A DNA stretch of 64,000 bases, from contig NZ_CP059856.1 in assembly GCF_009193325.2 (NCBI RefSeq), forward strand, positions 124,001-188,000, read 5' to 3'. The stretch comes from Bacteroides zhangwenhongii. Its GTDB lineage: Bacteria > Bacteroidota > Bacteroidia > Bacteroidales > Bacteroidaceae. Below, one piece after another: positions 1 through 64,000 of this stretch. The notes below the pieces were generated by a model, which saw only the letters and a program-made list of their open reading frames with translations, searched no databases and had not been told where the DNA came from. How positions within the stretch are numbered: the first letter of the stretch is position 1; each line of letters begins with the position of its first letter. The translations under genes were made by a program, and so were the position numbers.

Positions 1-1
1 T

Positions 2-67
2 AAAGGAAGTTTTGAGACTGTGAACTTGCCAACTATCGACTATTTAAAAAGAATACTCAAAAAATAA
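2..67 (+). CDS. C-terminal end of an unidentified protein (partial)
   Basis: An open frame enters from the left edge and stops at TAA 65-67, giving 21 residues that end in IDYLKRILKK. It is followed directly by a hairpin that looks like a terminator, which supports this being a true gene end. The protein cannot be identified from so little sequence. Confidence 0.5.
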   Translation, partial: KGSFETVNLPTIDYLKRILKK

Positions 68-68
68 G

Positions 69-112
69 AAATACAATCCTGACTTTTCCCGTTAGCTATC
101 AGAATTGTATTT
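69..112 (+). terminator. Hairpin after the left-edge gene
   Basis: Two 14-nt arms (69-82 and 99-112) pair at 13 of 14 positions, and the right arm runs into a T-rich stretch. The hairpin starts 2 nt after the stop codon at 67, as expected for an intrinsic terminator. Confidence 0.55.
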
Positions 113-192
113 TATCTGCCATTAAAAAGACTTCTCATTTGCCATCCTCCACATATAGAGAAAAAAGGCTCTAGTGGTTTGTCGTCAATACT

Positions 193-1320
193 TTACTTAT
201 TTTCAACTATCCAGTTCTTATCATTCAAGATACTTCTATTACAATCATCTGCTCCCGGATTATCATTAAAAGAAATCCTATATTGGCGGGGAGGAGTCGG
301 ATAATAAATGGCAGGGTTTACCACTTGCCCCAAGGAATCAAACAGCGTATTCAGGGCATCCTCATCCAATTGATTCGAGTGACAATAAAGATGTTCTAAC
401 AAACTTCCTTGCGGCACCACTAAACGAGTTAGCTGATTATGTTCACAACGCAACTCACTGATATTAGAGCAACCGGATAGATCAAGTTCAGTCAATTTAT
501 TATATGAACAACTTAATTCCCTTAAAGAAGGGCAACATTTCAATATATCAGTAATTGATTGGAAAGCACATCCTTGTATTAATATCGCAGAAATTGAAGT
601 CTCCTCGTTCAATTCCAGATGTGACAATCGTTCATTAGAACTCAAATCAATATTGCGCAATGCCGGTAAGCTTTTAAGGGAAAGGGAAGAAAGATCATTA
701 TAAGAACAGTATAGACTTTCCGTTTCCGGATGACTGCCAAACTCTATTGAAGTTAATTTTGGATTAGAATAAACTTGTATAGATCGCAATCGGGAGCAAT
801 CCTTAATCTCCAGACGCTCCAAATCTGCGAAACTACCGATATTAATACTTTCCACATTAGGACAAAAGGTATTCAAGTCCAATTCTCGGGTATCAGAAAT
901 ACTATTCAAAGCCAGAGATTTCATTCGCGGCATATTTCCCAAATAAAGATTACTCAAAGGAAGAAGCAAACCACTTATATCGATAAACTGCAGCTCTTCA
1001 GCCCAAATCTTCACTTCGTATGATCCCTTATTTCCATATCTATATACCATTCCGCCAGTCATTGAAGAAGGGTCTTCTATTTTCTGTATACGACCGTTTC
1101 CCCAATCTATCACCATTCGTCCCCCACTTGCTACAATGTCCAATTGCCGCCAGTCTCCTACAACATTTACTGTAAAGCGAATCGTGTTTTCATCTGTCAA
1201 CGCCGGAAAATCAAAATCATCTCCAAACGCTCTGTTGTCTGTATCTTTACAGGCGGCAAGAGTAATGAATAAGATAACCACACACATACTCCGAACGAAT
1301 AATATACTCTGTCTTTTCAT
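193..1320 (-). CDS. Leucine-rich-repeat lipoprotein
   Basis: This 375-residue protein begins with a basic and hydrophobic signal peptide ending in a lipobox (LAAC, Cys about residue 24), so it should be a lipid-anchored envelope protein. From about residue 110 to 335 it contains irregular leucine-rich repeats of the form LxxLxLxxxxxLxxL, including CSYNKLTELDLSGC and CEHNQLTRLVV. LRR lipoproteins of Bacteroides usually sit on the cell surface and mediate binding, but no ligand can be read from the sequence. A -7 motif (1344-1351, minus strand) lies just upstream. It is divergent from the gene at 1435 and appears to be a single-gene unit. Confidence 0.85.
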   Translation of the reverse strand: MKRQSILFVRSMCVVILFITLAACKDTDNRAFGDDFDFPALTDENTIRFTVNVVGDWRQLDIVASGGRMVIDWGNGRIQKIEDPSSMTGGMVYRYGNKGSYEVKIWAEELQFIDISGLLLPLSNLYLGNMPRMKSLALNSISDTRELDLNTFCPNVESINIGSFADLERLEIKDCSRLRSIQVYSNPKLTSIEFGSHPETESLYCSYNDLSSLSLKSLPALRNIDLSSNERLSHLELNEETSISAILIQGCAFQSITDILKCCPSLRELSCSYNKLTELDLSGCSNISELRCEHNQLTRLVVPQGSLLEHLYCHSNQLDEDALNTLFDSLGQVVNPAIYYPTPPRQYRISFNDNPGADDCNRSILNDKNWIVENK

Positions 1321-1343
1321 GTTATATTTAAGTTAGTAACATA

Positions 1344-1351
1344 CAAAAGTA
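1344..1351 (-). promoter_or_regulatory. Bacteroides -7 promoter motif (TACTTTTG)
   Basis: Read on the minus strand this is TACTTTTG, matching the Bacteroides sigma-ABfr -7 consensus TAnnTTTG. It lies 24 nt upstream of the LRR lipoprotein start. Confidence 0.6.
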
Positions 1352-1395
1352 AGAAAAGAAATAGATACCATACTCAATAGAATGAAATTTATAAG

Positions 1396-1403
1396 TAACT
1401 TTG
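1396..1403 (+). promoter_or_regulatory. Bacteroides -7 promoter motif (TAACTTTG)
   Basis: TAACTTTG matches TAnnTTTG. A transcription start about 7 nt downstream would fall near 1410, which makes a TTG start at 1411 unlikely and favours the ATG at 1435 for the next gene. Confidence 0.6.
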
Positions 1404-1434
1404 CACAAATTTGATTCGTAATTGTTATATTGGT

Positions 1435-1860
1435 ATGTGGATACTTATTATAAGTCTGGTACTGCTGGGTGTTATCGCGCTGATAGCCGGAATCATCCGC
1501 AACAAAAGACTACAGAAGAAAATAGAGAGAGGCGAACTGGATCGTATGCCGGAAGTGAAAGAAGTAGATGCGGAATGCTGCGGACAACACGAAGTATGCG
1601 AACGGGACAGTCTGTTGGCCGCTGTCAGCAAAAAGATAGAATACTACGATGATGAAGAGCTGGACCAATTCATCGGCAGACCTGGAAATGCATATACGGC
1701 AGAAGAGACAGATATGTTTCGGGATGTACTGTATACAACATTGGATATAGAAGTGGCCGGATGGGTACGTAGTCTTCAACTCCGTGGCATCGAACTGCCG
1801 GATGATCTCAAAGACGAGGTCTTTCTGATTATCGGAGAAAGAAGAAACGGAGAGAGTTGA
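1435..1860 (+). CDS. Single-pass membrane protein with a CCGxHxVC motif, function unknown
   Basis: The protein has 141 residues from the chosen ATG. An in-frame TTG at 1411 would add eight residues but lies on the likely transcription start. One N-terminal transmembrane helix (about residues 2-23) is followed by a charged segment and the motif ECCGQHEVC at about residues 52-60, which could bind a metal or form disulfides. The rest looks like a small acidic helical domain. It lies about 80 nt upstream of an ABC-3 type metal permease, so a role in metal handling is possible but is inference. I do not recognise a named family. Confidence 0.8.
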   Translation: MWILIISLVLLGVIALIAGIIRNKRLQKKIERGELDRMPEVKEVDAECCGQHEVCERDSLLAAVSKKIEYYDDEELDQFIGRPGNAYTAEETDMFRDVLYTTLDIEVAGWVRSLQLRGIELPDDLKDEVFLIIGERRNGES

Positions 1861-1941
1861 TAGGTGATAAATGATAGGTGAGAGATGATGGCCTGTTGCT
1901 ATCATCTAATCACGGTCTTTAATCTTTAATTTTTAATTTAC

Positions 1942-2754
1942 TTGGATTTACTACAATATACATTCTTTCAACACGCCTTGTTGGGTAGTCTGCTGGCAAG
2001 CATTGCCTGTGGGATTATCGGTACATATATCGTTACCCGCCGCTTGGTGTTCATCAGTGGAGGAATCACTCATGCTTCTTTCGGAGGAATCGGGCTAGGA
2101 TTGTTTGCCGGAATTTCCCCGATACTCTCGGCGGCTGTATTCTCGGTTTTATCAGCCTTCGGTGTGGAGTGGCTTAGCAGACGGAAAGATATGCGTGAGG
2201 ACTCTGCCATTGCAGTATTCTGGACGTTGGGAATGGCACTCGGAATCATGTTCAGCTTTTTGTCACCCGGATTTGCACCCGACTTATCAGCTTATCTTTT
2301 TGGGAATATCCTGACCATTAATCAAATTGACTTATGGATGCTTGGCATATTGGCACTCATACTGACCGGATTCTTTTATCTGTTTATCCGCCCTATCGTA
2401 TATATTGCCTTTGACCGTGAATTTGCACGTTCGCAGAAGATTCCGGTAGAGATATTCGAATACGTGTTAATGATGTTCATCGCATTGACTATTGTGGCCT
2501 GCCTGCGGATGGTAGGTATTGTGTTAGCCATATCTCTTCTCACCATTCCACAAATGACGGCTAACCTCTTCACTTATAGCTTCAAGAAAATCATCTGGTT
2601 GTCCATCGGTATCGGTTTCTTGGGATGCTTGGGCGGATTGTTTATTTCTTATCATTGGAAAGTCCCCTCGGGAGCTTCAATTATATTCTTCTCTATCCTG
2701 ATTTATGCTGTCTGCAAAATCGGAAAGAGTTGTTGCAGGAAAAAGTCATCATAA
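1942..2754 (+). CDS. ABC-3 family metal (Zn/Mn) transporter permease
   Basis: The 270-residue protein is strongly hydrophobic with about eight membrane helices and resembles ZnuB/MntB-type permeases. The N-terminal GTYIVTRRLVFISGGITHASFGG segment region and the later LLTIPQMTAN stretch are typical of this family. The start is TTG at 1942: the same frame has a stop at 1927-1929 and no ATG before the conserved N-terminus. No ATPase or solute-binding protein gene is adjacent, so partner subunits must be encoded elsewhere. It is followed 12 nt later by tsaE, probably in one transcript. Confidence 0.88.
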   Translation: MDLLQYTFFQHALLGSLLASIACGIIGTYIVTRRLVFISGGITHASFGGIGLGLFAGISPILSAAVFSVLSAFGVEWLSRRKDMREDSAIAVFWTLGMALGIMFSFLSPGFAPDLSAYLFGNILTINQIDLWMLGILALILTGFFYLFIRPIVYIAFDREFARSQKIPVEIFEYVLMMFIALTIVACLRMVGIVLAISLLTIPQMTANLFTYSFKKIIWLSIGIGFLGCLGGLFISYHWKVPSGASIIFFSILIYAVCKIGKSCCRKKSS

Positions 2755-2766
2755 TAGATATAGTAT

Positions 2767-3180
2767 ATGGAAATCAAAATTCAATCACTGGAAAGTATCC
2801 ATGAAGCAGCCCGGGAATTCATCGCTGCTATGGGCGACAACACTGTATTTGCTTTATACGGAAAGATGGGTGCCGGTAAAACCACATTTGTGAAAGCACT
2901 CTGCGAAGAATTGGGTGTAGCCGATGTTATCAGTTCTCCGACTTTTGCTATTGTCAACGAATACCGTTCGGACGAAACCGGGGAGTTAATCTATCACTTC
3001 GATTTTTACCGCATCAAGAAACTAAGTGAAGTGTACGACATGGGATACGAAGATTATTTCTACAGTGGCGCTCTCTGCTTTATCGAATGGCCGGAACTGG
3101 TGGAAGAATTACTGCCGGGTGACGCCGTAAAAGTAACGATTGAAGAATTGGAAGACGGAAGTAGAGTGATTAAACTATGA
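2767..3180 (+). CDS. tsaE: tRNA N6-threonylcarbamoyladenosine synthesis ATPase TsaE
   Basis: The 137-residue protein carries a Walker A motif GKMGAGKTT at residues 32-40, the SSPTF segment near residue 58 and HFDFYR near residue 78, all typical of TsaE. The family works with TsaB and TsaD to make t6A37 in ANN-decoding tRNAs. Its length matches the usual 135-155 residues. The stop overlaps the start of the next small gene by 4 nt, indicating translational coupling. Confidence 0.95.
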
Positions 3181-3404
3181 GCGGACAATATATCGTACAA
3201 GGAATCTTTGCGCTGGCAGGAACTGTCTCCCTGCTGGCGTCATTGCTTAACTGGGACTGGTTCTTTACAACACGTAATGCGCAAACCATTGTCAGAAATG
3301 TAGGACGCGACCGGGCACGACTCTTCTATGGGATATTAGGGATTATCATTATCGGCATGGCTATATTCTTTTTTGTAGAAACACGAAAAGCCATGGGATT
3401 ATAA
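3177..3404 (+). CDS. Immunity-17-like small two-helix membrane protein
   Basis: This 75-residue protein has two predicted membrane helices (about 8-25 and 49-67) separated by a basic loop containing [13 protein letters not shown]. The size and layout match the Imm17 family, assigned by others as polymorphic-toxin immunity proteins. Here no toxin gene is adjacent. The gene overlaps tsaE by 4 nt, so it is co-expressed with a housekeeping gene and may serve some other purpose. The family assignment is from memory of the pattern. Confidence 0.7.
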
Positions 3405-3450
3405 GCTTTATAAGAAATAAAAAAAAGTCAGACCATTATTGATATTCCTA

Positions 3451-4761
3451 TTACAATAATTGCCGTGCTTTCATCTCCAAATATTTATTAATCACATCAA
3501 TGGAAAGATTTTCCGGTGTGGTCAACAAAGAATAGATCCCGTGCTGCTTCAAAGTAGATACGATGAGCCGTTTCTCGTAAGCAAACTTCTCTGCAATCAC
3601 ATGGCGATAATAGCCTTCCGTATCTTTTGCCGGTTGTGCAATGTATTCCTTCAGATCGGCATCCTCGAAAAAGACCACGAGCAAACGGTGACGGTGATTC
3701 AGCTGTTTCAGATAAGCCAACTGGCGATTCATGCTGCCTATACTCGAAAAGTTGGTATAGAGCACCAACAAGCTCCGTTTACTGACGTGTTTGTTCAGAT
3801 GCACACAAAGAGCCGAGAAATCCGTCTCCCCGAAAGTAGTCTGCTGACTATACAGATTCTCCAACAACGTTTGCATATATCCCGGCTGCCTGGAAGCAGG
3901 GACAAAAGTATCGAAGTGTTCATCAAAGGTCACCAATCCGGCTTTGTCTTCTTTCCGCATGGCAACATACGAAAGCACCAACGAAGCATTAATCGCATAA
4001 TCCAACAAAGTCATCCCACGAAAAGCCTGCTGCATCACCCGTCCTTTATCTATCACATTGTAAATCTGCTGCGAACGTTCATCCTGATATACATTCACCA
4101 TAAGCTCATGCCTGCGTGCACTCGCTTTCCAGTTAATCGTACGATAATCGTCTCCCTTTACATACTCTTTGATTTGTTCAAACTCCGTATGATGTCCCAC
4201 CCTGCGAACACGCTTTATTCCCAGCTCGGTCAGATTATCACTCATCGCCAACAATTCATATTGATGAAGCATCAGATAAGACGGATACACCTTGATATCC
4301 AAAGGTTCCGCACAGGTATAACGACGGGAAACCAACCCAATCCTTCCGGTCACAAAAACTCTGACATACCCGAACGAATAAACACCGCGACGGGTAGGGC
4401 GCAAACGGTAAGTTATCGTCTTTCCTTCATTCGCCTGTAACTTCGTACGAAAGTCAACATCACGTTTCTGAAAGATAAAAGGAATCTCATCAATAACCTC
4501 TAAAGATACAGGATACGGATAGCTGCTTTCCACACGAATACTTACCTCATTCTCATCACCATTGGAGAAGCGGTCGGCACACTGGCGGAAAGCCTGTATT
4601 CCCCGAATACGATAAAGAGAATACACATCTGCCGATACCACCAGAAGCAAGACAAAAAGTGTCCACTGCCCGATGACAAAGAACGGAGCAAGAACGTATC
4701 CGCTACCCAGCAACAGGATAACTACGATCAGGACAATATAGAAGCGACGAGTTAAAAACAT
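3451..4761 (-). CDS. DUF58 domain protein of the MoxR cluster
   Basis: This 436-residue protein has two N-terminal membrane helices (about 7-45), an extracytoplasmic-type beta region and the DUF58 core with the signature GDDYRTINWKASARR near residue 205. The C-terminal half looks like a von Willebrand factor A fold. DUF58 proteins are regularly encoded next to MoxR AAA+ ATPases and are thought to be their partners. It directly abuts the MoxR gene: MoxR's stop codon starts at 4762 and this gene starts at 4761. It is the last gene of a six-gene minus-strand operon. Confidence 0.9.
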   Translation of the reverse strand: MFLTRRFYIVLIVVILLLGSGYVLAPFFVIGQWTLFVLLLVVSADVYSLYRIRGIQAFRQCADRFSNGDENEVSIRVESSYPYPVSLEVIDEIPFIFQKRDVDFRTKLQANEGKTITYRLRPTRRGVYSFGYVRVFVTGRIGLVSRRYTCAEPLDIKVYPSYLMLHQYELLAMSDNLTELGIKRVRRVGHHTEFEQIKEYVKGDDYRTINWKASARRHELMVNVYQDERSQQIYNVIDKGRVMQQAFRGMTLLDYAINASLVLSYVAMRKEDKAGLVTFDEHFDTFVPASRQPGYMQTLLENLYSQQTTFGETDFSALCVHLNKHVSKRSLLVLYTNFSSIGSMNRQLAYLKQLNHRHRLLVVFFEDADLKEYIAQPAKDTEGYYRHVIAEKFAYEKRLIVSTLKQHGIYSLLTTPENLSIDVINKYLEMKARQLL

Positions 4762-5736
4762 CTATTTCGGGACTTCCACTTTATCAATCAAACGCTGTGT
4801 CACTTTCACCGGCGAGTATCCTTCCATTTCAGCTTCCGCAGTCAGGATCAGGCGATGCTGAAGTACATAGGGAGCTACAAACTTGATATCTTCCGGCGTC
4901 ACAAAATCACGTCCTTGCAAAAGAGCATAGGCCTTTGAAGATTGCAACATCGCTACGGAAGCACGCGGAGAAGCTCCCAGATACACTGCCTTGCTAGTAC
5001 GAGTCTGCTGCACAATCAACGCGATATATTGAAGTAGCGTACGGTCTACAAACACCCGGCTCATCAAGGCACGAAGAGAAAGAAGTTCTTCTTTAGTAAG
5101 TACGGGGGTCACATCTTCCAGTTTTACCAATGCCGCATTCGTATGGTGGCGTTCCAGAATGTTCACTTCCTCTTCCAGCGAAGGATAATCCATCGTTATC
5201 TTCATCAGAAAACGGTCGAGCTGCGCTTCGGGAAGTTTGTATGTCCCCTCCTGCTCCACCGGGTTCTGAGTAGCCAGAATCGTATAAAGTTCTCCCATCC
5301 GGTGAGTGGTCCCGTCGATACTGACCTGGCGTTCTTCCATCACTTCAAACAAGGCAGCCTGTGTCTTCGCAGGAGCACGGTTGATTTCATCTACCAATAC
5401 GATATCTGCAAAAATCGGTCCCTGATGAAAGTCAAAACCATTGGTTTTCATATTAAACACAGTTGTACCCAGCACATCACTCGGCATTAAATCCGGAGTA
5501 AACTGGATACGACTGAAGTCAGCATCAATCAGACGGGCAGTCAAACGAGCCAATAGTGTCTTTGCAACGCCCGGAACACCTTCTATCAATACGTGTCCAT
5601 TCGCCAGAACAGCCGTCAACACCAAATCGACAGTCTGCTCCTGTCCCACAACGACGGACGCAATCCGCTCCTTCAACTCCTGTATCTTCTCGGAAAAAAG
5701 AGTTAAATCTAACCGTTGTTCTGTATTCTCTTCCAT
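4762..5736 (-). CDS. MoxR family AAA+ ATPase
   Basis: The 324-residue protein contains a Walker A motif GVPGVAKT, Walker B ILVDEINR and the sensor-1 segment ATQNPVEQEGTY, followed by the small helical lid domain. MoxR ATPases act as chaperones that mature or activate partner complexes, often with DUF58/VWA proteins. The neighbours here (DUF58, DUF4350, DUF4129, SpoIIM-like) suggest it works on a membrane assembly. It lacks membrane segments and should be cytoplasmic. Confidence 0.94.
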   Translation of the reverse strand: MEENTEQRLDLTLFSEKIQELKERIASVVVGQEQTVDLVLTAVLANGHVLIEGVPGVAKTLLARLTARLIDADFSRIQFTPDLMPSDVLGTTVFNMKTNGFDFHQGPIFADIVLVDEINRAPAKTQAALFEVMEERQVSIDGTTHRMGELYTILATQNPVEQEGTYKLPEAQLDRFLMKITMDYPSLEEEVNILERHHTNAALVKLEDVTPVLTKEELLSLRALMSRVFVDRTLLQYIALIVQQTRTSKAVYLGASPRASVAMLQSSKAYALLQGRDFVTPEDIKFVAPYVLQHRLILTAEAEMEGYSPVKVTQRLIDKVEVPK

Positions 5737-5747
5737 AAATTTCTTCT

Positions 5748-7022
5748 TTAGATATGATTGATTATTTCATTCATTTTATCAATAAACACTTTCATTTGCT
5801 CCGCATTAATCCTGCGTCCTCCGTAAATCACCGGCCGCACTTCACGAATAAACTTCGCAATCTCTTCAACCTCCATCCCCGTTTTCCGGGCAATCCGGTG
5901 AAAAGAGCGTTCATCATCCGCCACCTCTTCAATGTCTACCTGAATCTCCCTTCTCAACTCTTCGGCAAAATAAGTAAACTTCTTCCGCACCAAGTCGTCA
6001 TGGTCCTTCTTTTGAAAATACAGTGTACCTATCAGTTCGGTAAATTCGAGAGATCTATTTGCCGGTTCACGTATGACGGGGATAACCCGCTGCCGCCTCT
6101 TTGCCGTAAATATCATAAAGAGAAGAATGGCAATCATAGTCAGATACAAAGCCCAGCGAAGCGGTGGCTGCGAAAGGAAATAGCGGAAAGGGGACTTCTG
6201 CACCTGCACCGTTTCTTTCATATATCCTTCCGTGCGAAGAACAGGAAGATCTCCCATGTGCGACAGCAAACGGAAGAGATAGGCTCCATTTCCTCCATCC
6301 AACATCCCGTAGTTTGTAAAAAGCAAAGGAGTGGAAACTAAAATAATCTCTCCTTTACCATGCCGGTAGGACATCGCGACAGGTATACACGAAAGACTAT
6401 CCGTCACCAAAGAATCCGCTTCGGTCTCATAGCGGAACTCGTTCGAGTCGATCACCCTTTGTGCCAGGACCTCACTCCGGAGCGAATCCATCCAAAAGTA
6501 GGACGAGCAGAATTGAGGATAAAAATAAAAGGTCCGGCGTGAATACACTGTAGAATCTCCCACCCAGCATATACTGTCTTTTGCCAACAGAGAAGCGGCA
6601 TATTTCTTTAAAGCCATCGGACTGAAATAAGAATAGTAAGTTCTGAAATCCAACGTATCTTCCAAATTTGTACCAAATAAGGTACTCACTAACATTATTT
6701 TATTTCCCCGATCAGCCATCCGCAGCAAAGCCTTCACGTCCACACTCGACAATATCAAGTCATCAGCTATAGCTAATATACCTTTACACTGTCCTACCGT
6801 ATCCTCTTGTTCCAACTGATAGAAACTTTTCTTCGACAGCGCATATCCATGCGGCAAGGAGGACGACAACAGGCTATCGAACACTTCACAACCGAAAGGC
6901 TGTTTGTCGTAATGACCGAAAGTCGGTTTCCACACAAATTTCTTCGGCAAATGATATTCTACCGCAAACATGACCAACAAAAAGACTACGATAAAGATAA
7001 TAAACCAACGGCTTCCTTTCAC
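5748..7022 (-). CDS. DUF4350 domain membrane protein
   Basis: The 424-residue protein has an N-terminal membrane helix (about 5-22), a periplasmic-type domain resembling DUF4350, a second helix near residues 285-305 and a cytoplasmic tail that is charged and helical. A segment DDLILSSVDVKALLRMADRG resembles the Rossmann-like core of DUF4350. It overlaps the DUF4129 gene by 4 nt and precedes the MoxR gene by 11 nt, so it belongs to the same operon. Its activity is unknown. Confidence 0.82.
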   Translation of the reverse strand: MKGSRWFIIFIVVFLLVMFAVEYHLPKKFVWKPTFGHYDKQPFGCEVFDSLLSSSLPHGYALSKKSFYQLEQEDTVGQCKGILAIADDLILSSVDVKALLRMADRGNKIMLVSTLFGTNLEDTLDFRTYYSYFSPMALKKYAASLLAKDSICWVGDSTVYSRRTFYFYPQFCSSYFWMDSLRSEVLAQRVIDSNEFRYETEADSLVTDSLSCIPVAMSYRHGKGEIILVSTPLLFTNYGMLDGGNGAYLFRLLSHMGDLPVLRTEGYMKETVQVQKSPFRYFLSQPPLRWALYLTMIAILLFMIFTAKRRQRVIPVIREPANRSLEFTELIGTLYFQKKDHDDLVRKKFTYFAEELRREIQVDIEEVADDERSFHRIARKTGMEVEEIAKFIREVRPVIYGGRRINAEQMKVFIDKMNEIINHI

Positions 7023-7636
7023 GAGACGCCTCCTTTCTCTATTTCTTCCTGTAAAGCCCGCATTGTACGGAAAAGTTCTTCCGTCGCTTCAAAATTTCCA
7101 TAGCGCACCTGCAAAAAATGGTTTGTCAGTTGCCGGAAAGCAGGGAGTCGCACTTCATACAGATATTGCGTAGGAGTCTTATAAGGTTGCCATTCGATAC
7201 GGCCTGCATCACTCAACTGCTTCAATGTCTGCAAATAAAGCAACCGCACAGCCTCCCGGTAGTTCCTTTGAGAAAGAGCCTCGTTAATCCCTTCCGGAAA
7301 GTCGACTCCGTAAATCGTATCTTCTTCCACCGTATAAGGCAATGTTCTCTTACCGGAGCGCATGAACAGTTCAGGGCGTTTCTTATAGACAAACCAACTA
7401 ACCAAAAGCAGGATAACGACAGCGATACAAACTAGAATAAGTTCCGAATACTCATCAGCAAAACGGCTGCCGAATATTTCACGCAGAAATTCCCCAAACT
7501 GTTTATTGATCCATTCGAAGAGATTAATCTCCGGAGCAATCAACTCACGGTTATAGTTATACACCGGATCAGATTGCCATCGGGCAAGCTGCGCCGTATC
7601 ACAGACCAACGTATCAGTCGGGGAAGTCAGATTCAT
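7019..7636 (-). CDS. DUF4129 domain membrane protein
   Basis: This 205-residue protein has one membrane helix around residues 65-85 and a cytoplasmic C-terminal region with the DUF4129-type segment NYREAVRLLYLQTLKQLSDAG region followed by TPTQYLYEV. DUF4129 domains recur in MoxR gene clusters. The short N-terminal region with TAQLARWQSDPVYNY is likely periplasmic. The stop overlaps the start of the DUF4350 gene by 4 nt. Confidence 0.82.
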   Translation of the reverse strand: MNLTSPTDTLVCDTAQLARWQSDPVYNYNRELIAPEINLFEWINKQFGEFLREIFGSRFADEYSELILVCIAVVILLLVSWFVYKKRPELFMRSGKRTLPYTVEEDTIYGVDFPEGINEALSQRNYREAVRLLYLQTLKQLSDAGRIEWQPYKTPTQYLYEVRLPAFRQLTNHFLQVRYGNFEATEELFRTMRALQEEIEKGGVS

Positions 7637-7653
7637 TTCTCCTGCGTCCGGTG

Positions 7654-8592
7654 TTAGAGTTTATCAAAATTATCTATGTCACTTTCCACCGTTATGCTGT
7701 CCACCACCTCAGATGCGTGACCGTACTGATAGACCAGACCGACAACCGTAAATATGGCTGACAAGTAAGAGCCATACAACATCAGGACAGAGAACAGATA
7801 TTGTGCAAAGTTCAGTCCGACAGAAGACCCTGCTTCACCACCGTCACTCATGGTAAATACCATTTTCACGATATAGATTATATACCACGGTATGGAAACG
7901 ATTCCCTGCAACACGCTGGCAATAAGTCCCATCACAATAAGAATCAGGAAAACCCCTCCCCAAGTGGCAAATCCCAACCGGAAGGTCTTCCTGAATGCCT
8001 CCATTAACGAAATATCCTCAAACAAATAAATCGGAGCCATCAAGGCAAGAGGTATGGCAAATGCAAACAATAACGGAAGAGTGAGCAGTAACGTAAATGG
8101 GGTCAACACTGCCAACAGCACTATAATGATAACGGCAAGCAGAAGCAAAAAGCTACAGAACACCCCTATAATGAATAATCTTTTGATATTACGAAGTAAT
8201 AACGGTTTTATATCGTTAAAGAGAATTCCATTCAGACGTTCTTCCCGTTCAATGTACAACCGGATCATGGCATAAATTAAAGAGGTCAACAACAAGGCTC
8301 CCAAAAATGAAAAAAAGACAAGTCCTGCATAATTGAATGCGAACGAAGGTCCGAAAACGGATAACGGATCATCTCCCATTCCACCTGCCGCCTGCATAGC
8401 GGTAAGATCCGTCATACCGCCCATCAACCCGCTAAAATTTGCCGCTTGAAGCAAACAGACCGGAAGTATCAGATACGTTGCATACTTCAACAACTGCTTC
8501 CAATTTTCCTTTATAAAATCAAAAGAAGCATTCAGCTTCTCACCGAAAGGACGTTTCACATACATCGCAATCTTAGGTTTCTGTGATTCCAT
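7654..8592 (-). CDS. Polytopic membrane protein of the MoxR cluster
   Basis: The 312-residue protein has about six membrane helices and a general resemblance to the membrane domain found with glycerophosphodiester phosphodiesterases, but no catalytic motif is visible. Its start overlaps the end of the SpoIIM-like gene by 20 nt, and the DUF4129 gene follows after 17 nt, so it is part of the operon. It may be a structural or channel-like subunit of the complex; this is inference from context. Confidence 0.78.
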   Translation of the reverse strand: MESQKPKIAMYVKRPFGEKLNASFDFIKENWKQLLKYATYLILPVCLLQAANFSGLMGGMTDLTAMQAAGGMGDDPLSVFGPSFAFNYAGLVFFSFLGALLLTSLIYAMIRLYIEREERLNGILFNDIKPLLLRNIKRLFIIGVFCSFLLLLAVIIIVLLAVLTPFTLLLTLPLLFAFAIPLALMAPIYLFEDISLMEAFRKTFRLGFATWGGVFLILIVMGLIASVLQGIVSIPWYIIYIVKMVFTMSDGGEAGSSVGLNFAQYLFSVLMLYGSYLSAIFTVVGLVYQYGHASEVVDSITVESDIDNFDKL

Positions 8593-9535
8593 GTTTTTTC
8601 TTATTTGGTAAATAAATATAGTAGAAAATAATAAATGCCAGTGAAGTGAGAATTACACCAAGCCTCAACATATCCGGAAGTTCCGTATGGCGGGTTATAA
8701 ACCCTTCTATAAATCCTGCCATTATAAATACGGGGACAGTGCCTATAACTATTTTCAGCCCGCGCTTCGCTCCCCGACGGAAAGATTCAATCCTCGAATA
8801 AGTCCCGGGAAACAGCCATCCGTTACCTAAAGCCAGCCCGGCGGCACCTGCCACAATAATTGCCCAGATTTCGAGCGTACCATGCAGCCAGACGGCAAGG
8901 GTAGACTCCCAAAGCAAACCGTGCTGATAAAAGAAAGTCTGAAAGGCTCCTATCATAATCCCATTGGAGAGAAGCATATAGCCTGTACCGAAACTGGTCA
9001 GCAGTCCCATTGCAAAGCAGTTGAAAGATACCATAACGTTGTTGAGCGTAATCCCCAGAAACATCGGAACTTCATCCGAACCGTTATAAACCGCCATCGG
9101 CTCCCCATTGGCTATATTGTCCAATGTCATGTCCACATAGCCGTTTCCTAGAATCAAGCGGACGAAATCCGGATCGTTCGCAGCAGACAATACTCCAATC
9201 AGTGCGCTGGCAACGAAAATAATAAAAGAAACCAGTAACTCGCGACGTGCATCATACATCGTTTGCGGCACTTCCTGCGTCCAAAAGGTGATAATCCGTG
9301 TCCACTTCTCGCGTTTGTTCCGATAGATTTCGTTGTGCAACGCCGAAGCCAGATTATTCAGATAAATAGTGATGCGGGAAGTCGGGAAATGTGTCTGGGC
9401 GAATGCCAGGTCAGCAGTCAGGTCTGTATACGCATCCGCAAGTCGGTCGGGAGACAAGCCGACAGCCTGCTCCACAATCTTCTCTGTCTCTTTCCATTTT
9501 TCAATGTTCCGACGGATAAACGTAACCTCTTTCAT
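8573..9535 (-). CDS. Stage II sporulation protein M (SpoIIM) family membrane protein
   Basis: This 320-residue protein starts with a soluble helical region of about 100 residues and then has about five membrane helices with the SpoIIM-family pattern, including LHGTLEIWAIIVAGAAGLALG around residue 215-235. Bacteroides do not sporulate. In non-sporulating bacteria and archaea this family occurs with MoxR, DUF58 and RDD genes. It is the first gene of the operon and has a -7 motif upstream (9579-9586). Confidence 0.9.
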   Translation of the reverse strand: MKEVTFIRRNIEKWKETEKIVEQAVGLSPDRLADAYTDLTADLAFAQTHFPTSRITIYLNNLASALHNEIYRNKREKWTRIITFWTQEVPQTMYDARRELLVSFIIFVASALIGVLSAANDPDFVRLILGNGYVDMTLDNIANGEPMAVYNGSDEVPMFLGITLNNVMVSFNCFAMGLLTSFGTGYMLLSNGIMIGAFQTFFYQHGLLWESTLAVWLHGTLEIWAIIVAGAAGLALGNGWLFPGTYSRIESFRRGAKRGLKIVIGTVPVFIMAGFIEGFITRHTELPDMLRLGVILTSLAFIIFYYIYLPNKKKHGITET

Positions 9536-9578
9536 GCTTTTCAGTAAATTCCGGATAAGTTTTGTCCGAAACCGGAAG

Positions 9579-9586
9579 CAAAAGTA
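9579..9586 (-). promoter_or_regulatory. -7 promoter motif for the MoxR-cluster operon
   Basis: On the minus strand the sequence is TACTTTTG, a match to TAnnTTTG, 44 nt upstream of the SpoIIM-like start. It lies back to back with the plus-strand motif at 9599-9606. Confidence 0.6.
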
Positions 9587-9598
9587 AGAGAATTATAA

Positions 9599-9606
9599 TA
9601 TATTTG
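9599..9606 (+). promoter_or_regulatory. -7 promoter motif for the RDD gene
   Basis: TATATTTG matches TAnnTTTG, 31 nt before the RDD gene start. The two motifs at 9579 and 9599 make a compact divergent promoter that could co-regulate both sides. Confidence 0.6.
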
Positions 9607-9636
9607 CAACGGAATCCTAAAAATGTTTAACCATAA

Positions 9637-10362
9637 ATGGCAGAATCCACGATAATAACCGGACAATTTGTTCGTATCAGCCAAACACCCGCCAGTATCG
9701 GTGAACGTCTGATCGCTTTAATCATTGATTATTTTCTGATCGGGCTTTATCTCTATTCTACAATTGCCCTTATTGCAAAGTTACACTTGCCATCGGGATT
9801 CAACCTGTTCTTTTTTCTGTTTATCGTTTATCTGCCCATACTCGGCTACTCCTTTCTCTGCGAAATGTTCAATCACGGACAGAGTTTCGGAAAAAGATTG
9901 ATGAATATCCGTGTGGTAAAGTTGGACGGTTCTACTCCCAGCATTGGTTCTTACCTGCTACGCTGGCTTCTTTTCATAGTTGACGGACCATTGACAAGCG
10001 GTTTAGGCATCTTTGTCATCCTGCTGACCAAGAATAATCAGCGTCTAGGTGATCTCGCTGCCGGAACAATGGTAATTAAAGAAAAGAACTATCGCAAAAT
10101 ACACGTCAGTCTTGACGAATTTGACTATCTGATGAAGAATTACCGTCCGGTCTACCCTCAATCCGCCGACTTATCATTGGAACAGGTAAATGTGATTACC
10201 CGTACACTGGAGTCCGGAGAAAAAGACCGCATACGGCGCATCTCAGCGCTTGCCAAAAAGGTACAGTCACTTCTTTCCATCACTCCGCAGGATGGTAATC
10301 AGGAAAAATTTCTCCAGACGGTATTAAGAGATTATCAATATTATGCGTTAGAAGAAATATAG
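9637..10362 (+). CDS. RDD family membrane protein
   Basis: This 241-residue protein has an RDD domain with about three membrane helices (residues 22-140), including the motifs ASIGERLIALIIDYF and GQSFGKRLMNIRV, which are characteristic of the family. The C-terminal 90 residues are soluble and charged. It is divergent from the SpoIIM-DUF58 operon, and RDD genes accompany that cluster in other bacteria, so it is likely functionally linked. The transported or bound ligand is unknown. Confidence 0.9.
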   Translation: MAESTIITGQFVRISQTPASIGERLIALIIDYFLIGLYLYSTIALIAKLHLPSGFNLFFFLFIVYLPILGYSFLCEMFNHGQSFGKRLMNIRVVKLDGSTPSIGSYLLRWLLFIVDGPLTSGLGIFVILLTKNNQRLGDLAAGTMVIKEKNYRKIHVSLDEFDYLMKNYRPVYPQSADLSLEQVNVITRTLESGEKDRIRRISALAKKVQSLLSITPQDGNQEKFLQTVLRDYQYYALEEI

Positions 10363-10419
10363 GAAGTTTGTCCGACGCCCCTACATATTTACAGCTTAAC
10401 AACCAGATATACAGTTCCT

Positions 10420-10641
10420 TTGTTCGTATACCAAGAAGAGACACGTTTCGCACGATTGGATACCTTTTTGAAGAAGAACTTCTTCATCACCCGCAGAGAA
10501 TACAGTCAAATAACGGGGTTATTGAAAGGAAAAGCACTGCGTGAGCTCAACCTCATGGTCGAAAAGGGCATTCTTAAGACACGGGGAATCGGGAATCGGA
10601 CAGTATACTTAAAGGCTGATAATCAGCAGAATAACCTATAA
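10420..10641 (+). CDS. Small winged-helix-like protein, possibly a remnant
   Basis: The frame encodes 73 residues from TTG at 10420 with no ATG nearby. The segment from about residue 18 to 65 (FFITRREYSQITGLL then ALRELNLMVEKGIL) resembles the winged-helix domain found at the C-terminus of AlbA/RecG-like regulators. The short length and absent ATG suggest either a degraded gene fragment or a small DNA-binding protein. It is 57 nt after the RDD gene, in the same direction. Confidence 0.45.
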   Translation: MFVYQEETRFARLDTFLKKNFFITRREYSQITGLLKGKALRELNLMVEKGILKTRGIGNRTVYLKADNQQNNL

Positions 10642-10652
10642 TTCAAAATAAT

Positions 10653-10695
10653 TAAGGTGATAATAGAAAATACGTTTTCTTCTATTATCACCTTA
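10653..10695. terminator. Perfect 16-bp inverted repeat
   Basis: Arms at 10653-10668 and 10680-10695 are perfectly complementary with an 11-nt loop. The stem begins TAAGGTGATAATAGAA. It lies 11 nt after the small winged-helix ORF and ahead of the convergent acidic-protein gene, so it may terminate transcription from one or both sides. Confidence 0.55.
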
Positions 10696-10807
10696 TTATC
10701 ACCCGCTATTGTCACCTAATTTCACCTGGCTATCAATAGATTAAGCCAGAAAAGTGACAAGTGACAATTAAAAGAGGGTTTTATCTTACAGTGAGACCGG
10801 ACACCGT

Positions 10808-11143
10808 TTAGTCCACCTGTCCCAGAGAATTTCCGTATTCCATTTCTCCTTGAACCACAAAGAGAACTTCTTCCGGATCGTATTCTCCCATTTCATCCTT
10901 TTTGGCTTCTTTCACAATGTAAGCCACAACCTCTTCCAGATCAATATCAACATATCCATCCGCATCGGGCTGAGCATCAAGGATTCCACTTTCAGAGTAA
11001 TACTCGTCAATCAAATCGAGGAAATAATACAACTCGTCATCCGAGAATTTCTCCTTCAGTTCTTGAGGCAGATAGTTTTTGATAAACTCGATGGTCTTTT
11101 CGTCATCGGCATCTGCTAATAAAAAATCTTCTTCCAGTCCCAT
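10808..11143 (-). CDS. Acidic hypothetical protein
   Basis: The protein has 111 residues and is very acidic, rich in Asp and Glu, with no membrane segment or known catalytic motif. It starts MGLEEDFLLAD and is predicted mostly helical. It lies 40 nt downstream of trxA on the same strand and may share its transcript. I do not recognise a family. Confidence 0.75.
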   Translation of the reverse strand: MGLEEDFLLADADDEKTIEFIKNYLPQELKEKFSDDELYYFLDLIDEYYSESGILDAQPDADGYVDIDLEEVVAYIVKEAKKDEMGEYDPEEVLFVVQGEMEYGNSLGQVD

Positions 11144-11183
11144 GATAATTTAAGTATTAAGTGATAGATATTAAGTAGGCTGC

Positions 11184-11498
11184 TTATAACAGTTTCTTTA
11201 CTTTCTCTACAAATACAGGTTTACCGACAGCGCCTACTTGCTTGTCTACAATCTCACCATTCTTGAAAAACAATACGGTAGGGATATTACGGATACCATA
11301 TTCAGCAGGCAAATCGCTATTTTCATCCACATCACACTTGCCGATGATTACCTGTCCTTCAAACTCTGCCGCCAATTCTTCAATAATAGGAGCTACCATT
11401 TTGCAAGGGCCACACCAAGGAGCCCAAAAATCTACCACAACCGGTTTTCCTTCTGCAAGGATCTCCTTATAGTTGCTGTCTGTAATTTCTAAAGCCAT
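11184..11498 (-). CDS. trxA: Thioredoxin
   Basis: This 104-residue protein has the active site WCGPC at residues 28-32 and the cis-proline segment NIPTVLFF typical of thioredoxins. There is no signal peptide, so it is cytoplasmic and should reduce protein disulfides with thioredoxin reductase. It lies downstream of dnaE on the same strand but has its own -7 motif at 11557-11564. Confidence 0.97.
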   Translation of the reverse strand: MALEITDSNYKEILAEGKPVVVDFWAPWCGPCKMVAPIIEELAAEFEGQVIIGKCDVDENSDLPAEYGIRNIPTVLFFKNGEIVDKQVGAVGKPVFVEKVKKLL

Positions 11499-11556
11499 TT
11501 TCTTTAAAATATTAAGTATTAATTATTAAATAGTATTTCACTTACTATTACCGCCA

Positions 11557-11564
11557 CAAATATA
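11557..11564 (-). promoter_or_regulatory. -7 promoter motif for trxA
   Basis: Minus-strand TATATTTG matches TAnnTTTG. It lies in the short gap between dnaE and trxA, 59 nt before the trxA start, so trxA can be expressed independently. Confidence 0.55.
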
Positions 11565-11565
11565 A

Positions 11566-14500
11566 TCAATTTATACGGAACCCCAATTCCGGACGGTCTT
11601 TTAAATAGGTTATTAATTCACGGCCCACCGAAAGCTTGACCGGACGGGAAATTAAGTCGACCGCCATACGGTTTACATCAATATCATCCGTCACCCTAAA
11701 ATATAGTTCCGTATTTCCCGGATGTTCTTTTGTCAATGTTGCAAGTTCCGTGATTAAAGCGGAGTTCAACACGGACAACGGAATAATAATGGTTATCTTC
11801 TGCACCAACTCTTCTTTTACATCCGGCAGCAGTTCCATAGAAGTAATCTTCACTTCCAGTTCATCCTGCCGCCATTGCTTGGGTTGGCAACGGGCTTTGA
11901 TAAACAAAAAAGTACCCTCATTGAGGTATCCTTGATAAGTCACCCAGTCATTTCCCCAGAATGGAATCTCGGTAGAGCCAGAATAGTCTTCTATCTTGGC
12001 GATACCATACGGATTTCCGTTCTTGCTGATTCCACGACGGACACTGGTCACAATACCTCCCATCGTTATTTCGCGACCGGCAAGGGCTGTTTTATCTTCC
12101 AAATCTGCCATACGTGTGTTGCAGACGTGTTCCAATACAATGGAGAATTCATCCAACGGATGAGCGGAAAGGTAGATACCGACCAAATCGCGTTCACGGT
12201 TCAAACGGTCGAGATCACTCCAACGCTCTACCCCCTGAGGAATCTCAGGAGTTGCCACATCAATTACGTTTTCGCCACCAAACAGAGAATTGACAGCAGC
12301 AGCTTTATCAGCCTGATAACGGTTGCCATAACGCATCAAAGTTTCCAGGAAAACTTCTCCTTTAGAGTTGACAGCAAAGTACTGTTCACGTTTCAATTCC
12401 GGAAAACTGTCAAAGCCACCGGCCAATGCGAGGCATTCCATGTTCTTCTTATTGCAGGCATTCAGATTGACACGTTGCACAAAGTCGAAAATTCCGGTAA
12501 AAGGACCGTTCTTTTCACGTTCCTCCATGATACTCTGCACGGCAGCCTCGCCTACTCCTTTTACGGCTCCAAGCCCGAAACGGATATTACCGTCACGATT
12601 TACAGTAAACTTCAAGTTACTCTCATTGACATCCGGTCCCAAAGTCTGAATACCCATCGCCTTACATTCATCCATCAGCTTCGTGATATCCGTAATGTTC
12701 GACAAACTTCGGCTCATCACAGCCGCCATATATTCGGAAGGATAATTCGCTTTCAGATAGGCAGTCTGATAAGCCACCCATGAATAACAAGTAGCATGAG
12801 ACTTGTTGAAAGCATACGATGCAAACTTTTCCCAGTCCGTCCAAATCTTTTCGAGAACTTTCGGGTCGTGTCCGTTCTTACGTCCACCCTCGATAAATTT
12901 AGGCTTCATGTGATCCAGCTTGTCACGCAGCTTCTTACCCATTGCCTTACGAAGAGCATCGGACTCGCCACGTGTAAAGTCCGCCAACAAACGTGACAGG
13001 AGCATCACCTGTTCCTGATAAACCGTAATCCCGTATGTATCCTTCAAGTACTTTTCCATTACCGGAATATCATACTCAATCGGCTTACGTCCATGTTTAC
13101 GATCGATAAAATCGGGGATATAATCCATCGGTCCCGGACGGTAGAGGGCGTTCATGGCAATCAAATCTTCGAATGTAGAAGGCTGCAATTCACGCAGATA
13201 CTTCTGCATACCGGCAGATTCAAACTGGAATGTACCGATCGTACGGCCGTCACTGTATAATTTATAAGTAGCCGGATCGTTAATATCAATCTGATCCACA
13301 TCCACTTCAATGGCACGGCTCAGACGGATATTCTCAACGGCTTCTTTAATGATAGACAATGTCTTCAAGCCAAGAAAGTCCATCTTAATCAGTCCGGTAT
13401 CTTCAATCACCGAACCTTCATACTGGGTGACAAGCATTTTCTCACCCGTTTCTTTATCATCGGCAGTGCTGACAGGCACCCAATCGGTGATATCATCACG
13501 GCAGATAATCGTACCGCAAGCGTGCACCCCCGTACCACGTACATTGCCTTCAAGCATTTTGGCATATTTCAGCGTATCGCGCACCAACGGATCCGATGAA
13601 GCTTCGGCAGCTTGTAATTCGGGCACGTATGCAATCGCATTCGGCAAGTTCAATTTCTTATCCGGAATTTTATCCGGCACCAGTTTAGCCAAGCGGTCGG
13701 ATTCCGAAAGAGGAAGTTTCTGCACACGGGCAACGTCCTTGATAGCCAACTTTGTAGCCATCGTACCATAGGTAATGATGTGCGCCACCTTTTCCTGACC
13801 ATATTTATTCGTCACCCAGCGAAGTACCTCACCACGACCGTCATCATCAAAGTCCACATCAATATCAGGCAAAGAGATACGGTCCGGATTCAGGAAACGT
13901 TCAAACAGCAAATCGTATTGGATAGGGTCGATTTTCGTAATTCCCAGACAGTACGCCACAGCCGAACCGGCAGCCGATCCACGTCCCGGACCTACGGATA
14001 CCCCCAACTCCTTGCGGGCGGCATTGATAAAGTCTTGCACAATCAAGAAGTATCCGGGGAAACCCATAGTCTTCATGATATATAGCTCAAAATTCATGCG
14101 TTCCTTCACTTCTTCCGACAAAGGCTCGCCATATATCCGTTTCGCACCGTCGAAAGCCAACTTAGCCAAATAGTCTCCTTCGAGCTTGATACGATAGAGT
14201 TTATCATAACCACCCAGACGCTTTATTTTAGCCTTCGCATCCTCTTCACTCAACACCACATTGCCATGCTCATCTTGCGTAAACTCGTCGAACAAGTCTT
14301 TCTCCGTAAATTTCGCTCTGTATTCTTCTTCCGTTCCAAAGTCCTCAGGAATAGCGAAAGTAGGCATAATAGGGGCATGGTCGATGGAATAATATTCTAC
14401 TTTATCGAGAATTTCCAATGTATTGCTCAAAGCTTCGGGTACGTCCGCAAAGAGTTCATTCATCTCTTCACGTGTTTTCATCCACTCTTGTTTGGTATAA

Positions 14501-15372
14501 AGCATACGGGTAGGGTCATCCAAATCCTTGCCGGTACTCAAACAGATCAGACGGTCGTGCGCTTCCGCATTTTCCTCGTCCACAAAATGAACGTCGTTCG
14601 TACAGATCAATTTTATGTTGTACTTTTGGGCATACTCCATCAGGTATTTATTCACTTTTACCTGCATTGGATAACACTCGTGATTGGCACGGGGAACGGT
14701 CGCTTTATGGCGTTGCATCTCCAGATAAAAATCATCTCCGAATAAGTTCTTATACCACTGTATGGCTTCCTCCGCTTCCGCAAACTGATCATTGGTAATC
14801 CGTTTCGGTATCTCTCCACCGAGGCAAGCCGAACAGACAATCAGACCTTCATGATACTTTTCCAATTCGCTGCGGTCGGTACGCGGACGCATATAGTATC
14901 CGCGCGTCCATGCGTGCGATACTAATTTAATAAGGTTATGGTATCCCTTTTCATTTTTAGCCAATACAATCAGGTGATAACCGCTCTGGTCGAGTTTACC
15001 TTCTCTTAAGTCCATCGTACGGCGTGCCACATACATCTCACAACCGATGATGGGTTTGAACAGTTTGTTTTCCGCTTCTACTATTTTGGCTTTACAATCG
15101 GCAATCTCAGCTTCTTTGTCCTCACACTCTATGGTTCCGGCTTCTATACCCGCAATTCGTTTTTTCAGGTCTTTGACCTCTCCTTTGGGACCGCTATTCT
15201 TTTTATTAACGTAGTTCGTAAATTCTTTAATACCGAACATATTTCCATGATCGGTCACGGCAATACCCTTCATTCCATTCTTCATCGCTTTGTCGACCAG
15301 ACGAGCCACGCTAGCCTGACCGTCCAAAAGAGAATATTGGGTATGGACATGTAAATGAACGAAATCCTGCAT
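11566..15372 (-). CDS. dnaE: DNA polymerase III alpha subunit
   Basis: The 1268-residue protein starts with a PHP domain (HVHTQYSLLDG at residues 7-17) and contains the polymerase active-site segment PDIDVDFDDDGR about residue 500, then helix-hairpin-helix and OB-fold regions near the C-terminus. It is the replicative polymerase catalytic subunit of the DnaE type. A Lys-rich insertion around residues 60-100, between the PHP motifs, makes it longer than the E. coli protein. Confidence 0.97.
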   Translation of the reverse strand: MQDFVHLHVHTQYSLLDGQASVARLVDKAMKNGMKGIAVTDHGNMFGIKEFTNYVNKKNSGPKGEVKDLKKRIAGIEAGTIECEDKEAEIADCKAKIVEAENKLFKPIIGCEMYVARRTMDLREGKLDQSGYHLIVLAKNEKGYHNLIKLVSHAWTRGYYMRPRTDRSELEKYHEGLIVCSACLGGEIPKRITNDQFAEAEEAIQWYKNLFGDDFYLEMQRHKATVPRANHECYPMQVKVNKYLMEYAQKYNIKLICTNDVHFVDEENAEAHDRLICLSTGKDLDDPTRMLYTKQEWMKTREEMNELFADVPEALSNTLEILDKVEYYSIDHAPIMPTFAIPEDFGTEEEYRAKFTEKDLFDEFTQDEHGNVVLSEEDAKAKIKRLGGYDKLYRIKLEGDYLAKLAFDGAKRIYGEPLSEEVKERMNFELYIMKTMGFPGYFLIVQDFINAARKELGVSVGPGRGSAAGSAVAYCLGITKIDPIQYDLLFERFLNPDRISLPDIDVDFDDDGRGEVLRWVTNKYGQEKVAHIITYGTMATKLAIKDVARVQKLPLSESDRLAKLVPDKIPDKKLNLPNAIAYVPELQAAEASSDPLVRDTLKYAKMLEGNVRGTGVHACGTIICRDDITDWVPVSTADDKETGEKMLVTQYEGSVIEDTGLIKMDFLGLKTLSIIKEAVENIRLSRAIEVDVDQIDINDPATYKLYSDGRTIGTFQFESAGMQKYLRELQPSTFEDLIAMNALYRPGPMDYIPDFIDRKHGRKPIEYDIPVMEKYLKDTYGITVYQEQVMLLSRLLADFTRGESDALRKAMGKKLRDKLDHMKPKFIEGGRKNGHDPKVLEKIWTDWEKFASYAFNKSHATCYSWVAYQTAYLKANYPSEYMAAVMSRSLSNITDITKLMDECKAMGIQTLGPDVNESNLKFTVNRDGNIRFGLGAVKGVGEAAVQSIMEEREKNGPFTGIFDFVQRVNLNACNKKNMECLALAGGFDSFPELKREQYFAVNSKGEVFLETLMRYGNRYQADKAAAVNSLFGGENVIDVATPEIPQGVERWSDLDRLNRERDLVGIYLSAHPLDEFSIVLEHVCNTRMADLEDKTALAGREITMGGIVTSVRRGISKNGNPYGIAKIEDYSGSTEIPFWGNDWVTYQGYLNEGTFLFIKARCQPKQWRQDELEVKITSMELLPDVKEELVQKITIIIPLSVLNSALITELATLTKEHPGNTELYFRVTDDIDVNRMAVDLISRPVKLSVGRELITYLKDRPELGFRIN

Positions 15373-15500
15373 AATGATAAGTAGTTAATTTGAAGGCATA
15401 AAATTACTATCTCCCGAGAGATAAACAAAAATAATCCTCAAAAAGTTATCAACATTCACATTTCTATGCCTAATTACTTGCTGATTTTTTAAATTAAGTA

Positions 15501-15508
15501 TATTTTTG
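15501..15508 (+). promoter_or_regulatory. -7 promoter motif for psd-pssA
   Basis: TATTTTTG fits TAnnTTTG, 26 nt upstream of the psd start codon at 15534. The region also separates psd from the divergent dnaE gene. Confidence 0.55.
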
Positions 15509-15533
15509 CAGGCAATATCATTAAACAGCATTC

Positions 15534-16220
15534 ATGGGCCGACTAAAGAAATTAAAGAAAATACGTATTCACCGCGAAGGAACACATATATTATGGGCTA
15601 GCTTCTTGCTACTACTATTGATTAATGCCGCTCTTTATTGGGGAATCGATTGTAAGATACCATTCTATGTGGTAGCAGTAGCGAGTATAACAGTTTATCT
15701 GTTGATGGTGAATTTCTTTCGTTGTCCGATCCGTCTCTTCGGACAGGACACTGAAAAAATAGTCGTAGCACCTGCCGACGGAAAAATCGTTGTTATCGAA
15801 GAGGTTGATGAAAACGAGTATTTTCATGACCGGAGATTAATGATCTCCATCTTTATGAGTATTGTCAACGTACATGCCAATTGGTATCCGGTGGACGGTA
15901 CTATTAAAAAGGTGGCACATCACAATGGAAACTTCATGAAAGCCTGGCTGCCGAAAGCCAGTACGGAGAACGAGCGTTCTACGGTGGTAATCGAAACTCC
16001 GGAAGGAGTGGAAGTGCTTACCCGCCAAATCGCCGGAGCTGTGGCACGCCGTATCGTCACTTATGCAGAAGTAGGCGAAGAATGTTATATTGACGAACAT
16101 ATGGGATTCATCAAGTTCGGTTCCCGCGTGGACGTATATTTACCCATCGGCACGGAAGTCTGTGTCACTATGGGACAATTAACAACCGGTAACCAAACAG
16201 TTATCGCCAAACTCAAATAA
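15534..16220 (+). CDS. psd: Phosphatidylserine decarboxylase
   Basis: This 228-residue protein has two N-terminal membrane helices (about 19-60) and the PSD core with PADGKIV near residue 82 and the conserved C-terminal GFIKFGS segment near 190-200. The GS pair is the site where PSD proenzymes self-cleave to form the pyruvoyl group. It converts phosphatidylserine to phosphatidylethanolamine at the inner membrane. The short length matches the bacterial type II-like (archaetidylserine) subfamily. pssA follows 10 nt later, giving a two-step PE pathway in one operon. Confidence 0.95.
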
Positions 16221-16230
16221 TCCTGTCACA

Positions 16231-16938
16231 ATGACGAACGTTATTAAAAAAAATATTCCGAATACCGTAACCTGCCTGAACCTTTTCTCCGGTTGTATTG
16301 CTTGCGTCATGGCTTTCGAAGCCCGTTATGAACTGGCATTACTATTCATTATTCTAAGCTCCGTATTCGATTTTTTCGACGGAATGTTGGCACGTGCACT
16401 TAATGCACATTCCATCATTGGAAAAGACTTGGATTCATTGGCGGATGATGTCAGCTTCGGTTTTGCTCCCTCAGCGATTGTGTTCTCCCTGTTCAAAGAA
16501 ATGTACTATCCAGCAAGTATGGAATTTATCGCTCCTTACCTGCCATACGCTGCATTCTTAATCTCCGTATTCTCTGCTTTGCGGCTGGCAAAGTTCAATA
16601 ATGATACCCGACAGACCACTTCTTTCGTCGGTCTTCCTGTTCCTGCCAATGCTCTATTCTGGGCTTCTTTAGTAGCAGGCGCACATGACATACTGATTTC
16701 CGAAAGCTGTCATCCTGTCTATCTTTTTATACTTGTTTGTCTGTTTTCATGGTTATTGGTAGCAGAAATACCCATGTTCTCTTTGAAATTCAAGAATCTG
16801 TCATGGAATGACAACAAAACCAGTTTTACATTTTTGATTGTATGCATTCCTTTCCTTGTATTTCTTGGAATCAGCAGCTTTGCAGCCATCGTTGTATGGT
16901 ATATTTTACTTTCACTTTTTACAAGAAAAAGTAAATAA
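16231..16938 (+). CDS. pssA: CDP-diacylglycerol-serine O-phosphatidyltransferase
   Basis: The 235-residue protein has multiple membrane helices and the CDP-alcohol phosphatidyltransferase signature: DGMLAR, eight residues, then G-x3-D-x3-D (GKDLDSLAD) at about residues 49-73. It makes phosphatidylserine from CDP-diacylglycerol and serine. It is paired with psd, which consumes its product. Confidence 0.96.
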   Translation: MTNVIKKNIPNTVTCLNLFSGCIACVMAFEARYELALLFIILSSVFDFFDGMLARALNAHSIIGKDLDSLADDVSFGFAPSAIVFSLFKEMYYPASMEFIAPYLPYAAFLISVFSALRLAKFNNDTRQTTSFVGLPVPANALFWASLVAGAHDILISESCHPVYLFILVCLFSWLLVAEIPMFSLKFKNLSWNDNKTSFTFLIVCIPFLVFLGISSFAAIVVWYILLSLFTRKSK

Positions 16939-17005
16939 ACAATCTCTTGGCACGTTTGTTGTACTATGAGTTTTATCAGAGTTACAATATAAAAATCATA
17001 GCCCA

Positions 17006-17305
17006 ATGCATATACTTTTATTTATACTTCTCTTTATCATCGCCATTGTCGTATTTGGTCTTTCGGTTGTCGGACTCATACTCAAAGCCATCTTCGGAAT
17101 AGGCCGCCGTTCTTCGTCTTCATCACGACCGAGACAAAACGAATCCGGACGTAGCGCGGGCCAGCAAAGCTACAGTCAGGGGACACATCGTCCGACGGAT
17201 CATGAAGAGGAAATATTCTCCGATGACGTTCCAAGGAAGAAGCATAAAAAGATATTCACACAGGATGAAGGAGAATATGTAGACTTCGAGGAAATTAAAG
17301 AATAA
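17006..17305 (+). CDS. DUF4834 family small membrane protein
   Basis: The 99-residue protein has one N-terminal membrane helix (about 3-30), a Ser/Arg-rich low-complexity linker and an acidic tail ending DEGEYVDFEEIKE. This layout matches DUF4834, found in Bacteroidetes next to phospholipid genes. Its role is unknown. It lies 67 nt after pssA and could be co-transcribed. Confidence 0.8.
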   Translation: MHILLFILLFIIAIVVFGLSVVGLILKAIFGIGRRSSSSSRPRQNESGRSAGQQSYSQGTHRPTDHEEEIFSDDVPRKKHKKIFTQDEGEYVDFEEIKE

Positions 17306-17352
17306 CGATAAACTCTACACAGCTCGGTTATTAATCACCACTCCATCAATCG

Positions 17353-17790
17353 CTATCTACGTTTTGCCGCAAAGAAGTTTTTCATAAGTGCGGCACATTC
17401 GTCTGCCAGCAGTCCTTTGACAACCACTGTTTTGGGATGCAGTGCCGAACCGGCATATTTCTGATAGCCACGTTTTTCATCTTCGGCACCGAATACGAGT
17501 TTCCCCGTTTGTGCCCATGCAATGGCTCCCGCACACATCACGCAAGGTTCAACCGTGACATACAATGTACATTCATTCAGATACTTACCACCAAGGACAT
17601 TGGCGGCAGCAGTAATGGCCTGCATCTCGGCATGAGCCGTTACGTCATTCAATGTTTCTGTGAGATTGTGGGCACGTGCAATAATCCGTTCTTTACAAAC
17701 GACAACCGCCCCTACGGGTACTTCACCCCGTTCGGCAGCTTTACCGGCTTCTATCAAAGCCTGTTTCATAAAGTAAGTATCGTCCAGCAT
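17353..17790 (-). CDS. tadA: tRNA-adenosine/nucleoside deaminase (TadA family)
   Basis: This 145-residue protein has the zinc-dependent deaminase motifs HAE (TAHAEMQAI, near residue 52) and PCxxC (EPCVMCAGA, near residue 82). These motifs fit TadA, which makes inosine at position 34 of tRNA-Arg. Guanine deaminases share the fold, so the substrate is assigned by length and gene style. It has no clear promoter motif within view. Confidence 0.9.
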   Translation of the reverse strand: MLDDTYFMKQALIEAGKAAERGEVPVGAVVVCKERIIARAHNLTETLNDVTAHAEMQAITAAANVLGGKYLNECTLYVTVEPCVMCAGAIAWAQTGKLVFGAEDEKRGYQKYAGSALHPKTVVVKGLLADECAALMKNFFAAKRR

Positions 17791-17830
17791 CCCCTCTAGT
17801 TTTTAATCTACATTTTTTTAAGATTATCCC

Positions 17831-18064
17831 CTATCGCCTCATATCGTGCTCACCAAAAAGGGTGGGATAATCTTCTTCCATATTCTTATGGATAAACATG
17901 AGAATCGTTTCACGAAGCCAACGTGACTTATTGGTTATCTTGTATTTCTCAAGATAACGATCAACAATCAGCTGTTCTTCGTCGCTCAACAAAATGCTCA
18001 TACGTCGTTCGCGTTTCGTACACTCGACGTGCATTTTCAGGCACTTTTTACTTCTTTTTCTCAT
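17831..18064 (-). CDS. Small ribbon-helix-helix-like protein
   Basis: The protein has 77 residues with a very basic N-terminus (MRKRSKKCLK), then RMSILLSDEEQLIVDRYLEKY and a helix, a pattern similar to ribbon-helix-helix DNA-binding proteins such as relaxosome accessory proteins. No mobilization genes are adjacent. It may be an orphan regulator. It is divergent from yraN, and its -7 motif (18073-18080) lies only about 9 nt from the start codon, implying a very short leader. Confidence 0.65.
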   Translation of the reverse strand: MRKRSKKCLKMHVECTKRERRMSILLSDEEQLIVDRYLEKYKITNKSRWLRETILMFIHKNMEEDYPTLFGEHDMRR

Positions 18065-18072
18065 ATCTTCTG

Positions 18073-18080
18073 CAAAATTA
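18073..18080 (-). promoter_or_regulatory. -7 promoter motif for the RHH-like gene
   Basis: Minus-strand TAATTTTG matches TAnnTTTG and lies 9 nt upstream of the start codon at 18064. Confidence 0.5.
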
Positions 18081-18114
18081 CTTTTACTTCTGTAAATACA
18101 AAGAATAAAAGCAG

Positions 18115-18122
18115 TAAATTTG
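18115..18122 (+). promoter_or_regulatory. -7 promoter motif for yraN
   Basis: TAAATTTG matches TAnnTTTG. It overlaps the TTG at 18120, so that codon cannot be the start; ATG at 18132 is chosen. Confidence 0.55.
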
Positions 18123-18131
18123 CAAAAAAAG

Positions 18132-18497
18132 ATGGCTAAACATAATGAATTAGGAAAAGCCGGAGAAAATGCCGCAGTAACCTATCTGGAGCAACAAGGT
18201 TACATTATTCGTGACCGGAACTGGAGAAAAGGACATTTTGAACTGGATATTGTGGCTACCAAAGAGCAGGAATTAATTGTAGTGGAGGTAAAGACCCGCA
18301 GCAATACTCAATTTGCCGAACCGGAGGACGCCGTTGACATCCCTAAAATAAAACGTACCGTACGCGCTACGGATACCTATATGAGGCTATTTCAAATCGA
18401 TGTACCTGTAAGATTCGATATCATTACAGTAGTGGGTGAAGACAGAAACTTCAAGATCGAGCATATCAAAGAGGCGTTTTATCCTCCTTTATTTTAA
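18132..18497 (+). CDS. YraN family (UPF0102) nuclease-fold protein
   Basis: The protein has 121 residues from ATG 18132. It begins MAKHNELGKAGENAAV, the family-typical N-terminus, and has FELDIVA and VEVKTR motifs that form the endonuclease-like (Holliday junction resolvase-type) core. No activity has been firmly established for the family. A gap of 45 nt separates it from the MmcQ/YjbR gene. Confidence 0.93.
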   Translation: MAKHNELGKAGENAAVTYLEQQGYIIRDRNWRKGHFELDIVATKEQELIVVEVKTRSNTQFAEPEDAVDIPKIKRTVRATDTYMRLFQIDVPVRFDIITVVGEDRNFKIEHIKEAFYPPLF

Positions 18498-18542
18498 AAT
18501 TCAAGACATAGAAGATACAAAATTATTATAAATTGATTAATT

Positions 18543-18899
18543 ATGAATGTTGAAACAGCCAGAGAATACAGCCTCAGCAAAAAAGCCACTACGGAAGATA
18601 TGCCTTTCGGTGATGATTTCCTGACAATCAGAGTCATGGGAAAAATGTTTTTATGTATTAGTTTCAATACACCTGACAGGATTACGATGAAATGCGATCC
18701 AGACTACGCCATCGAATTGCGGGACCATTACAATGGCGTAGAAGGTGCTTGGCATTTTAACAAGAAATATTGGAACCAAGTATTCCTTGACCGCGACCTA
18801 GATGATAAACTGATAAAACAATTGATCGACCACTCCTATGATGAAGTCATCAAGAAGTTCCCTAAAAAACTACGTACAGAATATGACGCCCTCCCCTGA
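18543..18899 (+). CDS. MmcQ/YjbR family DNA-binding-like protein
   Basis: The 118-residue protein starts MNVETAREYSLSKKATTEDMPF region and carries the YjbR-type pattern FLCISFNTPDRITMKCDP and HFNKKYWNQVFLD. Family members have a CyaY-like fold and are proposed to bind DNA. The end of the gene overlaps the birA start by 17 nt, so the two are coupled. Confidence 0.9.
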   Translation: MNVETAREYSLSKKATTEDMPFGDDFLTIRVMGKMFLCISFNTPDRITMKCDPDYAIELRDHYNGVEGAWHFNKKYWNQVFLDRDLDDKLIKQLIDHSYDEVIKKFPKKLRTEYDALP

Positions 18900-19641
18900 A
18901 ATATTCCCCGTTCCATTGATTCATATCAGTGAAACGAATTCGACTAATAACTACCTGCAAACTCTTTGTGCCCAACAAAAAGTAGAGGAGTTGACGACCG
19001 TAGTTGCCGACTTTCAGACATCCGGACGAGGGCAACGTGGGAACTCTTGGGAATCGGAACCGCTCAAGAACCTCCTTTTCAGTTTTGTGCTTTTCCCTGA
19101 TTTTTTGGAAGCGCGCTGCCAGTTTCTTATTTCGCAGATTATATCTTTGGCTATTAAGGAAGAGTTAAGTACTTATACTGAGGACATTTCTATCAAATGG
19201 CCGAACGATATTTATTGGAAAGAGAAAAAGATTTGTGGAATATTAATCGAAAACGATTTGATGGGACGGAACATCTGTCAAAGCATTGCAGGAATCGGAA
19301 TCAATATTAACCAAGAAAAATTCTACAGCCCGGCTCCCAATCCCGTTTCACTATATCAAATCACCGGAAAACGCCATGATGTCTTTGAGATATTAAAGAA
19401 TATCATGATCCGCGTTCAGTCTTATTATGCCAAACTTCAAAAGGGAGATATAACACGGATAACCAACCAATATGAAAAATCGCTTTTCAGAAAAGAAGGA
19501 ATGCACCGATATAAAGATGTTGACGGTGAATTTCTGGCACGAATTATTTGTGTTGAGCCGGAAGGTAAGTTAATCTTAGAAGACGAAAAACAGGTCCGAA
19601 GGGCTTATATGTTTAAGGAAGTGGAATATTTATTGAGATAA
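18883..19641 (+). CDS. birA: Biotin--[acetyl-CoA-carboxylase] ligase
   Basis: The enzyme has 252 residues from ATG 18883, chosen because the conserved N-terminus (PLIHISETNSTNNYL) starts a few residues later; an upstream in-frame ATG at 18838 would sit deep inside the previous gene. The GRGQRGNSW motif near residue 45 is the biotin/ATP-binding loop, and SIKWPNDIYW and CGILIE are also typical. It lacks the N-terminal HTH of E. coli BirA, so it should not be a repressor. It attaches biotin to carboxyl carrier proteins. Confidence 0.95.
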   Translation: MTPSPEIFPVPLIHISETNSTNNYLQTLCAQQKVEELTTVVADFQTSGRGQRGNSWESEPLKNLLFSFVLFPDFLEARCQFLISQIISLAIKEELSTYTEDISIKWPNDIYWKEKKICGILIENDLMGRNICQSIAGIGININQEKFYSPAPNPVSLYQITGKRHDVFEILKNIMIRVQSYYAKLQKGDITRITNQYEKSLFRKEGMHRYKDVDGEFLARIICVEPEGKLILEDEKQVRRAYMFKEVEYLLR

Positions 19642-19710
19642 ACAATTCTGTTTCAACTCAAAAACATTATCTTTGAACCGTATGTTTCCTATATAAAAAC
19701 TGTTTCATTT

Positions 19711-21006
19711 ATGAGAACAAAACTAATTTTATTCCTTCCATTATTATGGATATTGATAGGTTGCAGTGATTCAGATTCGGCTACACTCAATATATCCAAT
19801 TCTACATTTAATGATATTAGTGCAAGTGGAGAAACATTAAAAATAGAGATCACCTGTGATGCTTCGTGGACTGCCACAAGCAATAAACAGTGGTGTATCT
19901 TTAATAATTCCAAAGGAGAAGGCAATGGAGAACTAATTATATCGGTTAATGCCAATTTAGAATCTACACCCAGAAGTGCAATTATAACTATTATCAGCCA
20001 TAAGATTAGTAAAACGATTCAGATAACCCAAAAAGGTTCTACAAATACTGCAGAAGAGTACCATTACAACCTTCCGGTCATCTTTCATGTGTTATATAAA
20101 GATAAAAACGAGCCACTCCAATACGTTAACCACAATCGTTTGAAAGATATACTTAATACAGTAAATCAACTCTATAAAGATGCGACCAAAAGTGTAGACA
20201 TGAATCTAACCTTTACACTCGCAACTGAAGATCCGAATAATAAAGCACTATCTACTCCAGGCGTAGAATATAAAGAATGGCCGGAGAATTACCCCATTGA
20301 CTGTGAGGCTTTCATGAAAGACAATTCGCACAAATATGTTGACTATTTATGGGATCCTAACAAGTACATCAATATCATGGTATACAATTTTGTATCAGAT
20401 CCTAACTCTAATTCAACAATACTGGGAATTTCCCATCTTCCATTTACTACATCAGGCAAAAATTTCTTAGAAGGACTCAATACAACTCAATATGCTTATA
20501 TGGAAAAGAAGAATCTACAATTTCCATATTGCGTATCCATCAATAGTCTGTTTATAAATGAGCCATCCGACGCAGGTTATTCGAAAGCAGATATCCGTGT
20601 CACCTTAGCTCATGAACTTGGACATTATCTAGGCTTGCATCACGTCTTTTCAGAAGGAGAGTCCGGAATAATAGATGACTGCATAGACTCCGATTACTGC
20701 AAAGATACCCCTTCTTATAATAAAGTACGTTATGATAAATGGCTCAGAGAGTTACCCAAAGGAAGCTACCCTTTATCAGTATTGGCACAAAGAGAAAGTT
20801 GTAATGCTGCTACACCATCATTTATCTCCTATAATATAATGGACTACGCTTACAGCTTTTCAAATTCATTTACCCCAGATCAACGTAAACGTATCAGACA
20901 TGTCTTATCATATAGCCCATTGATACCCGGTCCTAAGAAAGGAGACACAAGTACTCGTGCTGTAGCAAACGGACCACTAGACCTCCCTATTTTAATCATG
21001 AAATAA
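19711..21006 (+). CDS. Zinc metalloprotease lipoprotein with BACON domain (M43-like)
   Basis: The 431-residue protein has a lipoprotein signal (LLWILIGC, Cys 19), a BACON domain at about residues 25-110 and a zincin catalytic domain. The catalytic motif HELGHYLGLHH has the HExxHxxGxxH metal ligands. A downstream Met-turn, NIMDY, matches pappalysin-type (M43) enzymes. The C-terminus has a GDTSTRA segment. It is likely surface-exposed. The gene stands alone and ends in a bidirectional terminator. Confidence 0.9.
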   Translation: MRTKLILFLPLLWILIGCSDSDSATLNISNSTFNDISASGETLKIEITCDASWTATSNKQWCIFNNSKGEGNGELIISVNANLESTPRSAIITIISHKISKTIQITQKGSTNTAEEYHYNLPVIFHVLYKDKNEPLQYVNHNRLKDILNTVNQLYKDATKSVDMNLTFTLATEDPNNKALSTPGVEYKEWPENYPIDCEAFMKDNSHKYVDYLWDPNKYINIMVYNFVSDPNSNSTILGISHLPFTTSGKNFLEGLNTTQYAYMEKKNLQFPYCVSINSLFINEPSDAGYSKADIRVTLAHELGHYLGLHHVFSEGESGIIDDCIDSDYCKDTPSYNKVRYDKWLRELPKGSYPLSVLAQRESCNAATPSFISYNIMDYAYSFSNSFTPDQRKRIRHVLSYSPLIPGPKKGDTSTRAVANGPLDLPILIMK

Positions 21007-21016
21007 AAGAGAAGGC

Positions 21017-21065
21017 AATAGAAAAAGAGGTGAACTATTTTCAGCGATTCACCTCTTTTTCTATT
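21017..21065. terminator. Bidirectional terminator, 18-bp perfect stem
   Basis: Arms 21017-21034 and 21048-21065 are exactly complementary with a 13-nt loop. The stem carries AGAAAAAGAGGTGAA on one side and a matching T-run on the other, so it can act on both strands. The right arm overlaps the 3' end of the convergent TPR gene. Confidence 0.8.
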
Positions 21066-21724
21066 CTCAATATCTTATCCAGTGTCTTTTGAGCCTCTGT
21101 TGACGGAAATTGTGAAATAACTATTCTCAACGAATTCCGGGCCTTCTGATAACCGGTCGAAAAGACTTTTGATAATCCATCCCGATAACGCGCATATTGC
21201 ATCTTAGTAGGCGATGCGAGTTTTTTAAAATCAGTATCCAACCGTTTCTTCTCCTTTTCAGCCATCAGATAATAGTAATTACCTAAGAATATATTAGCAG
21301 CCAGATTATCCGCATCCAGCTGCAAAACCTTTTCATACATACGCAGAGCCTCCTTTTCCTGCCCACGGCACACTTGCATCTCAGCACATGCCTCCAGATA
21401 ATCTACATTATCAGGAGTCTTTTGAAGCAATTCCTTGTAAAACAGATAAGCCTTGTCATAACTCCGGTTCCTCCTATAAGCAGAAGCCAGTTCTACAGCT
21501 AATTTTGAACTAATCTCACTACTCTTATCAATGCTCGTCCAATAGAACATCTCGGTACGGTCTATATTCAAACCGATTGTTTGGCGGAAATAGCTCACAG
21601 CCTGTCCATGCTGCCCCGATTCAATGGCAGCAGACACTTTCTGCAACATCTCATCGACCGACTGTGCATTCAGCACTAGCGGCAATGAAAACAATGATAA
21701 AAAGAAGATAGTTAAGGCTCTCAT
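21041..21724 (-). CDS. Periplasmic tetratricopeptide-repeat protein
   Basis: The protein has 227 residues from ATG 21724, whose first 20 residues form a signal peptide (MRALTIFFLSLFSLPLVLNA). A farther ATG at 21757 sits on the -7 motif, so it is not the start. Residues 55-145 contain TPR-like repeats, including KAYLFYKELLQKTPDNVDYL and ALRMYEKVLQLDADN. It probably scaffolds protein interactions in the periplasm or outer membrane. No partner is obvious nearby. Confidence 0.85.
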   Translation of the reverse strand: MRALTIFFLSLFSLPLVLNAQSVDEMLQKVSAAIESGQHGQAVSYFRQTIGLNIDRTEMFYWTSIDKSSEISSKLAVELASAYRRNRSYDKAYLFYKELLQKTPDNVDYLEACAEMQVCRGQEKEALRMYEKVLQLDADNLAANIFLGNYYYLMAEKEKKRLDTDFKKLASPTKMQYARYRDGLSKVFSTGYQKARNSLRIVISQFPSTEAQKTLDKILRIEKEVNR

Positions 21725-21756
21725 AATCCCACTTTTGTTATTTAGTTCGTGACACA

Positions 21757-21764
21757 CAAAGATA
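21757..21764 (-). promoter_or_regulatory. -7 promoter motif for the TPR gene
   Basis: Minus-strand TATCTTTG matches TAnnTTTG, 32 nt upstream of the chosen start. Confidence 0.55.
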
Positions 21765-21836
21765 CAATAAAAAAAATAAAAGATGTACCTTTGCGGACGA
21801 AAAGAACAATCAATTTGATAAAAGTGTTTTTATACA

Positions 21837-23162
21837 ATGACAGATAAAAAACAGGTCACTGAAAACAGACGAATATTACAGATTGCCATCCCATCAATCA
21901 TATCGAATATCACCGTTCCTTTATTGGGACTCATCGATGTCACCATTGTAGGTCATCTCGGTTCTCCGGCCTATATCGGGGCCATCGCCGTAGGGGGAAT
22001 GCTGTTCAATATCATCTATTGGATTTTCGGATTCCTTCGTATGGGGACTAGTGGAATGACTTCGCAAGCTTACGGACAGCACGACCTTAACGAAATCACC
22101 CGACTATTGCTACGTTCCGTCGGAGTAGGATTACTCATCGCTTTCTGCCTGCTGCTGCTTCAGTATCCCATTCTGCACTTGGCATTTACATTTATAAAGA
22201 CCACACCGGAGGTAGAACAACTGGCAACCACTTACTTCTACATCTGTATTTGGGGAGCTCCCGCCACCTTAGGGCTTTATGGATTTGCAGGCTGGTTCAT
22301 CGGTATGCAGAACTCACGTTTTCCGATGTATATCGCCATTACCCAGAATATAGTTAATATTATTGCCAGCCTATGTTTTGTTTACCTATTGGATATGAAA
22401 GTGGCAGGCGTAGCCGCAGGAACTCTTATTGCCCAATATGCAGGCTTTTTCATAGCTCTTTGGCTCTATATGCGTTACTACCATACGCTCCACAAACGAA
22501 TCGTCTGGAAAGAAATAATACAAAGACAAGCCATGTATCGCTTTTTTCAAGTCAACCGCGACATATTCTTCCGTACACTCTGTCTTGTCATGGTCACTAT
22601 GTTTTTCACCTCTGCCGGAGCAGCACAAGGAGAAGTCGTTTTAGCCGTCAACACTTTGCTTATGCAATTATTCACCTTATTCTCCTATATCATGGATGGC
22701 TTTGCTTATGCCGGTGAGGCGTTGGCTGGACGTTATATCGGCGCAAAAAATCAAACAGGCCTCCGCAGTACCGTACATCATCTCTTTTATTGGGGATTGG
22801 GTCTTTCGTTTCTATTCACCCTCTTATATTCAGTTGGCGGGAAAAGCTTTCTAGGTCTGTTAACCAATGATATTTCAGTAATCGCCGCTTCCGACTCCTA
22901 CTTTTATTGGGCACTTATCATTCCATTAGCCGGTTTCTCCGCCTTTCTTTGGGATGGTATCTTTATCGGCGCTACCGCTACCCGCCAAATGCTTTACTCC
23001 ATGTTGGTAGCTTCCGCCAGCTTTTTCGGAATATATTACGGATTCCATTCCTTGTTGGGAAATCATGCCTTATGGTTGGCTTTCCTTGTTTATCTTTCAC
23101 TAAGAGGAATCGTGCAAACCTTTTTAGGGAGACAAATCATGCGAAAAGTAATCGTGCACTGA
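21837..23162 (+). CDS. MATE family efflux transporter (DinF-like)
   Basis: The 441-residue protein has 12 predicted membrane helices arranged as two repeats. It starts with IPSIISNITVPLLGLIDV, the hallmark N-terminal helix of DinF-type MATE transporters. It should export drugs or metabolites in exchange for Na+ or H+. The substrate cannot be told from the sequence. It lies upstream of pyrH, which has its own promoter motif. Confidence 0.92.
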   Translation: MTDKKQVTENRRILQIAIPSIISNITVPLLGLIDVTIVGHLGSPAYIGAIAVGGMLFNIIYWIFGFLRMGTSGMTSQAYGQHDLNEITRLLLRSVGVGLLIAFCLLLLQYPILHLAFTFIKTTPEVEQLATTYFYICIWGAPATLGLYGFAGWFIGMQNSRFPMYIAITQNIVNIIASLCFVYLLDMKVAGVAAGTLIAQYAGFFIALWLYMRYYHTLHKRIVWKEIIQRQAMYRFFQVNRDIFFRTLCLVMVTMFFTSAGAAQGEVVLAVNTLLMQLFTLFSYIMDGFAYAGEALAGRYIGAKNQTGLRSTVHHLFYWGLGLSFLFTLLYSVGGKSFLGLLTNDISVIAASDSYFYWALIIPLAGFSAFLWDGIFIGATATRQMLYSMLVASASFFGIYYGFHSLLGNHALWLAFLVYLSLRGIVQTFLGRQIMRKVIVH

Positions 23163-23187
23163 TGAGGAGTATCCGATAAATTATCTC

Positions 23188-23195
23188 TATATTTG
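23188..23195 (+). promoter_or_regulatory. -7 promoter motif for pyrH
   Basis: TATATTTG fits TAnnTTTG, 24 nt before ATG 23220. It excludes the earlier in-frame codon at 23193 as a start. Confidence 0.6.
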
Positions 23196-23219
23196 CGGAA
23201 AACATTAAAAGTAAAAGAT

Positions 23220-23930
23220 ATGGCAAAGTATAAAAGAATTCTACTAAAATTAAGCGGAGAGAGCCTGATGGGCGAAAAGCAATACGGCATTGACGAAAAA
23301 AGATTGGCAGAATATGCGGAACAAATCAAAGAAATCCACGAACAAGGGGTGCAAATCGGCATTGTCATCGGAGGCGGAAATATTTTTCGTGGCCTAAGCG
23401 GAGCCAGTAAAGGTTTCGACCGTGTGAAAGGTGATCAAATGGGAATGTTGGCTACGGTCATCAACAGCCTTGCTCTCAGTTCGGCACTTGTCGCCACCGG
23501 AGTGAAAGCCCGCGTATTGACAGCAGTACGGATGGAACCTATCGGTGAATTTTACAGCAAATGGAAAGCCATCGAATGTATGGAAAACGGTGAAGTGGTT
23601 ATCATGTCCGCAGGAACGGGAAATCCCTTCTTCACCACAGATACCGGTTCTTCACTGAGAGGAATTGAAATCGAAGCAGACGTTATGCTGAAAGGTACTC
23701 GTGTAGACGGTATCTATACAGCTGATCCCGAAAAAGATCCTACCGCAACCAAGTTTGACGACATCACTTATGACGAAGTTCTGAAACGTGGTCTGAAAGT
23801 TATGGATTTAACCGCTACTTGTATGTGCAAGGAAAACAATCTGCCTATCGTTGTATTTGATATGGATACGGTAGGCAACTTAAAGAAGGTAATCAGCGGA
23901 GAAGAAATAGGTACATTAGTACACAACTAA
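23220..23930 (+). CDS. pyrH: UMP kinase
   Basis: The 236-residue protein starts MAKYKRILLKLSGESLMG, the family N-terminus. The GGGNIFRG and TADPEKDPTA motifs are typical of UMP kinases of the amino-acid-kinase superfamily. It converts UMP to UDP in pyrimidine synthesis and is usually allosterically controlled by UTP and GTP. A repeat array follows the gene. Confidence 0.97.
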   Translation: MAKYKRILLKLSGESLMGEKQYGIDEKRLAEYAEQIKEIHEQGVQIGIVIGGGNIFRGLSGASKGFDRVKGDQMGMLATVINSLALSSALVATGVKARVLTAVRMEPIGEFYSKWKAIECMENGEVVIMSAGTGNPFFTTDTGSSLRGIEIEADVMLKGTRVDGIYTADPEKDPTATKFDDITYDEVLKRGLKVMDLTATCMCKENNLPIVVFDMDTVGNLKKVISGEEIGTLVHN

Positions 23931-23942
23931 TCTCCCGATCGA

Positions 23943-24050
23943 ATAAAATTAATCGTCTGACAGTTGATTCTTTTTCGTCTGACTATAGTCAGACGAAAGT
24001 TCAACAGTAGTCAGACGCAAGTTTAACTATAGTCAGACGATTAATTTTAT
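23943..24050. repeat. Array of five GTCAGACG units with 22-bp spacing
   Basis: Two CGTCTGAC units (starts 23954 and 23976) and three GTCAGACG units (23988, 24010, 24032) occur, each group spaced exactly 22 bp. The two 19-nt ends (23943-23961 and 24032-24050) are perfectly complementary, and the middle holds a 26-bp perfect palindrome (23973-23998). The array could form hairpins in RNA or DNA, or bind a dimeric regulator on one face of the helix. It lies between pyrH and the EamA transporter. Confidence 0.8.
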
Positions 24051-24158
24051 GCATGAACAAGATTAGTTCCCTCTTTACTTAGAAATAGTTTTTAGCATAC
24101 GAAAGATTAAATTATACTATCAACCGCCTAAACGCTTGTTTATCATTGGTGAACTGCG

Positions 24159-24166
24159 TACTTTTG
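24159..24166 (+). promoter_or_regulatory. -7 promoter motif for the EamA transporter
   Basis: TACTTTTG matches TAnnTTTG, with a TTG at 24136-24138, 20 nt upstream, that could be the -33 element. The motif rules out an in-frame start at 24146 and favours ATG 24194. Confidence 0.65.
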
Positions 24167-24193
24167 CACGCCATAAAAAAAGGACTAAGAACA

Positions 24194-25105
24194 ATGAATA
24201 ACAAGACCAAAGGTTTTATCTATGGAGCCATTGCCGCTGCCAGCTACGGTATGAATCCTCTTTTTGCACTTCCGCTCTATGCAGCCGGAATGAATGTCGA
24301 TACCGTTTTATTCTACCGTTATTTCTTTGCCGCAATCGTGCTGGGTATTCTGATGAAAATGCAGCATCAATCCTTTGCACTTCACAAGGCAGACGTTCTG
24401 CCCTTAGTCATTATGGGTTTGCTGTTCTCTTTCTCATCGTTGCTCCTGTTTATAAGCTATAATTACATGGATGCCGGAATCGCTTCGACCATCTTGTTTG
24501 TTTATCCGGTAATGGTAGCTGTCATTATGGGGGTGTTCTTCAAGGAAAAAATATCCGCAATTACCGTTTTCTCTATTCTGCTGGCACTTTCAGGTATTGC
24601 TTTGCTCTATCAAGGAGATGGTGACAAACCGCTATCCACGTTGGGGATCATCTTTGTTCTGCTGTCTTCACTCTCATATGCTATATACATAGTAGGTGTG
24701 AACCGCTCAACATTGAAAAACCTGCCAACCACCAAACTTACATTTTACGCCATCCTGTTCGGACTATCGGTTTACATCGTCCGTCTGAACTTCTGTATGG
24801 AGCTGCAGGTTATACCATCCGTCTGGTTATGGGCAGATACATTGGCTTTGGCTATTCTGCCAACCGCCATATCATTGGTCTGCACCGCCTTAGCTATCCA
24901 TTATATAGGCTCCACACCAACCGCCATTCTAGGTGCTTTGGAACCTGTGACAGCCTTATTTTTCGGTGTTATGCTGTTCCATGAGAAACTAACTCCTCGC
25001 TTAATGGTTGGTATTTTAATGATTATCACCGCCGTGACCTTGATTATCATCGGCAAATCACTCATAAAAAAGATGGGAATGCTGTTGCAGATGAACAAAA
25101 AATAA
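24194..25105 (+). CDS. EamA/DMT family transporter
   Basis: This 303-residue protein from ATG 24194 has ten membrane helices in two EamA repeats, including AAASYGMNPLFALPLYAAG at the first repeat and PTAILGALEPVTALFFGV at the second. It belongs to the drug/metabolite transporter superfamily and probably exports a metabolite or amino acid. The substrate is unknown. The preceding repeat array may influence its expression. Confidence 0.9.
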   Translation: MNNKTKGFIYGAIAAASYGMNPLFALPLYAAGMNVDTVLFYRYFFAAIVLGILMKMQHQSFALHKADVLPLVIMGLLFSFSSLLLFISYNYMDAGIASTILFVYPVMVAVIMGVFFKEKISAITVFSILLALSGIALLYQGDGDKPLSTLGIIFVLLSSLSYAIYIVGVNRSTLKNLPTTKLTFYAILFGLSVYIVRLNFCMELQVIPSVWLWADTLALAILPTAISLVCTALAIHYIGSTPTAILGALEPVTALFFGVMLFHEKLTPRLMVGILMIITAVTLIIIGKSLIKKMGMLLQMNKK

Positions 25106-25156
25106 TATACTTTTGCTACTTAATCAATCAAATAGCAACTTTAATTATCAAAAAAT

Positions 25157-25717
25157 ATGGTAGACGTAAAGACTTGCCTTGACAATGCACAAGAAAAAAT
25201 GGATATGGCCGTTATGTATCTGGAAGAAGCACTGGCACATATCCGCGCCGGAAAAGCGAGTACCCGACTGTTGGACGGTATCCGCGTAGACTCTTACGGA
25301 AGTATGGTTCCTATCAGCAATGTAGCAGCCGTAACTACTCCCGATGCTCGTAGTATCACCATCAAACCGTGGGATAAGAGTATGTTCCGTGTCATCGAAA
25401 AAGCGATTATCGACTCCGACCTCGGTATCATGCCCGAAAATAACGGCGAAGTGATCCGTATCGGTATTCCCCCTCTGACGGAAGAACGTCGTAAGCAATT
25501 GGCAAAACAGTGTAAAGGCGAAGGCGAAACTGCAAAAGTCAGCGTACGCAACGCCCGCCGAGACGGTATCGATGCACTGAAGAAAGCTGTAAAAGACGGA
25601 TTGGCAGAGGACGAGCAAAAGAACGCGGAAGCGAAACTGCAAAAGATCCACGATAAGTATATCAAACAAATTGATGATATGCTTGCTGAAAAGGATAAAG
25701 AAATTATGACTGTATAA
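25157..25717 (+). CDS. frr: Ribosome recycling factor
   Basis: The 186-residue protein has the RRF layout: a helical domain with [15 protein letters not shown] near residue 30, then [15 protein letters not shown] near residue 105-120. It splits post-termination ribosomes with EF-G. It is followed by rsgA. Confidence 0.97.
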
Positions 25718-25778
25718 GTTGAGCATGGAGAGTTGAGAGTTGGAAGTTACTATGTAGTATACCAACAACGCGACCAAC

Positions 25779-25806
25779 TCTCAATTCTCAACTCTCAATT
25801 CTCAAC
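25779..25806 (+). repeat. 14-bp tandem duplication before rsgA
   Basis: The 14-nt unit TCTCAATTCTCAAC is present twice in a row, ending 2 nt before the rsgA ATG. Its complement also occurs near 25731-25743, so a hairpin can form in the frr-rsgA gap. No Shine-Dalgarno site is visible in the repeat. Confidence 0.7.
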
Positions 25807-25808
25807 TT

Positions 25809-26741
25809 ATGAAAGGATTAGTAATCAAAAACACTGGTAGCTGGTATCAGGTAAAGACCGATGACGGACAGTTTATTGAATGTAAAATCAAAGGTAATTT
25901 CCGACTCAAAGGAATCCGAAGTACCAACCCGGTAGCGGTAGGCGACCGTGTCCAGATTATCCTTAACCAAGAAGGCACTGCCTTTATCAACGAAATAGAA
26001 GATAGAAAAAACTACATTATCCGTCGTTCTTCCAATCTTTCCAAACAATCTCACATCCTTGCCGCCAACCTCGATCAATGTATGTTGGTGGTTACTGTCA
26101 ATTACCCCGAAACTTCAACAATCTTTATTGACCGTTTTCTCGCATCTGCAGAAGCCTATCGGGTTCCTGTCAATTTGGTATTTAACAAAATAGATGCCTA
26201 CGATGAAGATGAGCTCCGATATTTGGACGCACTAATCAATCTATACACACATATCGGTTACCCCTGCTTCAAAGTTTCTGCCAAAAACGGTCATGGAGTA
26301 GAGGCAATCAGAAAGGCACTGGAAGGTAAGATTACACTGTTCTCCGGACATTCGGGAGTAGGAAAATCCACCCTTATTAATGCCATACTGCCGGGAATAG
26401 AAACCAAAACGGGGGAAATCTCTTCATATCACAACAAAGGAATGCATACTACCACTTTCTCCGAAATGTTCCCTGTGGACGAAGACGGATATATCATCGA
26501 TACTCCCGGTATCAAAGGATTCGGTACATTCGATATGGAAGAAGAAGAAATCGGACATTACTTTCCCGAAATATTCAAAGTCTCCGCAGAATGTAAATAC
26601 GGCAACTGCACGCACCGTCACGAACCGGGATGTGCTGTGCGCAAAGCGGTAGAGGAACATTTAATCAGCGAATCACGCTATACTTCCTACCTAAATATGC
26701 TGGAAGATAAAGAGGAAGGAAAATACAGGGCAGCTTACTAG
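25809..26741 (+). CDS. rsgA: Ribosome small-subunit-dependent GTPase RsgA
   Basis: The 310-residue protein is a circularly permuted GTPase: an N-terminal OB fold, then the G4 motif NKIDAYD before the P-loop GHSGVGKS (near residue 180) and G3 [11 protein letters not shown]-terminal zinc-finger segment with CKYGNC and H-x-H, C is present. It matures the 30S subunit. Confidence 0.97.
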
Positions 26742-26879
26742 ATCCTAACTACAATATCTTATTTTTCTCATCACGATAAGAATACTGGAGAATTTAGACC
26801 ATAAATTAAACCTTTTCTATCAAAAACAATCTAACCTACTAAGAGATCCAATGTAATATGCTATATACTATACTAAACC

Positions 26880-27965
26880 ATGAATAAGAAGACTAAATGG
26901 GGGATTATCATCCTTGTTGGTGCCGGAATTATCGGTGGAGGAATTTATTCACAATTACCCAAAAAGAACGACGAACTAACAGCTGCCGACAAAATAATGA
27001 GCGGCAAATCTAAAAAAGGGAGACAAGTTTTAAATGTAAACGCCAAAATTATAAAACCGCAATCCCTGACAGACGAATTTACAACTACCGGTGTATTGCT
27101 GCCCGATGAAGAAGTAGATTTATCTTTTGAAACTTCCGGAAAGATTGTTGAAATCAATTTTGAAGAAGGAACATCGGTGAAAAAAGGACAGTTGCTTGCC
27201 AAAGTAAACGACCGACAGTTGCAGGCACAACTACAACGCCTCGTCTCACAGTTGAAACTGGCAGAAGACCGTGTATTCCGTCAAGACGCATTGCTGAAGC
27301 GAGATGCTGTCAGTAAAGAAGCGTATGAACAAGTAAAAACAGATTTGGCAACCTTGAATGCCGATATCGAAATTATAAAAGCAAATATTGAACTGACCGA
27401 ACTGCGCGCTCCGTTCGACGGAGTTATCGGACTTCGTCAAGTCAGTATCGGTACTTATGCTTCACCGACAACAGTGGTTGCCAAACTAACCAAAATCGCT
27501 CCGCTAAAAGTCGAATTTTCCGTACCGGAACGTTACGCCAAGCAAATAAAGAAAGGAACAAACCTGAATTTCAGTGTTGAAGGCAATCTGGACGCTTTCG
27601 GTGCGCAGGTATATGCCGTTGAATCAGCTATTGACCCTAATCTGCACCAATTTACAGCACGTGCACTCTATCCGAATGTGAAGCATATTTTACTACCCGG
27701 CCGCTATGCGAGTGTATTATTGAAGAAAGACGAGATTGAAAACGCAATCGCTATCCCCACAGAAGCAATTGTACCGGAAATGGGTAAAGATAAGGTCTAT
27801 TTATATAAATCGGGAAAAGCCGAACCGGTGGATATCATAACCGGCATCCGTACCGCATCCGAAGTACAAGTAATAAGGGGGTTGCACATGGGAGATACCA
27901 TCATCACCTCAGGAACACTGCAACTCCGTACCGGACTTGCCGTAACGCTTGACAAAATTGATTAA
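26880..27965 (+). CDS. RND efflux periplasmic adaptor (membrane fusion protein)
   Basis: The 361-residue protein has an N-terminal signal/anchor helix, a barrel-lipoyl region (GKIVEINFEEGTSVKKGQLL), a helical hairpin (residues about 100-155) and a barrel domain. These mark the MFP/HlyD family that links an RND pump to an outer-membrane channel. The pump and channel genes follow directly, so this is a complete tripartite operon. Confidence 0.94.
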   Translation: MNKKTKWGIIILVGAGIIGGGIYSQLPKKNDELTAADKIMSGKSKKGRQVLNVNAKIIKPQSLTDEFTTTGVLLPDEEVDLSFETSGKIVEINFEEGTSVKKGQLLAKVNDRQLQAQLQRLVSQLKLAEDRVFRQDALLKRDAVSKEAYEQVKTDLATLNADIEIIKANIELTELRAPFDGVIGLRQVSIGTYASPTTVVAKLTKIAPLKVEFSVPERYAKQIKKGTNLNFSVEGNLDAFGAQVYAVESAIDPNLHQFTARALYPNVKHILLPGRYASVLLKKDEIENAIAIPTEAIVPEMGKDKVYLYKSGKAEPVDIITGIRTASEVQVIRGLHMGDTIITSGTLQLRTGLAVTLDKID

Positions 27966-27977
27966 TACCTGCGCCCT

Positions 27978-30900
27978 ATGAACATATCCGAATTAAGCAT
28001 ACGCCGCCCGGTATTAGCCACCGTACTAACCATCATTATCTTACTTTTCGGATTTATCGGATACAACTATCTGGGTGTCCGTGAATATCCGTCAGTGGAT
28101 AATCCGATCATCTCTGTCAGTTGTTCTTATCCGGGAGCAAACGCCGACGTTATCGAGAACCAGATTACCGAGCCGTTGGAACAGAATATTAACGGTATTC
28201 CGGGTATCCGCTCTTTATCCAGTGTCAGCCAACAAGGACAGAGCCGTATCACTGTAGAATTTGAATTGTCCGTCGATCTGGAAACCGCTGCAAACGACGT
28301 GCGTGATAAGGTATCACGTGCACAACGGTATTTGCCGCGTGACTGTGACCCCCCTACCGTATCGAAAGCTGATGCGGATGCACAACCTATCTTAATGGTT
28401 GCTTTACAGAGCGACAAACGCTCGCTATTGGAGTTAAGCGAAATCGCAGACCTGACAGTCAAGGAGCAGTTGCAGACCATCTCCGATGTAAGTAGCGTTT
28501 CTATCTGGGGAGAGAAGCGTTATTCCATGCGCCTTTGGCTGGATCCGGTAAAAATGGCCGGCTATGGTATCAGCCCCATTGACGTAAAAAATGCGGTAGA
28601 CAATGAGAACGTGGAACTTCCGTCAGGTAGTATCGAGGGAAATACCACCGAACTGACAATCCGAACACTTGGATTGATGCATACAGCTGATGAATTTAAC
28701 GATTTGATTATCAAGGAATCGGATAACCGCATCGTACGTTTCAGCGACATCGGTCGGGCTGAACTAGGTCCTGCCGACATCAAAAGTTACATGAAGATGA
28801 ATGGCGTACCAATGGTAGGTGTCGTAGTCATTCCGCAACCGGGTGCCAACCATATCGAAATTGCCGACGCAGTATATCAGCGTATGGAGCAGATGAAAAA
28901 GGATTTGCCGGAAGATGTACATTATAATTACGGATTCGACAACACTAAATTTATCCGTGCATCTATCAATGAAGTAAAGTCCACCGTATATGAAGCTTTC
29001 GTACTCGTTATCATCATTATCTTCCTCTTCCTGCGCGATTGGCGTGTTACGCTGGTACCTTGTATCGTGATTCCCGTCTCCCTTATCGGTGCATTCTTCG
29101 TCATGTACCTGGCCGGTTTCTCCATCAACGTACTTTCTATGCTTGCCATCGTATTGTCTGTGGGATTGGTGGTGGATGACGCTATCGTAATGACGGAAAA
29201 CATCTATATCCGGATAGAAAAAGGAATGAGCCCGAAAGAGGCGGGAATAGAAGGAGCTAAAGAAATTTTCTTTGCTGTCATCTCGACAACCATTACACTG
29301 GTTGCCGTATTCTTCCCCATCGTCTTTATGGATGGTATGACCGGACGATTATTCCGTGAATTCAGTATTGTGATTTCCGGTTCGGTTATCATTTCTTCAT
29401 TTGCCGCACTGACTTTCACGCCTATGCTGGCAACCAAATTACTGATAAAACGGGAGAAACAGAGTTGGTTCTATGCGAAAACAGAACCTTTCTTTGAAGG
29501 TATGAACCGTCTGTATAGCCGTTCATTGGCTGCTTTCCTCCGTAAACGCTGGATTGCCCTTCCTTTCACGGTCATCACTATATGTCTCATCGGATTTCTG
29601 TGGAATATAGTACCGGCCGAAATGGCTCCTCTGGAGGACCGTTCACAAATCAGCATCAACACTCGTGGTGCAGAAGGTGTGACTTATGAATATATCCGGG
29701 ATTACACAGAAGATATCAACCAACTTGTCGATTCCATTCTTCCTGACGCCGAAGCCGTGACTGCACGTGTTTCCAGTGGTAGCGGTAACGTGCGTATTAC
29801 TTTGAAAGATATGCAGGACCGTAACTACACCCAGATGGAAGTAGCCGAGAAAATATCGAAAGCGGTACAGAAAAAGACGATGGCACGTTCGTTCGTGCAG
29901 CAACAGTCTTCTTTCGGCGGTCGTCGCGGAAGTATGCCGGTTCAATACGTTCTTCAAGCTACCAATCTGGAAAAACTGGAAGAGGTATTGCCCAAATTCA
30001 TGGCGAAAGTGTATGAAAATCCGGTCTTTCAGATGGCAGACGTTGACTTGAAGTTCAGTAAACCGGAAGCCCGTATTCAAATCAACCGTGATAAAGCCAG
30101 CATTATGGGAGTAAGTACTAAAAACATTGCTCAGACTTTGCAGTACGGATTAAGCGGACAACGTATGGGGTATTTCTATATGAATGGAAAACAATATGAG
30201 ATCTTGGGAGAAATCAACCGGCAACAGCGAAATAAGCCGGCCGATCTGAAAGCGATTTATATCCGCAGCAATAATGGAGACATGATACAGCTAGACAACC
30301 TGATTGAATTGGAAGATGGTATTGCTCCTCCTAAATTGTACCGTTACAATCGTTTTGTGTCGGCTACTATTTCTGCAGGTTTAGCCGATGGAAAGACAAT
30401 CGGTCAAGGTTTGGACGAAATGGACAAGATAGCAAAAGAAACATTGGATGATACTTTCCGTACAGCTCTGTCCGGAGACTCAAAGGAATACCGTGAAAGT
30501 TCTTCCAGTCTGATGTTTGCCTTTATCCTGGCTATTCTCCTAATTTACCTGATTCTGGCAGCACAGTTCGAAAGTTTCAAAGACCCGTTGGTTATCATGC
30601 TGACAGTGCCTTTAGCCATTGCCGGAGCATTAGTATTCATGTATTTCAGTGGTATCACAATGAATATATTTAGTCAGATCGGTATCATCATGTTGATTGG
30701 TCTAGTGGCTAAAAACGGTATCCTCATTGTAGAATTTGCCAATCAGAAACAGGAAACCGGAGAAGATAAAATGACTGCAATCAAGGATGCGGCCTTACAA
30801 CGTCTCCGTCCGATCCTAATGACAAGCGCTTCTACGGTTTTGGGACTTATCCCGCTTGCCTTTGCCACCGGAGAAGGTTGTAACCAACGTATTGCTATGG

Positions 30901-31010
30901 GTACGGCAGTAGTAGGAGGTATGGTAGTCTCTACTCTTCTCACGATGTACATCGTACCGGCCATTTACAGTTATATTTCGACTAACCGAATCAAAAAACT
31001 AGAAGAATGA
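27978..31010 (+). CDS. RND family efflux permease
   Basis: The 1010-residue protein has the RND layout: two groups of six membrane helices and large periplasmic loops. The NISELSIRRPVLATV start and GLVVDDAIVMTE (containing the proton-relay aspartates near residue 400) identify an AcrB/MexB-type hydrophobe/amphiphile exporter. It pumps drugs or toxic compounds with the adaptor before it and the TolC-like protein after it. The stop overlaps the next gene by 4 nt (ATGA). Confidence 0.95.
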   Translation: MNISELSIRRPVLATVLTIIILLFGFIGYNYLGVREYPSVDNPIISVSCSYPGANADVIENQITEPLEQNINGIPGIRSLSSVSQQGQSRITVEFELSVDLETAANDVRDKVSRAQRYLPRDCDPPTVSKADADAQPILMVALQSDKRSLLELSEIADLTVKEQLQTISDVSSVSIWGEKRYSMRLWLDPVKMAGYGISPIDVKNAVDNENVELPSGSIEGNTTELTIRTLGLMHTADEFNDLIIKESDNRIVRFSDIGRAELGPADIKSYMKMNGVPMVGVVVIPQPGANHIEIADAVYQRMEQMKKDLPEDVHYNYGFDNTKFIRASINEVKSTVYEAFVLVIIIIFLFLRDWRVTLVPCIVIPVSLIGAFFVMYLAGFSINVLSMLAIVLSVGLVVDDAIVMTENIYIRIEKGMSPKEAGIEGAKEIFFAVISTTITLVAVFFPIVFMDGMTGRLFREFSIVISGSVIISSFAALTFTPMLATKLLIKREKQSWFYAKTEPFFEGMNRLYSRSLAAFLRKRWIALPFTVITICLIGFLWNIVPAEMAPLEDRSQISINTRGAEGVTYEYIRDYTEDINQLVDSILPDAEAVTARVSSGSGNVRITLKDMQDRNYTQMEVAEKISKAVQKKTMARSFVQQQSSFGGRRGSMPVQYVLQATNLEKLEEVLPKFMAKVYENPVFQMADVDLKFSKPEARIQINRDKASIMGVSTKNIAQTLQYGLSGQRMGYFYMNGKQYEILGEINRQQRNKPADLKAIYIRSNNGDMIQLDNLIELEDGIAPPKLYRYNRFVSATISAGLADGKTIGQGLDEMDKIAKETLDDTFRTALSGDSKEYRESSSSLMFAFILAILLIYLILAAQFESFKDPLVIMLTVPLAIAGALVFMYFSGITMNIFSQIGIIMLIGLVAKNGILIVEFANQKQETGEDKMTAIKDAALQRLRPILMTSASTVLGLIPLAFATGEGCNQRIAMGTAVVGGMVVSTLLTMYIVPAIYSYISTNRIKKLEE

Positions 31011-32350
31011 AACCGAAAGATATTTGTATGAAACGTATCGTATATATAATCACTGCATGTGCCTTTTCCGTTTCTGCAGTCAAAGCACAGCAAGTACTTA
31101 CTTTAAAGGAGTGTCTGGAGGAAGGATTGCAGAACAATTACTCTTTGCGTATTGTCCACAACGAGGAACAGATCAGCAAAAATAATGCGACGCCGGGTAA
31201 TGCAGGCTACTTACCTACTTTGGACTTCTCTGCCGGTTATGTAGGGAATCTGGACAATATTGAAAGCAAAGCACGTGAAACCGGAGAAATAACCAAAAAC
31301 AAGGGTGTCTACGATCAGACTGTCAACGTAGGCCTCAACCTGAATTGGACTATTTTCGACGGATTCAATATCAGCACGACTTACAAACAACTTAAAGAGT
31401 TGGAACGACAAGGGGAAACGAATACCCGTATTGCCATCGAGGACTTTATAGCCGACTTGACAGCCGAGTACTATAACTTTATCCAACAAAAGATTCGTCT
31501 GAAAAACTTCCATTATGCAATGTCGCTCTCAAAAGAACGCCTGCGTATAGCAGAAGCGAGCCATCTTGTCGGTAAGTTTTCAGGGTTGGATTACCAGCAA
31601 GCAAAAGTGGACTTCAATGCGGATAGCGCTCAATACATCAAACAACAGGAATTACTGCACTCATCACGTATCCAATTGAATGAGTTAATGGCTAATAACG
31701 ATGTCAATCAAATTGTTATTATCAAAGATTCCACTATCGAAGTACATAGCGACCTGAAGTTTGAAGATCTATGGAGTTCTACGTTGGCAACCAATGCTTC
31801 TTTATTGAAAGCTGACCAGAATACGACTTTAGCCCAATTGGACTACAAGAAAGTGAATTCACGCAACTATCCATATCTCAAATTAAATACCGGATATGGC
31901 TATACTTTCAATAAGTATGACATCAATGCCACTAGTAGAAGAGGAAATCTGGGATTTAACGCAGGAGTAACTGTCGGCTTCAACATATTCGACGGTAACC
32001 GCCGCCGCGAAAAGCGGAATGCAACTCTTACTTTTAAGAACCGTCAACTGGAACGACAGAATCTTGAATTAGCACTACGTTCCGACCTCAGCAATTTATG
32101 GCAAGCTTATCGTAACAATCTTCAGTTATTGAATCTGGAACGACAGAATCTTATAACAGCTAAAGACAATCACGATATTGCAATGGATCGTTATATACAG
32201 GGAGACCTTTCCGGTTTTGAGGTACGTGAAGCACAAAAAAGTTTGTTGGATGCGGAAGAACGTATCCTTTCCGCTGAATATAACACCAAAATCTGCGAGA
32301 TCTCATTGTTACAAATCAGCGGAAAGATAACAAAATATTTGGAGGAATAA
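31007..32350 (+). CDS. TolC family outer-membrane efflux protein
   Basis: The 447-residue protein has a signal peptide (ending SAVKA) and the TolC helical barrel, with LTLKECLEEGLQNNYSL near the N-terminus and the repeated long helices of the family. A start at ATG 31028 (MKRIVYII) would give a better signal peptide by dropping seven residues. It forms the outer-membrane exit duct of the RND system. Confidence 0.93.
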   Translation: MKPKDICMKRIVYIITACAFSVSAVKAQQVLTLKECLEEGLQNNYSLRIVHNEEQISKNNATPGNAGYLPTLDFSAGYVGNLDNIESKARETGEITKNKGVYDQTVNVGLNLNWTIFDGFNISTTYKQLKELERQGETNTRIAIEDFIADLTAEYYNFIQQKIRLKNFHYAMSLSKERLRIAEASHLVGKFSGLDYQQAKVDFNADSAQYIKQQELLHSSRIQLNELMANNDVNQIVIIKDSTIEVHSDLKFEDLWSSTLATNASLLKADQNTTLAQLDYKKVNSRNYPYLKLNTGYGYTFNKYDINATSRRGNLGFNAGVTVGFNIFDGNRRREKRNATLTFKNRQLERQNLELALRSDLSNLWQAYRNNLQLLNLERQNLITAKDNHDIAMDRYIQGDLSGFEVREAQKSLLDAEERILSAEYNTKICEISLLQISGKITKYLEE

Positions 32351-32359
32351 GAGAGAGAT

Positions 32360-33520
32360 TTATCCCATTATGTATTTTGCCGGTTTACCAATACGGTGTA
32401 CCAGATTCACAATCAACCAGGAGACAGCAAATGCCATTACTGCCGCTACCGGTATTTGCAAAGGAATGGGTATACCAATAGCCCGCGTCAACATTACAGC
32501 CGGTCCGGTAAAGAAATAATGAATCATATAAACTCCGAAACCACATACGGTAAGGTTTGCTAATGCCTTCCGTATTCTTTCTGAACGGATATTGACTTTT
32601 TTTGCCAGCATAAATACAGGAATGGTCATCATTACCACATTAAGGGAGCAATAGGTAAAGAACAGCTCTAACATCTCATCCGTATAATCCGGTAAAGCTG
32701 TCATATGGCGGAAGCCGAAGAACGTCACAACGTATCCGATCACAAACATCGGGATACCAGTTGCCAATGTCTTTTTCATGCTCCAATCAAGATTCTTCAA
32801 ATAGTGGCCTAACAGCAGATATCCGTTGAATCCGGCAAAGGCATATAACATTCCAAATGAGTTCCATGAGCAAGTGCCCCATAAATAACCGTCAACAAAC
32901 TGATAATAGTAAGGCAACAGCAAGGTAACTCCCCAAGCTAGCAGAAACATCTGCTTAGCACGTTCCGAAGCCTTCTCTACCCATGCCGAAAATATAGGTA
33001 AATAAAGATAAAGTCCGATAAGCAGATAAATATACCACATATGTACTGCCAATATAGAGAAGTTGAATGGGATATTCAAGATATATTTGACAGCAACCGA
33101 GAAAGATTGCCTCATGACTTCTTCGCCGGCATAAGGAAAGAAATCAAGAATAATCTGGGGACTGAATCCTAACAAACCCGTTATCCAGGGAAAAAGATTA
33201 TAAATAACAGACCAGATTAAGAACGGATACAGGACACGGGTAATCCGTTTCTTGTAAAAAGCGGAAGTATCGCCTCGCACAGGTAAAAGCAAAGCTCCTG
33301 TTATCATCACAAACAACGGCACACATGGACGAAGGACAGATCCGTATATAGCCCCCCATAATTTAATCTCTCCGATATTGGGAGCAGTGCCCGGATAAAA
33401 ATTAAAAGGATCGGCGCAATGGCAGCAAACGACTGTAAACATTGCGATAAAACGTACAACATCCAGCCATACAATATGCCGGTTCTTCTGATTAGGTAGT
33501 TCAATTGTCGATGTTTTCAT
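32360..33520 (-). CDS. Membrane acyltransferase (acyltransferase-3 family)
   Basis: The 386-residue protein has about ten membrane helices. It starts RHIVWLDVVRFIAMFTVVCCHCAD, containing the RFIAM/H motif of acyltransferase-3 enzymes, which transfer acyl groups to sugars or lipids at the membrane. The acceptor is unknown. It is convergent with the TolC gene; 9 nt separate them. Confidence 0.88.
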   Translation of the reverse strand: MKTSTIELPNQKNRHIVWLDVVRFIAMFTVVCCHCADPFNFYPGTAPNIGEIKLWGAIYGSVLRPCVPLFVMITGALLLPVRGDTSAFYKKRITRVLYPFLIWSVIYNLFPWITGLLGFSPQIILDFFPYAGEEVMRQSFSVAVKYILNIPFNFSILAVHMWYIYLLIGLYLYLPIFSAWVEKASERAKQMFLLAWGVTLLLPYYYQFVDGYLWGTCSWNSFGMLYAFAGFNGYLLLGHYLKNLDWSMKKTLATGIPMFVIGYVVTFFGFRHMTALPDYTDEMLELFFTYCSLNVVMMTIPVFMLAKKVNIRSERIRKALANLTVCGFGVYMIHYFFTGPAVMLTRAIGIPIPLQIPVAAVMAFAVSWLIVNLVHRIGKPAKYIMG

Positions 33521-33554
33521 TATGGCTAGTAATAGAAAGGGAAATTAGTAAAAA

Positions 33555-33587
33555 AGGGATACCTATACGAAACTGACAGGTATCCCT
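33555..33587 (-). terminator. Terminator of the fumarase gene
   Basis: Arms AGGGATACCT and AGGTATCCCT (33555-33564 and 33578-33587) pair perfectly, and on the minus strand they are followed by a T-run. It lies 36 nt beyond the fumarase stop. Confidence 0.7.
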
Positions 33588-33622
33588 CCAATAATGGTTT
33601 ATATAAAAGAATTATAGACTAA

Positions 33623-35260
33623 TTATTTAGTACAATTCCAAGGTTTCAGTTGCTTGAAGAAGTCATTCCCCTTATCATCGACCAGAATGAATGCCGGGAA
33701 ATCTTCCACTTCAATTTTCCAGATCGCTTCCATTCCCAGTTCAGGATATTCCACGCACTCAATGCTCTTGATATTATTCTGAGCGAGAATAGCCGCAGGA
33801 CCTCCGATAGAGCCAAGATAGAAACCACCGTACTTCTTACAAGCATCTGTCACCTGCTGGCTACGGTTACCTTTTGCCAACATAATCATGCTGCCGCCAT
33901 GACTTTGGAACAAGTCAACATACGGGTCCATACGTCCGGCAGTAGTCGGTCCCATGGAACCACATGCCATACCTTCCGGTGTTTTTGCCGGACCGGCATA
34001 GTAAATAGGATGATCTTTGATATACTGAGGCAAATCTTCTCCACGATCCAAACGCTCTTTCAGTTTGGCGTGAGCGATATCACGGCCCACAATAATAGTC
34101 CCATTCAATGACAGACGGGTAGCCACCGGATACTTAGTCAGTTCCTTCAAGATTTCAGGCATCGGACGGTTCAGGTCGATTTTAACCACATCACCTTCTC
34201 CTGCCTTACGCAATTCCACCGGAATCAGTTCTCCCGGATTTGAATCCAGTTTCTCAATCCAAATGCCATCTTTATTGATTTTACACTTGATATTACGGTC
34301 GGCTGAACAAGAAACGCCCAAACCTACCGGACAAGAAGCACCGTGACGGGGCAGACGGATGATACGCACATCGTGAGCCAAATACTTACCGCCAAACTGC
34401 GCACCCAGACCAATCTTATGCGCTTCTGCCAATACTTCCTTTTCCAGTTCAATATCACGGAACGCACGACCATATTCGTTTCCTGTTGTCGGCAAGTTAT
34501 CATAAAAATGAGTAGAAGCCAATTTCACAGTCAGCAGATTCTTCTCTGCAGAAGTACCGCCAATTACGAAAGCGATATGATAAGGAGGACAAGCGGCTGT
34601 CCCCAATGTTTTCATCTTTTCAACCAAGAACGGAACCAGTGTGCCGGGATTCAAGATAGCTTTAGTCTCTTGATAGAGATAAGTTTTATTGGCTGAGCCA
34701 CCACCTTTGGTCACACAAAGGAATTCATATTCCATACCTTCGGTAGCTTCGATATCAATCTGTGCAGGCAGGTTACATTTCGTATTCACCTCATCATACA
34801 TATTCAGAGGCGCATTCTGAGAATAACGCAGATTCTCTTCGGTATATGTTTTATAGACTCCCAATGACAGAGCTTCTTCGTCAGAATAGCCCGTCCACAC
34901 TTGTTGTCCTTTTTCACCATGAATGATGGCAGTACCGGTATCCTGGCAGAATGGAAGAACTCCCTTTGAAGCAACTTCCGCATTGCGCAGGAAAGTCAAT
35001 GCCACATACTTATCATTCTCACTTGCTTCCGGATCACTCAGAATCTTAGCAACTTGTTCGTTGTGCGAACGACGAAGCATGAATGATACATCACGAAAAG
35101 CCGCATTAGCCATCGCGGTCAAACCTTCTTTCTCAATTTTCAGGATGGGATGTCCTTCAAACTCGCCTACCGACACATAATCTTTGGTAAGCAGATAATA
35201 CTCAGTTGTATCTTTTCCCTTTTCAAACATGGGCTGATACTTAAACGGAGGTGTTGCCAT
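33623..35260 (-). CDS. fumA: Class I fumarate hydratase
   Basis: The 545-residue protein matches the class I, iron-sulfur fumarase family, with FCQDTGTA near residue 105 and [10 protein letters not shown] near 190, and a C-terminal beta domain ([20 protein letters not shown]). It interconverts fumarate and malate in the reductive branch used by Bacteroides to make succinate. Being oxygen-sensitive it suits an anaerobe. It has its own promoter motif and terminator. Confidence 0.95.
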
Positions 35261-35298
35261 AAGTTTCTTATTTTATTACGTAATGTTAGTTAGTGTCG

Positions 35299-35306
35299 CA
35301 AAGGTA
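35299..35306 (-). promoter_or_regulatory. -7 promoter motif for fumA
   Basis: Minus-strand TACCTTTG matches TAnnTTTG, 38 nt upstream of the fumarase start. Confidence 0.55.
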
Positions 35307-35374
35307 GCAATTAAGAATGAAGAATGGCGAATGATGAATAAAGAATTAAGAATGAATAACGGAGAATATTTCGA

Positions 35375-37366
35375 TTATTCTACGATAGTCTCAATTCGCT
35401 TGATAAGCTCATTCCCCAAGGCTGTCTTCTCCTCAATATGTTTCAACACAGCCGTCACAAATGTATTGCTTTCAAAATCCCCGCGCACCTGTTCGAAATC
35501 TTGTCGCATCTCGTCGTGCGAGCCATCCGCACCAAATCCGGTCATAGAAGAGAGCGAGAATTCCTTCTTTGCATCTTCATACACCATTTTATCCAGTCCC
35601 ACTACGGATTCCTGCCAGGATTTTACAATACGAATCACATCCTGAGCTGTGATGGTTTCCGGATTTATACCATAAAATTCCTGAATCTTATGATAAGCCC
35701 ATGTCCATTCGTAGGTGTAATAATTCTCGTGCATCTCCGCAAAGCAGGCATTGATGGATTTCAAACGGTTGACAGTACCATTCTCAATTCCATCCAACAG
35801 ACGGTCTATCTCACTCTTCGGAGCAATGAGTCCGGAAACGTCCACCCATTCTCCCACTCCGATTTCCGTGTCGGGCTTCAAACGTTGACGAATTTCCTCA
35901 TTGCTTTGGAAATTGATACCCTCCAATCGTTTAATAATCGAATTACCCAAGAACTTATGAATGGCTATCTCATAAAAACGAATACCGTTATTCAAAGAAG
36001 TGTTTTTGATCTTGGCACTCTGATAAGAGTAAATCTCTGAAGTTTCACCGGATACCCGTCGCAATTCTTTCAAAATGGAACGTCCCTTGAACATCTTTTG
36101 GATGGTATAAGGGCTCAAAAGGTTATAATTGATATAATCCAGACGGTTCGGGTCTTGTCGTTTATCGCGTCTCGGCCATTTCTGTGCATCGCGGATAGTA
36201 CCGACACTTCTCAAATTGACACCCGGAACCAGATAGGTCGTATTTCTCTGCTCTATCAGATAAGAGAAGGGAAGATTGGAGGTATCGGCATGATTGACAT
36301 GGCGTCCCATCACCAAAGAAAAAGCTCCGACACGAGCCGGCCACAAGATATAGGAATCAGAAGTCGTTTTGGCTCCTCTCTCCATTGTTCCTTGATGAAT
36401 CGGACCGAGTTTATACATATGATTGCTCTGATTGGACCCCGAGCCTGCATTCATAAATGAGAACATTCCGGCAATCAGCAAGGTAGATTTGTGATGTGTC
36501 ACCGTGAAAGGACCTGCAAAGATGGCACAGGCCTCACCGTTCTCTCCTTGGCAATTACTAAAGAACAAAGAATCGGAAGCAGAATAGTTATGTCCCAATT
36601 TACAGGACTGCCCTACAAAGCAACGGCTCAACATAGTGCCGTCATCCACTTTAGAGCCGGAGGAAATAATGAAATCATCACAAATCACTCCGTGTCCGAT
36701 ATGTACGGGAGCTGTCACATTGCTGTTTATGCTACCATTGGACAAACGGCACGTTCCGCAAATATGACAATAGTCGCCAATCCGGACATTTTTAATAGAC
36801 CCTGTATTGAGAATCATAACATGCTCTCCGATACTCCCGATAGCGGAAGCATGCTTGTTGGAATAATAATCCGCAATCGACTTCATACGGTTTATCAACT
36901 CAGGACGATGGCGGTACAATGCCAGTATATAAGCCTGATGCGCAGACAATTTATCATTAATCAGCACCTCACGTCCCCCTGTTTCATTAAGAACCGCTAC
37001 TTCTACCCCGTTGCCGAAAGTCGTCAACTTGTCTACCAGAATGATATCTACATTTTCGATGAAGGTATCACTGCCAATTTCGTAATTAGCTATATAATTC
37101 TGGATATTTTCAATGCAGCAGTTATCCCCCACTGTTACATTGTGCAGTGTCACATGGCGCAATCCCGAATGTTTTTTGATACCTCCCGGCAATGTAAACT
37201 CAGACTCGAATACGCCCAACTTCACTTCTCCCGAAAAGCGGGTATGGTGAACGAACTCACAATTAAAGCCTTCGGCAACCAAAACATTTCCCCAATCATC
37301 AGCCAAACACGATTGGCTCTTCAACTGAAGTACCTCATCTTCAGTCAATCTACGATAGTCTTTCAT
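35375..37366 (-). CDS. DUF4954 family protein with a left-handed beta-helix
   Basis: This 663-residue protein contains hexapeptide-like repeats around residues 80-300 (for example IGSIGEHVMILNTGSIKNV), suggesting a left-handed beta-helix like acyltransferases. It matches DUF4954, a Bacteroidetes family. No enzymatic activity is known. It follows hflX by 16 nt on the same strand and may be co-transcribed with it. Confidence 0.85.
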   Translation of the reverse strand: MKDYRRLTEDEVLQLKSQSCLADDWGNVLVAEGFNCEFVHHTRFSGEVKLGVFESEFTLPGGIKKHSGLRHVTLHNVTVGDNCCIENIQNYIANYEIGSDTFIENVDIILVDKLTTFGNGVEVAVLNETGGREVLINDKLSAHQAYILALYRHRPELINRMKSIADYYSNKHASAIGSIGEHVMILNTGSIKNVRIGDYCHICGTCRLSNGSINSNVTAPVHIGHGVICDDFIISSGSKVDDGTMLSRCFVGQSCKLGHNYSASDSLFFSNCQGENGEACAIFAGPFTVTHHKSTLLIAGMFSFMNAGSGSNQSNHMYKLGPIHQGTMERGAKTTSDSYILWPARVGAFSLVMGRHVNHADTSNLPFSYLIEQRNTTYLVPGVNLRSVGTIRDAQKWPRRDKRQDPNRLDYINYNLLSPYTIQKMFKGRSILKELRRVSGETSEIYSYQSAKIKNTSLNNGIRFYEIAIHKFLGNSIIKRLEGINFQSNEEIRQRLKPDTEIGVGEWVDVSGLIAPKSEIDRLLDGIENGTVNRLKSINACFAEMHENYYTYEWTWAYHKIQEFYGINPETITAQDVIRIVKSWQESVVGLDKMVYEDAKKEFSLSSMTGFGADGSHDEMRQDFEQVRGDFESNTFVTAVLKHIEEKTALGNELIKRIETIVE

Positions 37367-37382
37367 ATAAATAAAGTGTTAT

Positions 37383-38639
37383 TTATTCTTCCTCTTCGTA
37401 GGTCTGATAAAGAAAATCGTTATAAGGGTATTTCTGAACGTGCAATTCTTTCACTCGTTGATAAACTACATTTTTCAGTTCGTCCATATTGATTCGCTCG
37501 CGGGCGGAAATAAAGAGGCAATTATCCTCCATCTTTGCCATCCACGTCTTCATCAGCTCTTCGAGTGTCAAGTTTTCTTTTGTTCGGGGGGTAAGGTCGT
37601 CCGATGCTTTCTCTATGTAAGTGTAAGCATCTATTTTATTAAATACAAGTATCATGGGTTTGCCACCGCCGCCAATCTCGGCCAGTGTCTTATTTACCAC
37701 TTCAATCTGTTCTTCAAATCCGGGATGGGAAATATCCACTACGTGCACCAGCAGGTCGGCTTCGCGCACCTCATCCAATGTTGATTTGAAAGAGTCCACC
37801 AAATCGGTAGGTAACTTACGGATAAATCCGACCGTATCTGACAAAAGGAACGGTAGATTCTCGATAATTACCTTACGGACAGTGGTATCCAGCGTTGCAA
37901 ACAGCTTATTCTCCGCAAATACCTCGCTCTTGGACAGGAGGTTCATAATGGTCGATTTACCAACATTGGTATACCCCACTAAAGCAACACGAATCATGCG
38001 TCCGCGATTTTTACGCTGGGTAGCCTTCTGCTTATCAATGTCTGCCAGACGTTCTTTCAGCAACGACATACGGTTCAGGATGATACGACGGTCCATTTCA
38101 AGCTGTGTTTCACCCGGACCACGAAGTCCCACCGAGCCTTTACCTCCACCTGCACCGGAGCCACCTCCCTGGCGTTCCAAGTGAGTCCAAAGGCGTTGCA
38201 AGCGTGGCAACATATATTTATATTGCGCCAATTCCACCTGTGTTTTAGCATTGGCAGTCTGGGCACGCATGGCAAATATATCAAGAATCAGCGAAGTACG
38301 GTCAAGTATCTTCACCTTCAATTCGGCTTCGATATTACGGATTTGTTTCGCGGAAAGCTCATCATCAAAGATAACCATTCCCACTTCACGTTCTTCCTCC
38401 TCTTCGTTACGGATATATGTTCTTATCTCTTCCAGTTTTCCTTTTCCTACATAAGTCACCGAGTTAGCCGTCGGCAACTTCTGTGTAAATCGTTTCACTA
38501 CTTCCGCCCCAGCCGTCTCGGCAAGGAATGCCAATTCATCCAGATACTCGTTCGTTTTACGCTCATCCTGCGTCTGAGTGATGAGTCCGACCAGTACTGC
38601 TGTCTCTACTTTGGCTTCGGATATTACAAATTCTTTCAT
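37383..38639 (-). CDS. hflX: GTPase HflX
   Basis: The 418-residue protein has the HflX N-terminal domain with a Gly-rich linker (GGGSGAGGGKGSVG) and the GTPase motifs GYTNVGKST, DTVGF and NKIDAYT. It splits ribosomes under stress. It has a -7 motif upstream at 38667-38674. Confidence 0.96.
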   Translation of the reverse strand: MKEFVISEAKVETAVLVGLITQTQDERKTNEYLDELAFLAETAGAEVVKRFTQKLPTANSVTYVGKGKLEEIRTYIRNEEEEEREVGMVIFDDELSAKQIRNIEAELKVKILDRTSLILDIFAMRAQTANAKTQVELAQYKYMLPRLQRLWTHLERQGGGSGAGGGKGSVGLRGPGETQLEMDRRIILNRMSLLKERLADIDKQKATQRKNRGRMIRVALVGYTNVGKSTIMNLLSKSEVFAENKLFATLDTTVRKVIIENLPFLLSDTVGFIRKLPTDLVDSFKSTLDEVREADLLVHVVDISHPGFEEQIEVVNKTLAEIGGGGKPMILVFNKIDAYTYIEKASDDLTPRTKENLTLEELMKTWMAKMEDNCLFISARERINMDELKNVVYQRVKELHVQKYPYNDFLYQTYEEEE

Positions 38640-38666
38640 TCTTTATTTTTAATAATAATATGGGTG

Positions 38667-38674
38667 CAAATATA
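38667..38674 (-). promoter_or_regulatory. -7 promoter motif for hflX
   Basis: Minus-strand TATATTTG matches TAnnTTTG, 28 nt upstream of the hflX start. Confidence 0.6.
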
Positions 38675-38777
38675 GCAAAAAAAGATAATCTTTTTAGAGA
38701 TATTAATGCATATTCATCACCGATGTAGCACAGAACTACATCTAAATTGTTCTAACATCAATAAAAAAAACAGAAGT

Positions 38778-39953
38778 ATGGAAAAGATTAGTTACAACCT
38801 TGTGTTTAACAGAAAAAAGAATTTGAATAAGAGAGGAATGGCATTAATACAAGTGGAAGCTTACCTTAATAAGAAAAAGATGTATCTCTCCACTAAAATC
38901 TATATTAAACCAAACCAATGGGACGACAAACGGAAAATGGTAAAGAACCATCCTAATGCAGACATCCTAAACTGTATGTTATACGAATATATATCTACAA
39001 TAGAGCAAACAGAACTCGGATTGTGGCAACAGGGAAAAGAGATTTCATTGAGTTTATTAAAGGACTTACTTGAGAAACCTGTAAGCAACGAAAAGTCTTT
39101 TTTAGATTTCTATAAAGAAGAACTAGCAACCTCTTCTTTGAAAGAAAGTACCAAGCACAACCATCTTTCCACCCTCGAATTACTTCAAGCGTTCAAAAAA
39201 GAGATCTTCTTTACAGACCTCACATTTGAATTTGTTTCCTCATTCGATTCTTATTTGCAATCTCGGGGATATCATCTTAATACGGTTGCCAAGCACATGA
39301 AACATCTAAAACGTTATGTCAATATTGCTATTAATAAAGAATATATGGATATACAGAAATATGCCTTCAGAAAATATAGAATCAAAAGTGTAGAAGGCAG
39401 ACATACCCATTTGTCTCCTGAAGAATTGCATAAACTGGAAGAAGTTCAACTCACAGAAAAGTTTGCAAAATTACAAAAGCCCAAAGATGCCTTTTTATTT
39501 TGTTGTTACGCTGGGTTACGATATTCTGATTTCACTCACCTGACCTCCGAGAATATCATTGAGTTTCATAGGGAATTTTGGCTTATCTATAAATCTGTCA
39601 AAACAGGCACTGAGGTACGCCTTCCATTATACCTATTGTTCGAGGGCAAAGGTGTTCATATACTCCACCGCTACAAGAATGACCTCGATAGTTTTTTCAA
39701 GTTAAAAGATAATTCCAATCTTAACAAGGAACTGAATGTACTAGCCAAATTGGCAGGAATCAGCAAACACATTTCTTTCCATGTGGCCCGCCACACGAAT
39801 GCTACCTTATTAATATATAACGGTGCAAATATAACTACCGTACAAAAATTGTTGGGACACAAAAGTGTAAAAACCACTCAGGTATATGCCAATATAATGG
39901 ACATCACAATCGTACGTGACCTCGAAAAAGCTGCTTCACAAAAGAATGAGTAA
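38778..39953 (+). CDS. Solitary tyrosine recombinase
   Basis: The protein has 391 residues from ATG 38778, where the family N-terminus MEKISYNLVFNRKKN starts; an earlier ATG at 38706 adds an unrelated leader. It has the Bacteroides phage-integrase layout: N-terminal arm-binding region, SAM-like core-binding domain and catalytic domain with AGLRYSDF (Arg I), HVARHTNAT (His/Arg), LGHKS and Tyr in TTQVYAN. All catalytic residues are present. No other mobile genes are nearby, so it may act on a local invertible site or be a leftover. Codon style is AT-richer than neighbours. Confidence 0.9.
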   Translation: MEKISYNLVFNRKKNLNKRGMALIQVEAYLNKKKMYLSTKIYIKPNQWDDKRKMVKNHPNADILNCMLYEYISTIEQTELGLWQQGKEISLSLLKDLLEKPVSNEKSFLDFYKEELATSSLKESTKHNHLSTLELLQAFKKEIFFTDLTFEFVSSFDSYLQSRGYHLNTVAKHMKHLKRYVNIAINKEYMDIQKYAFRKYRIKSVEGRHTHLSPEELHKLEEVQLTEKFAKLQKPKDAFLFCCYAGLRYSDFTHLTSENIIEFHREFWLIYKSVKTGTEVRLPLYLLFEGKGVHILHRYKNDLDSFFKLKDNSNLNKELNVLAKLAGISKHISFHVARHTNATLLIYNGANITTVQKLLGHKSVKTTQVYANIMDITIVRDLEKAASQKNE

Positions 39954-39989
39954 CACTACCCACACACAAACATAGCATAATTCACCACA

Positions 39990-40081
39990 TCACCACAGAT
40001 TACACGGATTAACACAGATTAAAATCCGCGCATTGATAATCTGCATTTATCATCTGTGTTAATCCGTGTAATCTGTGGTGA
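39990..40081. repeat. Perfect 30-bp inverted repeat, likely a repeat family hairpin
   Basis: Arms 39990-40019 and 40052-40081 are exactly complementary, with a 32-nt loop. The arms read CACCACAGATTACACGGATT and similar. I recall sequences of this type recurring in Bacteroidetes genomes, but I cannot check. It lies between two convergent genes and may terminate both. Confidence 0.75.
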
Positions 40082-40129
40082 AAAACGAGTTCTGACACAA
40101 ATCATGAAGTACAGTTCACACTAGCAAGC

Positions 40130-40822
40130 CTATAGCAAATTCATTAATTCCTTCAAAGAGTGGATCTGGTAAGTAGGAAGAAAAGGGAAAGTAGTCCGCT
40201 CCGTCACATTGTAGAAAACCTGATGCATTCCAACTCCATAAGCTCCGGTAATATCAGCTTCCCAGCTGTCACCAATCATTAATGATTCCCGCAACTCAGA
40301 CTGAGTGGTCGACAGAGCAAAATTAAATATTTCAGGGTAAGGCTTCAACACCCCGAGATCTTCCGAAAGAATCACCTTCTTAAAATAACCATCCACACCT
40401 GCCGAACGCATCTTGCGTGATTGCAATTCACGAAAACCGTTGGAAAGTATATAAAGATTATATTTCGGAGCAAGATATTCCAACACCTCTTTTGCGTATG
40501 GCATTAAGCCTCTTTTGGTAGGAATAATAGAAAAGAAATCTTTCGAAAACTGTTCCGCCAATGCTTCATCCTCCACCCCTACCGACATCAAAGGATAAAA
40601 GAAACGTTGGCGGTTCAATTCATCTTTCGTGATCTTTCCTTCACCATATTCAACCCAGAGTTCAGTATTTCTCTTTTGATAAATTGCATAAAAATGATCG
40701 AACGAATCAAAATAGCGTCCGTATGAATATTTCTGGTACACTTCTTCAAAAGTGTCACGGGCATTTTGAGAAAAGGCCCAAATAGTATCGTCAAGATCAA
40801 AAAATAGATTTTTATATTTCAT
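40130..40822 (-). CDS. YjjG-like noncanonical pyrimidine nucleotidase (HAD family)
   Basis: The 230-residue protein has HAD motif I (FFDLDDTIW, residues 7-15), motif II (ILSNGF), motif III Lys (VLKPYPEIF) and motif IV (IGDSWEADITGA). The order and cap domain fit the YjjG subfamily, which dephosphorylates modified pyrimidine nucleotides. Specificity is inferred from family likeness. Confidence 0.9.
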   Translation of the reverse strand: MKYKNLFFDLDDTIWAFSQNARDTFEEVYQKYSYGRYFDSFDHFYAIYQKRNTELWVEYGEGKITKDELNRQRFFYPLMSVGVEDEALAEQFSKDFFSIIPTKRGLMPYAKEVLEYLAPKYNLYILSNGFRELQSRKMRSAGVDGYFKKVILSEDLGVLKPYPEIFNFALSTTQSELRESLMIGDSWEADITGAYGVGMHQVFYNVTERTTFPFLPTYQIHSLKELMNLL

Positions 40823-40857
40823 CAGTAGTTAGTGAGTATATAATAAGAAACAAAAAA

Positions 40858-40900
40858 GCCAATGTGCCGATTTCTTAAATTCAGGAATCAGCACATCGGC
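40858..40900 (-). terminator. Terminator of the coiled-coil lipoprotein gene
   Basis: Arms 40858-40872 and 40886-40900 pair at 13 of 15 positions, and on the minus strand the stem is followed by TTTTTT. It lies 21 nt past the stop of the next gene at 40922. Confidence 0.65.
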
Positions 40901-40921
40901 CATTCAAAAGTGATATCTACT

Positions 40922-41779
40922 CTATTTTACCTGGATGACCAAGTATTTGGATACACTCCAGAATTCAGTAGGATTAGTAATTTTCAATGTCAACTGACCT
41001 TTATCGTCTTTCACCAATTCGTATGAACCTGCCGGATGAGTAGTCAACAGTTCGGCACGCTTAGAGTACAACTTGATTTCTTTAGTTGTACGGATATCGA
41101 TTTGAGTGAAATAATCCTTGTTGAAATCAGCACTTTTCAGCACATCTCCGCTTTGAAGAATCTTCTGAGCTTTTAACTCTGATTTTGTACCGAATACAAA
41201 CCATGCTGCGTTCAGGCTCTTTTCCTGCTCGGCAACGGTTTTAGCTTTTGCCTCGTTTTCGGCAGCCAATGTTTCTTTTTCTGCAGAAAGATCGCTAACG
41301 GCAGCATCCAATTCCTGAATACGTATATTCTTAGAAGCCAATTCAGTCTGGAGTTCTTCAATACGCTGTTGTTTTGCATTTAACTCAGCTGTCAAAGCCT
41401 CAACCGCTTTCTTCAGTTGAGTAGAGTTATACTTACTATTCTTCAGTTGAGCCTGCAACTTGGCAATCTGTGCCTTGTTCTCTTCCATCTGTTTAGATAT
41501 AAACTCGATGTCGGAAGCAATCTGTTGTTTCGCACTGGCTGAATTCTCAGTGATCGTTCCGCGTTGTAAGTCCACACGGCTTTCGGCAGCGTTGATCTTA
41601 CGGAAACCTTCCTGTACTTCATTGAAAGTCCCCATCATATCATCCAGTTCAGCATTGCGCTGGGTAAGTTCCATCAAAAGAGAATCATTTTCAGCCTTCA
41701 AGTCTTTATTTCCACCTTTAAAGCTATCACACGAAGCCAACATGGCTACGCACACAAATAAAACTGCTAACTTTTTCAT
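40922..41779 (-). CDS. Coiled-coil lipoprotein
   Basis: This 285-residue protein has a lipobox (VAMLASC, Cys about residue 17), then a long coiled coil rich in Glu, Lys and Ala (about residues 25-185) and a C-terminal globular domain of about 90 residues that ends YLVIQVK. It resembles structural or tethering lipoproteins of the envelope. I do not recognise a family. It has a hairpin terminator downstream. Confidence 0.85.
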   Translation of the reverse strand: MKKLAVLFVCVAMLASCDSFKGGNKDLKAENDSLLMELTQRNAELDDMMGTFNEVQEGFRKINAAESRVDLQRGTITENSASAKQQIASDIEFISKQMEENKAQIAKLQAQLKNSKYNSTQLKKAVEALTAELNAKQQRIEELQTELASKNIRIQELDAAVSDLSAEKETLAAENEAKAKTVAEQEKSLNAAWFVFGTKSELKAQKILQSGDVLKSADFNKDYFTQIDIRTTKEIKLYSKRAELLTTHPAGSYELVKDDKGQLTLKITNPTEFWSVSKYLVIQVK

Positions 41780-41815
41780 ACGTCTACGTTTTACGTTTTT
41801 TAAAATGAAGTTATT

Positions 41816-42490
41816 TTAATCGTCTATTCCTGCTAATACTATCACAATCTCGCCACGCGGTTCGGTAGCGGTAAAGCGCTCTATCAATTCAGCCAAACTA
41901 CCCCGAACTGTTTCTTCATGGAGTTTGGATATTTCTCGCGACACGGTTGCCTGACGCTCCATACCGAAATACTCGGCAAACTGCGTCAACGTCTTCAACA
42001 GACGGTGGGGCGATTCATAAAACACCATAGTACGGCGTTCTTCCGCCAATGCCTTCAATCGTGTCTGTCGTCCTTTCTTCTGAGGAAGGAATCCCTCAAA
42101 ACAGAACTTCTCATTCGGCAATCCCGATGCAACAAGCGCCGGAACAAAAGCGGTCGCTCCCGGCAGGCACTGCACTTCAATGCCGTTGCGTACGCATTCA
42201 CGAACAACCAAAAATCCGGGATCTGAGATTCCGGGTGTTCCGGCGTCCGAAATTAATGCCACCGTTTCACCTGCCTTTATTCTATTAACAACACTTTCCA
42301 CCGTTTTATGTTCATTAAATTTATGGTGTGATTGCATTGCGTTCTTTATTTCAAAATGTTTCAGCAAGATTCCGGAAGTGCGTGTGTCTTCCGCCAAAAT
42401 CAGATCGACTTCTTTCAAGACTTTGACAGCCCGAAAGGTCATGTCTTCCAGATTCCCTACCGGCGTCGGCACTACATATAGCTTTCCCAT
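41816..42490 (-). CDS. rsmI: 16S rRNA (cytidine(1402)-2'-O)-methyltransferase
   Basis: The 224-residue protein has the RsmI N-terminus KLYVVPTPVGNLEDMTFRA and the SAM-binding ISDAGTPGISDPG motif. It methylates C1402 of 16S rRNA. It is shorter than the E. coli protein at the C-terminus, as in other Bacteroidetes. The neighbouring hypothetical gene at 42498 lies 7 nt upstream on the same strand. Confidence 0.95.
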   Translation of the reverse strand: MGKLYVVPTPVGNLEDMTFRAVKVLKEVDLILAEDTRTSGILLKHFEIKNAMQSHHKFNEHKTVESVVNRIKAGETVALISDAGTPGISDPGFLVVRECVRNGIEVQCLPGATAFVPALVASGLPNEKFCFEGFLPQKKGRQTRLKALAEERRTMVFYESPHRLLKTLTQFAEYFGMERQATVSREISKLHEETVRGSLAELIERFTATEPRGEIVIVLAGIDD

Positions 42491-42497
42491 TCTTCTC

Positions 42498-43034
42498 TCA
42501 TGCTGATTGGTTAAAATACTTCTTTAATAACTCAAGGAAGTCACTTAATGTTTCGTTTTCCTCGTTGAAATTAACTTTTGAAGAAAGGAACGCAACGGCT
42601 GTTTTATAAGAGCTCATAGCCGATAGTTGCTCCACAACACGATTCATCAACTCAACATCCCCTCCGAATAATTCACGTGAGAAACGAAAAGAGTCATTCA
42701 GACTGATAGAATGACGCAAACCGGCAGAGGTCTTTATACTTTCGCCCAATACAGAAGAAGGCTTGACTTCCTCCGTCTCAGTATCGGCCGACACTTTTGT
42801 CTCTACTATCACCTCTTCCACCACAGGTTCAGAAGCATTCTCGCAAGGAACAGAAGCATTTTCCCGAACAGGTTCCAATTCCTGCAATACCTCATCCAAA
42901 CATCCCTGCATATGAAGAATGTTCTGTTTCAACAGTTCAAACACAGCCTTAGTCGGTTCTTTAGAATATAAGTCCATCAGATACTTCAACCCATGAACAT
43001 CCAACTCAATATCTGTTAACAACTTCTGTTTCAT
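42498..43034 (-). CDS. Hypothetical helical protein upstream of rsmI
   Basis: The 178-residue protein has an N-terminal helix-rich region, a low-complexity Glu/Val-rich middle (about 60-95) and a C-terminal helical domain ending LLKKYFNQSA. No catalytic motif or signal peptide is seen. It is 7 nt from rsmI and probably co-transcribed. The family is not recognised. Confidence 0.78.
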   Translation of the reverse strand: MKQKLLTDIELDVHGLKYLMDLYSKEPTKAVFELLKQNILHMQGCLDEVLQELEPVRENASVPCENASEPVVEEVIVETKVSADTETEEVKPSSVLGESIKTSAGLRHSISLNDSFRFSRELFGGDVELMNRVVEQLSAMSSYKTAVAFLSSKVNFNEENETLSDFLELLKKYFNQSA

Positions 43035-43129
43035 ACTAGTCTATTGTTAATATGATGCGAATGTAGGAATAAATTATGCAATAACTTAAAATAATGGATA
43101 ATTTAACAGTTCTTGCACATTGAATTGCT

Positions 43130-43137
43130 TACCTTTG
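43130..43137 (+). promoter_or_regulatory. -7 promoter motif for tdk
   Basis: TACCTTTG matches TAnnTTTG, 37 nt before the chosen tdk start. It excludes an in-frame ATG at 43120. Confidence 0.6.
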
Positions 43138-43173
43138 TCCGCATATTATTTAATCAAGAAAACACAAAATCAC

Positions 43174-43773
43174 ATGGTACTATTTTCAGAAGACCACATA
43201 CAGGAGACAAGAAGAAGAGGTAGAATCGAAGTTATCTGCGGCTCCATGTTCTCCGGAAAGACAGAGGAGTTAATCCGCAGAATGAAAAGGGCAAAGTTTG
43301 CCAAACAACGTGTAGAGATATTCAAACCGGCCATCGATACACGTTACTCGGAAGAAGACGTAGTCTCTCACGACAGTCATTCCATCGCCTCCACCCCTAT
43401 TGATTCATCAGCCAGTATCCTGCTGTTTACTTCCGAGATAGATGTAGTAGGTATCGATGAAGCACAATTTTTCGACAGTGGGCTGGTCGACGTATGCAAT
43501 CAGCTTGCCAATAACGGTATACGCGTCATTGTAGCCGGACTGGATATGGACTTCAAAGGTAATCCGTTCGGACCTATGCCTCAATTATGCGCCATAGCCG
43601 ACGAAGTTTCCAAAGTTCATGCAATCTGTGTAAAATGCGGACAGTTGGCTTCTTTCTCTCATCGTACAGTGAAGAATGAAAAACAGGTTCTTTTGGGCGA
43701 AACGTCCGAATACGAGCCTTTGTGCAGGGAATGTTATCTCCGTGCACGCGAAGAAGACGAAAAGCAAATATAA
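43174..43773 (+). CDS. tdk: Thymidine kinase
   Basis: The protein has 199 residues from ATG 43174, with the P-loop GSMFSGKT at residues 23-30, the DEAQFF active-site motif and two zinc-binding Cys pairs (CVKC and CREC). It is a type II thymidine kinase for salvage. The AI-2E-type permease follows 22 nt later, possibly in one operon. Confidence 0.96.
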
Positions 43774-43795
43774 ACTCTATAAATAAAAACAGATT

Positions 43796-44929
43796 ATGGA
43801 AAGAAAGAAGATAACATTCGACAGTTTCATACGCGGCTCTATCGGATGTGTATTAGTAGTAGGAATATTGATGCTTGTAGAACGTCTCAGCGGAGTGTTA
43901 TTGCCTTTCTTCATTGCCTGGTTGATTGCTTATATGATTTATCCGTTAGTCAAGCTCTTCCAATATAAGCTACGATTGAAAAGCCGTATCCTTTCCATTT
44001 TCTGTGCTTTGTTTCTGATTAGCGCTATCGGAATCACCGTATTTTATTTGCTAGTACCGCCTATGATTTCCGAAATGAGCAGAATGAACGATTTATTAGT
44101 GACTTATCTCACCAATGGAGCCGGAAACAATGTACCTAAGAATCTCTCCGAGTTCATTCACGAATATGTTGATCTTCAAGCATTGAACCGTATATTAAGT
44201 GAGGAGAATATCCTGGCGGCAATCAAGGATACCGTACCCAGACTGTGGACATTGCTTGCAGAATCCCTCAATATCTTATTCAGTATCTTTACCTCCTTTA
44301 TCATATTATTATATGTAGTCTTTATATTGTTGGATTATGAAGCAATAGCCGAAGGATGGTTGCATCTGTTACCGAATAAGTACCGTACATTTGCATCCAA
44401 TCTGGTACGTGACGTACAGGATGGCATGAATAAGTATTTCCGTGGTCAGGCGCTAGTTGCTTTTTGCGTAGGTATTCTTTTTAGCATAGGTTTCTTGATT
44501 ATCGACTTCCCGATGGCTATCGCTTTGGGACTCTTCATCGGCGCTCTGAATATGGTTCCCTACTTGCAGATCATCGGTTTCTTTCCTACCGTCCTACTAG
44601 CTATTCTCAAAGCTGCAGATACCGGAGAGAATTTCTGGATCATCATCGCATGTGCATTGGCTGTCTTCGCTGTTGTTCAAATCATACAAGATACTTTCCT
44701 CGTCCCCAAAATCATGGGAAAGATCACCGGCCTAAACCCTGCCATCATTCTCTTGTCTCTCTCTATCTGGGGTTCATTGATGGGAATGCTCGGCATGATT
44801 ATTGCTCTGCCGTTAACGACTTTAATGCTTTCATACTACCAACGTTTTATTATCAATAAAGAAAAGATAAAATATGACGAAGCAGAAATAACTGATAATC
44901 AAGAAACAAACCATAAAGAGATAAAATAA
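43796..44929 (+). CDS. AI-2E family transporter
   Basis: The 377-residue protein has about eight membrane helices with the family pattern GALNMVPYLQIIGFFP and IIQDTFLVPKIMG. Members of this family include the E. coli AI-2 exporter TqsA and Na+/H+ antiporters. The true substrate is uncertain. It is the last gene before tRNA-Lys. Confidence 0.9.
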   Translation: MERKKITFDSFIRGSIGCVLVVGILMLVERLSGVLLPFFIAWLIAYMIYPLVKLFQYKLRLKSRILSIFCALFLISAIGITVFYLLVPPMISEMSRMNDLLVTYLTNGAGNNVPKNLSEFIHEYVDLQALNRILSEENILAAIKDTVPRLWTLLAESLNILFSIFTSFIILLYVVFILLDYEAIAEGWLHLLPNKYRTFASNLVRDVQDGMNKYFRGQALVAFCVGILFSIGFLIIDFPMAIALGLFIGALNMVPYLQIIGFFPTVLLAILKAADTGENFWIIIACALAVFAVVQIIQDTFLVPKIMGKITGLNPAIILLSLSIWGSLMGMLGMIIALPLTTLMLSYYQRFIINKEKIKYDEAEITDNQETNHKEIK

Positions 44930-44975
44930 TTAAAACTTTTTTCTACAGAACGCTTGCAAATTAAATAAAAGTAGC

Positions 44976-44983
44976 TACCTTTG
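44976..44983 (+). promoter_or_regulatory. tRNA-Lys promoter, -7 motif with -33 TTG
   Basis: TACCTTTG matches TAnnTTTG, and TTG at 44954-44956 sits 19 nt upstream as a -33 element. The tRNA starts 40 nt downstream. Confidence 0.65.
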
Positions 44984-45022
44984 CACCCGCAATCAGGAAA
45001 TAACTGATTTGCAATAAGGATT

Positions 45023-45095
45023 GATTCGCTAGCTCAGCAGGTAGAGCACAACACTTTTAATGTTGGGGTCCTGGGTTCGAGCCCCAGGCGGATCA
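45023..45095 (+). tRNA. tRNA-Lys (anticodon TTT)
   Basis: A full cloverleaf folds: acceptor arms GATTCGC and GCGGATC, D arm GCTCAGCAGGTAGAGC, anticodon arm CAACA-CTTTTAA-TGTTG with anticodon TTT, and T arm CTGGGTTCGAGCCCCAG. The discriminator is A and CCA is not encoded. The mobile region begins about 240 nt after it, as is common for tRNA targets. Confidence 0.97.
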
Positions 45096-45119
45096 CTTTT
45101 TGAAACAGCAAAAATGCGT

Positions 45120-45151
45120 AAAGCTCTGATAATCAAACTTATCAGAGCTTT
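45120..45151 (+). terminator. tRNA-Lys terminator
   Basis: Perfect 13-nt arms at 45120-45132 and 45139-45151 with a 6-nt loop, followed by TTC and T-rich sequence. Confidence 0.8.
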
Positions 45152-45208
45152 TTCTTTTATATCAAACCTGCATTTTACCGCAAATTGGAACACCTAATAC
45201 AGGTGAAA

Positions 45209-45246
45209 TCGGAGGACTTAAATTCCTCCAAATTTTAGTCCTCCGA
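45209..45246. repeat. Inverted repeat and direct repeat between tRNA-Lys and the integrase
   Basis: Arms 45209-45224 and 45231-45246 pair at 15 of 16 positions. An 11-bp direct repeat CTGCATTTTAC flanks this hairpin at 45168-45178 and 45271-45281. These could be sites for the nearby integrase, or just a terminator. Confidence 0.5.
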
Positions 45247-45307
45247 ATTGGTGTTTTATTCGCTGATTGTCTGCATTTTACGTGATACTATTCATCGCTT
45301 CTAAAAG

Positions 45308-45315
45308 TAACTTTG
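45308..45315 (+). promoter_or_regulatory. -7 promoter motif for the tRNA-proximal integrase
   Basis: TAACTTTG matches TAnnTTTG, 22 nt before the integrase start. Confidence 0.6.
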
Positions 45316-45337
45316 AACCATTAAACTTTTAAAGTGT

Positions 45338-46453
45338 ATGAGTATGAAAAGAAATTATTTTTCGGTCCTTTTCTACATCAAGAAGGCCAAATTATTGAAA
45401 AACGGAGAGGCTCCTATCTGCCTGAGAATAACCGTAAATGGGAAACGTGCGGAAATTCAAATCAAGCGCAGTGTGGAAATTGGCAAGTGGAATGCCCAAA
45501 GGGAATGTGCGATTGGTAAGGACAGAAAGTATCTGGAACTTAACCACTATCTGGAAACAGTACGTACCCGCGTACTTCGTATTCATCGTGAACTGGAACA
45601 GGATGATAAACCTATCACAGCTGAAATTCTGAAGAAGTTATTCTATGGTGAAAAACAAACTCCCAAGATGTTATTGGAGGTTTTCAAAGAACATAACGCA
45701 AAGTATCGTGAGCTAATAGGGAAAGATGTGGTGAAAGCTACGGTGCTCCGTTATGAGAGAACTGTACGATATCTTGAGGAGTTCTTGAAAAAAGAATATC
45801 GATTAAACGATATACCTCTGTGCAATATCAATCGTGAGTTCATATCCAATTTTGAATTCTTTATCAAAACTGAAAAAAGTTGTGCGCAGAATACAACTGT
45901 TAAATATTTAAAGAACCTAAAGAAAATTATCACATTGGCACTTACAAATAAATGGATGACGGATAATCCATTCTTCGGAGTCAGGTTCAAACAAACCCAA
46001 TCTAACCGAGAATTTCTCAGCGAGGAAGAATTACATATTATTATGGAAAAAGAATTTAATATACCTCGTTTAGAAATAGTACGCGACATTTTTGTTTTTT
46101 GTTGCCTGTCTGGATTAGCATTTACGGATATAAAACATTTACGTCCTGGGCATATTACAAAAGATCCTAATGGGGAAGATTGGATTCGAAAGCCTCGTGA
46201 AAAAACAAATAACATGTGTCACATACCGTTGCTTGACATTCCCGCATTAATAGCTGAAAAATACAAGAACAATCCGATCTGTGTACAAAAGAACATGGTG
46301 CTTCCTGTACCTTGTAATCAACGGATGAACAGTTATTTGAAAGAAATTGCCGATCTGTGTGGAATTACTAAAAAGTTGACAACCCATGTGGCAAGACATG
46401 GCAAATTTTCTTTCTTGCTAAAATTCAGGCACTTGCAAAATATTTCAGCTTAA
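45338..46453 (+). pseudogene. Tyrosine integrase, truncated in the catalytic domain
   Basis: This 371-residue frame has the Bacteroides integrase N-terminal and core-binding domains (NYFSVLFYIKKAK start), then the catalytic domain with SGLAFTDIKHL and THVARH near residue 352. After THVARH the sequence diverges to GKFSFLL and stops, losing the LGH and the catalytic Tyr, so it should not recombine. The normal family length is about 400-420. The Arg I position holds Ala. It lies next to tRNA-Lys, so it is probably the relic of a tRNA-targeting element. Confidence 0.88.
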
Positions 46454-46597
46454 TAGGTAACGATTTAGAAACCAGCGAAATTCTGTATTTCACTTTGTTT
46501 TGCAGTAATTCAAAAGAACGCTTTTCCTAAATGCAAAGATAATATTATTTTTTGAATAATAAACCTTTGCAGATAGTCAAATTCAATAAATTATCGG

Positions 46598-47925
46598 CTA
46601 TGGTTGCCGAAATTTATATTTAAGTCCATACTCTTCAAGTTTATTATAAAGTGTTGTCCTGCTTATTCCAAGCAGTTCAGTTCTGCGGCAACCTTCCGGT
46701 TGCCGTCAGCCTGCCTCAAAGCACGTATAATCCGCTCTTTATCTTCCTCATCGTTACGCAGGGAAAAGCCAACAACAGAATTTGTTTCAGCTATCCTAAG
46801 CTCCAAATGCTCTTTCGTGACAACGCCTTCCTGCGCCTGTAATACGGCTCCCATGATTTTCTGCCGAAGCTCGCGCACGTTGCCCGGCCATGTGTGGGTC
46901 AGCAACGCTTTACGAGCTTCCGAACTGAAACCACTCACGTTACATTCCAACTCTTTGTTGGCTATCTCACGGAAGAACTCCGCAAGCGGCATAATGTCCT
47001 CCTTACAGTCACGCAAGGACGGCACGGTTATCACAAAATCACGCAGGCGATATAGCAAATCTTGCCGGAAACGCTTTTCATTCACCGCTACTTCCAAATC
47101 TTCATTAGTGGCGGCGATGATACGGACATTGAAACTTCTGTCCGATTTGTCACCGACAGGACGATACCGCCTTTCCTGTATGGCGCGGAGCAGCATCTGT
47201 TGGGTTTCCAATGCGAGGTTGCCCACCTCGTCAAGAAACAGCGTGCCGCCTTCCGCTTCATGGAAATACCCTTTCTTGGTACTGTCCGCACCCGTGAACG
47301 CACCTTTGACGTGTCCGAAGAAAGCCGACGGCGCAAGTTCTTTGGTGAGTGAGCCACAGTCCACCGCCACGAATGGTTTGCCAGCCCGTTTGCTTTTTTC
47401 GTGCAGGTGGTGGGCGATATGTTCCTTGCCCGTGCCGTTCTCCCCGAATATCATCACGCTCATATCGGTAGTGGCTACCAGCTTTATCCTGTGCATGATT
47501 TTCTGAAAGGCGGAACCTTCACGGGCGAACACGGGTATTCGATTTAGTCCTGCCTGACGCTCCTTCTGTATGGTACGAATAAGTGGGACGAGTTTATCCT
47601 CTATCAGTTTTTTAGGTATATAGTCTATCGAACCGAGTTTCATACTTTCAACGGCGGTATGCACTTCGGCGTAGTCGGTCATGATGATGAACGGTTGCAT
47701 CTTACCTTCCTTGCGCATCCAGCGCAACAGTTCTATTCCGTCACCGTCCGGCAGACGCAGATCCGAAACGACTATATCATCATCTGCCGCTTGTTGCAGT
47801 TGTTTCTTCGCTGTTGACAGGTGGTAAGCCTTCACGGTATCGTATCCTTCCCGTGCCAGCATATTGCAGATATACTCGCAATACACTATGTTGTCTTCCA
47901 CAACGATTATTCTTGTCTTATCCAT
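46598..47925 (-). pseudogene. rteB: RteB-like sigma-54 response regulator with C-terminal frameshift
   Basis: The 420-residue open frame (stop at 46663) has a receiver domain (Asp in VVSDLRLPDGDG), an AAA+ sigma-54 activator domain with GENGTGKE and GAFTGA, and the start of a Fis-type HTH. CTnDOT RteB has this layout and drives transfer genes. A tandem 5-bp CAGTT duplication at 46673-46682 shifts the frame; without it, 440 residues would be read to a stop at 46598, including the recognition helix SRTTLYNKL. The regulator here likely cannot bind its DNA. It overlaps rteA by 8 nt. Confidence 0.88.
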
Positions 47926-50224
47926 TTTCGTATTTTCTCCTTTCTTCTTTTGCCTGTTGAACTATCTCCGCACCTCTATCAAGCACAGAATTAACCGCTT
48001 GCTGAATGGTGTTATCATCTGGCGTTACCCCATTGTGAAGCACTCTATAAAGCACCCTTAACGGTTGGTCGGCGCGAAGTATCTCCCACGAACTGCGCAG
48101 ATGGTGTGTCAGGGCATCCAGTTTTTGCAGGTATTTCTCTTTTGCTGCATCACGAACCGCCTGCATTTCTTTCTCGGTTTCCGTTATCAACTTTTCCAAC
48201 ATGACGGCTTCATTGCCGTAGGATAATAAAGCAGAAAAATCAATCTTTTCATTGGGAGTTGTTTTTATGGCGCATCTGTCGGAAACCTCCATCAGTTCCG
48301 ATATGGAAAACGGCTTGAACAGGCATCCGGCAAAGCCACGTTCCAAAAGTTCCTCCGCATCGCAACTGCCCGAAGCGGTTGCCACAACCACGGGGATTGT
48401 CTGAGAATTGCCCACGTTGGACGAGCGCAGAAGTTCCAGCAGCTCGAAACCGTTTATATGGGGCATATTCAGATCCGTCAGCAACAAGTTGTATTCTTTC
48501 CGGCGTATCATTTCCATCAGTTCCGCCGTATCCGTGCAGGTATCGCAGTGTATCCCTTCTTGGGCATACATCTCTTTCAGCATCAGGAGTAGCACCTCAT
48601 CATTGTCAATGACTACAACATTTAGGTTTCTGTCCTTTCGCCGATAAATCTGTATCTCTTTTTCCGGCACTTCATCGACTTTCTGCATGGGTATCTCCAT
48701 CGTGAAACGGCTTCCTTTACCCTTCTCACTTTCCAAACGGATTTTACCACTAAGCATCGTCACTATATTCTTCACAATGGCAAGCCCAAGTCCGAAGCCG
48801 TCCTTTGCGGCGGCATTTGAAAGGCGTTCAAACGCACCGAATACCCGTTGCTGTTCATCTTCGGTCATGCCTGTGCCCGTATCCTCAACGACAAGGGTCA
48901 AAATTCCGTTATTGTAGTCTGTTGTAAGTGATACACCACCTTCCTCCGTGAACTTGACGGCATTTGACAGCAGGTTGTTCCCGATTTGGATTATTCGCTC
49001 TTTGTCGGTCAATACCACGGTATCGCTTACGTTATTTACTGTTAGCGACAGCCCTTTGTTCATGGCTATTGGCATAAACTCCGTTTCAAGGGTCTGTGCG
49101 ATTGCTAATATCCGGCAAGGTAGCATTTTGGGCTGTTCCTTGCCGTTGTCCAAACGGAAGAAGTCCAGCAGTGTGTTGAGCATCTCCCGCATACGGTTGG
49201 AAGACTGTTGTATGCTTTGAAAAAAATGCACATTGTTACCCTTGCTACACTCTTTCCGCAACAATTCGGTATAGCCTGTTATTGCAGTCAGTGGTGTACG
49301 CAGTTCGTGGGTGATGGTATGCACCGCCTTCTTTCTTGAAGCAATCAGAGCCTCGTTCCGTTGTACGGATTGTTCCAGTTGCCCTATCAAATCCGTTGTC
49401 TTGCGCTTGTATCGTTTGATGCTCTTTGCATCACGATATATGATGATGTAGGAAATTAACAACAGCAAAAGAACAAATCCCATCAGACCGCCTACTTGCA
49501 TGAATGACTTTTCACGCATAGCGATTATTTCGTCTTCCCGCCCTTGCAGGTCGGCTTGTACCTTATTTTCTATTTGACAGATTAGCCCCTTCAACTGCCT
49601 GTTAAGATCTGCATTGCGGGCAGCAAGACTGTCGGCTTGTTCCGACAATCGACGGCTTTGCTCTTTTTGTTCGCTGACTATGCTTCTATTGGGTGAACGG
49701 AGCGTAGTCGTTGTTGTCGTTGGTTTCGTTTCCTCTTTTTTGCCGAAGATGCCCAAGAAACCTTTACGCTTGGGCTTCTTGGGCTGTTCCTGCACAATAT
49801 TCTGCACAATAACCGGTGATTGACTGGCAATCTTTTTGTTGATAGATTGTTGTTCATCCATTAACCTGACAATTTGGAACATCTGTCGTTCCTTATCTTC
49901 CAAAAGACTGCGCACGCTGTCAACACGCTCAATCGAATGAATTTTATTGAACAGGCACAATGTGCTGTCCAATGCAATGCGTTGGGCATGGTAATTCGCT
50001 AAATCCGCTTCGTCCCAATCCAATACAGTTTCTCCTGACAAAGAAAGCTCTATCAGTCGGATATGAATACGGTTTACTTCTTTCCGCAATTCATCAATTC
50101 GCTGATTGTTAGCTTCCAGCGATTCTACTTCATTCCACTCAGAATACCACACACAGGAAATTGTACATATCAATACGAAAATTATGATATAACCCAGTAT
50201 GATTTTTATGTGCAACTTATCCAT
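47918..50224 (-). CDS. rteA: RteA-like hybrid sensor histidine kinase
   Basis: The 768-residue protein has a first membrane helix (residues about 7-27), a periplasmic coiled-coil region to about 240, a second helix near 250-270, then a kinase core with HELRTPLTA (H-box), a HATPase with GFGLGLAIV, a receiver domain (LLLTDLNMPHINGF) and a C-terminal HPt-like region with HHLRSSW. This is the phosphorelay layout of CTnDOT RteA, which senses a signal and passes phosphate to RteB. Its partner here is frameshifted. Confidence 0.92.
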   Translation of the reverse strand: MDKLHIKIILGYIIIFVLICTISCVWYSEWNEVESLEANNQRIDELRKEVNRIHIRLIELSLSGETVLDWDEADLANYHAQRIALDSTLCLFNKIHSIERVDSVRSLLEDKERQMFQIVRLMDEQQSINKKIASQSPVIVQNIVQEQPKKPKRKGFLGIFGKKEETKPTTTTTTLRSPNRSIVSEQKEQSRRLSEQADSLAARNADLNRQLKGLICQIENKVQADLQGREDEIIAMREKSFMQVGGLMGFVLLLLLISYIIIYRDAKSIKRYKRKTTDLIGQLEQSVQRNEALIASRKKAVHTITHELRTPLTAITGYTELLRKECSKGNNVHFFQSIQQSSNRMREMLNTLLDFFRLDNGKEQPKMLPCRILAIAQTLETEFMPIAMNKGLSLTVNNVSDTVVLTDKERIIQIGNNLLSNAVKFTEEGGVSLTTDYNNGILTLVVEDTGTGMTEDEQQRVFGAFERLSNAAAKDGFGLGLAIVKNIVTMLSGKIRLESEKGKGSRFTMEIPMQKVDEVPEKEIQIYRRKDRNLNVVVIDNDEVLLLMLKEMYAQEGIHCDTCTDTAELMEMIRRKEYNLLLTDLNMPHINGFELLELLRSSNVGNSQTIPVVVATASGSCDAEELLERGFAGCLFKPFSISELMEVSDRCAIKTTPNEKIDFSALLSYGNEAVMLEKLITETEKEMQAVRDAAKEKYLQKLDALTHHLRSSWEILRADQPLRVLYRVLHNGVTPDDNTIQQAVNSVLDRGAEIVQQAKEERRKYENG

Positions 50225-50350
50225 TTATATACATTTCAATATGCAAACCGTTGATTAGTTATAATAAAAATTGCCCAATGGAAAAACCGAATTGGGCAAT
50301 TTTGCTATTCAAAGCCTGTTACAACTTTGATGGTATATGTACTCGTTACA

Positions 50351-50857
50351 TCAGAGAGTTTCAAGAAGTGCTTTATACGCCTTGCTTCCCTCTGCAATAC
50401 GTTCTTCTGCATCCGGCATCATTGTCCCATAAATGGCAAATGGACGAAGATAAGTCATGCCGGAATACATGGCGGTTACTTGGTAAGGACGCAAAATTTC
50501 GTCAATGGTAAACCCTTCCGCACCACCTGCATGATATTCTTCTGCTGCGACTCCGGTTGTTGTAGCCACAAGGAGTTTCTTGCCTTTCATACCGGGATTT
50601 TCCATAAATCCGAGCATGAATGTGTCAAGCCAGTCTTTGAGGCGACCGGGGGCACTTCCCCACCAAAATGGGAATTGGAACACGAGCACATCGGCGTTTT
50701 TTACATCGTCGATGTAATTTTCTACTTCAAGGGGAGTATTATAGATATCTACCACCTTGACATTTTTCAACTCTTTGACTGCTTCAAGCATGGCTGCACA
50801 TGCTTTCGACCCTCCAATATTAGGATGTGCCGATAAAAGTAAAATGTTGCTACTCAT
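50351..50857 (-). CDS. Flavodoxin-fold NAD(P)H oxidoreductase
   Basis: The 168-residue protein has the flavodoxin-like/MdaB-KefF fold: LLLSAHPNIGGSKACAAM at the N-terminus and QFPFWWGSAPGRLKDWLD in the FMN/NAD-binding region. Such enzymes reduce quinones or electrophiles. Its place directly downstream of the UvrA2-like gene suggests a resistance role, but the substrate is unknown. Confidence 0.88.
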   Translation of the reverse strand: MSSNILLLSAHPNIGGSKACAAMLEAVKELKNVKVVDIYNTPLEVENYIDDVKNADVLVFQFPFWWGSAPGRLKDWLDTFMLGFMENPGMKGKKLLVATTTGVAAEEYHAGGAEGFTIDEILRPYQVTAMYSGMTYLRPFAIYGTMMPDAEERIAEGSKAYKALLETL

Positions 50858-50964
50858 AACGCTGTATATTTTTGTTTTAGACTTTATTTTATCAAACGCA
50901 AAATTAATACACGCAAATGAGATAGCGGGAAAACAAAAAAGGACTAAGATGTCACTTTTCGGGA

Positions 50965-53490
50965 CTATTTCCTTTTAGATAGTTCAAAATTCAAATATTT
51001 TCCAGTAATGCTTTCAGGGTTTGCCATTATTTGTTGAGGTGTTCCTGCTGCTACTATGCGACCACCATATTCTCCGCCTCCGGGTCCCATATCGATTACA
51101 TAATCAGCATTGGCTATGATATCAAGATCATGTTCGATAACCATCACTGTCGCTCCGTTTCTCACCAATCTGTCAAACACCATCAAAAGAACACGAATGT
51201 CGGATGGATGTAAACCGATGGACGGCTCATCAAATACAAAAAGAGCGTCATTTTGCGGCTTATCCATTTCAGACGCCAATTTCAATCGTTGGGCTTCTCC
51301 ACCGGACAGAGCCGGAGTCGATTCACCAAGCGTCAGATAACCCAATCCCAAATTATTAAGCAGATTCAGTTTCTCATATATTTTTTTATTGCCAGCAAAC
51401 AGTTTTAATGCTTGCTCGACGGTTAATCCCATAATTTCGGAAAGAGATACACCTTGTTCGTTTGTTTTCTTGTCAGGATGGAATTTTAAGGCTTCAACCG
51501 ATTTGTCGTATCTTGAACCTTTGCATTCTGGACAGACCATATCAACATCCGGCAGGAATTGCATATCCATTGAAATCTGCCCTGTGCCATCACAGGTTTT
51601 ACATCTTAATATTCCAGTGTTGTATGAGAAATCCGCAGCTTTGTATCCCTTTTCCTTTGATTGGGGGAGAGATGCAAAAATCTTACGTAAATCGTCAAGA
51701 ATGTTCGAATATGTTGCAACCGTGGATCTGACATTTATCCCGATAGGCGAAGCATCAATCAAATGGATTTTCTTGATGGTCTTGTTTGTTACTGTTTTGA
51801 TATAGGCAGGCAACGGTCTTCCCGATATTTGCGCTTCTAAGGCTGGTATCAGTTCCTCTAAAACTAAGGTTGTCTTGCCGGAACCTGACACTCCCGTAAC
51901 AGCAATTAAACGACCACAAGGGATATCCACATCAATGGGTTGCACGGTATGTAGCCTGTCTGTCTTTATGTTTATATAGCCATTGTCGAAAATATGACCT
52001 TCCGGTATTGAATCTCTGATTATCGTTTGTTCTGTTCCGGCAAGGAATCGTCCAATTATTGAAGATCGGTTATTCTTAATTGCGTCCACATTCCCCAAGG
52101 CAACTATATTGCCTCCGTTATAACCGGCTCCGGGTCCCATTTCTATAAGGTAGTCCGCTGCACGGAGCACTTGTATGTCATGGTCTACAAATACAACAGA
52201 ATTTCCATCGCTTATAAGGTCTTGCATCACTCCGAGCAGGCCTTCCACATTTGACGGGTGAAGTCCGATTGACGGCTCATCAAGAACATATAGCATACCG
52301 GTTGTCCGATTACGAACCGCCCTTGCCAATTGCATACGTTGCCGTTCACCAGTGGATAAAGTCGTTGCACTGCGGTCAAGACTAAGATAACCTATTCCAA
52401 GTTCTATGAGGCGTTGTGCAGAATTGGTAAGTTCTTTTACAAGGCTATCTGCCATAACTCTCATACTTTCCGGAATTTTATTCGGGATTTGCGTTATCCA
52501 TGCCAATAGTTCATCCAATGTCATTGATGAAACTTCCGCAATATTCTTACCGCCAAGCAAAGATGACAAAGCCTTGGCGTTATAACGAGAACCTTGGCAT
52601 TCGGGACAACAGCACAAATGCAGGTATTTGTTTATTCGTTCAAGACCTTTTTCCGTTTCGGCTTTCTTTAACGCTTCTTCAACTGCGCGGCGCGCATTGC
52701 GGTATGTGGTATTAAGTTCAAACAACTTACCGTTTTTTGATGGAATAAGTATCAGTTTCTGAATTTCAGCACCATTATATACTATATCTTTTTCCGTATC
52801 ACTTAAATCCTTGAACGGAATATCAGCCCGTACTCCAAATTCTTCGGCGACTTTTGACATCCATGAAATACCGAACATCTTCCACGGCTCGACTGCTCCT
52901 TGATTGATTGTCAGAGAAGTGTCCGGGACAAGTGCATCGTTATCGATTTCCCGGACTATTCCGGTTCCATTGCATTTCTCACACGCGCCTTCACCGTTAA
53001 ATGAAAATGATTCTGCACCGGGGGCGTCAAAATCACAACCGCATATAGGGCAATGTAATTTGTTCCCAATCGCTACATCTATGGTAGGATCAAGCAAATG
53101 TCCGTTTGGGCAACAATGGCTTCCCAAACGGGAAAACATAAGTCGTAGATGATTAAGTAGCTCTGTCGCTGTACCGAATGTACTTCTTATGCTTGGGATG
53201 CCGGGGCGTTGTTGCAGCGCAACTGCCGCCGGGATATGTTCGATATTGTCAACAACTGCTTTCCCTGCTTGAGCGATTCTTCTCCGGGTAAATGTAGACA
53301 GGGATTCAAGATAACGTCTTGACCCCTCGGCATACAGCACACCGAGAGCCAAAGACGATTTTCCTGAACCGGACACCCCCGCAATGCCAACGAGTTGCCC
53401 AAGTGGGATGGACGCATCAATATTTTTTAGATTATGCACCCGTGCGCCACGAATTTCGATTTTATCGGGTACACCATTTTTTAGTTTCAT
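50965..53490 (-). CDS. UvrA-like excinuclease ATPase (UvrA2 class)
   Basis: The 841-residue protein has two ABC ATPase halves: GVSGSGKSSLALG with LSTGERQRMQLA, and GVSGSGKTTLVLEE with LSGGEAQRLKLA. Zinc-finger Cys clusters (CEKCNGTG, CPECQGSR, CKTCDGTG, CPECKGSR) are all present. It is about 100 residues shorter than UvrA and lacks a clear UvrB-binding domain, as in the UvrA2/drug-resistance group. The first signature has Thr for Gly at its third position. It has its own -7 motif. Confidence 0.92.
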   Translation of the reverse strand: MKLKNGVPDKIEIRGARVHNLKNIDASIPLGQLVGIAGVSGSGKSSLALGVLYAEGSRRYLESLSTFTRRRIAQAGKAVVDNIEHIPAAVALQQRPGIPSIRSTFGTATELLNHLRLMFSRLGSHCCPNGHLLDPTIDVAIGNKLHCPICGCDFDAPGAESFSFNGEGACEKCNGTGIVREIDNDALVPDTSLTINQGAVEPWKMFGISWMSKVAEEFGVRADIPFKDLSDTEKDIVYNGAEIQKLILIPSKNGKLFELNTTYRNARRAVEEALKKAETEKGLERINKYLHLCCCPECQGSRYNAKALSSLLGGKNIAEVSSMTLDELLAWITQIPNKIPESMRVMADSLVKELTNSAQRLIELGIGYLSLDRSATTLSTGERQRMQLARAVRNRTTGMLYVLDEPSIGLHPSNVEGLLGVMQDLISDGNSVVFVDHDIQVLRAADYLIEMGPGAGYNGGNIVALGNVDAIKNNRSSIIGRFLAGTEQTIIRDSIPEGHIFDNGYINIKTDRLHTVQPIDVDIPCGRLIAVTGVSGSGKTTLVLEELIPALEAQISGRPLPAYIKTVTNKTIKKIHLIDASPIGINVRSTVATYSNILDDLRKIFASLPQSKEKGYKAADFSYNTGILRCKTCDGTGQISMDMQFLPDVDMVCPECKGSRYDKSVEALKFHPDKKTNEQGVSLSEIMGLTVEQALKLFAGNKKIYEKLNLLNNLGLGYLTLGESTPALSGGEAQRLKLASEMDKPQNDALFVFDEPSIGLHPSDIRVLLMVFDRLVRNGATVMVIEHDLDIIANADYVIDMGPGGGEYGGRIVAAGTPQQIMANPESITGKYLNFELSKRK

Positions 53491-53513
53491 AATATCCGCT
53501 TATAGTAAGTCTG

Positions 53514-53521
53514 CAAAGTTA
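53514..53521 (-). promoter_or_regulatory. -7 promoter motif for the UvrA2 operon
   Basis: Minus-strand TAACTTTG matches TAnnTTTG, 23 nt upstream of the UvrA2-like start. Confidence 0.6.
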
Positions 53522-53565
53522 GGTATTGATTGCGACTTAGCCTGATATAAAAGCGGATAGATATG

Positions 53566-54447
53566 TCAATTTTCGGGATTTGACACACTCTCTCGGAATT
53601 TTTGTGGTGTCATTCCTCCATTACGTGTAAAAAAACGATTGAAATAAGTGGCGGTACTGAAATGGAGTATATCGGCAATTTCTGCGGAAGACAGGTTTGT
53701 ATATGCCAACAACTTTCGCGCTTCTTCCATAATACGTTCCTGTATATACAATTTGGTGGTTGTCCCTAACGCATCTTTTACAATCTTATTCAGATAATTG
53801 GTTGTTACACATAATTTCCCTGCATAAAACTCGGTATTATGCTCTGAAATGAAATGTTCATTGACAAGCCTTATAAACTTCTCAACATGACGGCTGACAG
53901 GAATATTTACATACCCACCAAAACCGGATTTCGCATCTGCCCTCCCTATTAAGACAAGTAACGCATAGAGCATGGCACGCAGAAAATGCGTATCGGCATT
54001 TTCCCTCCTATTGATTTCACTTTTCGTGAGCAGAAGTAAATTCAAAACCTGTTCATACAATATCGCATCCATTTGAAGGTATGGAGAGGGACGGTCGGGA
54101 GTAAAAAACGGCATTTTTTCCAAGAAAAGGTGGTCAGAGAAAAACGACCGAAGAAATGCCTCTTCGAATAGCAAAACATATCCCTCCAATGTTTCATTAT
54201 CTGACAGCCAGTGCCATACTTCTCCCGGAACAGAACAAACAATCTGCCCCTTGCTTACTGTTGTAATATGATTGTTTACGGATAACTTGGCTTCTCCCTC
54301 GGTTATGAAAATAACCCGATAAAAATTATCTCGGTATATAGGTGTCTTCTTCAACCACGGACGGATAAAGGCAATGTCCACCAAATCCATCAGCAGTTCT
54401 TTGTGGTATTTCTTTCTATAAAATTTATATAATGGTATCTTCTTCAT
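53566..54447 (-). CDS. AraC family transcriptional regulator
   Basis: The 293-residue protein has an N-terminal cupin-like sensory region and a C-terminal AraC DNA-binding domain with LSSAEIADILHFSTATYFNR and FTRNGGMTPQKFRES. It lies just upstream of the UvrA2-oxidoreductase genes on the same strand and may control them. Its -7 motif is 4 nt from the first Met, so translation may begin at a leaderless start or at MDLVDIAF near 54390. Confidence 0.9.
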   Translation of the reverse strand: MKKIPLYKFYRKKYHKELLMDLVDIAFIRPWLKKTPIYRDNFYRVIFITEGEAKLSVNNHITTVSKGQIVCSVPGEVWHWLSDNETLEGYVLLFEEAFLRSFFSDHLFLEKMPFFTPDRPSPYLQMDAILYEQVLNLLLLTKSEINRRENADTHFLRAMLYALLVLIGRADAKSGFGGYVNIPVSRHVEKFIRLVNEHFISEHNTEFYAGKLCVTTNYLNKIVKDALGTTTKLYIQERIMEEARKLLAYTNLSSAEIADILHFSTATYFNRFFTRNGGMTPQKFRESVSNPEN

Positions 54448-54451
54448 ATTG

Positions 54452-54459
54452 CAAAGTTA
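54452..54459 (-). promoter_or_regulatory. -7 promoter motif for the AraC gene
   Basis: Minus-strand TAACTTTG matches TAnnTTTG. It lies immediately upstream of the ATG at 54447, implying little or no leader. Confidence 0.5.
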
Positions 54460-54553
54460 GCTCTTTTCTTCATAAAGAAGATTAGATTAAATCCTTTATT
54501 TCTTGATTTATTGAATAGTACATAAAATATTGGGACAATATAGTGATATAGAA

Positions 54554-54583
54554 TGAGGACTGCCAATAAATAGACAGTCCTCA
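54554..54583. repeat. Hairpin between the mobilization remnant and AraC
   Basis: Arms 54554-54562 (TGAGGACTG) and 54575-54583 (CAGTCCTCA) are exactly complementary with a 12-nt loop. It may be a terminator of the mob operon or a remnant of it. Confidence 0.45.
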
Positions 54584-54589
54584 CAACCC

Positions 54590-54721
54590 TCATATTTTCA
54601 TTCCTTTCGGGCGGTTTTCATCTTTGGAATATAGCCCCGGACGACCGATTACAACATGGTCGGCAATGAAATTGCCCGTGGAACTTCGTTCATTTGCCGG
54701 ACTGCGTATCAGAGGGACATC
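54590..54721 (-). other. Unassigned C-terminal coding remnant
   Basis: An open frame of 43 codons with no start reads GNFIADHVVIGRPGLYSKDE and stops at 54590-54592. It follows directly after the mobA stop, in another frame. It looks like the end of a gene whose front was deleted, possibly from the mobilization module. The parent gene is not recognised. Confidence 0.35.
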
Positions 54722-54724
54722 TCA

Positions 54725-55159
54725 CTATGCCATAGAATCACCCCGTCTTTGTTGCCATTTAGCCTCCATCTCCCTTGAAAGCTCGACAATCTCCCGGCTC
54801 AGCTTCACAAGGTCGATGGTACACTTCTCCAGCTTGTAGAGCAATGCCATCGCCTTCTTCTCCGAGAAGTGTATGCGCAGCTCCTTGACAACCTAATTAT
54901 AGTTCGTGCCTATACCACGAAACTGGGCGTGGAAGTCCGACAGCTTGGTGTAGTAGTCCAGCATCGTCTTGTCCACCTTCAGCACCTTGAACTTCTGCCC
55001 GAAGAAATGCGACTTGAGAAAGACAGCTTTCGCGTACACGTTCGATTCCTCGTACATCGTCAGGAACCTGTTCCATTCCACATCGTCGAAGCGCACCATC
55101 ACGCAGTGCGTCTTCGGGTTCAACTTGGGATTTCTCCCGTACTTGCTCTTCTTTTTCAT
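54725..55159 (-). pseudogene. mobA: MobA-like relaxosome accessory protein with an internal TAG
   Basis: The first 88 residues start MKKKSKYGRNPKLNPKTHC and read to RGIGTNYN, where TAG (54893-54895) interrupts the frame. Reading continues in the same frame to a stop at 54725 with VVKELRIHFSEKK and further helices, for a family-like length of 144 residues. In related proteins the position after the Asn is Gln, so a CAG to TAG change is the simplest cause. The protein should recruit a relaxase at oriT; here no relaxase follows. Confidence 0.85.
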
Positions 55160-55222
55160 GCTTCTTATTTTTTCAATTTTATGGCTTGTCCATTGTTTAA
55201 TCTTTGATTAATGAACCCCGAA

Positions 55223-55422
55223 ATTATCCGACTGCGGAGGATAATTCTGCCCACGGCGGTGAAGGTGTTTTCAGTTACTTAGAATTATTCGGGTAACTGA
55301 AAATATATCTTGCTGTGTCTTTGAGGACACAAAAATCCTCCGTCTGTCGGATTTGTTTCCGAGTGCAGTCATTCACTTGGAGAATCGGATGAACCGATGA
55401 AGTGCATCCACCGGTTCATCCG
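55223..55422. other. Candidate oriT: three hairpins upstream of mobA
   Basis: Three inverted repeats lie in the gap between mobA and the DUF3408 gene: ATTATCC/GGATAAT (55223-55229, 55239-55245), TTTTCAGTTAC/GTAACTGAAAA (55268-55278, 55293-55303) and CGGATGAACCG/CGGTTCATCCG (55386-55396, 55412-55422). Mobile elements of Bacteroides carry oriT next to mobA, so this is a plausible oriT. No nick site is identified. Confidence 0.45.
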
Positions 55423-55439
55423 GGTTCTCCGAAATCTTG

Positions 55440-55985
55440 TCAGAGCTTGCGCCACTGCCCGAAGTCCTCACGGTAGCTGTCGAGGTGCAGACGGACGAGG
55501 TTTTCAATCAGCCCCGATGCGCTCATGCCGCGCTTTCCGAAGTTGCCGACAATCCTGTCCAGCTCGTCACGCACCTCCTCGCTGACGAACACGGGCTTGC
55601 GGTTGACAAGCTTCGGGACTTTCAGGTAGGTGGCGCGGTACTCCTCCAACGAAAGCCTGCGCTGTTTGCCGCTGATACGTCTGGCGACAGTCTGCCCCGT
55701 GGGAGCATCGACATCCTCAACAGAGGTTTTATCTGCCGTTTTTCCGTCCGGTGCATCCCGTTTTTCAGGCTCGTTAGGTCGGTCTGCATCGGACACCGTA
55801 TCCTGCATTGCAGCTGTGTCTGTCCCATCCAGCGGAGGGAAGAGTGCAGCCTCTACCGTGGTTGCTTCCTGTTTCTGTGCGGAAGCCTTTGCCTCCTGCT
55901 CACGCCATTTCATTTCAGGCAGGTAGTCCTCTATCCTGAAATTCTTGAATGCTTCGTCATTCTCGTAGTTTCTTTTCTTTGCCAT
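55440..55985 (-). CDS. DUF3408 domain protein
   Basis: The 181-residue protein has a charged, low-complexity N-terminal half and a C-terminal DUF3408-type region with VNRKPVFVSEEVRDELDRIV and SASGLIENLVRLHLDSY. DUF3408 (TraB/TraC-like) proteins are found in Bacteroides conjugative elements. No ParA gene is adjacent, unlike in complete tra regions. It is divergent from the Xis-like genes. Confidence 0.85.
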   Translation of the reverse strand: MAKKRNYENDEAFKNFRIEDYLPEMKWREQEAKASAQKQEATTVEAALFPPLDGTDTAAMQDTVSDADRPNEPEKRDAPDGKTADKTSVEDVDAPTGQTVARRISGKQRRLSLEEYRATYLKVPKLVNRKPVFVSEEVRDELDRIVGNFGKRGMSASGLIENLVRLHLDSYREDFGQWRKL

Positions 55986-56364
55986 TTTGTCAATTTTTTA
56001 AAGTTAATACTTGGTGGTCTCATGCGCATGGGTGACCGTTTGTCGGGAGCAAAGTAAGATACTCCGGTGCAGTCGGTCAAGCACTTGGGTTCGCTTAGGC
56101 AATTTTGTGTGGTTCTGCTTTATGGTGATTGACAAAGCAGTGAGGACTTCACCGTTTTGCCAGATATATATGACTGAAAGGGGAAAGGTTCAATTACGGG
56201 CAATTTTGAATTAAGCCCTTATCTGGACTGTAGCTTCCTTATTAAATATGGAAATTAAGGACTAATGGCTGAACGGATTGGGCAATTGGTGGGTTATGCC
56301 TGTGCCAACCTCTACCACCCTGTGCCACTTGCTGCCAGACAGGAATAAAACCATTGCCGGATGC

Positions 56365-56510
56365 CGGATTATGTATTTCTTTGCGGGAGAAGGAATGATA
56401 GCCGCCAAAGGAAAGTCGGCATCCCGGACAATGACTGCCGTATCAGCGCAACACGCTACCACTTTCGGAAAACCCATTGTCAAGTAACGGATTATATATT
56501 CCTTTGCGGC
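56365..56510 (+). repeat. Duplicated promoter-like segment with a 123-bp period
   Basis: A 23-nt segment (56365-56387) recurs at 56488-56510 with 20 of 23 matches. Both contain a T-rich promoter-like stretch ending TTTGCGG. One copy precedes a 30-codon ORF and the other precedes the first Xis-like gene. The region 55986-56543 holds otherwise no clear gene. Confidence 0.5.
56395..56487 (+). CDS. Possible 30-codon leader peptide
   Basis: ATG 56395 has a fair Shine-Dalgarno-like GGAGAAGG just before it and the frame stops at 56485-56487. The peptide begins MIAAKGKSASRT. It lies between the two copies of the duplicated promoter-like segment and upstream of the Xis-like genes, so it could be a leader ORF. 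It is a weak call. Confidence 0.25.
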   Translation: MIAAKGKSASRTMTAVSAQHATTFGKPIVK

Positions 56511-56543
56511 AAAAGAAACAGTAACAACTAAAAGAAAGACAAT

Positions 56544-56855
56544 ATGGAAATCGTATCAATCGAAAGAAAGACCTTTGAGGCGATGGTCGCCAAGTTCGAC
56601 CGCTTCGTCAGCCGGATGGATGCCATCTGCCATCGGCACGGTGAAAAGAAAATGAGTGAGTGGATGGACAATCAGGACGTGTGCCGGATGCTCAACATCA
56701 GCCCACGAACATTGCAGACACTTCGGGACAACGGCACGTTGGCTTATTCACAGATAAATCACAAGACCTATTACCGTCCCGAAGATGTGCAACGCATCGT
56801 CCCCGTCGTGGAGGACAGGCGGAAAGAAGCAAGGTTCAAAGGCAGAACTATATAA
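56544..56855 (+). CDS. Xis2c-like helix-turn-helix protein
   Basis: The 103-residue protein has an N-terminal helix and a MerR/excisionase-type HTH: WMDNQDVCRMLNISPRTLQ and KTYYRPEDVQRI. The arrangement of two such genes near the integrases matches xis2c and xis2d of CTnDOT, small basic proteins required for excision. It lies 47 nt ahead of the second HTH gene. Confidence 0.85.
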   Translation: MEIVSIERKTFEAMVAKFDRFVSRMDAICHRHGEKKMSEWMDNQDVCRMLNISPRTLQTLRDNGTLAYSQINHKTYYRPEDVQRIVPVVEDRRKEARFKGRTI

Positions 56856-56902
56856 ACCAAGTATAGTACATAACTGATAATACCCACTAAAATCCAAAAC
56901 GT

Positions 56903-57208
56903 ATGAATGAATTGATAAACAAGGACAACGAGTGGATAATCCACTTCATGGGTAGCCTTGACCGTCTTCTGGTCAACGTAGAGCATCTGACCGCCAACTA
57001 CCGCCCGACACTGAACGGGGAGCGTTTCTTCACCGACAAGGAGGTATCAGCTCGGTTGAAGGTGAGCCGCCGGACGCTTCAGGACTACCGTAACGAGGGA
57101 CGTATTGCCTATATCCAATTGGGCGGCAAAATCCTCTACCGTGAATCCGACATCGAAAGGATGCTGGCTGACGGCTACCGTTCCGCATACCGACTGACGG
57201 CAACCTGA
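56903..57208 (+). CDS. Xis2d-like helix-turn-helix protein
   Basis: The 101-residue protein has the same layout as its neighbour, with FFTDKEVSARLKVSRRTLQDY and GKILYRESDIERML. It likely is a DNA-bending excisionase partner. A strong hairpin follows. Confidence 0.87.
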   Translation: MNELINKDNEWIIHFMGSLDRLLVNVEHLTANYRPTLNGERFFTDKEVSARLKVSRRTLQDYRNEGRIAYIQLGGKILYRESDIERMLADGYRSAYRLTAT

Positions 57209-57277
57209 TTTTCTTGAAGGAGCGCAGTTTGCCGTCTGCCCATACTTGCGGCAGCAATGGTACAACAAAAAGAAAAA

Positions 57278-57330
57278 GGAACGGTTTACGGATGAAGCAT
57301 CAATGTTTAGCTTCGTCTGTAAGCCGTTCC
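57278..57330 (+). terminator. Terminator after the Xis-like genes
   Basis: Arms 57278-57298 and 57310-57330 pair at 18 of 21 positions with G-U allowed at mismatches, followed by a T-rich run. It lies 69 nt past the stop of the second Xis-like gene. Confidence 0.65.
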
Positions 57331-57385
57331 TCTGTTTCTTCTGATTTCCCGTCAGTCGCTTGTTTCCGTTGCCGGATGCCTTTCA

Positions 57386-57504
57386 AGCGTGTGGCTGGCA
57401 ATGGCAAGGTTTTCGGGCTGAATACGCTCAACCCCGTTTGAGGAAGATTCCGCCCGAAACGGCTCTGCCGCCTGACCTTGCCAATGCCGTCAAAGCCACA
57501 CGCT
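57386..57504. repeat. Large three-part inverted repeat
   Basis: Three pairs of arms nest in order: 57386-57396 with 57494-57504 (11/11), 57397-57409 with 57476-57488 (12/13) and 57411-57418 with 57452-57459 (8/8). The structure spans 119 nt between the Xis-like genes and the RhuM-like gene, in a 342-nt stretch with no clear gene. It could fold in RNA or act as a protein-binding site. Confidence 0.65.
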
Positions 57505-57550
57505 ACTTTTGCATCCGTGCATCGGGAACAGGTGGCTGACGGGATGAACC

Positions 57551-57925
57551 TCAGTTATACCATAGGTTGCCGCCCTTGCCACAAGAGAAGAACAATGTTA
57601 TTGGGCTTCCTTTCTTGGTGGCGCAGATTTCATTCATCACAAACTGCCGGAATCGGATACTCTCTCTGCTGCATATCCTGAAAGCAACGGCTATGACCAT
57701 TTCAAGGTTGTAAACATCATAGCTGATGCCGTCAGTTTGCTTGATATACTTCATCGTATCAGTTTCGTTCAACTCCTTATTTTTGTAGATTGCCCGTATT
57801 ACCTTGCGGATGTCGCAGGAGAACACCCCGAACAGGTCGGCTATCTCGAACTTGGTCATCCACACGGTAGTAGTAGAGATTGTAATTGTCCCCATTTCAC
57901 TGATTGTTATTATTCCTCTGTTCAT
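57551..57925 (-). CDS. RhuM-like protein N-terminal domain
   Basis: The 124-residue protein resembles the N-terminal part of RhuM/virulence proteins, with MTKFEIADLFGV, YDVYNLEMVIAVAFRI and SIRFRQFVMNEI. Full RhuM proteins run over 300 residues, so this is a short version or a remnant. The family is found on mobile elements. It sits 25 nt from the second integrase on the same strand. Confidence 0.7.
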   Translation of the reverse strand: MNRGIITISEMGTITISTTTVWMTKFEIADLFGVFSCDIRKVIRAIYKNKELNETDTMKYIKQTDGISYDVYNLEMVIAVAFRICSRESIRFRQFVMNEICATKKGSPITLFFSCGKGGNLWYN

Positions 57926-57950
57926 AATTCCCTTATCTTATGATGATTAT

Positions 57951-59165
57951 TTATGATTTTTTCTTTTCGCCAGCCGATATTTTCTTTCTTCGCTCCATCA
58001 GTTTGTCCATGTCTTTGGAGATTTTATCATCAGTTATCCGTGCATATCCCTGTGTCGTCCTGATATTGGAGTGTCCCATCATCTTGGCGATACTCTCAAT
58101 CGGAATGTCCGCAGAAATCAGGAATGTTCCGAAGCTGTGCCGACTTTGATGATAGGTCAAGTTTTCCTCTTTTCCTATGGTTACTCCCAACTCGTGAACC
58201 TCAAACCATAGGGCATCACGGTTGGGAAGAGGAAACACGGACTTCTCATCATCAGTTGTGTTATACAACGACAATATCTGCTCCGCTATGGGATGCAAGG
58301 GGATGAACGCCTCCACCTTTGTCTTCTTGCGGTTGATGCGAATATACCGTCTGCCCTCCGCATTTGTCCCGATATGATGGGGATGAAGAAGTTTGATGTC
58401 CACATACGCCAGTCCCGTCAGGCTCGAAAAGATGAATGCTCGTCTTGCCAGTTCCATCCGCTTGTCATACATCGGCGTGGAAAGTATCTTCCTGAACTCC
58501 TCGCGACTGATGTACCTATGCCTTGCCTCCGGCTTTGTCTCATACTCCAAGTCCTCGCAGGGATTTACACGGATAATCTCCTTATCGACCGCAAGGTACA
58601 ACAGCCTGTTCAGCCAACGCAGGCAATGGTTGGTCTGTGACACCCCGAAGTTCTTGCATTTCTTCAAGTGGGCTTTGTAAGACTTGCCGAAATCCTCCGT
58701 CACTTCTTCAAGAGGAATATCCTTTTTCCCGATTGACACTATAAAGTCCGTCAGGTACTTTTGGTAGTACATTGAAGCCCGATAGGAGGATGTGGAATCA
58801 ATCTCTTCGGAATGCCTCTTCAACCGCTCGCGTTCCCATTCACCCATTTGCAATAAAGTGGTCGGATGGATGTTGTTCAGGGAGATATGGTTCTTCAACA
58901 TCTCGGCACTGACCACGCCTTGCGATTTAAGTATCTCGGCATAGGCTTCTTCCGTCAGACGCAGGTATTCCCGCAAGCGGTTGTTCTCCCTGATGGCCTT
59001 TATCTCATTCTTCTTGCTGTTCCAATCTTCGGGGCGGCAATAGATGCCTGTGCTTATGGCAGTCTGCTTGCCGTCAATGGTTATACGGCAGAGTACGGCG
59101 GTCGTGCCGTCAGCCCTCACTTTGCTGCGGTTGATGTAGGGTAATAATGAAAATGTGCTTCGCAT
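57951..59165 (-). CDS. Tyrosine-type site-specific recombinase (second integrase)
   Basis: The 404-residue protein has the integrase layout: an arm-binding N-terminus, a core-binding domain and a catalytic domain with TGLAYVDI, HQSRHSFGT, MMGHSN and the Tyr in TTQGYARI. His, Arg and Tyr are present but the first Arg position is Ala. It lies 13 nt from the first integrase and is probably in one transcript with it. Confidence 0.93.
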   Translation of the reverse strand: MRSTFSLLPYINRSKVRADGTTAVLCRITIDGKQTAISTGIYCRPEDWNSKKNEIKAIRENNRLREYLRLTEEAYAEILKSQGVVSAEMLKNHISLNNIHPTTLLQMGEWERERLKRHSEEIDSTSSYRASMYYQKYLTDFIVSIGKKDIPLEEVTEDFGKSYKAHLKKCKNFGVSQTNHCLRWLNRLLYLAVDKEIIRVNPCEDLEYETKPEARHRYISREEFRKILSTPMYDKRMELARRAFIFSSLTGLAYVDIKLLHPHHIGTNAEGRRYIRINRKKTKVEAFIPLHPIAEQILSLYNTTDDEKSVFPLPNRDALWFEVHELGVTIGKEENLTYHQSRHSFGTFLISADIPIESIAKMMGHSNIRTTQGYARITDDKISKDMDKLMERRKKISAGEKKKS

Positions 59166-59178
59166 ATCGTTGTTGGAT

Positions 59179-60408
59179 TTATAGGGTTAATTTGAAATCC
59201 TGGGTCGCCTCTATGAACTTGTCCATGTCCTCGAACAGTTTTTGGGGACTGACACGGGCATATACCTGAGTGGTGGAAATGTCGGAGTGCCCCAGCATCC
59301 GGCTGATGGTCTCAATCGGCACACCTGCTTCGAGCGTGATTAACGAGGCGAAACTGTGCCTTGCCTGATGATAGCACAAGTCGTCTTTAATGCCAGCCAA
59401 TGCCGCCAACGCCTTCATGTGCCTTCGGAGGTTTGGCCAATGCAATAAAGGGAACAGTGTGTCCCTGTCCTCACTGTGATACTTCTCAATCAGCGCAATC
59501 GCTTCGGGCAACAGTTTCACGCTGGCACGGAGTTCGTTTTTCTTTCTTCGATACTTCAGCCACAAAGCCCCGCCCTCATCAGTATACAGATTCTCATGGG
59601 TAATAGAGACAACATCCGCATAACAGACCCCGGTGTAGCACCCGAAGAGAAACATATCCCTTGCCAGCATGTGGGATTTGCGGTAAGCAGGTATTTCCAC
59701 ATCACGGATTCTCTCAAACGATTTACGGCTCAATGCCCGCGGTGTCGTTTCAGTCTTCTTCGGCAAGGTAAAATGCCGGAAGTGGATTCTGTCGGCATAC
59801 CCCTCCTTATAAGCCAGACGGCATATCTTCTTCAGGATGGCAAGATGATGGCGGACGGTATCTATCGCATAGCCCTTGTTTTCCATAACGAATGCCTGAT
59901 AGTCGTGGATGAACTGTTCCGTCAGTTGCCCGAATGCCAAATCCTTGACCTTGTACTGATGCTTGATGAACTCTCCGAGGGTCAGACGCATATAGTGATA
60001 GCCGGGATAAGTCCCTTTCGCGCGGTCTATGCCGATACGGGCTTTGAGGTCATCACAGACAACATCCGTCATTCGCATGAGGGTCATCTGTGTTTCCATA
60101 CTACCTTGAAAATGATTTTTCACATCGGTGGCATCAAAATCTACCTTACGGCTCACAAGGCTGTCGAAGGCGTTGTTCACCGCCAACAGCAGTTTCTCAA
60201 TCTTGGCATTGGTTTCCACCGCCTCCTTGCTCTTGCCGTTCAGACGGCTTTCACGGGGATTCCACAGTTCGGGAGTGCAGGACAGCTTGCAACTGAACTG
60301 CGCCATCGTGCGGTTCACGGTGATACGTCCCATGATGGGAGCCTTGCCCGACTTGTCCAGTCCGCTCTTTTTGAGGTAGAGCAGCACCTTGAATTTTTCT
60401 ACTTTCAT
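59179..60408 (-). CDS. Tyrosine-type site-specific recombinase (first integrase)
   Basis: The protein has 409 residues from ATG 60408, chosen because the frame's earlier ATG at 60510 lies upstream of the -7 motif at 60427-60434. The catalytic domain shows TGVCYADV, HQARHSFASL, MLGHSD and Tyr in TTQVYARV. The first Arg position is Cys. With its tandem partner it should catalyse integration and excision. Confidence 0.93.
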   Translation of the reverse strand: MKVEKFKVLLYLKKSGLDKSGKAPIMGRITVNRTMAQFSCKLSCTPELWNPRESRLNGKSKEAVETNAKIEKLLLAVNNAFDSLVSRKVDFDATDVKNHFQGSMETQMTLMRMTDVVCDDLKARIGIDRAKGTYPGYHYMRLTLGEFIKHQYKVKDLAFGQLTEQFIHDYQAFVMENKGYAIDTVRHHLAILKKICRLAYKEGYADRIHFRHFTLPKKTETTPRALSRKSFERIRDVEIPAYRKSHMLARDMFLFGCYTGVCYADVVSITHENLYTDEGGALWLKYRRKKNELRASVKLLPEAIALIEKYHSEDRDTLFPLLHWPNLRRHMKALAALAGIKDDLCYHQARHSFASLITLEAGVPIETISRMLGHSDISTTQVYARVSPQKLFEDMDKFIEATQDFKLTL

Positions 60409-60426
60409 ACGCTTATATTTTAAGTG

Positions 60427-60434
60427 CAAATTTA
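60427..60434 (-). promoter_or_regulatory. -7 promoter motif for the tandem integrases
   Basis: Minus-strand TAAATTTG matches TAnnTTTG, 18 nt upstream of ATG 60408. It also resembles part of the GTAnnTTTGC sequence known as the CTnDOT crossover core, though here it is most likely a promoter. Confidence 0.6.
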
Positions 60435-60518
60435 CTTGCCATATAAGCGTCTCTTGACACGCAAAACACTGTGTATTAACGCAAACAAAACGGTGAGGAT
60501 TTCTTTTCATCGCTTGCC

Positions 60519-60567
60519 GTTACCTGTTCCCGTTTAGGTAACTGCCCGGCTAACGGTTTGGTAACTG
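60519..60567. repeat. Repeated GGTAACTG sites near the integrase promoter
   Basis: GGTAACTG occurs at 60537-60544 and 60560-60567, 23 bp apart, and a related GTTACCTG at 60519-60526 in the other orientation. They may be arm-type binding sites for an integrase at the element end. The evidence is spacing only. Confidence 0.45.
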
Positions 60568-60661
60568 AACAACCTCAATATTCCGTTTTCGTTTGCATTT
60601 TCACAACTTGGCAAAATATTGAAATACCGCTTATTTCTAACGGTTTACGTTTAATCTATAC

Positions 60662-61252
60662 CTATCCACAGTCGCTTGCTTTGGCTATTCTGTTGCATGT
60701 TGCCCGGCATACATGTGTATCTAAAGGAACAATCAAATCTCTGCGATCAAAACTTTCCCAAATCGACCTCCGAATCCCGACGAATCATCCAACGCAAAAA
60801 CATATTCAGTTTCTTTTGAGGACTTTTGGCAGAAACTTCAAGAAATGCACATAACTTTTCCATTGGTATTCCGGGATATAACATCAAAGCTTCCTCCAGA
60901 CTTTCAAACTGTGTATAAGCTATATATAATGCCGAAAGTATCCATAAAAATCAGCATACGACAACATCCGATAAAAGCTATTGGTCGCTCCCGAAGGAAA
61001 ATCCTTCTCCCACTGGCGGGACAATACATATTGATAAGGTGAATCTCCCATTAATCTATGCAGTTCGTCCGCCTTCTTCAATATCTGTTTGCGATTGCCA
61101 AAACTCATAATTGCCGTCAACAGACCACTGATTTCAATATCCTGCTTCAACGTATATCGATGAGGGAACTGCACCGGATCACTTATAATAAAGTCTGCAC
61201 GATGATAAATCTCCGCACACATCAAAAGTTTATTCTTTATATCTTCAGTCAT
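60662..61252 (-). pseudogene. DUF2400/TIGR02757 family gene, broken
   Basis: The front 110 residues (MTEDIKNKLLMCAEIYHRAD start, ends FRHYI) match TIGR02757. An extra TA in a TATATATA run then shifts the frame; reading resumes as AYTQFESLEEAL, and an extra A at a GGAAAG shifts it again to SFDRRDLIVPLDTHVCRA. The C-terminal part is missing and the mobile region begins there. The family is a putative nucleotide-excision or DNA-glycosylase-related protein of unclear role; here it is non-functional. Confidence 0.85.
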
Positions 61253-61281
61253 TTTGAGAAAGTATCAAGTATTGAAAGCAC

Positions 61282-61289
61282 AAAAGTAC
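61282..61289 (-). promoter_or_regulatory. -7 promoter motif for the DUF2400 gene
   Basis: Minus-strand TACTTTTG matches TAnnTTTG, 29 nt upstream of the start at 61252. The promoter is intact although the gene is broken. Confidence 0.55.
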
Positions 61290-61294
61290 ATATT

Positions 61295-62587
61295 CTAGTT
61301 GGATTTCCTCTTTAAGTAAATGACAGATTGTATCCCTAATAAAATAACAAACAGATATTCTGCCGTCATATACACAGTCAGAGAAGCATGAAAACATTCA
61401 CTTAACAGATACAGATAAATCAAATATACCAGAATAGTGATTAACTGGAAGATAAAAGCGAGCTTCGTCTTTCCTGTACCGGTAACAGCATTAATATAAA
61501 CATATCCGGGCAGTGCAAAAGCATAATTCAACAGCATAACTATAAAAGGATAGAAAGCTAATCTCACCAGATTATCGTTATTCGTATAAAATCCGACAAT
61601 CCATTGATTGCTCCAAAGAGCTATCCCTATCAACGGAAGTCCCACCACATAGCCCAGCTTAAGAACTTTACGACAAACAGGAAAAAGTTCTTTCCCCGCT
61701 CCCGCTCCAATCAAATTACTGACTAACGCTCCCGTAGTGGATGCAAAAGAATTGACTATCACAAAAAAGACGGTAGAAACACTACGGGTAATATTGGAAA
61801 TAGCAAGCTCTGTCTTTCCCAGATGCTCAATAGCAACGAAGAACAGAAACCAGGGAGCAACGCTGATAAAAGAGTGAAGCATACTCCATACAGATAGCCT
61901 CAACAACTTTATTAACAATTTCCCATCATAAACGACCTTCAGCCCATATTTCACTTTATCTACCCTCACCCACATATATAATAGGAGTACGACAAAAGCT
62001 CCGAACTCTGCCAAAGAAGAAGCCATCGCCGCCCCGGATATACCCAGATTCAGTTTGAATATCAGCAGATAGTTAAAAGGAATATTGATACAGATAGCCA
62101 TGATAGCTGCTGCGGACAATGCTTTGGTCGTTGTTATCCCTACCAGAAAAGACCGGAAAGCTAAAAAAGGAAATGAGAACAACAAACCGAAGCTACGCCA
62201 ATCCAGATAATGAATCACTGCCCGGTAAATCTCATCCGAAGTTATCAACCGGCGTAAGATAAATGGAGAAACAAACAAAATCAGCAAACAAAGAATGACT
62301 GCCATCCCCGACAGGAAATATAATCCCTGAAAAAATGTACGTCCCGTCTCTTTATAATGTTGTTCCCCATTTCTCCGGGCAATCATTACCTGCAGCCCGA
62401 TGCTGAATCCGAAGCCCAGCATATAAACAGCCAAATAATAGATTCCGGCAAGCGCAGAAGCTCCCAGTTCGACTTCTCCCACATGCCCCAGGAAAATAGC
62501 GTCGGTAATATTGATTAATTGTTCCATCAGAATGCTCATCATCACAGGAAAGTTGATGAGCCATATTTGCTTATATGTATAATTCAT
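61295..62587 (-). CDS. MATE family efflux transporter
   Basis: The 430-residue protein has 12 membrane helices and starts with QIWLINFPVMMSILMEQLIN, typical of MATE transporters. It should export drugs or metabolites coupled to Na+ or H+. It differs from the MATE gene at 21.8 kb. The 438-nt gap to the next gene holds no obvious ORF; it contains a short GGCAGGC hairpin-like segment near 62680 and two TACGGTAT-type motifs. Confidence 0.9.
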   Translation of the reverse strand: MNYTYKQIWLINFPVMMSILMEQLINITDAIFLGHVGEVELGASALAGIYYLAVYMLGFGFSIGLQVMIARRNGEQHYKETGRTFFQGLYFLSGMAVILCLLILFVSPFILRRLITSDEIYRAVIHYLDWRSFGLLFSFPFLAFRSFLVGITTTKALSAAAIMAICINIPFNYLLIFKLNLGISGAAMASSLAEFGAFVVLLLYMWVRVDKVKYGLKVVYDGKLLIKLLRLSVWSMLHSFISVAPWFLFFVAIEHLGKTELAISNITRSVSTVFFVIVNSFASTTGALVSNLIGAGAGKELFPVCRKVLKLGYVVGLPLIGIALWSNQWIVGFYTNNDNLVRLAFYPFIVMLLNYAFALPGYVYINAVTGTGKTKLAFIFQLITILVYLIYLYLLSECFHASLTVYMTAEYLFVILLGIQSVIYLKRKSN

Positions 62588-63025
62588 TGCTCAATTTTAA
62601 AATAATACGATACGGTATACCACATCATAGTAGCACACAGTTCCGTAAATTTATAAAAATGGATATAAAACTCTTTGGCAGGCGAGTAGTTGCCTGTCGG
62701 ATAGCTGAATAGCCCTGTTAGAAATGATGCTATTCGTTGAGCGTAGCTATATGCAGAGTTTCATAAATAGATGAATACTGTTGGTTTATCAATCAATTAC
62801 GCTACAAAGATAATAAATCTTACTCTATATCACAATATGGTACGGTATTAGCAGATTACTTATAGTAAAGAGATGTATTAAAAACATTGATTACGACATT
62901 AACAGATTGATTTATAAAGATATACCATATTCTAAAGCTAAAGAATGATTCTTAAATATCTTTCTCTTTTGAAAAAGGGCATATCATTTTGAAAAGAGTA
63001 GTAACCAATAAATAACCAGATAACA

Positions 63026-64000
63026 ATGAAAGTTTGTAAATTCGAGAAAATTAAAGATGAGGATGGAATGAAGCAAGTAATCAATTGTATTCAGAAAGAA
63101 CATCCTTATGTAGCTGTAGTCCCTATATTGGCACAATTACAGGAGTGGTTACAGGCTATTTCCATCAGTTGGTTTCACGAAGAAGATGAAGCTTCTCATG
63201 CCACAGTCAATGCCATCGAAGCATATTGCTATGCCCTTGCCAATCATCTCATTACAGATTCGCACCTAAATCAGGAAATTAAAAACCGGATTCTGGAGTG
63301 CATAAAGAAAATACATATACTTGTAGAAGACAAAGCAGATTTACTGATTGATAAAATGATAAAAGCGGAAGTATACGGATTATCCAGCGATTTATTCACT
63401 TATTGCTTACGTCAACAGGGTCTTCGTGCCCAAACATTAGATACCGGCAAACTTATACAGATCAATCTGGAAAGAAAGCCGGATATCCCATATATTCAGG
63501 AATCTATCCAACAATACATTGACGAGCACCGGAATGTGGATATTTTTATCGCCCCACTTTCCATTTGCAGAAATGTGTATGGTGAAATAGACTTCATGAG
63601 CGAACAACGCAATGATTACTATGCAACAGTGCTTGCCACCCTATTCAAAGCGGACGAAATACTGTTATCCACCCCTATCAATCATATCTACGCAAACCGG
63701 AATTGCCTGCGAGAACAACATTCACTAACCTACATAGAAGCCGAACAACTGATTAACAGCGGAGTACACCTGCTCTACGCAGATTGTATCACCCTTGCGG
63801 CACGCTCTAATATAATTATCCGCCTAACCGATACACACGATCTGTCAACAGAACGCCTCTATATATCTTCCCATGACACAGGCAACAGTGTCAAGGCCAT
63901 CCTCTCACAGGATTCGGCTACCTTTGTACGTTTTACCTCATTAAATGTATTGCCCGGATATTTATTTATGGGTAAGATATTGGAAGTTATCAACAAATAT
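63026..64000 (+). CDS. Aspartokinase-like protein with an atypical nucleotide-binding segment (partial)
   Basis: The frame runs from ATG 63026 to the window end with no stop, 325 residues. It begins MKVCKFEKIKDEDG where aspartokinases have KVLKFGGTSVG, so the Gly-rich nucleotide-binding motif is altered. Later segments such as RNVYGEIDFMSEQRNDYYA and the ACT-like FVRFTSLNVLPGYLFMGKILEVI resemble aspartokinase regulatory and catalytic regions. It may be a regulatory pseudoenzyme. Confidence 0.7.
   Translation, partial: MKVCKFEKIKDEDGMKQVINCIQKEHPYVAVVPILAQLQEWLQAISISWFHEEDEASHATVNAIEAYCYALANHLITDSHLNQEIKNRILECIKKIHILVEDKADLLIDKMIKAEVYGLSSDLFTYCLRQQGLRAQTLDTGKLIQINLERKPDIPYIQESIQQYIDEHRNVDIFIAPLSICRNVYGEIDFMSEQRNDYYATVLATLFKADEILLSTPINHIYANRNCLREQHSLTYIEAEQLINSGVHLLYADCITLAARSNIIIRLTDTHDLSTERLYISSHDTGNSVKAILSQDSATFVRFTSLNVLPGYLFMGKILEVINKY

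What the first reader, a model, noticed from the sequence alone, without database searches (positions are those of the whole stretch)
46663..46690. A 5-bp duplication removes the recognition helix of the RteB-like regulator
The CAGTT unit at 46673-46677 is repeated at 46678-46682. Removing one copy restores a 440-residue protein whose end carries ISRTTLYNKL, the second helix of a Fis-type HTH; with the duplication the protein stops early. Sigma-54 activators need this helix to bind DNA. Tandem repeats of this kind can revert, so the change may also be a phase-switch. The rest of the receiver and AAA+ domains is intact, which argues that the lesion is recent.
Basis: partly seen in the sequence, partly recalled or inferred. 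Interest (0 to 1): 0.7.

Follow-up and report, generated by a model that had tools for sequence, protein, structure and literature searches.

The report
Recently broken regulator on mobile element
A short tandem duplication has cut the DNA-binding end off a gene-switch protein (RteB) carried by a partly decayed mobile element in a Bacteroides bacterium; it looks like ordinary recent gene loss rather than an on-off switch.

Summary
In detail: the CAGTT pentamer is in tandem at 46673-46682 and rteB (46663-47925, minus) stops at 420 residues inside its Fis-type HTH. Among 46 distinct rteB-homologue sequences, only the window's is short and only it has the tandem pentamer; an exact pattern finds the short form in 1 of 157 genomes of the genus, its own. 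Pfam HTH_8 covers model 6-27 of 42 here, 6-42 in a relative and in a 440-aa paralogue of the same genome. The lesion is recent: dN/dS is unchanged and the cut-off tail is 51/51 nt identical to the nearest relative. A phase switch is not supported: two copies, chance-level repeat, no relative with it. rteB is the last gene of a 14.3-kb integrative element whose MobC-like gene also carries a premature stop, so element decay is the best explanation. Assembly error is unlikely but untested. In passing: ends of this element family abut tyrosine integrase genes cut at their HxxRH active-site codons (15 of 20 distinct left flanks; 6 of 6 right ends examined), which is more interesting than the finding itself.

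The parts
46663..47925 (-). rteB, 420-aa ORF: receiver (res. 6-116), sigma-54 AAA+ (137-299), lid (305-382), first part of Fis-type HTH (395-416), then out of frame
46673..46682 (.). tandem pentamer CAGTT x2
46598..46671 (-). cut-off C-terminal piece of rteB, open and conserved in its own frame
   Evidence: other frame printed; 46621-46671 compared
47918..50224 (-). rteA, 768-aa hybrid histidine kinase, open throughout; overlaps rteB by 8 bp
46392..46560 (.). conserved left end of the integrative element, abutting the integrase gene
45338..46453 (+). tyrosine integrase gene (beside tRNA-Lys 45023-45096) interrupted after ...THVARH at about 46399
50351..50857 (-). cargo: flavodoxin-fold oxidoreductase
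50965..53490 (-). cargo: UvrA-like ABC protein
53566..54447 (-). cargo: AraC-family regulator
54893..55159 (-). MobC-like gene with a premature stop after 88 residues (Pfam MobC_2, model 6-92 of 140)
55440..55985 (-). DUF3408 protein (element backbone)
56544..57208 (+). two HTH_17 (excisionase-like) proteins, 56544-56855 and 56903-57208
57551..57925 (-). small protein with a sub-threshold match to RhuM (backbone, also in L060)
57951..60510 (-). two tandem tyrosine integrases (404 aa and 443 aa)
60696..60712 (.). right end of the element; beyond it a DUF2400 pseudogene on the minus strand (matches at 60744-60842 and 60914-61180)

Best explanation
A recent 5-bp tandem duplication, probably from replication slippage, frameshifted rteB just before the recognition helix of its Fis-type HTH. 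Shown: the duplication, the 420-aa ORF, the partial HTH, longer relatives, an open partner kinase gene rteA, and a full-length rteA-rteB pair elsewhere in the genome. Inferred: the short RteB may still be phosphorylated and engage sigma-54 but can no longer bind its own upstream sites, so the gene is a null or near-null. It was tolerated because the element is already decaying (premature stop in its MobC-like gene) and because a paralogous RteB (82% identical) remains.
For: Only 1 of 46 distinct homologue sequences is short; short form in 1 of 157 genus genomes, its own. HTH_8: 17.6 bits, model 6-27 (cut-off 22), against 53.1 and 45.4 bits, model 6-42, in L010 and own paralogue L002. The paralogue is a 440-aa ORF next to a rteA homologue. 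dN/dS averages 0.083 in 41 window pairs against 0.081 (sd 0.013) in the 714 relative pairs with dS over 0.3, and 51/51 nt of the tail match L010: no decay is visible yet on either side of the lesion. The MobC-like frame has a stop after residue 88 where L060 has none. Sigma-54 is encoded in the genome.
Against: No functional data. The two integrases, the HTH proteins and rteA are open, so decay is partial. One genome per species is held, so sister strains are unseen. No relaxase was found among 12 element ORFs scanned, but L060, with a full-length RteB and MobC, shows no ORF that I recognised as a relaxase either (not profile-scanned), so its absence is not a lesion by itself.
Confidence: 0.8

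Rival explanations
1. HTH-less RteB still works: as a sigma-54 activator acting from solution, or as a dominant-negative partner that mixes into oligomers with the full-length paralogue.
For: Receiver, AAA+ and lid domains are whole; a paralogue 82% identical is present; sigma-54 is encoded. HTH-less sigma-54 activators exist in other bacteria (recalled, no call).
Against: None of 45 other distinct homologue sequences has this form; the change is too recent to show selection for the short form.
Confidence: 0.1
2. Assembly or sequencing error at the repeat.
For: The rest of rteB and the cut-off tail show normal conservation, and reads were not available.
Against: The genome is in 2 contigs at 99.95% completeness; a clean duplication of a five-base mixed unit is not a homopolymer error.
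Confidence: 0.06
3. Phase switch: the tandem pentamer toggles RteB between short and long forms.
For: Perfect tandem repeats can change copy number by slippage (established knowledge).
Against: Only about two copies; tandem pentamers occur at chance frequency (77 seen, 70 +/- 10 simulated); no other homologue of 45 has the repeat.
Confidence: 0.04

Closest known systems
RteB of CTnDOT/CTnERL (Bacteroides conjugative transposons)
   Same: Receiver plus sigma-54 AAA+ response regulator directly downstream of the kinase gene rteA
   Different: The window copy has lost the end of its HTH; no tetQ upstream of rteA and no rteC between rteB and the element end; it sits at the end of a 14.3-kb element (tetQ-rteA-rteB-rteC order from passages of PMC1976400).
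Two-integrase (Tyr duo) mobilizable transposons such as MTnPi1-3 of Prevotella intermedia
   Same: Two tandem tyrosine integrases on a small element
   Different: Their listed target sites (TTAC or TTGC, N5, AA type; table passage of PMC5704250) are not the HxxRH-codon site seen here; sequence relation not tested
CTnPi2-a of Prevotella intermedia, inserted in an integrase gene (passage of PMC4755523)
   Same: A mobile element sitting inside an integrase gene
   Different: One case mentioned there; here many different integrase genes are cut at the same codons

Membership tests
RteB-type sigma-54 response regulator | Receiver and sigma-54 activator domains | tested here: met
   PF00072 70.8 bits, PF00158 213.2 bits
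RteB-type sigma-54 response regulator | Complete C-terminal Fis-type HTH | tested here: not met
   PF02954 17.6 bits, model 6-27/42, cut-off 22
RteB-type sigma-54 response regulator | Partner kinase gene rteA directly upstream | tested here: met
   rteA 47918-50224, homologous to the gene next to rteB in relatives
RteB-type sigma-54 response regulator | tetQ-rteA-rteB-rteC order of CTnDOT | tested here: not met
   Upstream of rteA is a flavodoxin-fold gene; the element ends about 270 bp after rteB
Phase-variable simple-repeat locus | Several repeat units, copy number varying among relatives | tested here: not met
   About two units; 0 of 45 other distinct sequences carry the tandem
Phase-variable simple-repeat locus | Mixed repeat numbers in reads | not testable with these tools
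   No reads held
Integrative and mobilizable element (IME) | Own integrase(s) and defined ends | tested here: met
   Tandem integrases; left end shared by many loci, right end by the 6 loci examined
Integrative and mobilizable element (IME) | Relaxase or mobilization genes | tested here: inconclusive
   MobC-like gene present but with a premature stop; no relaxase among 12 element ORFs scanned; smaller ORFs not scanned
Integrative and mobilizable element (IME) | Mobilized by a helper element | not testable with these tools
   needs an experiment

The most novel reading that the evidence does not exclude
The rteB gene belongs to a Bacteroidales family of two-integrase elements that uses the codons of the catalytic HxxRH motif of other elements' tyrosine integrases as its attachment site, so that an insertion also splits a rival element's integrase. 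The rteB lesion is then one late step in the decay of one such copy.
Probability: 0.65. Interest if true: 0.6.

Novelty: new member of a known kind. Interest (0 to 1): 0.3.

Why it matters
The finding itself is ordinary: a freshly broken mobile-element regulator with a full-length paralogue in the same genome. It warns against reading a two-copy short repeat as a phase switch. The by-product matters more: an element family whose target is the active-site code of other integrases would explain why integrases in several Bacteroidales genomes are cut at one spot, would mean that one mobile element routinely disables others, and is directly testable.

Tried and rejected
Phase switch: rejected on copy number, chance frequency and lack of any homologue with the repeat. 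Footprint of an excised insertion sequence with a 5-bp target duplication: considered as the origin of the duplication, not tested. A conserved short RteB: rejected, 1 of 46 distinct sequences, 1 of 157 genus genomes. The order-wide pattern search holds few genomes of the genus and adds little. Sigma-54 promoter scan: 2 matches in the window, 1.89 expected by chance, neither in the element. Tandem Repeats Finder at score 30 did not list the pentamer. Plasmid records: 5 with a match, none at over 90% identity; their repeat state was not examined. Literature, 8 searches: RteB, rteB with frameshift (one unrelated paper), elements inside integrase genes. Of four papers only passages found by term were seen (PMC1976400, PMC4755523, PMC5704250, PMC10865816); one case of an element inside an integrase gene was found and, in those searches of an open-licence library, no report of an HxxRH-codon target family. 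PMC10865816 notes HTH_8 among domains often missing from incomplete relatives of its CTn214, which may mean that loss of this domain is common or may reflect its strict search cut-off. One search had an off-by-one error for minus-strand matches and was replaced.

Full report
Observation. The pentamer CAGTT stands in tandem at 46673-46682 and the minus-strand ORF 46663-47925 ends after 420 residues with ...AELNCLE. Two-copy pentamers are common by chance (77 in the window, 70 +/- 10 in 20 Markov simulations), so the repeat means little by itself.

Comparison. rteB homologues were collected from the same genome, from a search of 158 genomes of the genus (65 with a match, 30 loci returned) and from named contigs (best 80 of 101 confirmed). 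At E <= 1e-30, 128 loci plus the window gave 122 tblastn rows; one partial row (L006) was dropped, leaving 121 rows and 46 distinct sequences: 42 of 440 aa, one of 439, two of 448 (lengths counted from the alignment start), and the window's of 420. The tandem pentamer, sought in the last 200 nt, is in the window's gene only. The exact short-form pattern is in 1 of 157 genomes of the genus and 1 of 393 of the order (few of them from the genus), both times the window's own, and in 0 viral contigs. The genus is Bacteroides by inference: two contigs that one search places in the same genus (G143:C69 and G048:C76) have the lengths of named Bacteroides records L050 and L058.

What is lost. Pfam finds receiver, sigma-54 AAA+ and lid domains whole. 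HTH_8 matches model 6-27 of 42 at 17.6 bits, under its cut-off of 22; in the relative L010 and in the paralogue L002 it matches 6-42 at 53.1 and 45.4 bits. The last helix of the HTH, the DNA-reading one by knowledge of the Fis fold, is missing. No structure was predicted.

Age. Over codons 1-414, dN/dS averages 0.083 in 41 window pairs and 0.081 (sd 0.013) in the 714 pairs of relatives with dS over 0.3; the 51-nt tail stretch 46621-46671 is identical to L010. Neither part has decayed, so the lesion is recent. The stretch just before the lesion (codons 383-414) is also much closer to L010 (dS 0.09) than the receiver part (dS 1.12), a sign of mosaic ancestry.

Surroundings. rteA (768 aa) is open and overlaps rteB. 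The genome has a second rteA-rteB pair whose RteB is 82% identical and 440 aa long, and it encodes sigma-54. rteB is the last gene of an integrative element from about 46392 to 60712: rteB, rteA, flavodoxin-fold, UvrA-like and AraC-family cargo, MobC-like, DUF3408, two HTH_17 proteins, a small protein with a sub-threshold RhuM match, and two tandem tyrosine integrases. A Muribaculaceae contig (L060) holds the same backbone in the same order with a 440-aa RteB and an uninterrupted MobC-like ORF; the window's has a stop after 88 residues, and the integrase pair follows on the same contig. In another genome of the genus (L039) the only rteB match over 60 residues beside this element end covers residues 344-416, so loss of rteB at this place is not unique.

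Mechanism. Most likely a slippage event in a decaying element made rteB a null allele: the protein keeps its switch and motor but not its DNA address. In CTnDOT, RteB activates rteC, and rteA and rteB raise expression of some host genes (PMC1976400, abstract and passages); here no rteC lies between rteB and the element end. Shown: sequence state, conservation, partner, paralogue. Inferred: loss of DNA binding, and tolerance through the paralogue.

Element target. Of 48 blast hits to the left end among held loci (eight duplicate loci left out beforehand), 20 do not reach the end, 28 do, giving 20 distinct left flanks. In 15 of 20, the window included, a tyrosine integrase gene (tblastn E below 1e-7) is cut at its active-site motif: 12 read HxxRH, two HxxSH (L056, L057), one YxxRH (L039/L152). 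Five show no integrase (L044, L156, L157, L165, L171), though L156 still reads SHLARH at the junction. The loci come from rteB relatives and from the best 30 (46 of 157 genus genomes matched), so this is not a random sample. On the right side I examined 6 of the 8 loci returned, those with a close homologue of the 443-aa integrase; in 6 of 6 the sequence beyond the end translates, by eye, as an integrase C-terminal piece beginning at that motif, in one (L147) with a frame break. In the Muribaculaceae contig both halves lie about 14.1 kb apart on one contig; 25 of the 43 integrase ORFs hit were hit by both halves, and in several the N-half ends where the C-half begins. The window is an exception on the right: a DUF2400 pseudogene lies beyond the end, so its two flanks do not belong together and a rearrangement is likely.

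Noticed in passing
46392 and 60712; L038, L039, L046-L048, L056-L060, L123, L143-L148, L163, L168, L179: The element family abuts many different tyrosine integrase genes cut at the HxxRH active-site codons: 15 of 20 distinct left flanks and 6 of 6 right ends examined.
   Followed up: partly
54893-55159: MobC-like mobilization gene with a premature stop after 88 residues; the relative L060 has none there.
   Followed up: yes
60744-61180: DUF2400 pseudogene with stops beyond the element's right end; a stop-free copy lies elsewhere in the genome (C1:4997380-4998000). The two flanks of the element do not belong together, suggesting rearrangement.
   Followed up: partly
L039 10298-10516: In another genome of the genus only a remnant of rteB (residues 344-416) was found beside the same element end.
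   Followed up: no
61295-62587; L044 1-1239; L047 3585-4289: A MATE-family transporter gene lies near rteA-rteB in three places; in L044 and L047 it is just upstream of rteA.
   Followed up: no
46663-47925: rteB is mosaic: codons 383-414 are nearly identical to L010 (dS 0.09) while the receiver part is far more diverged (dS 1.12).
   Followed up: no
L117: A metagenome contig filed under Sporosarcina psychrophila carries a Bacteroidales-type rteB, probably a binning error.
   Followed up: no
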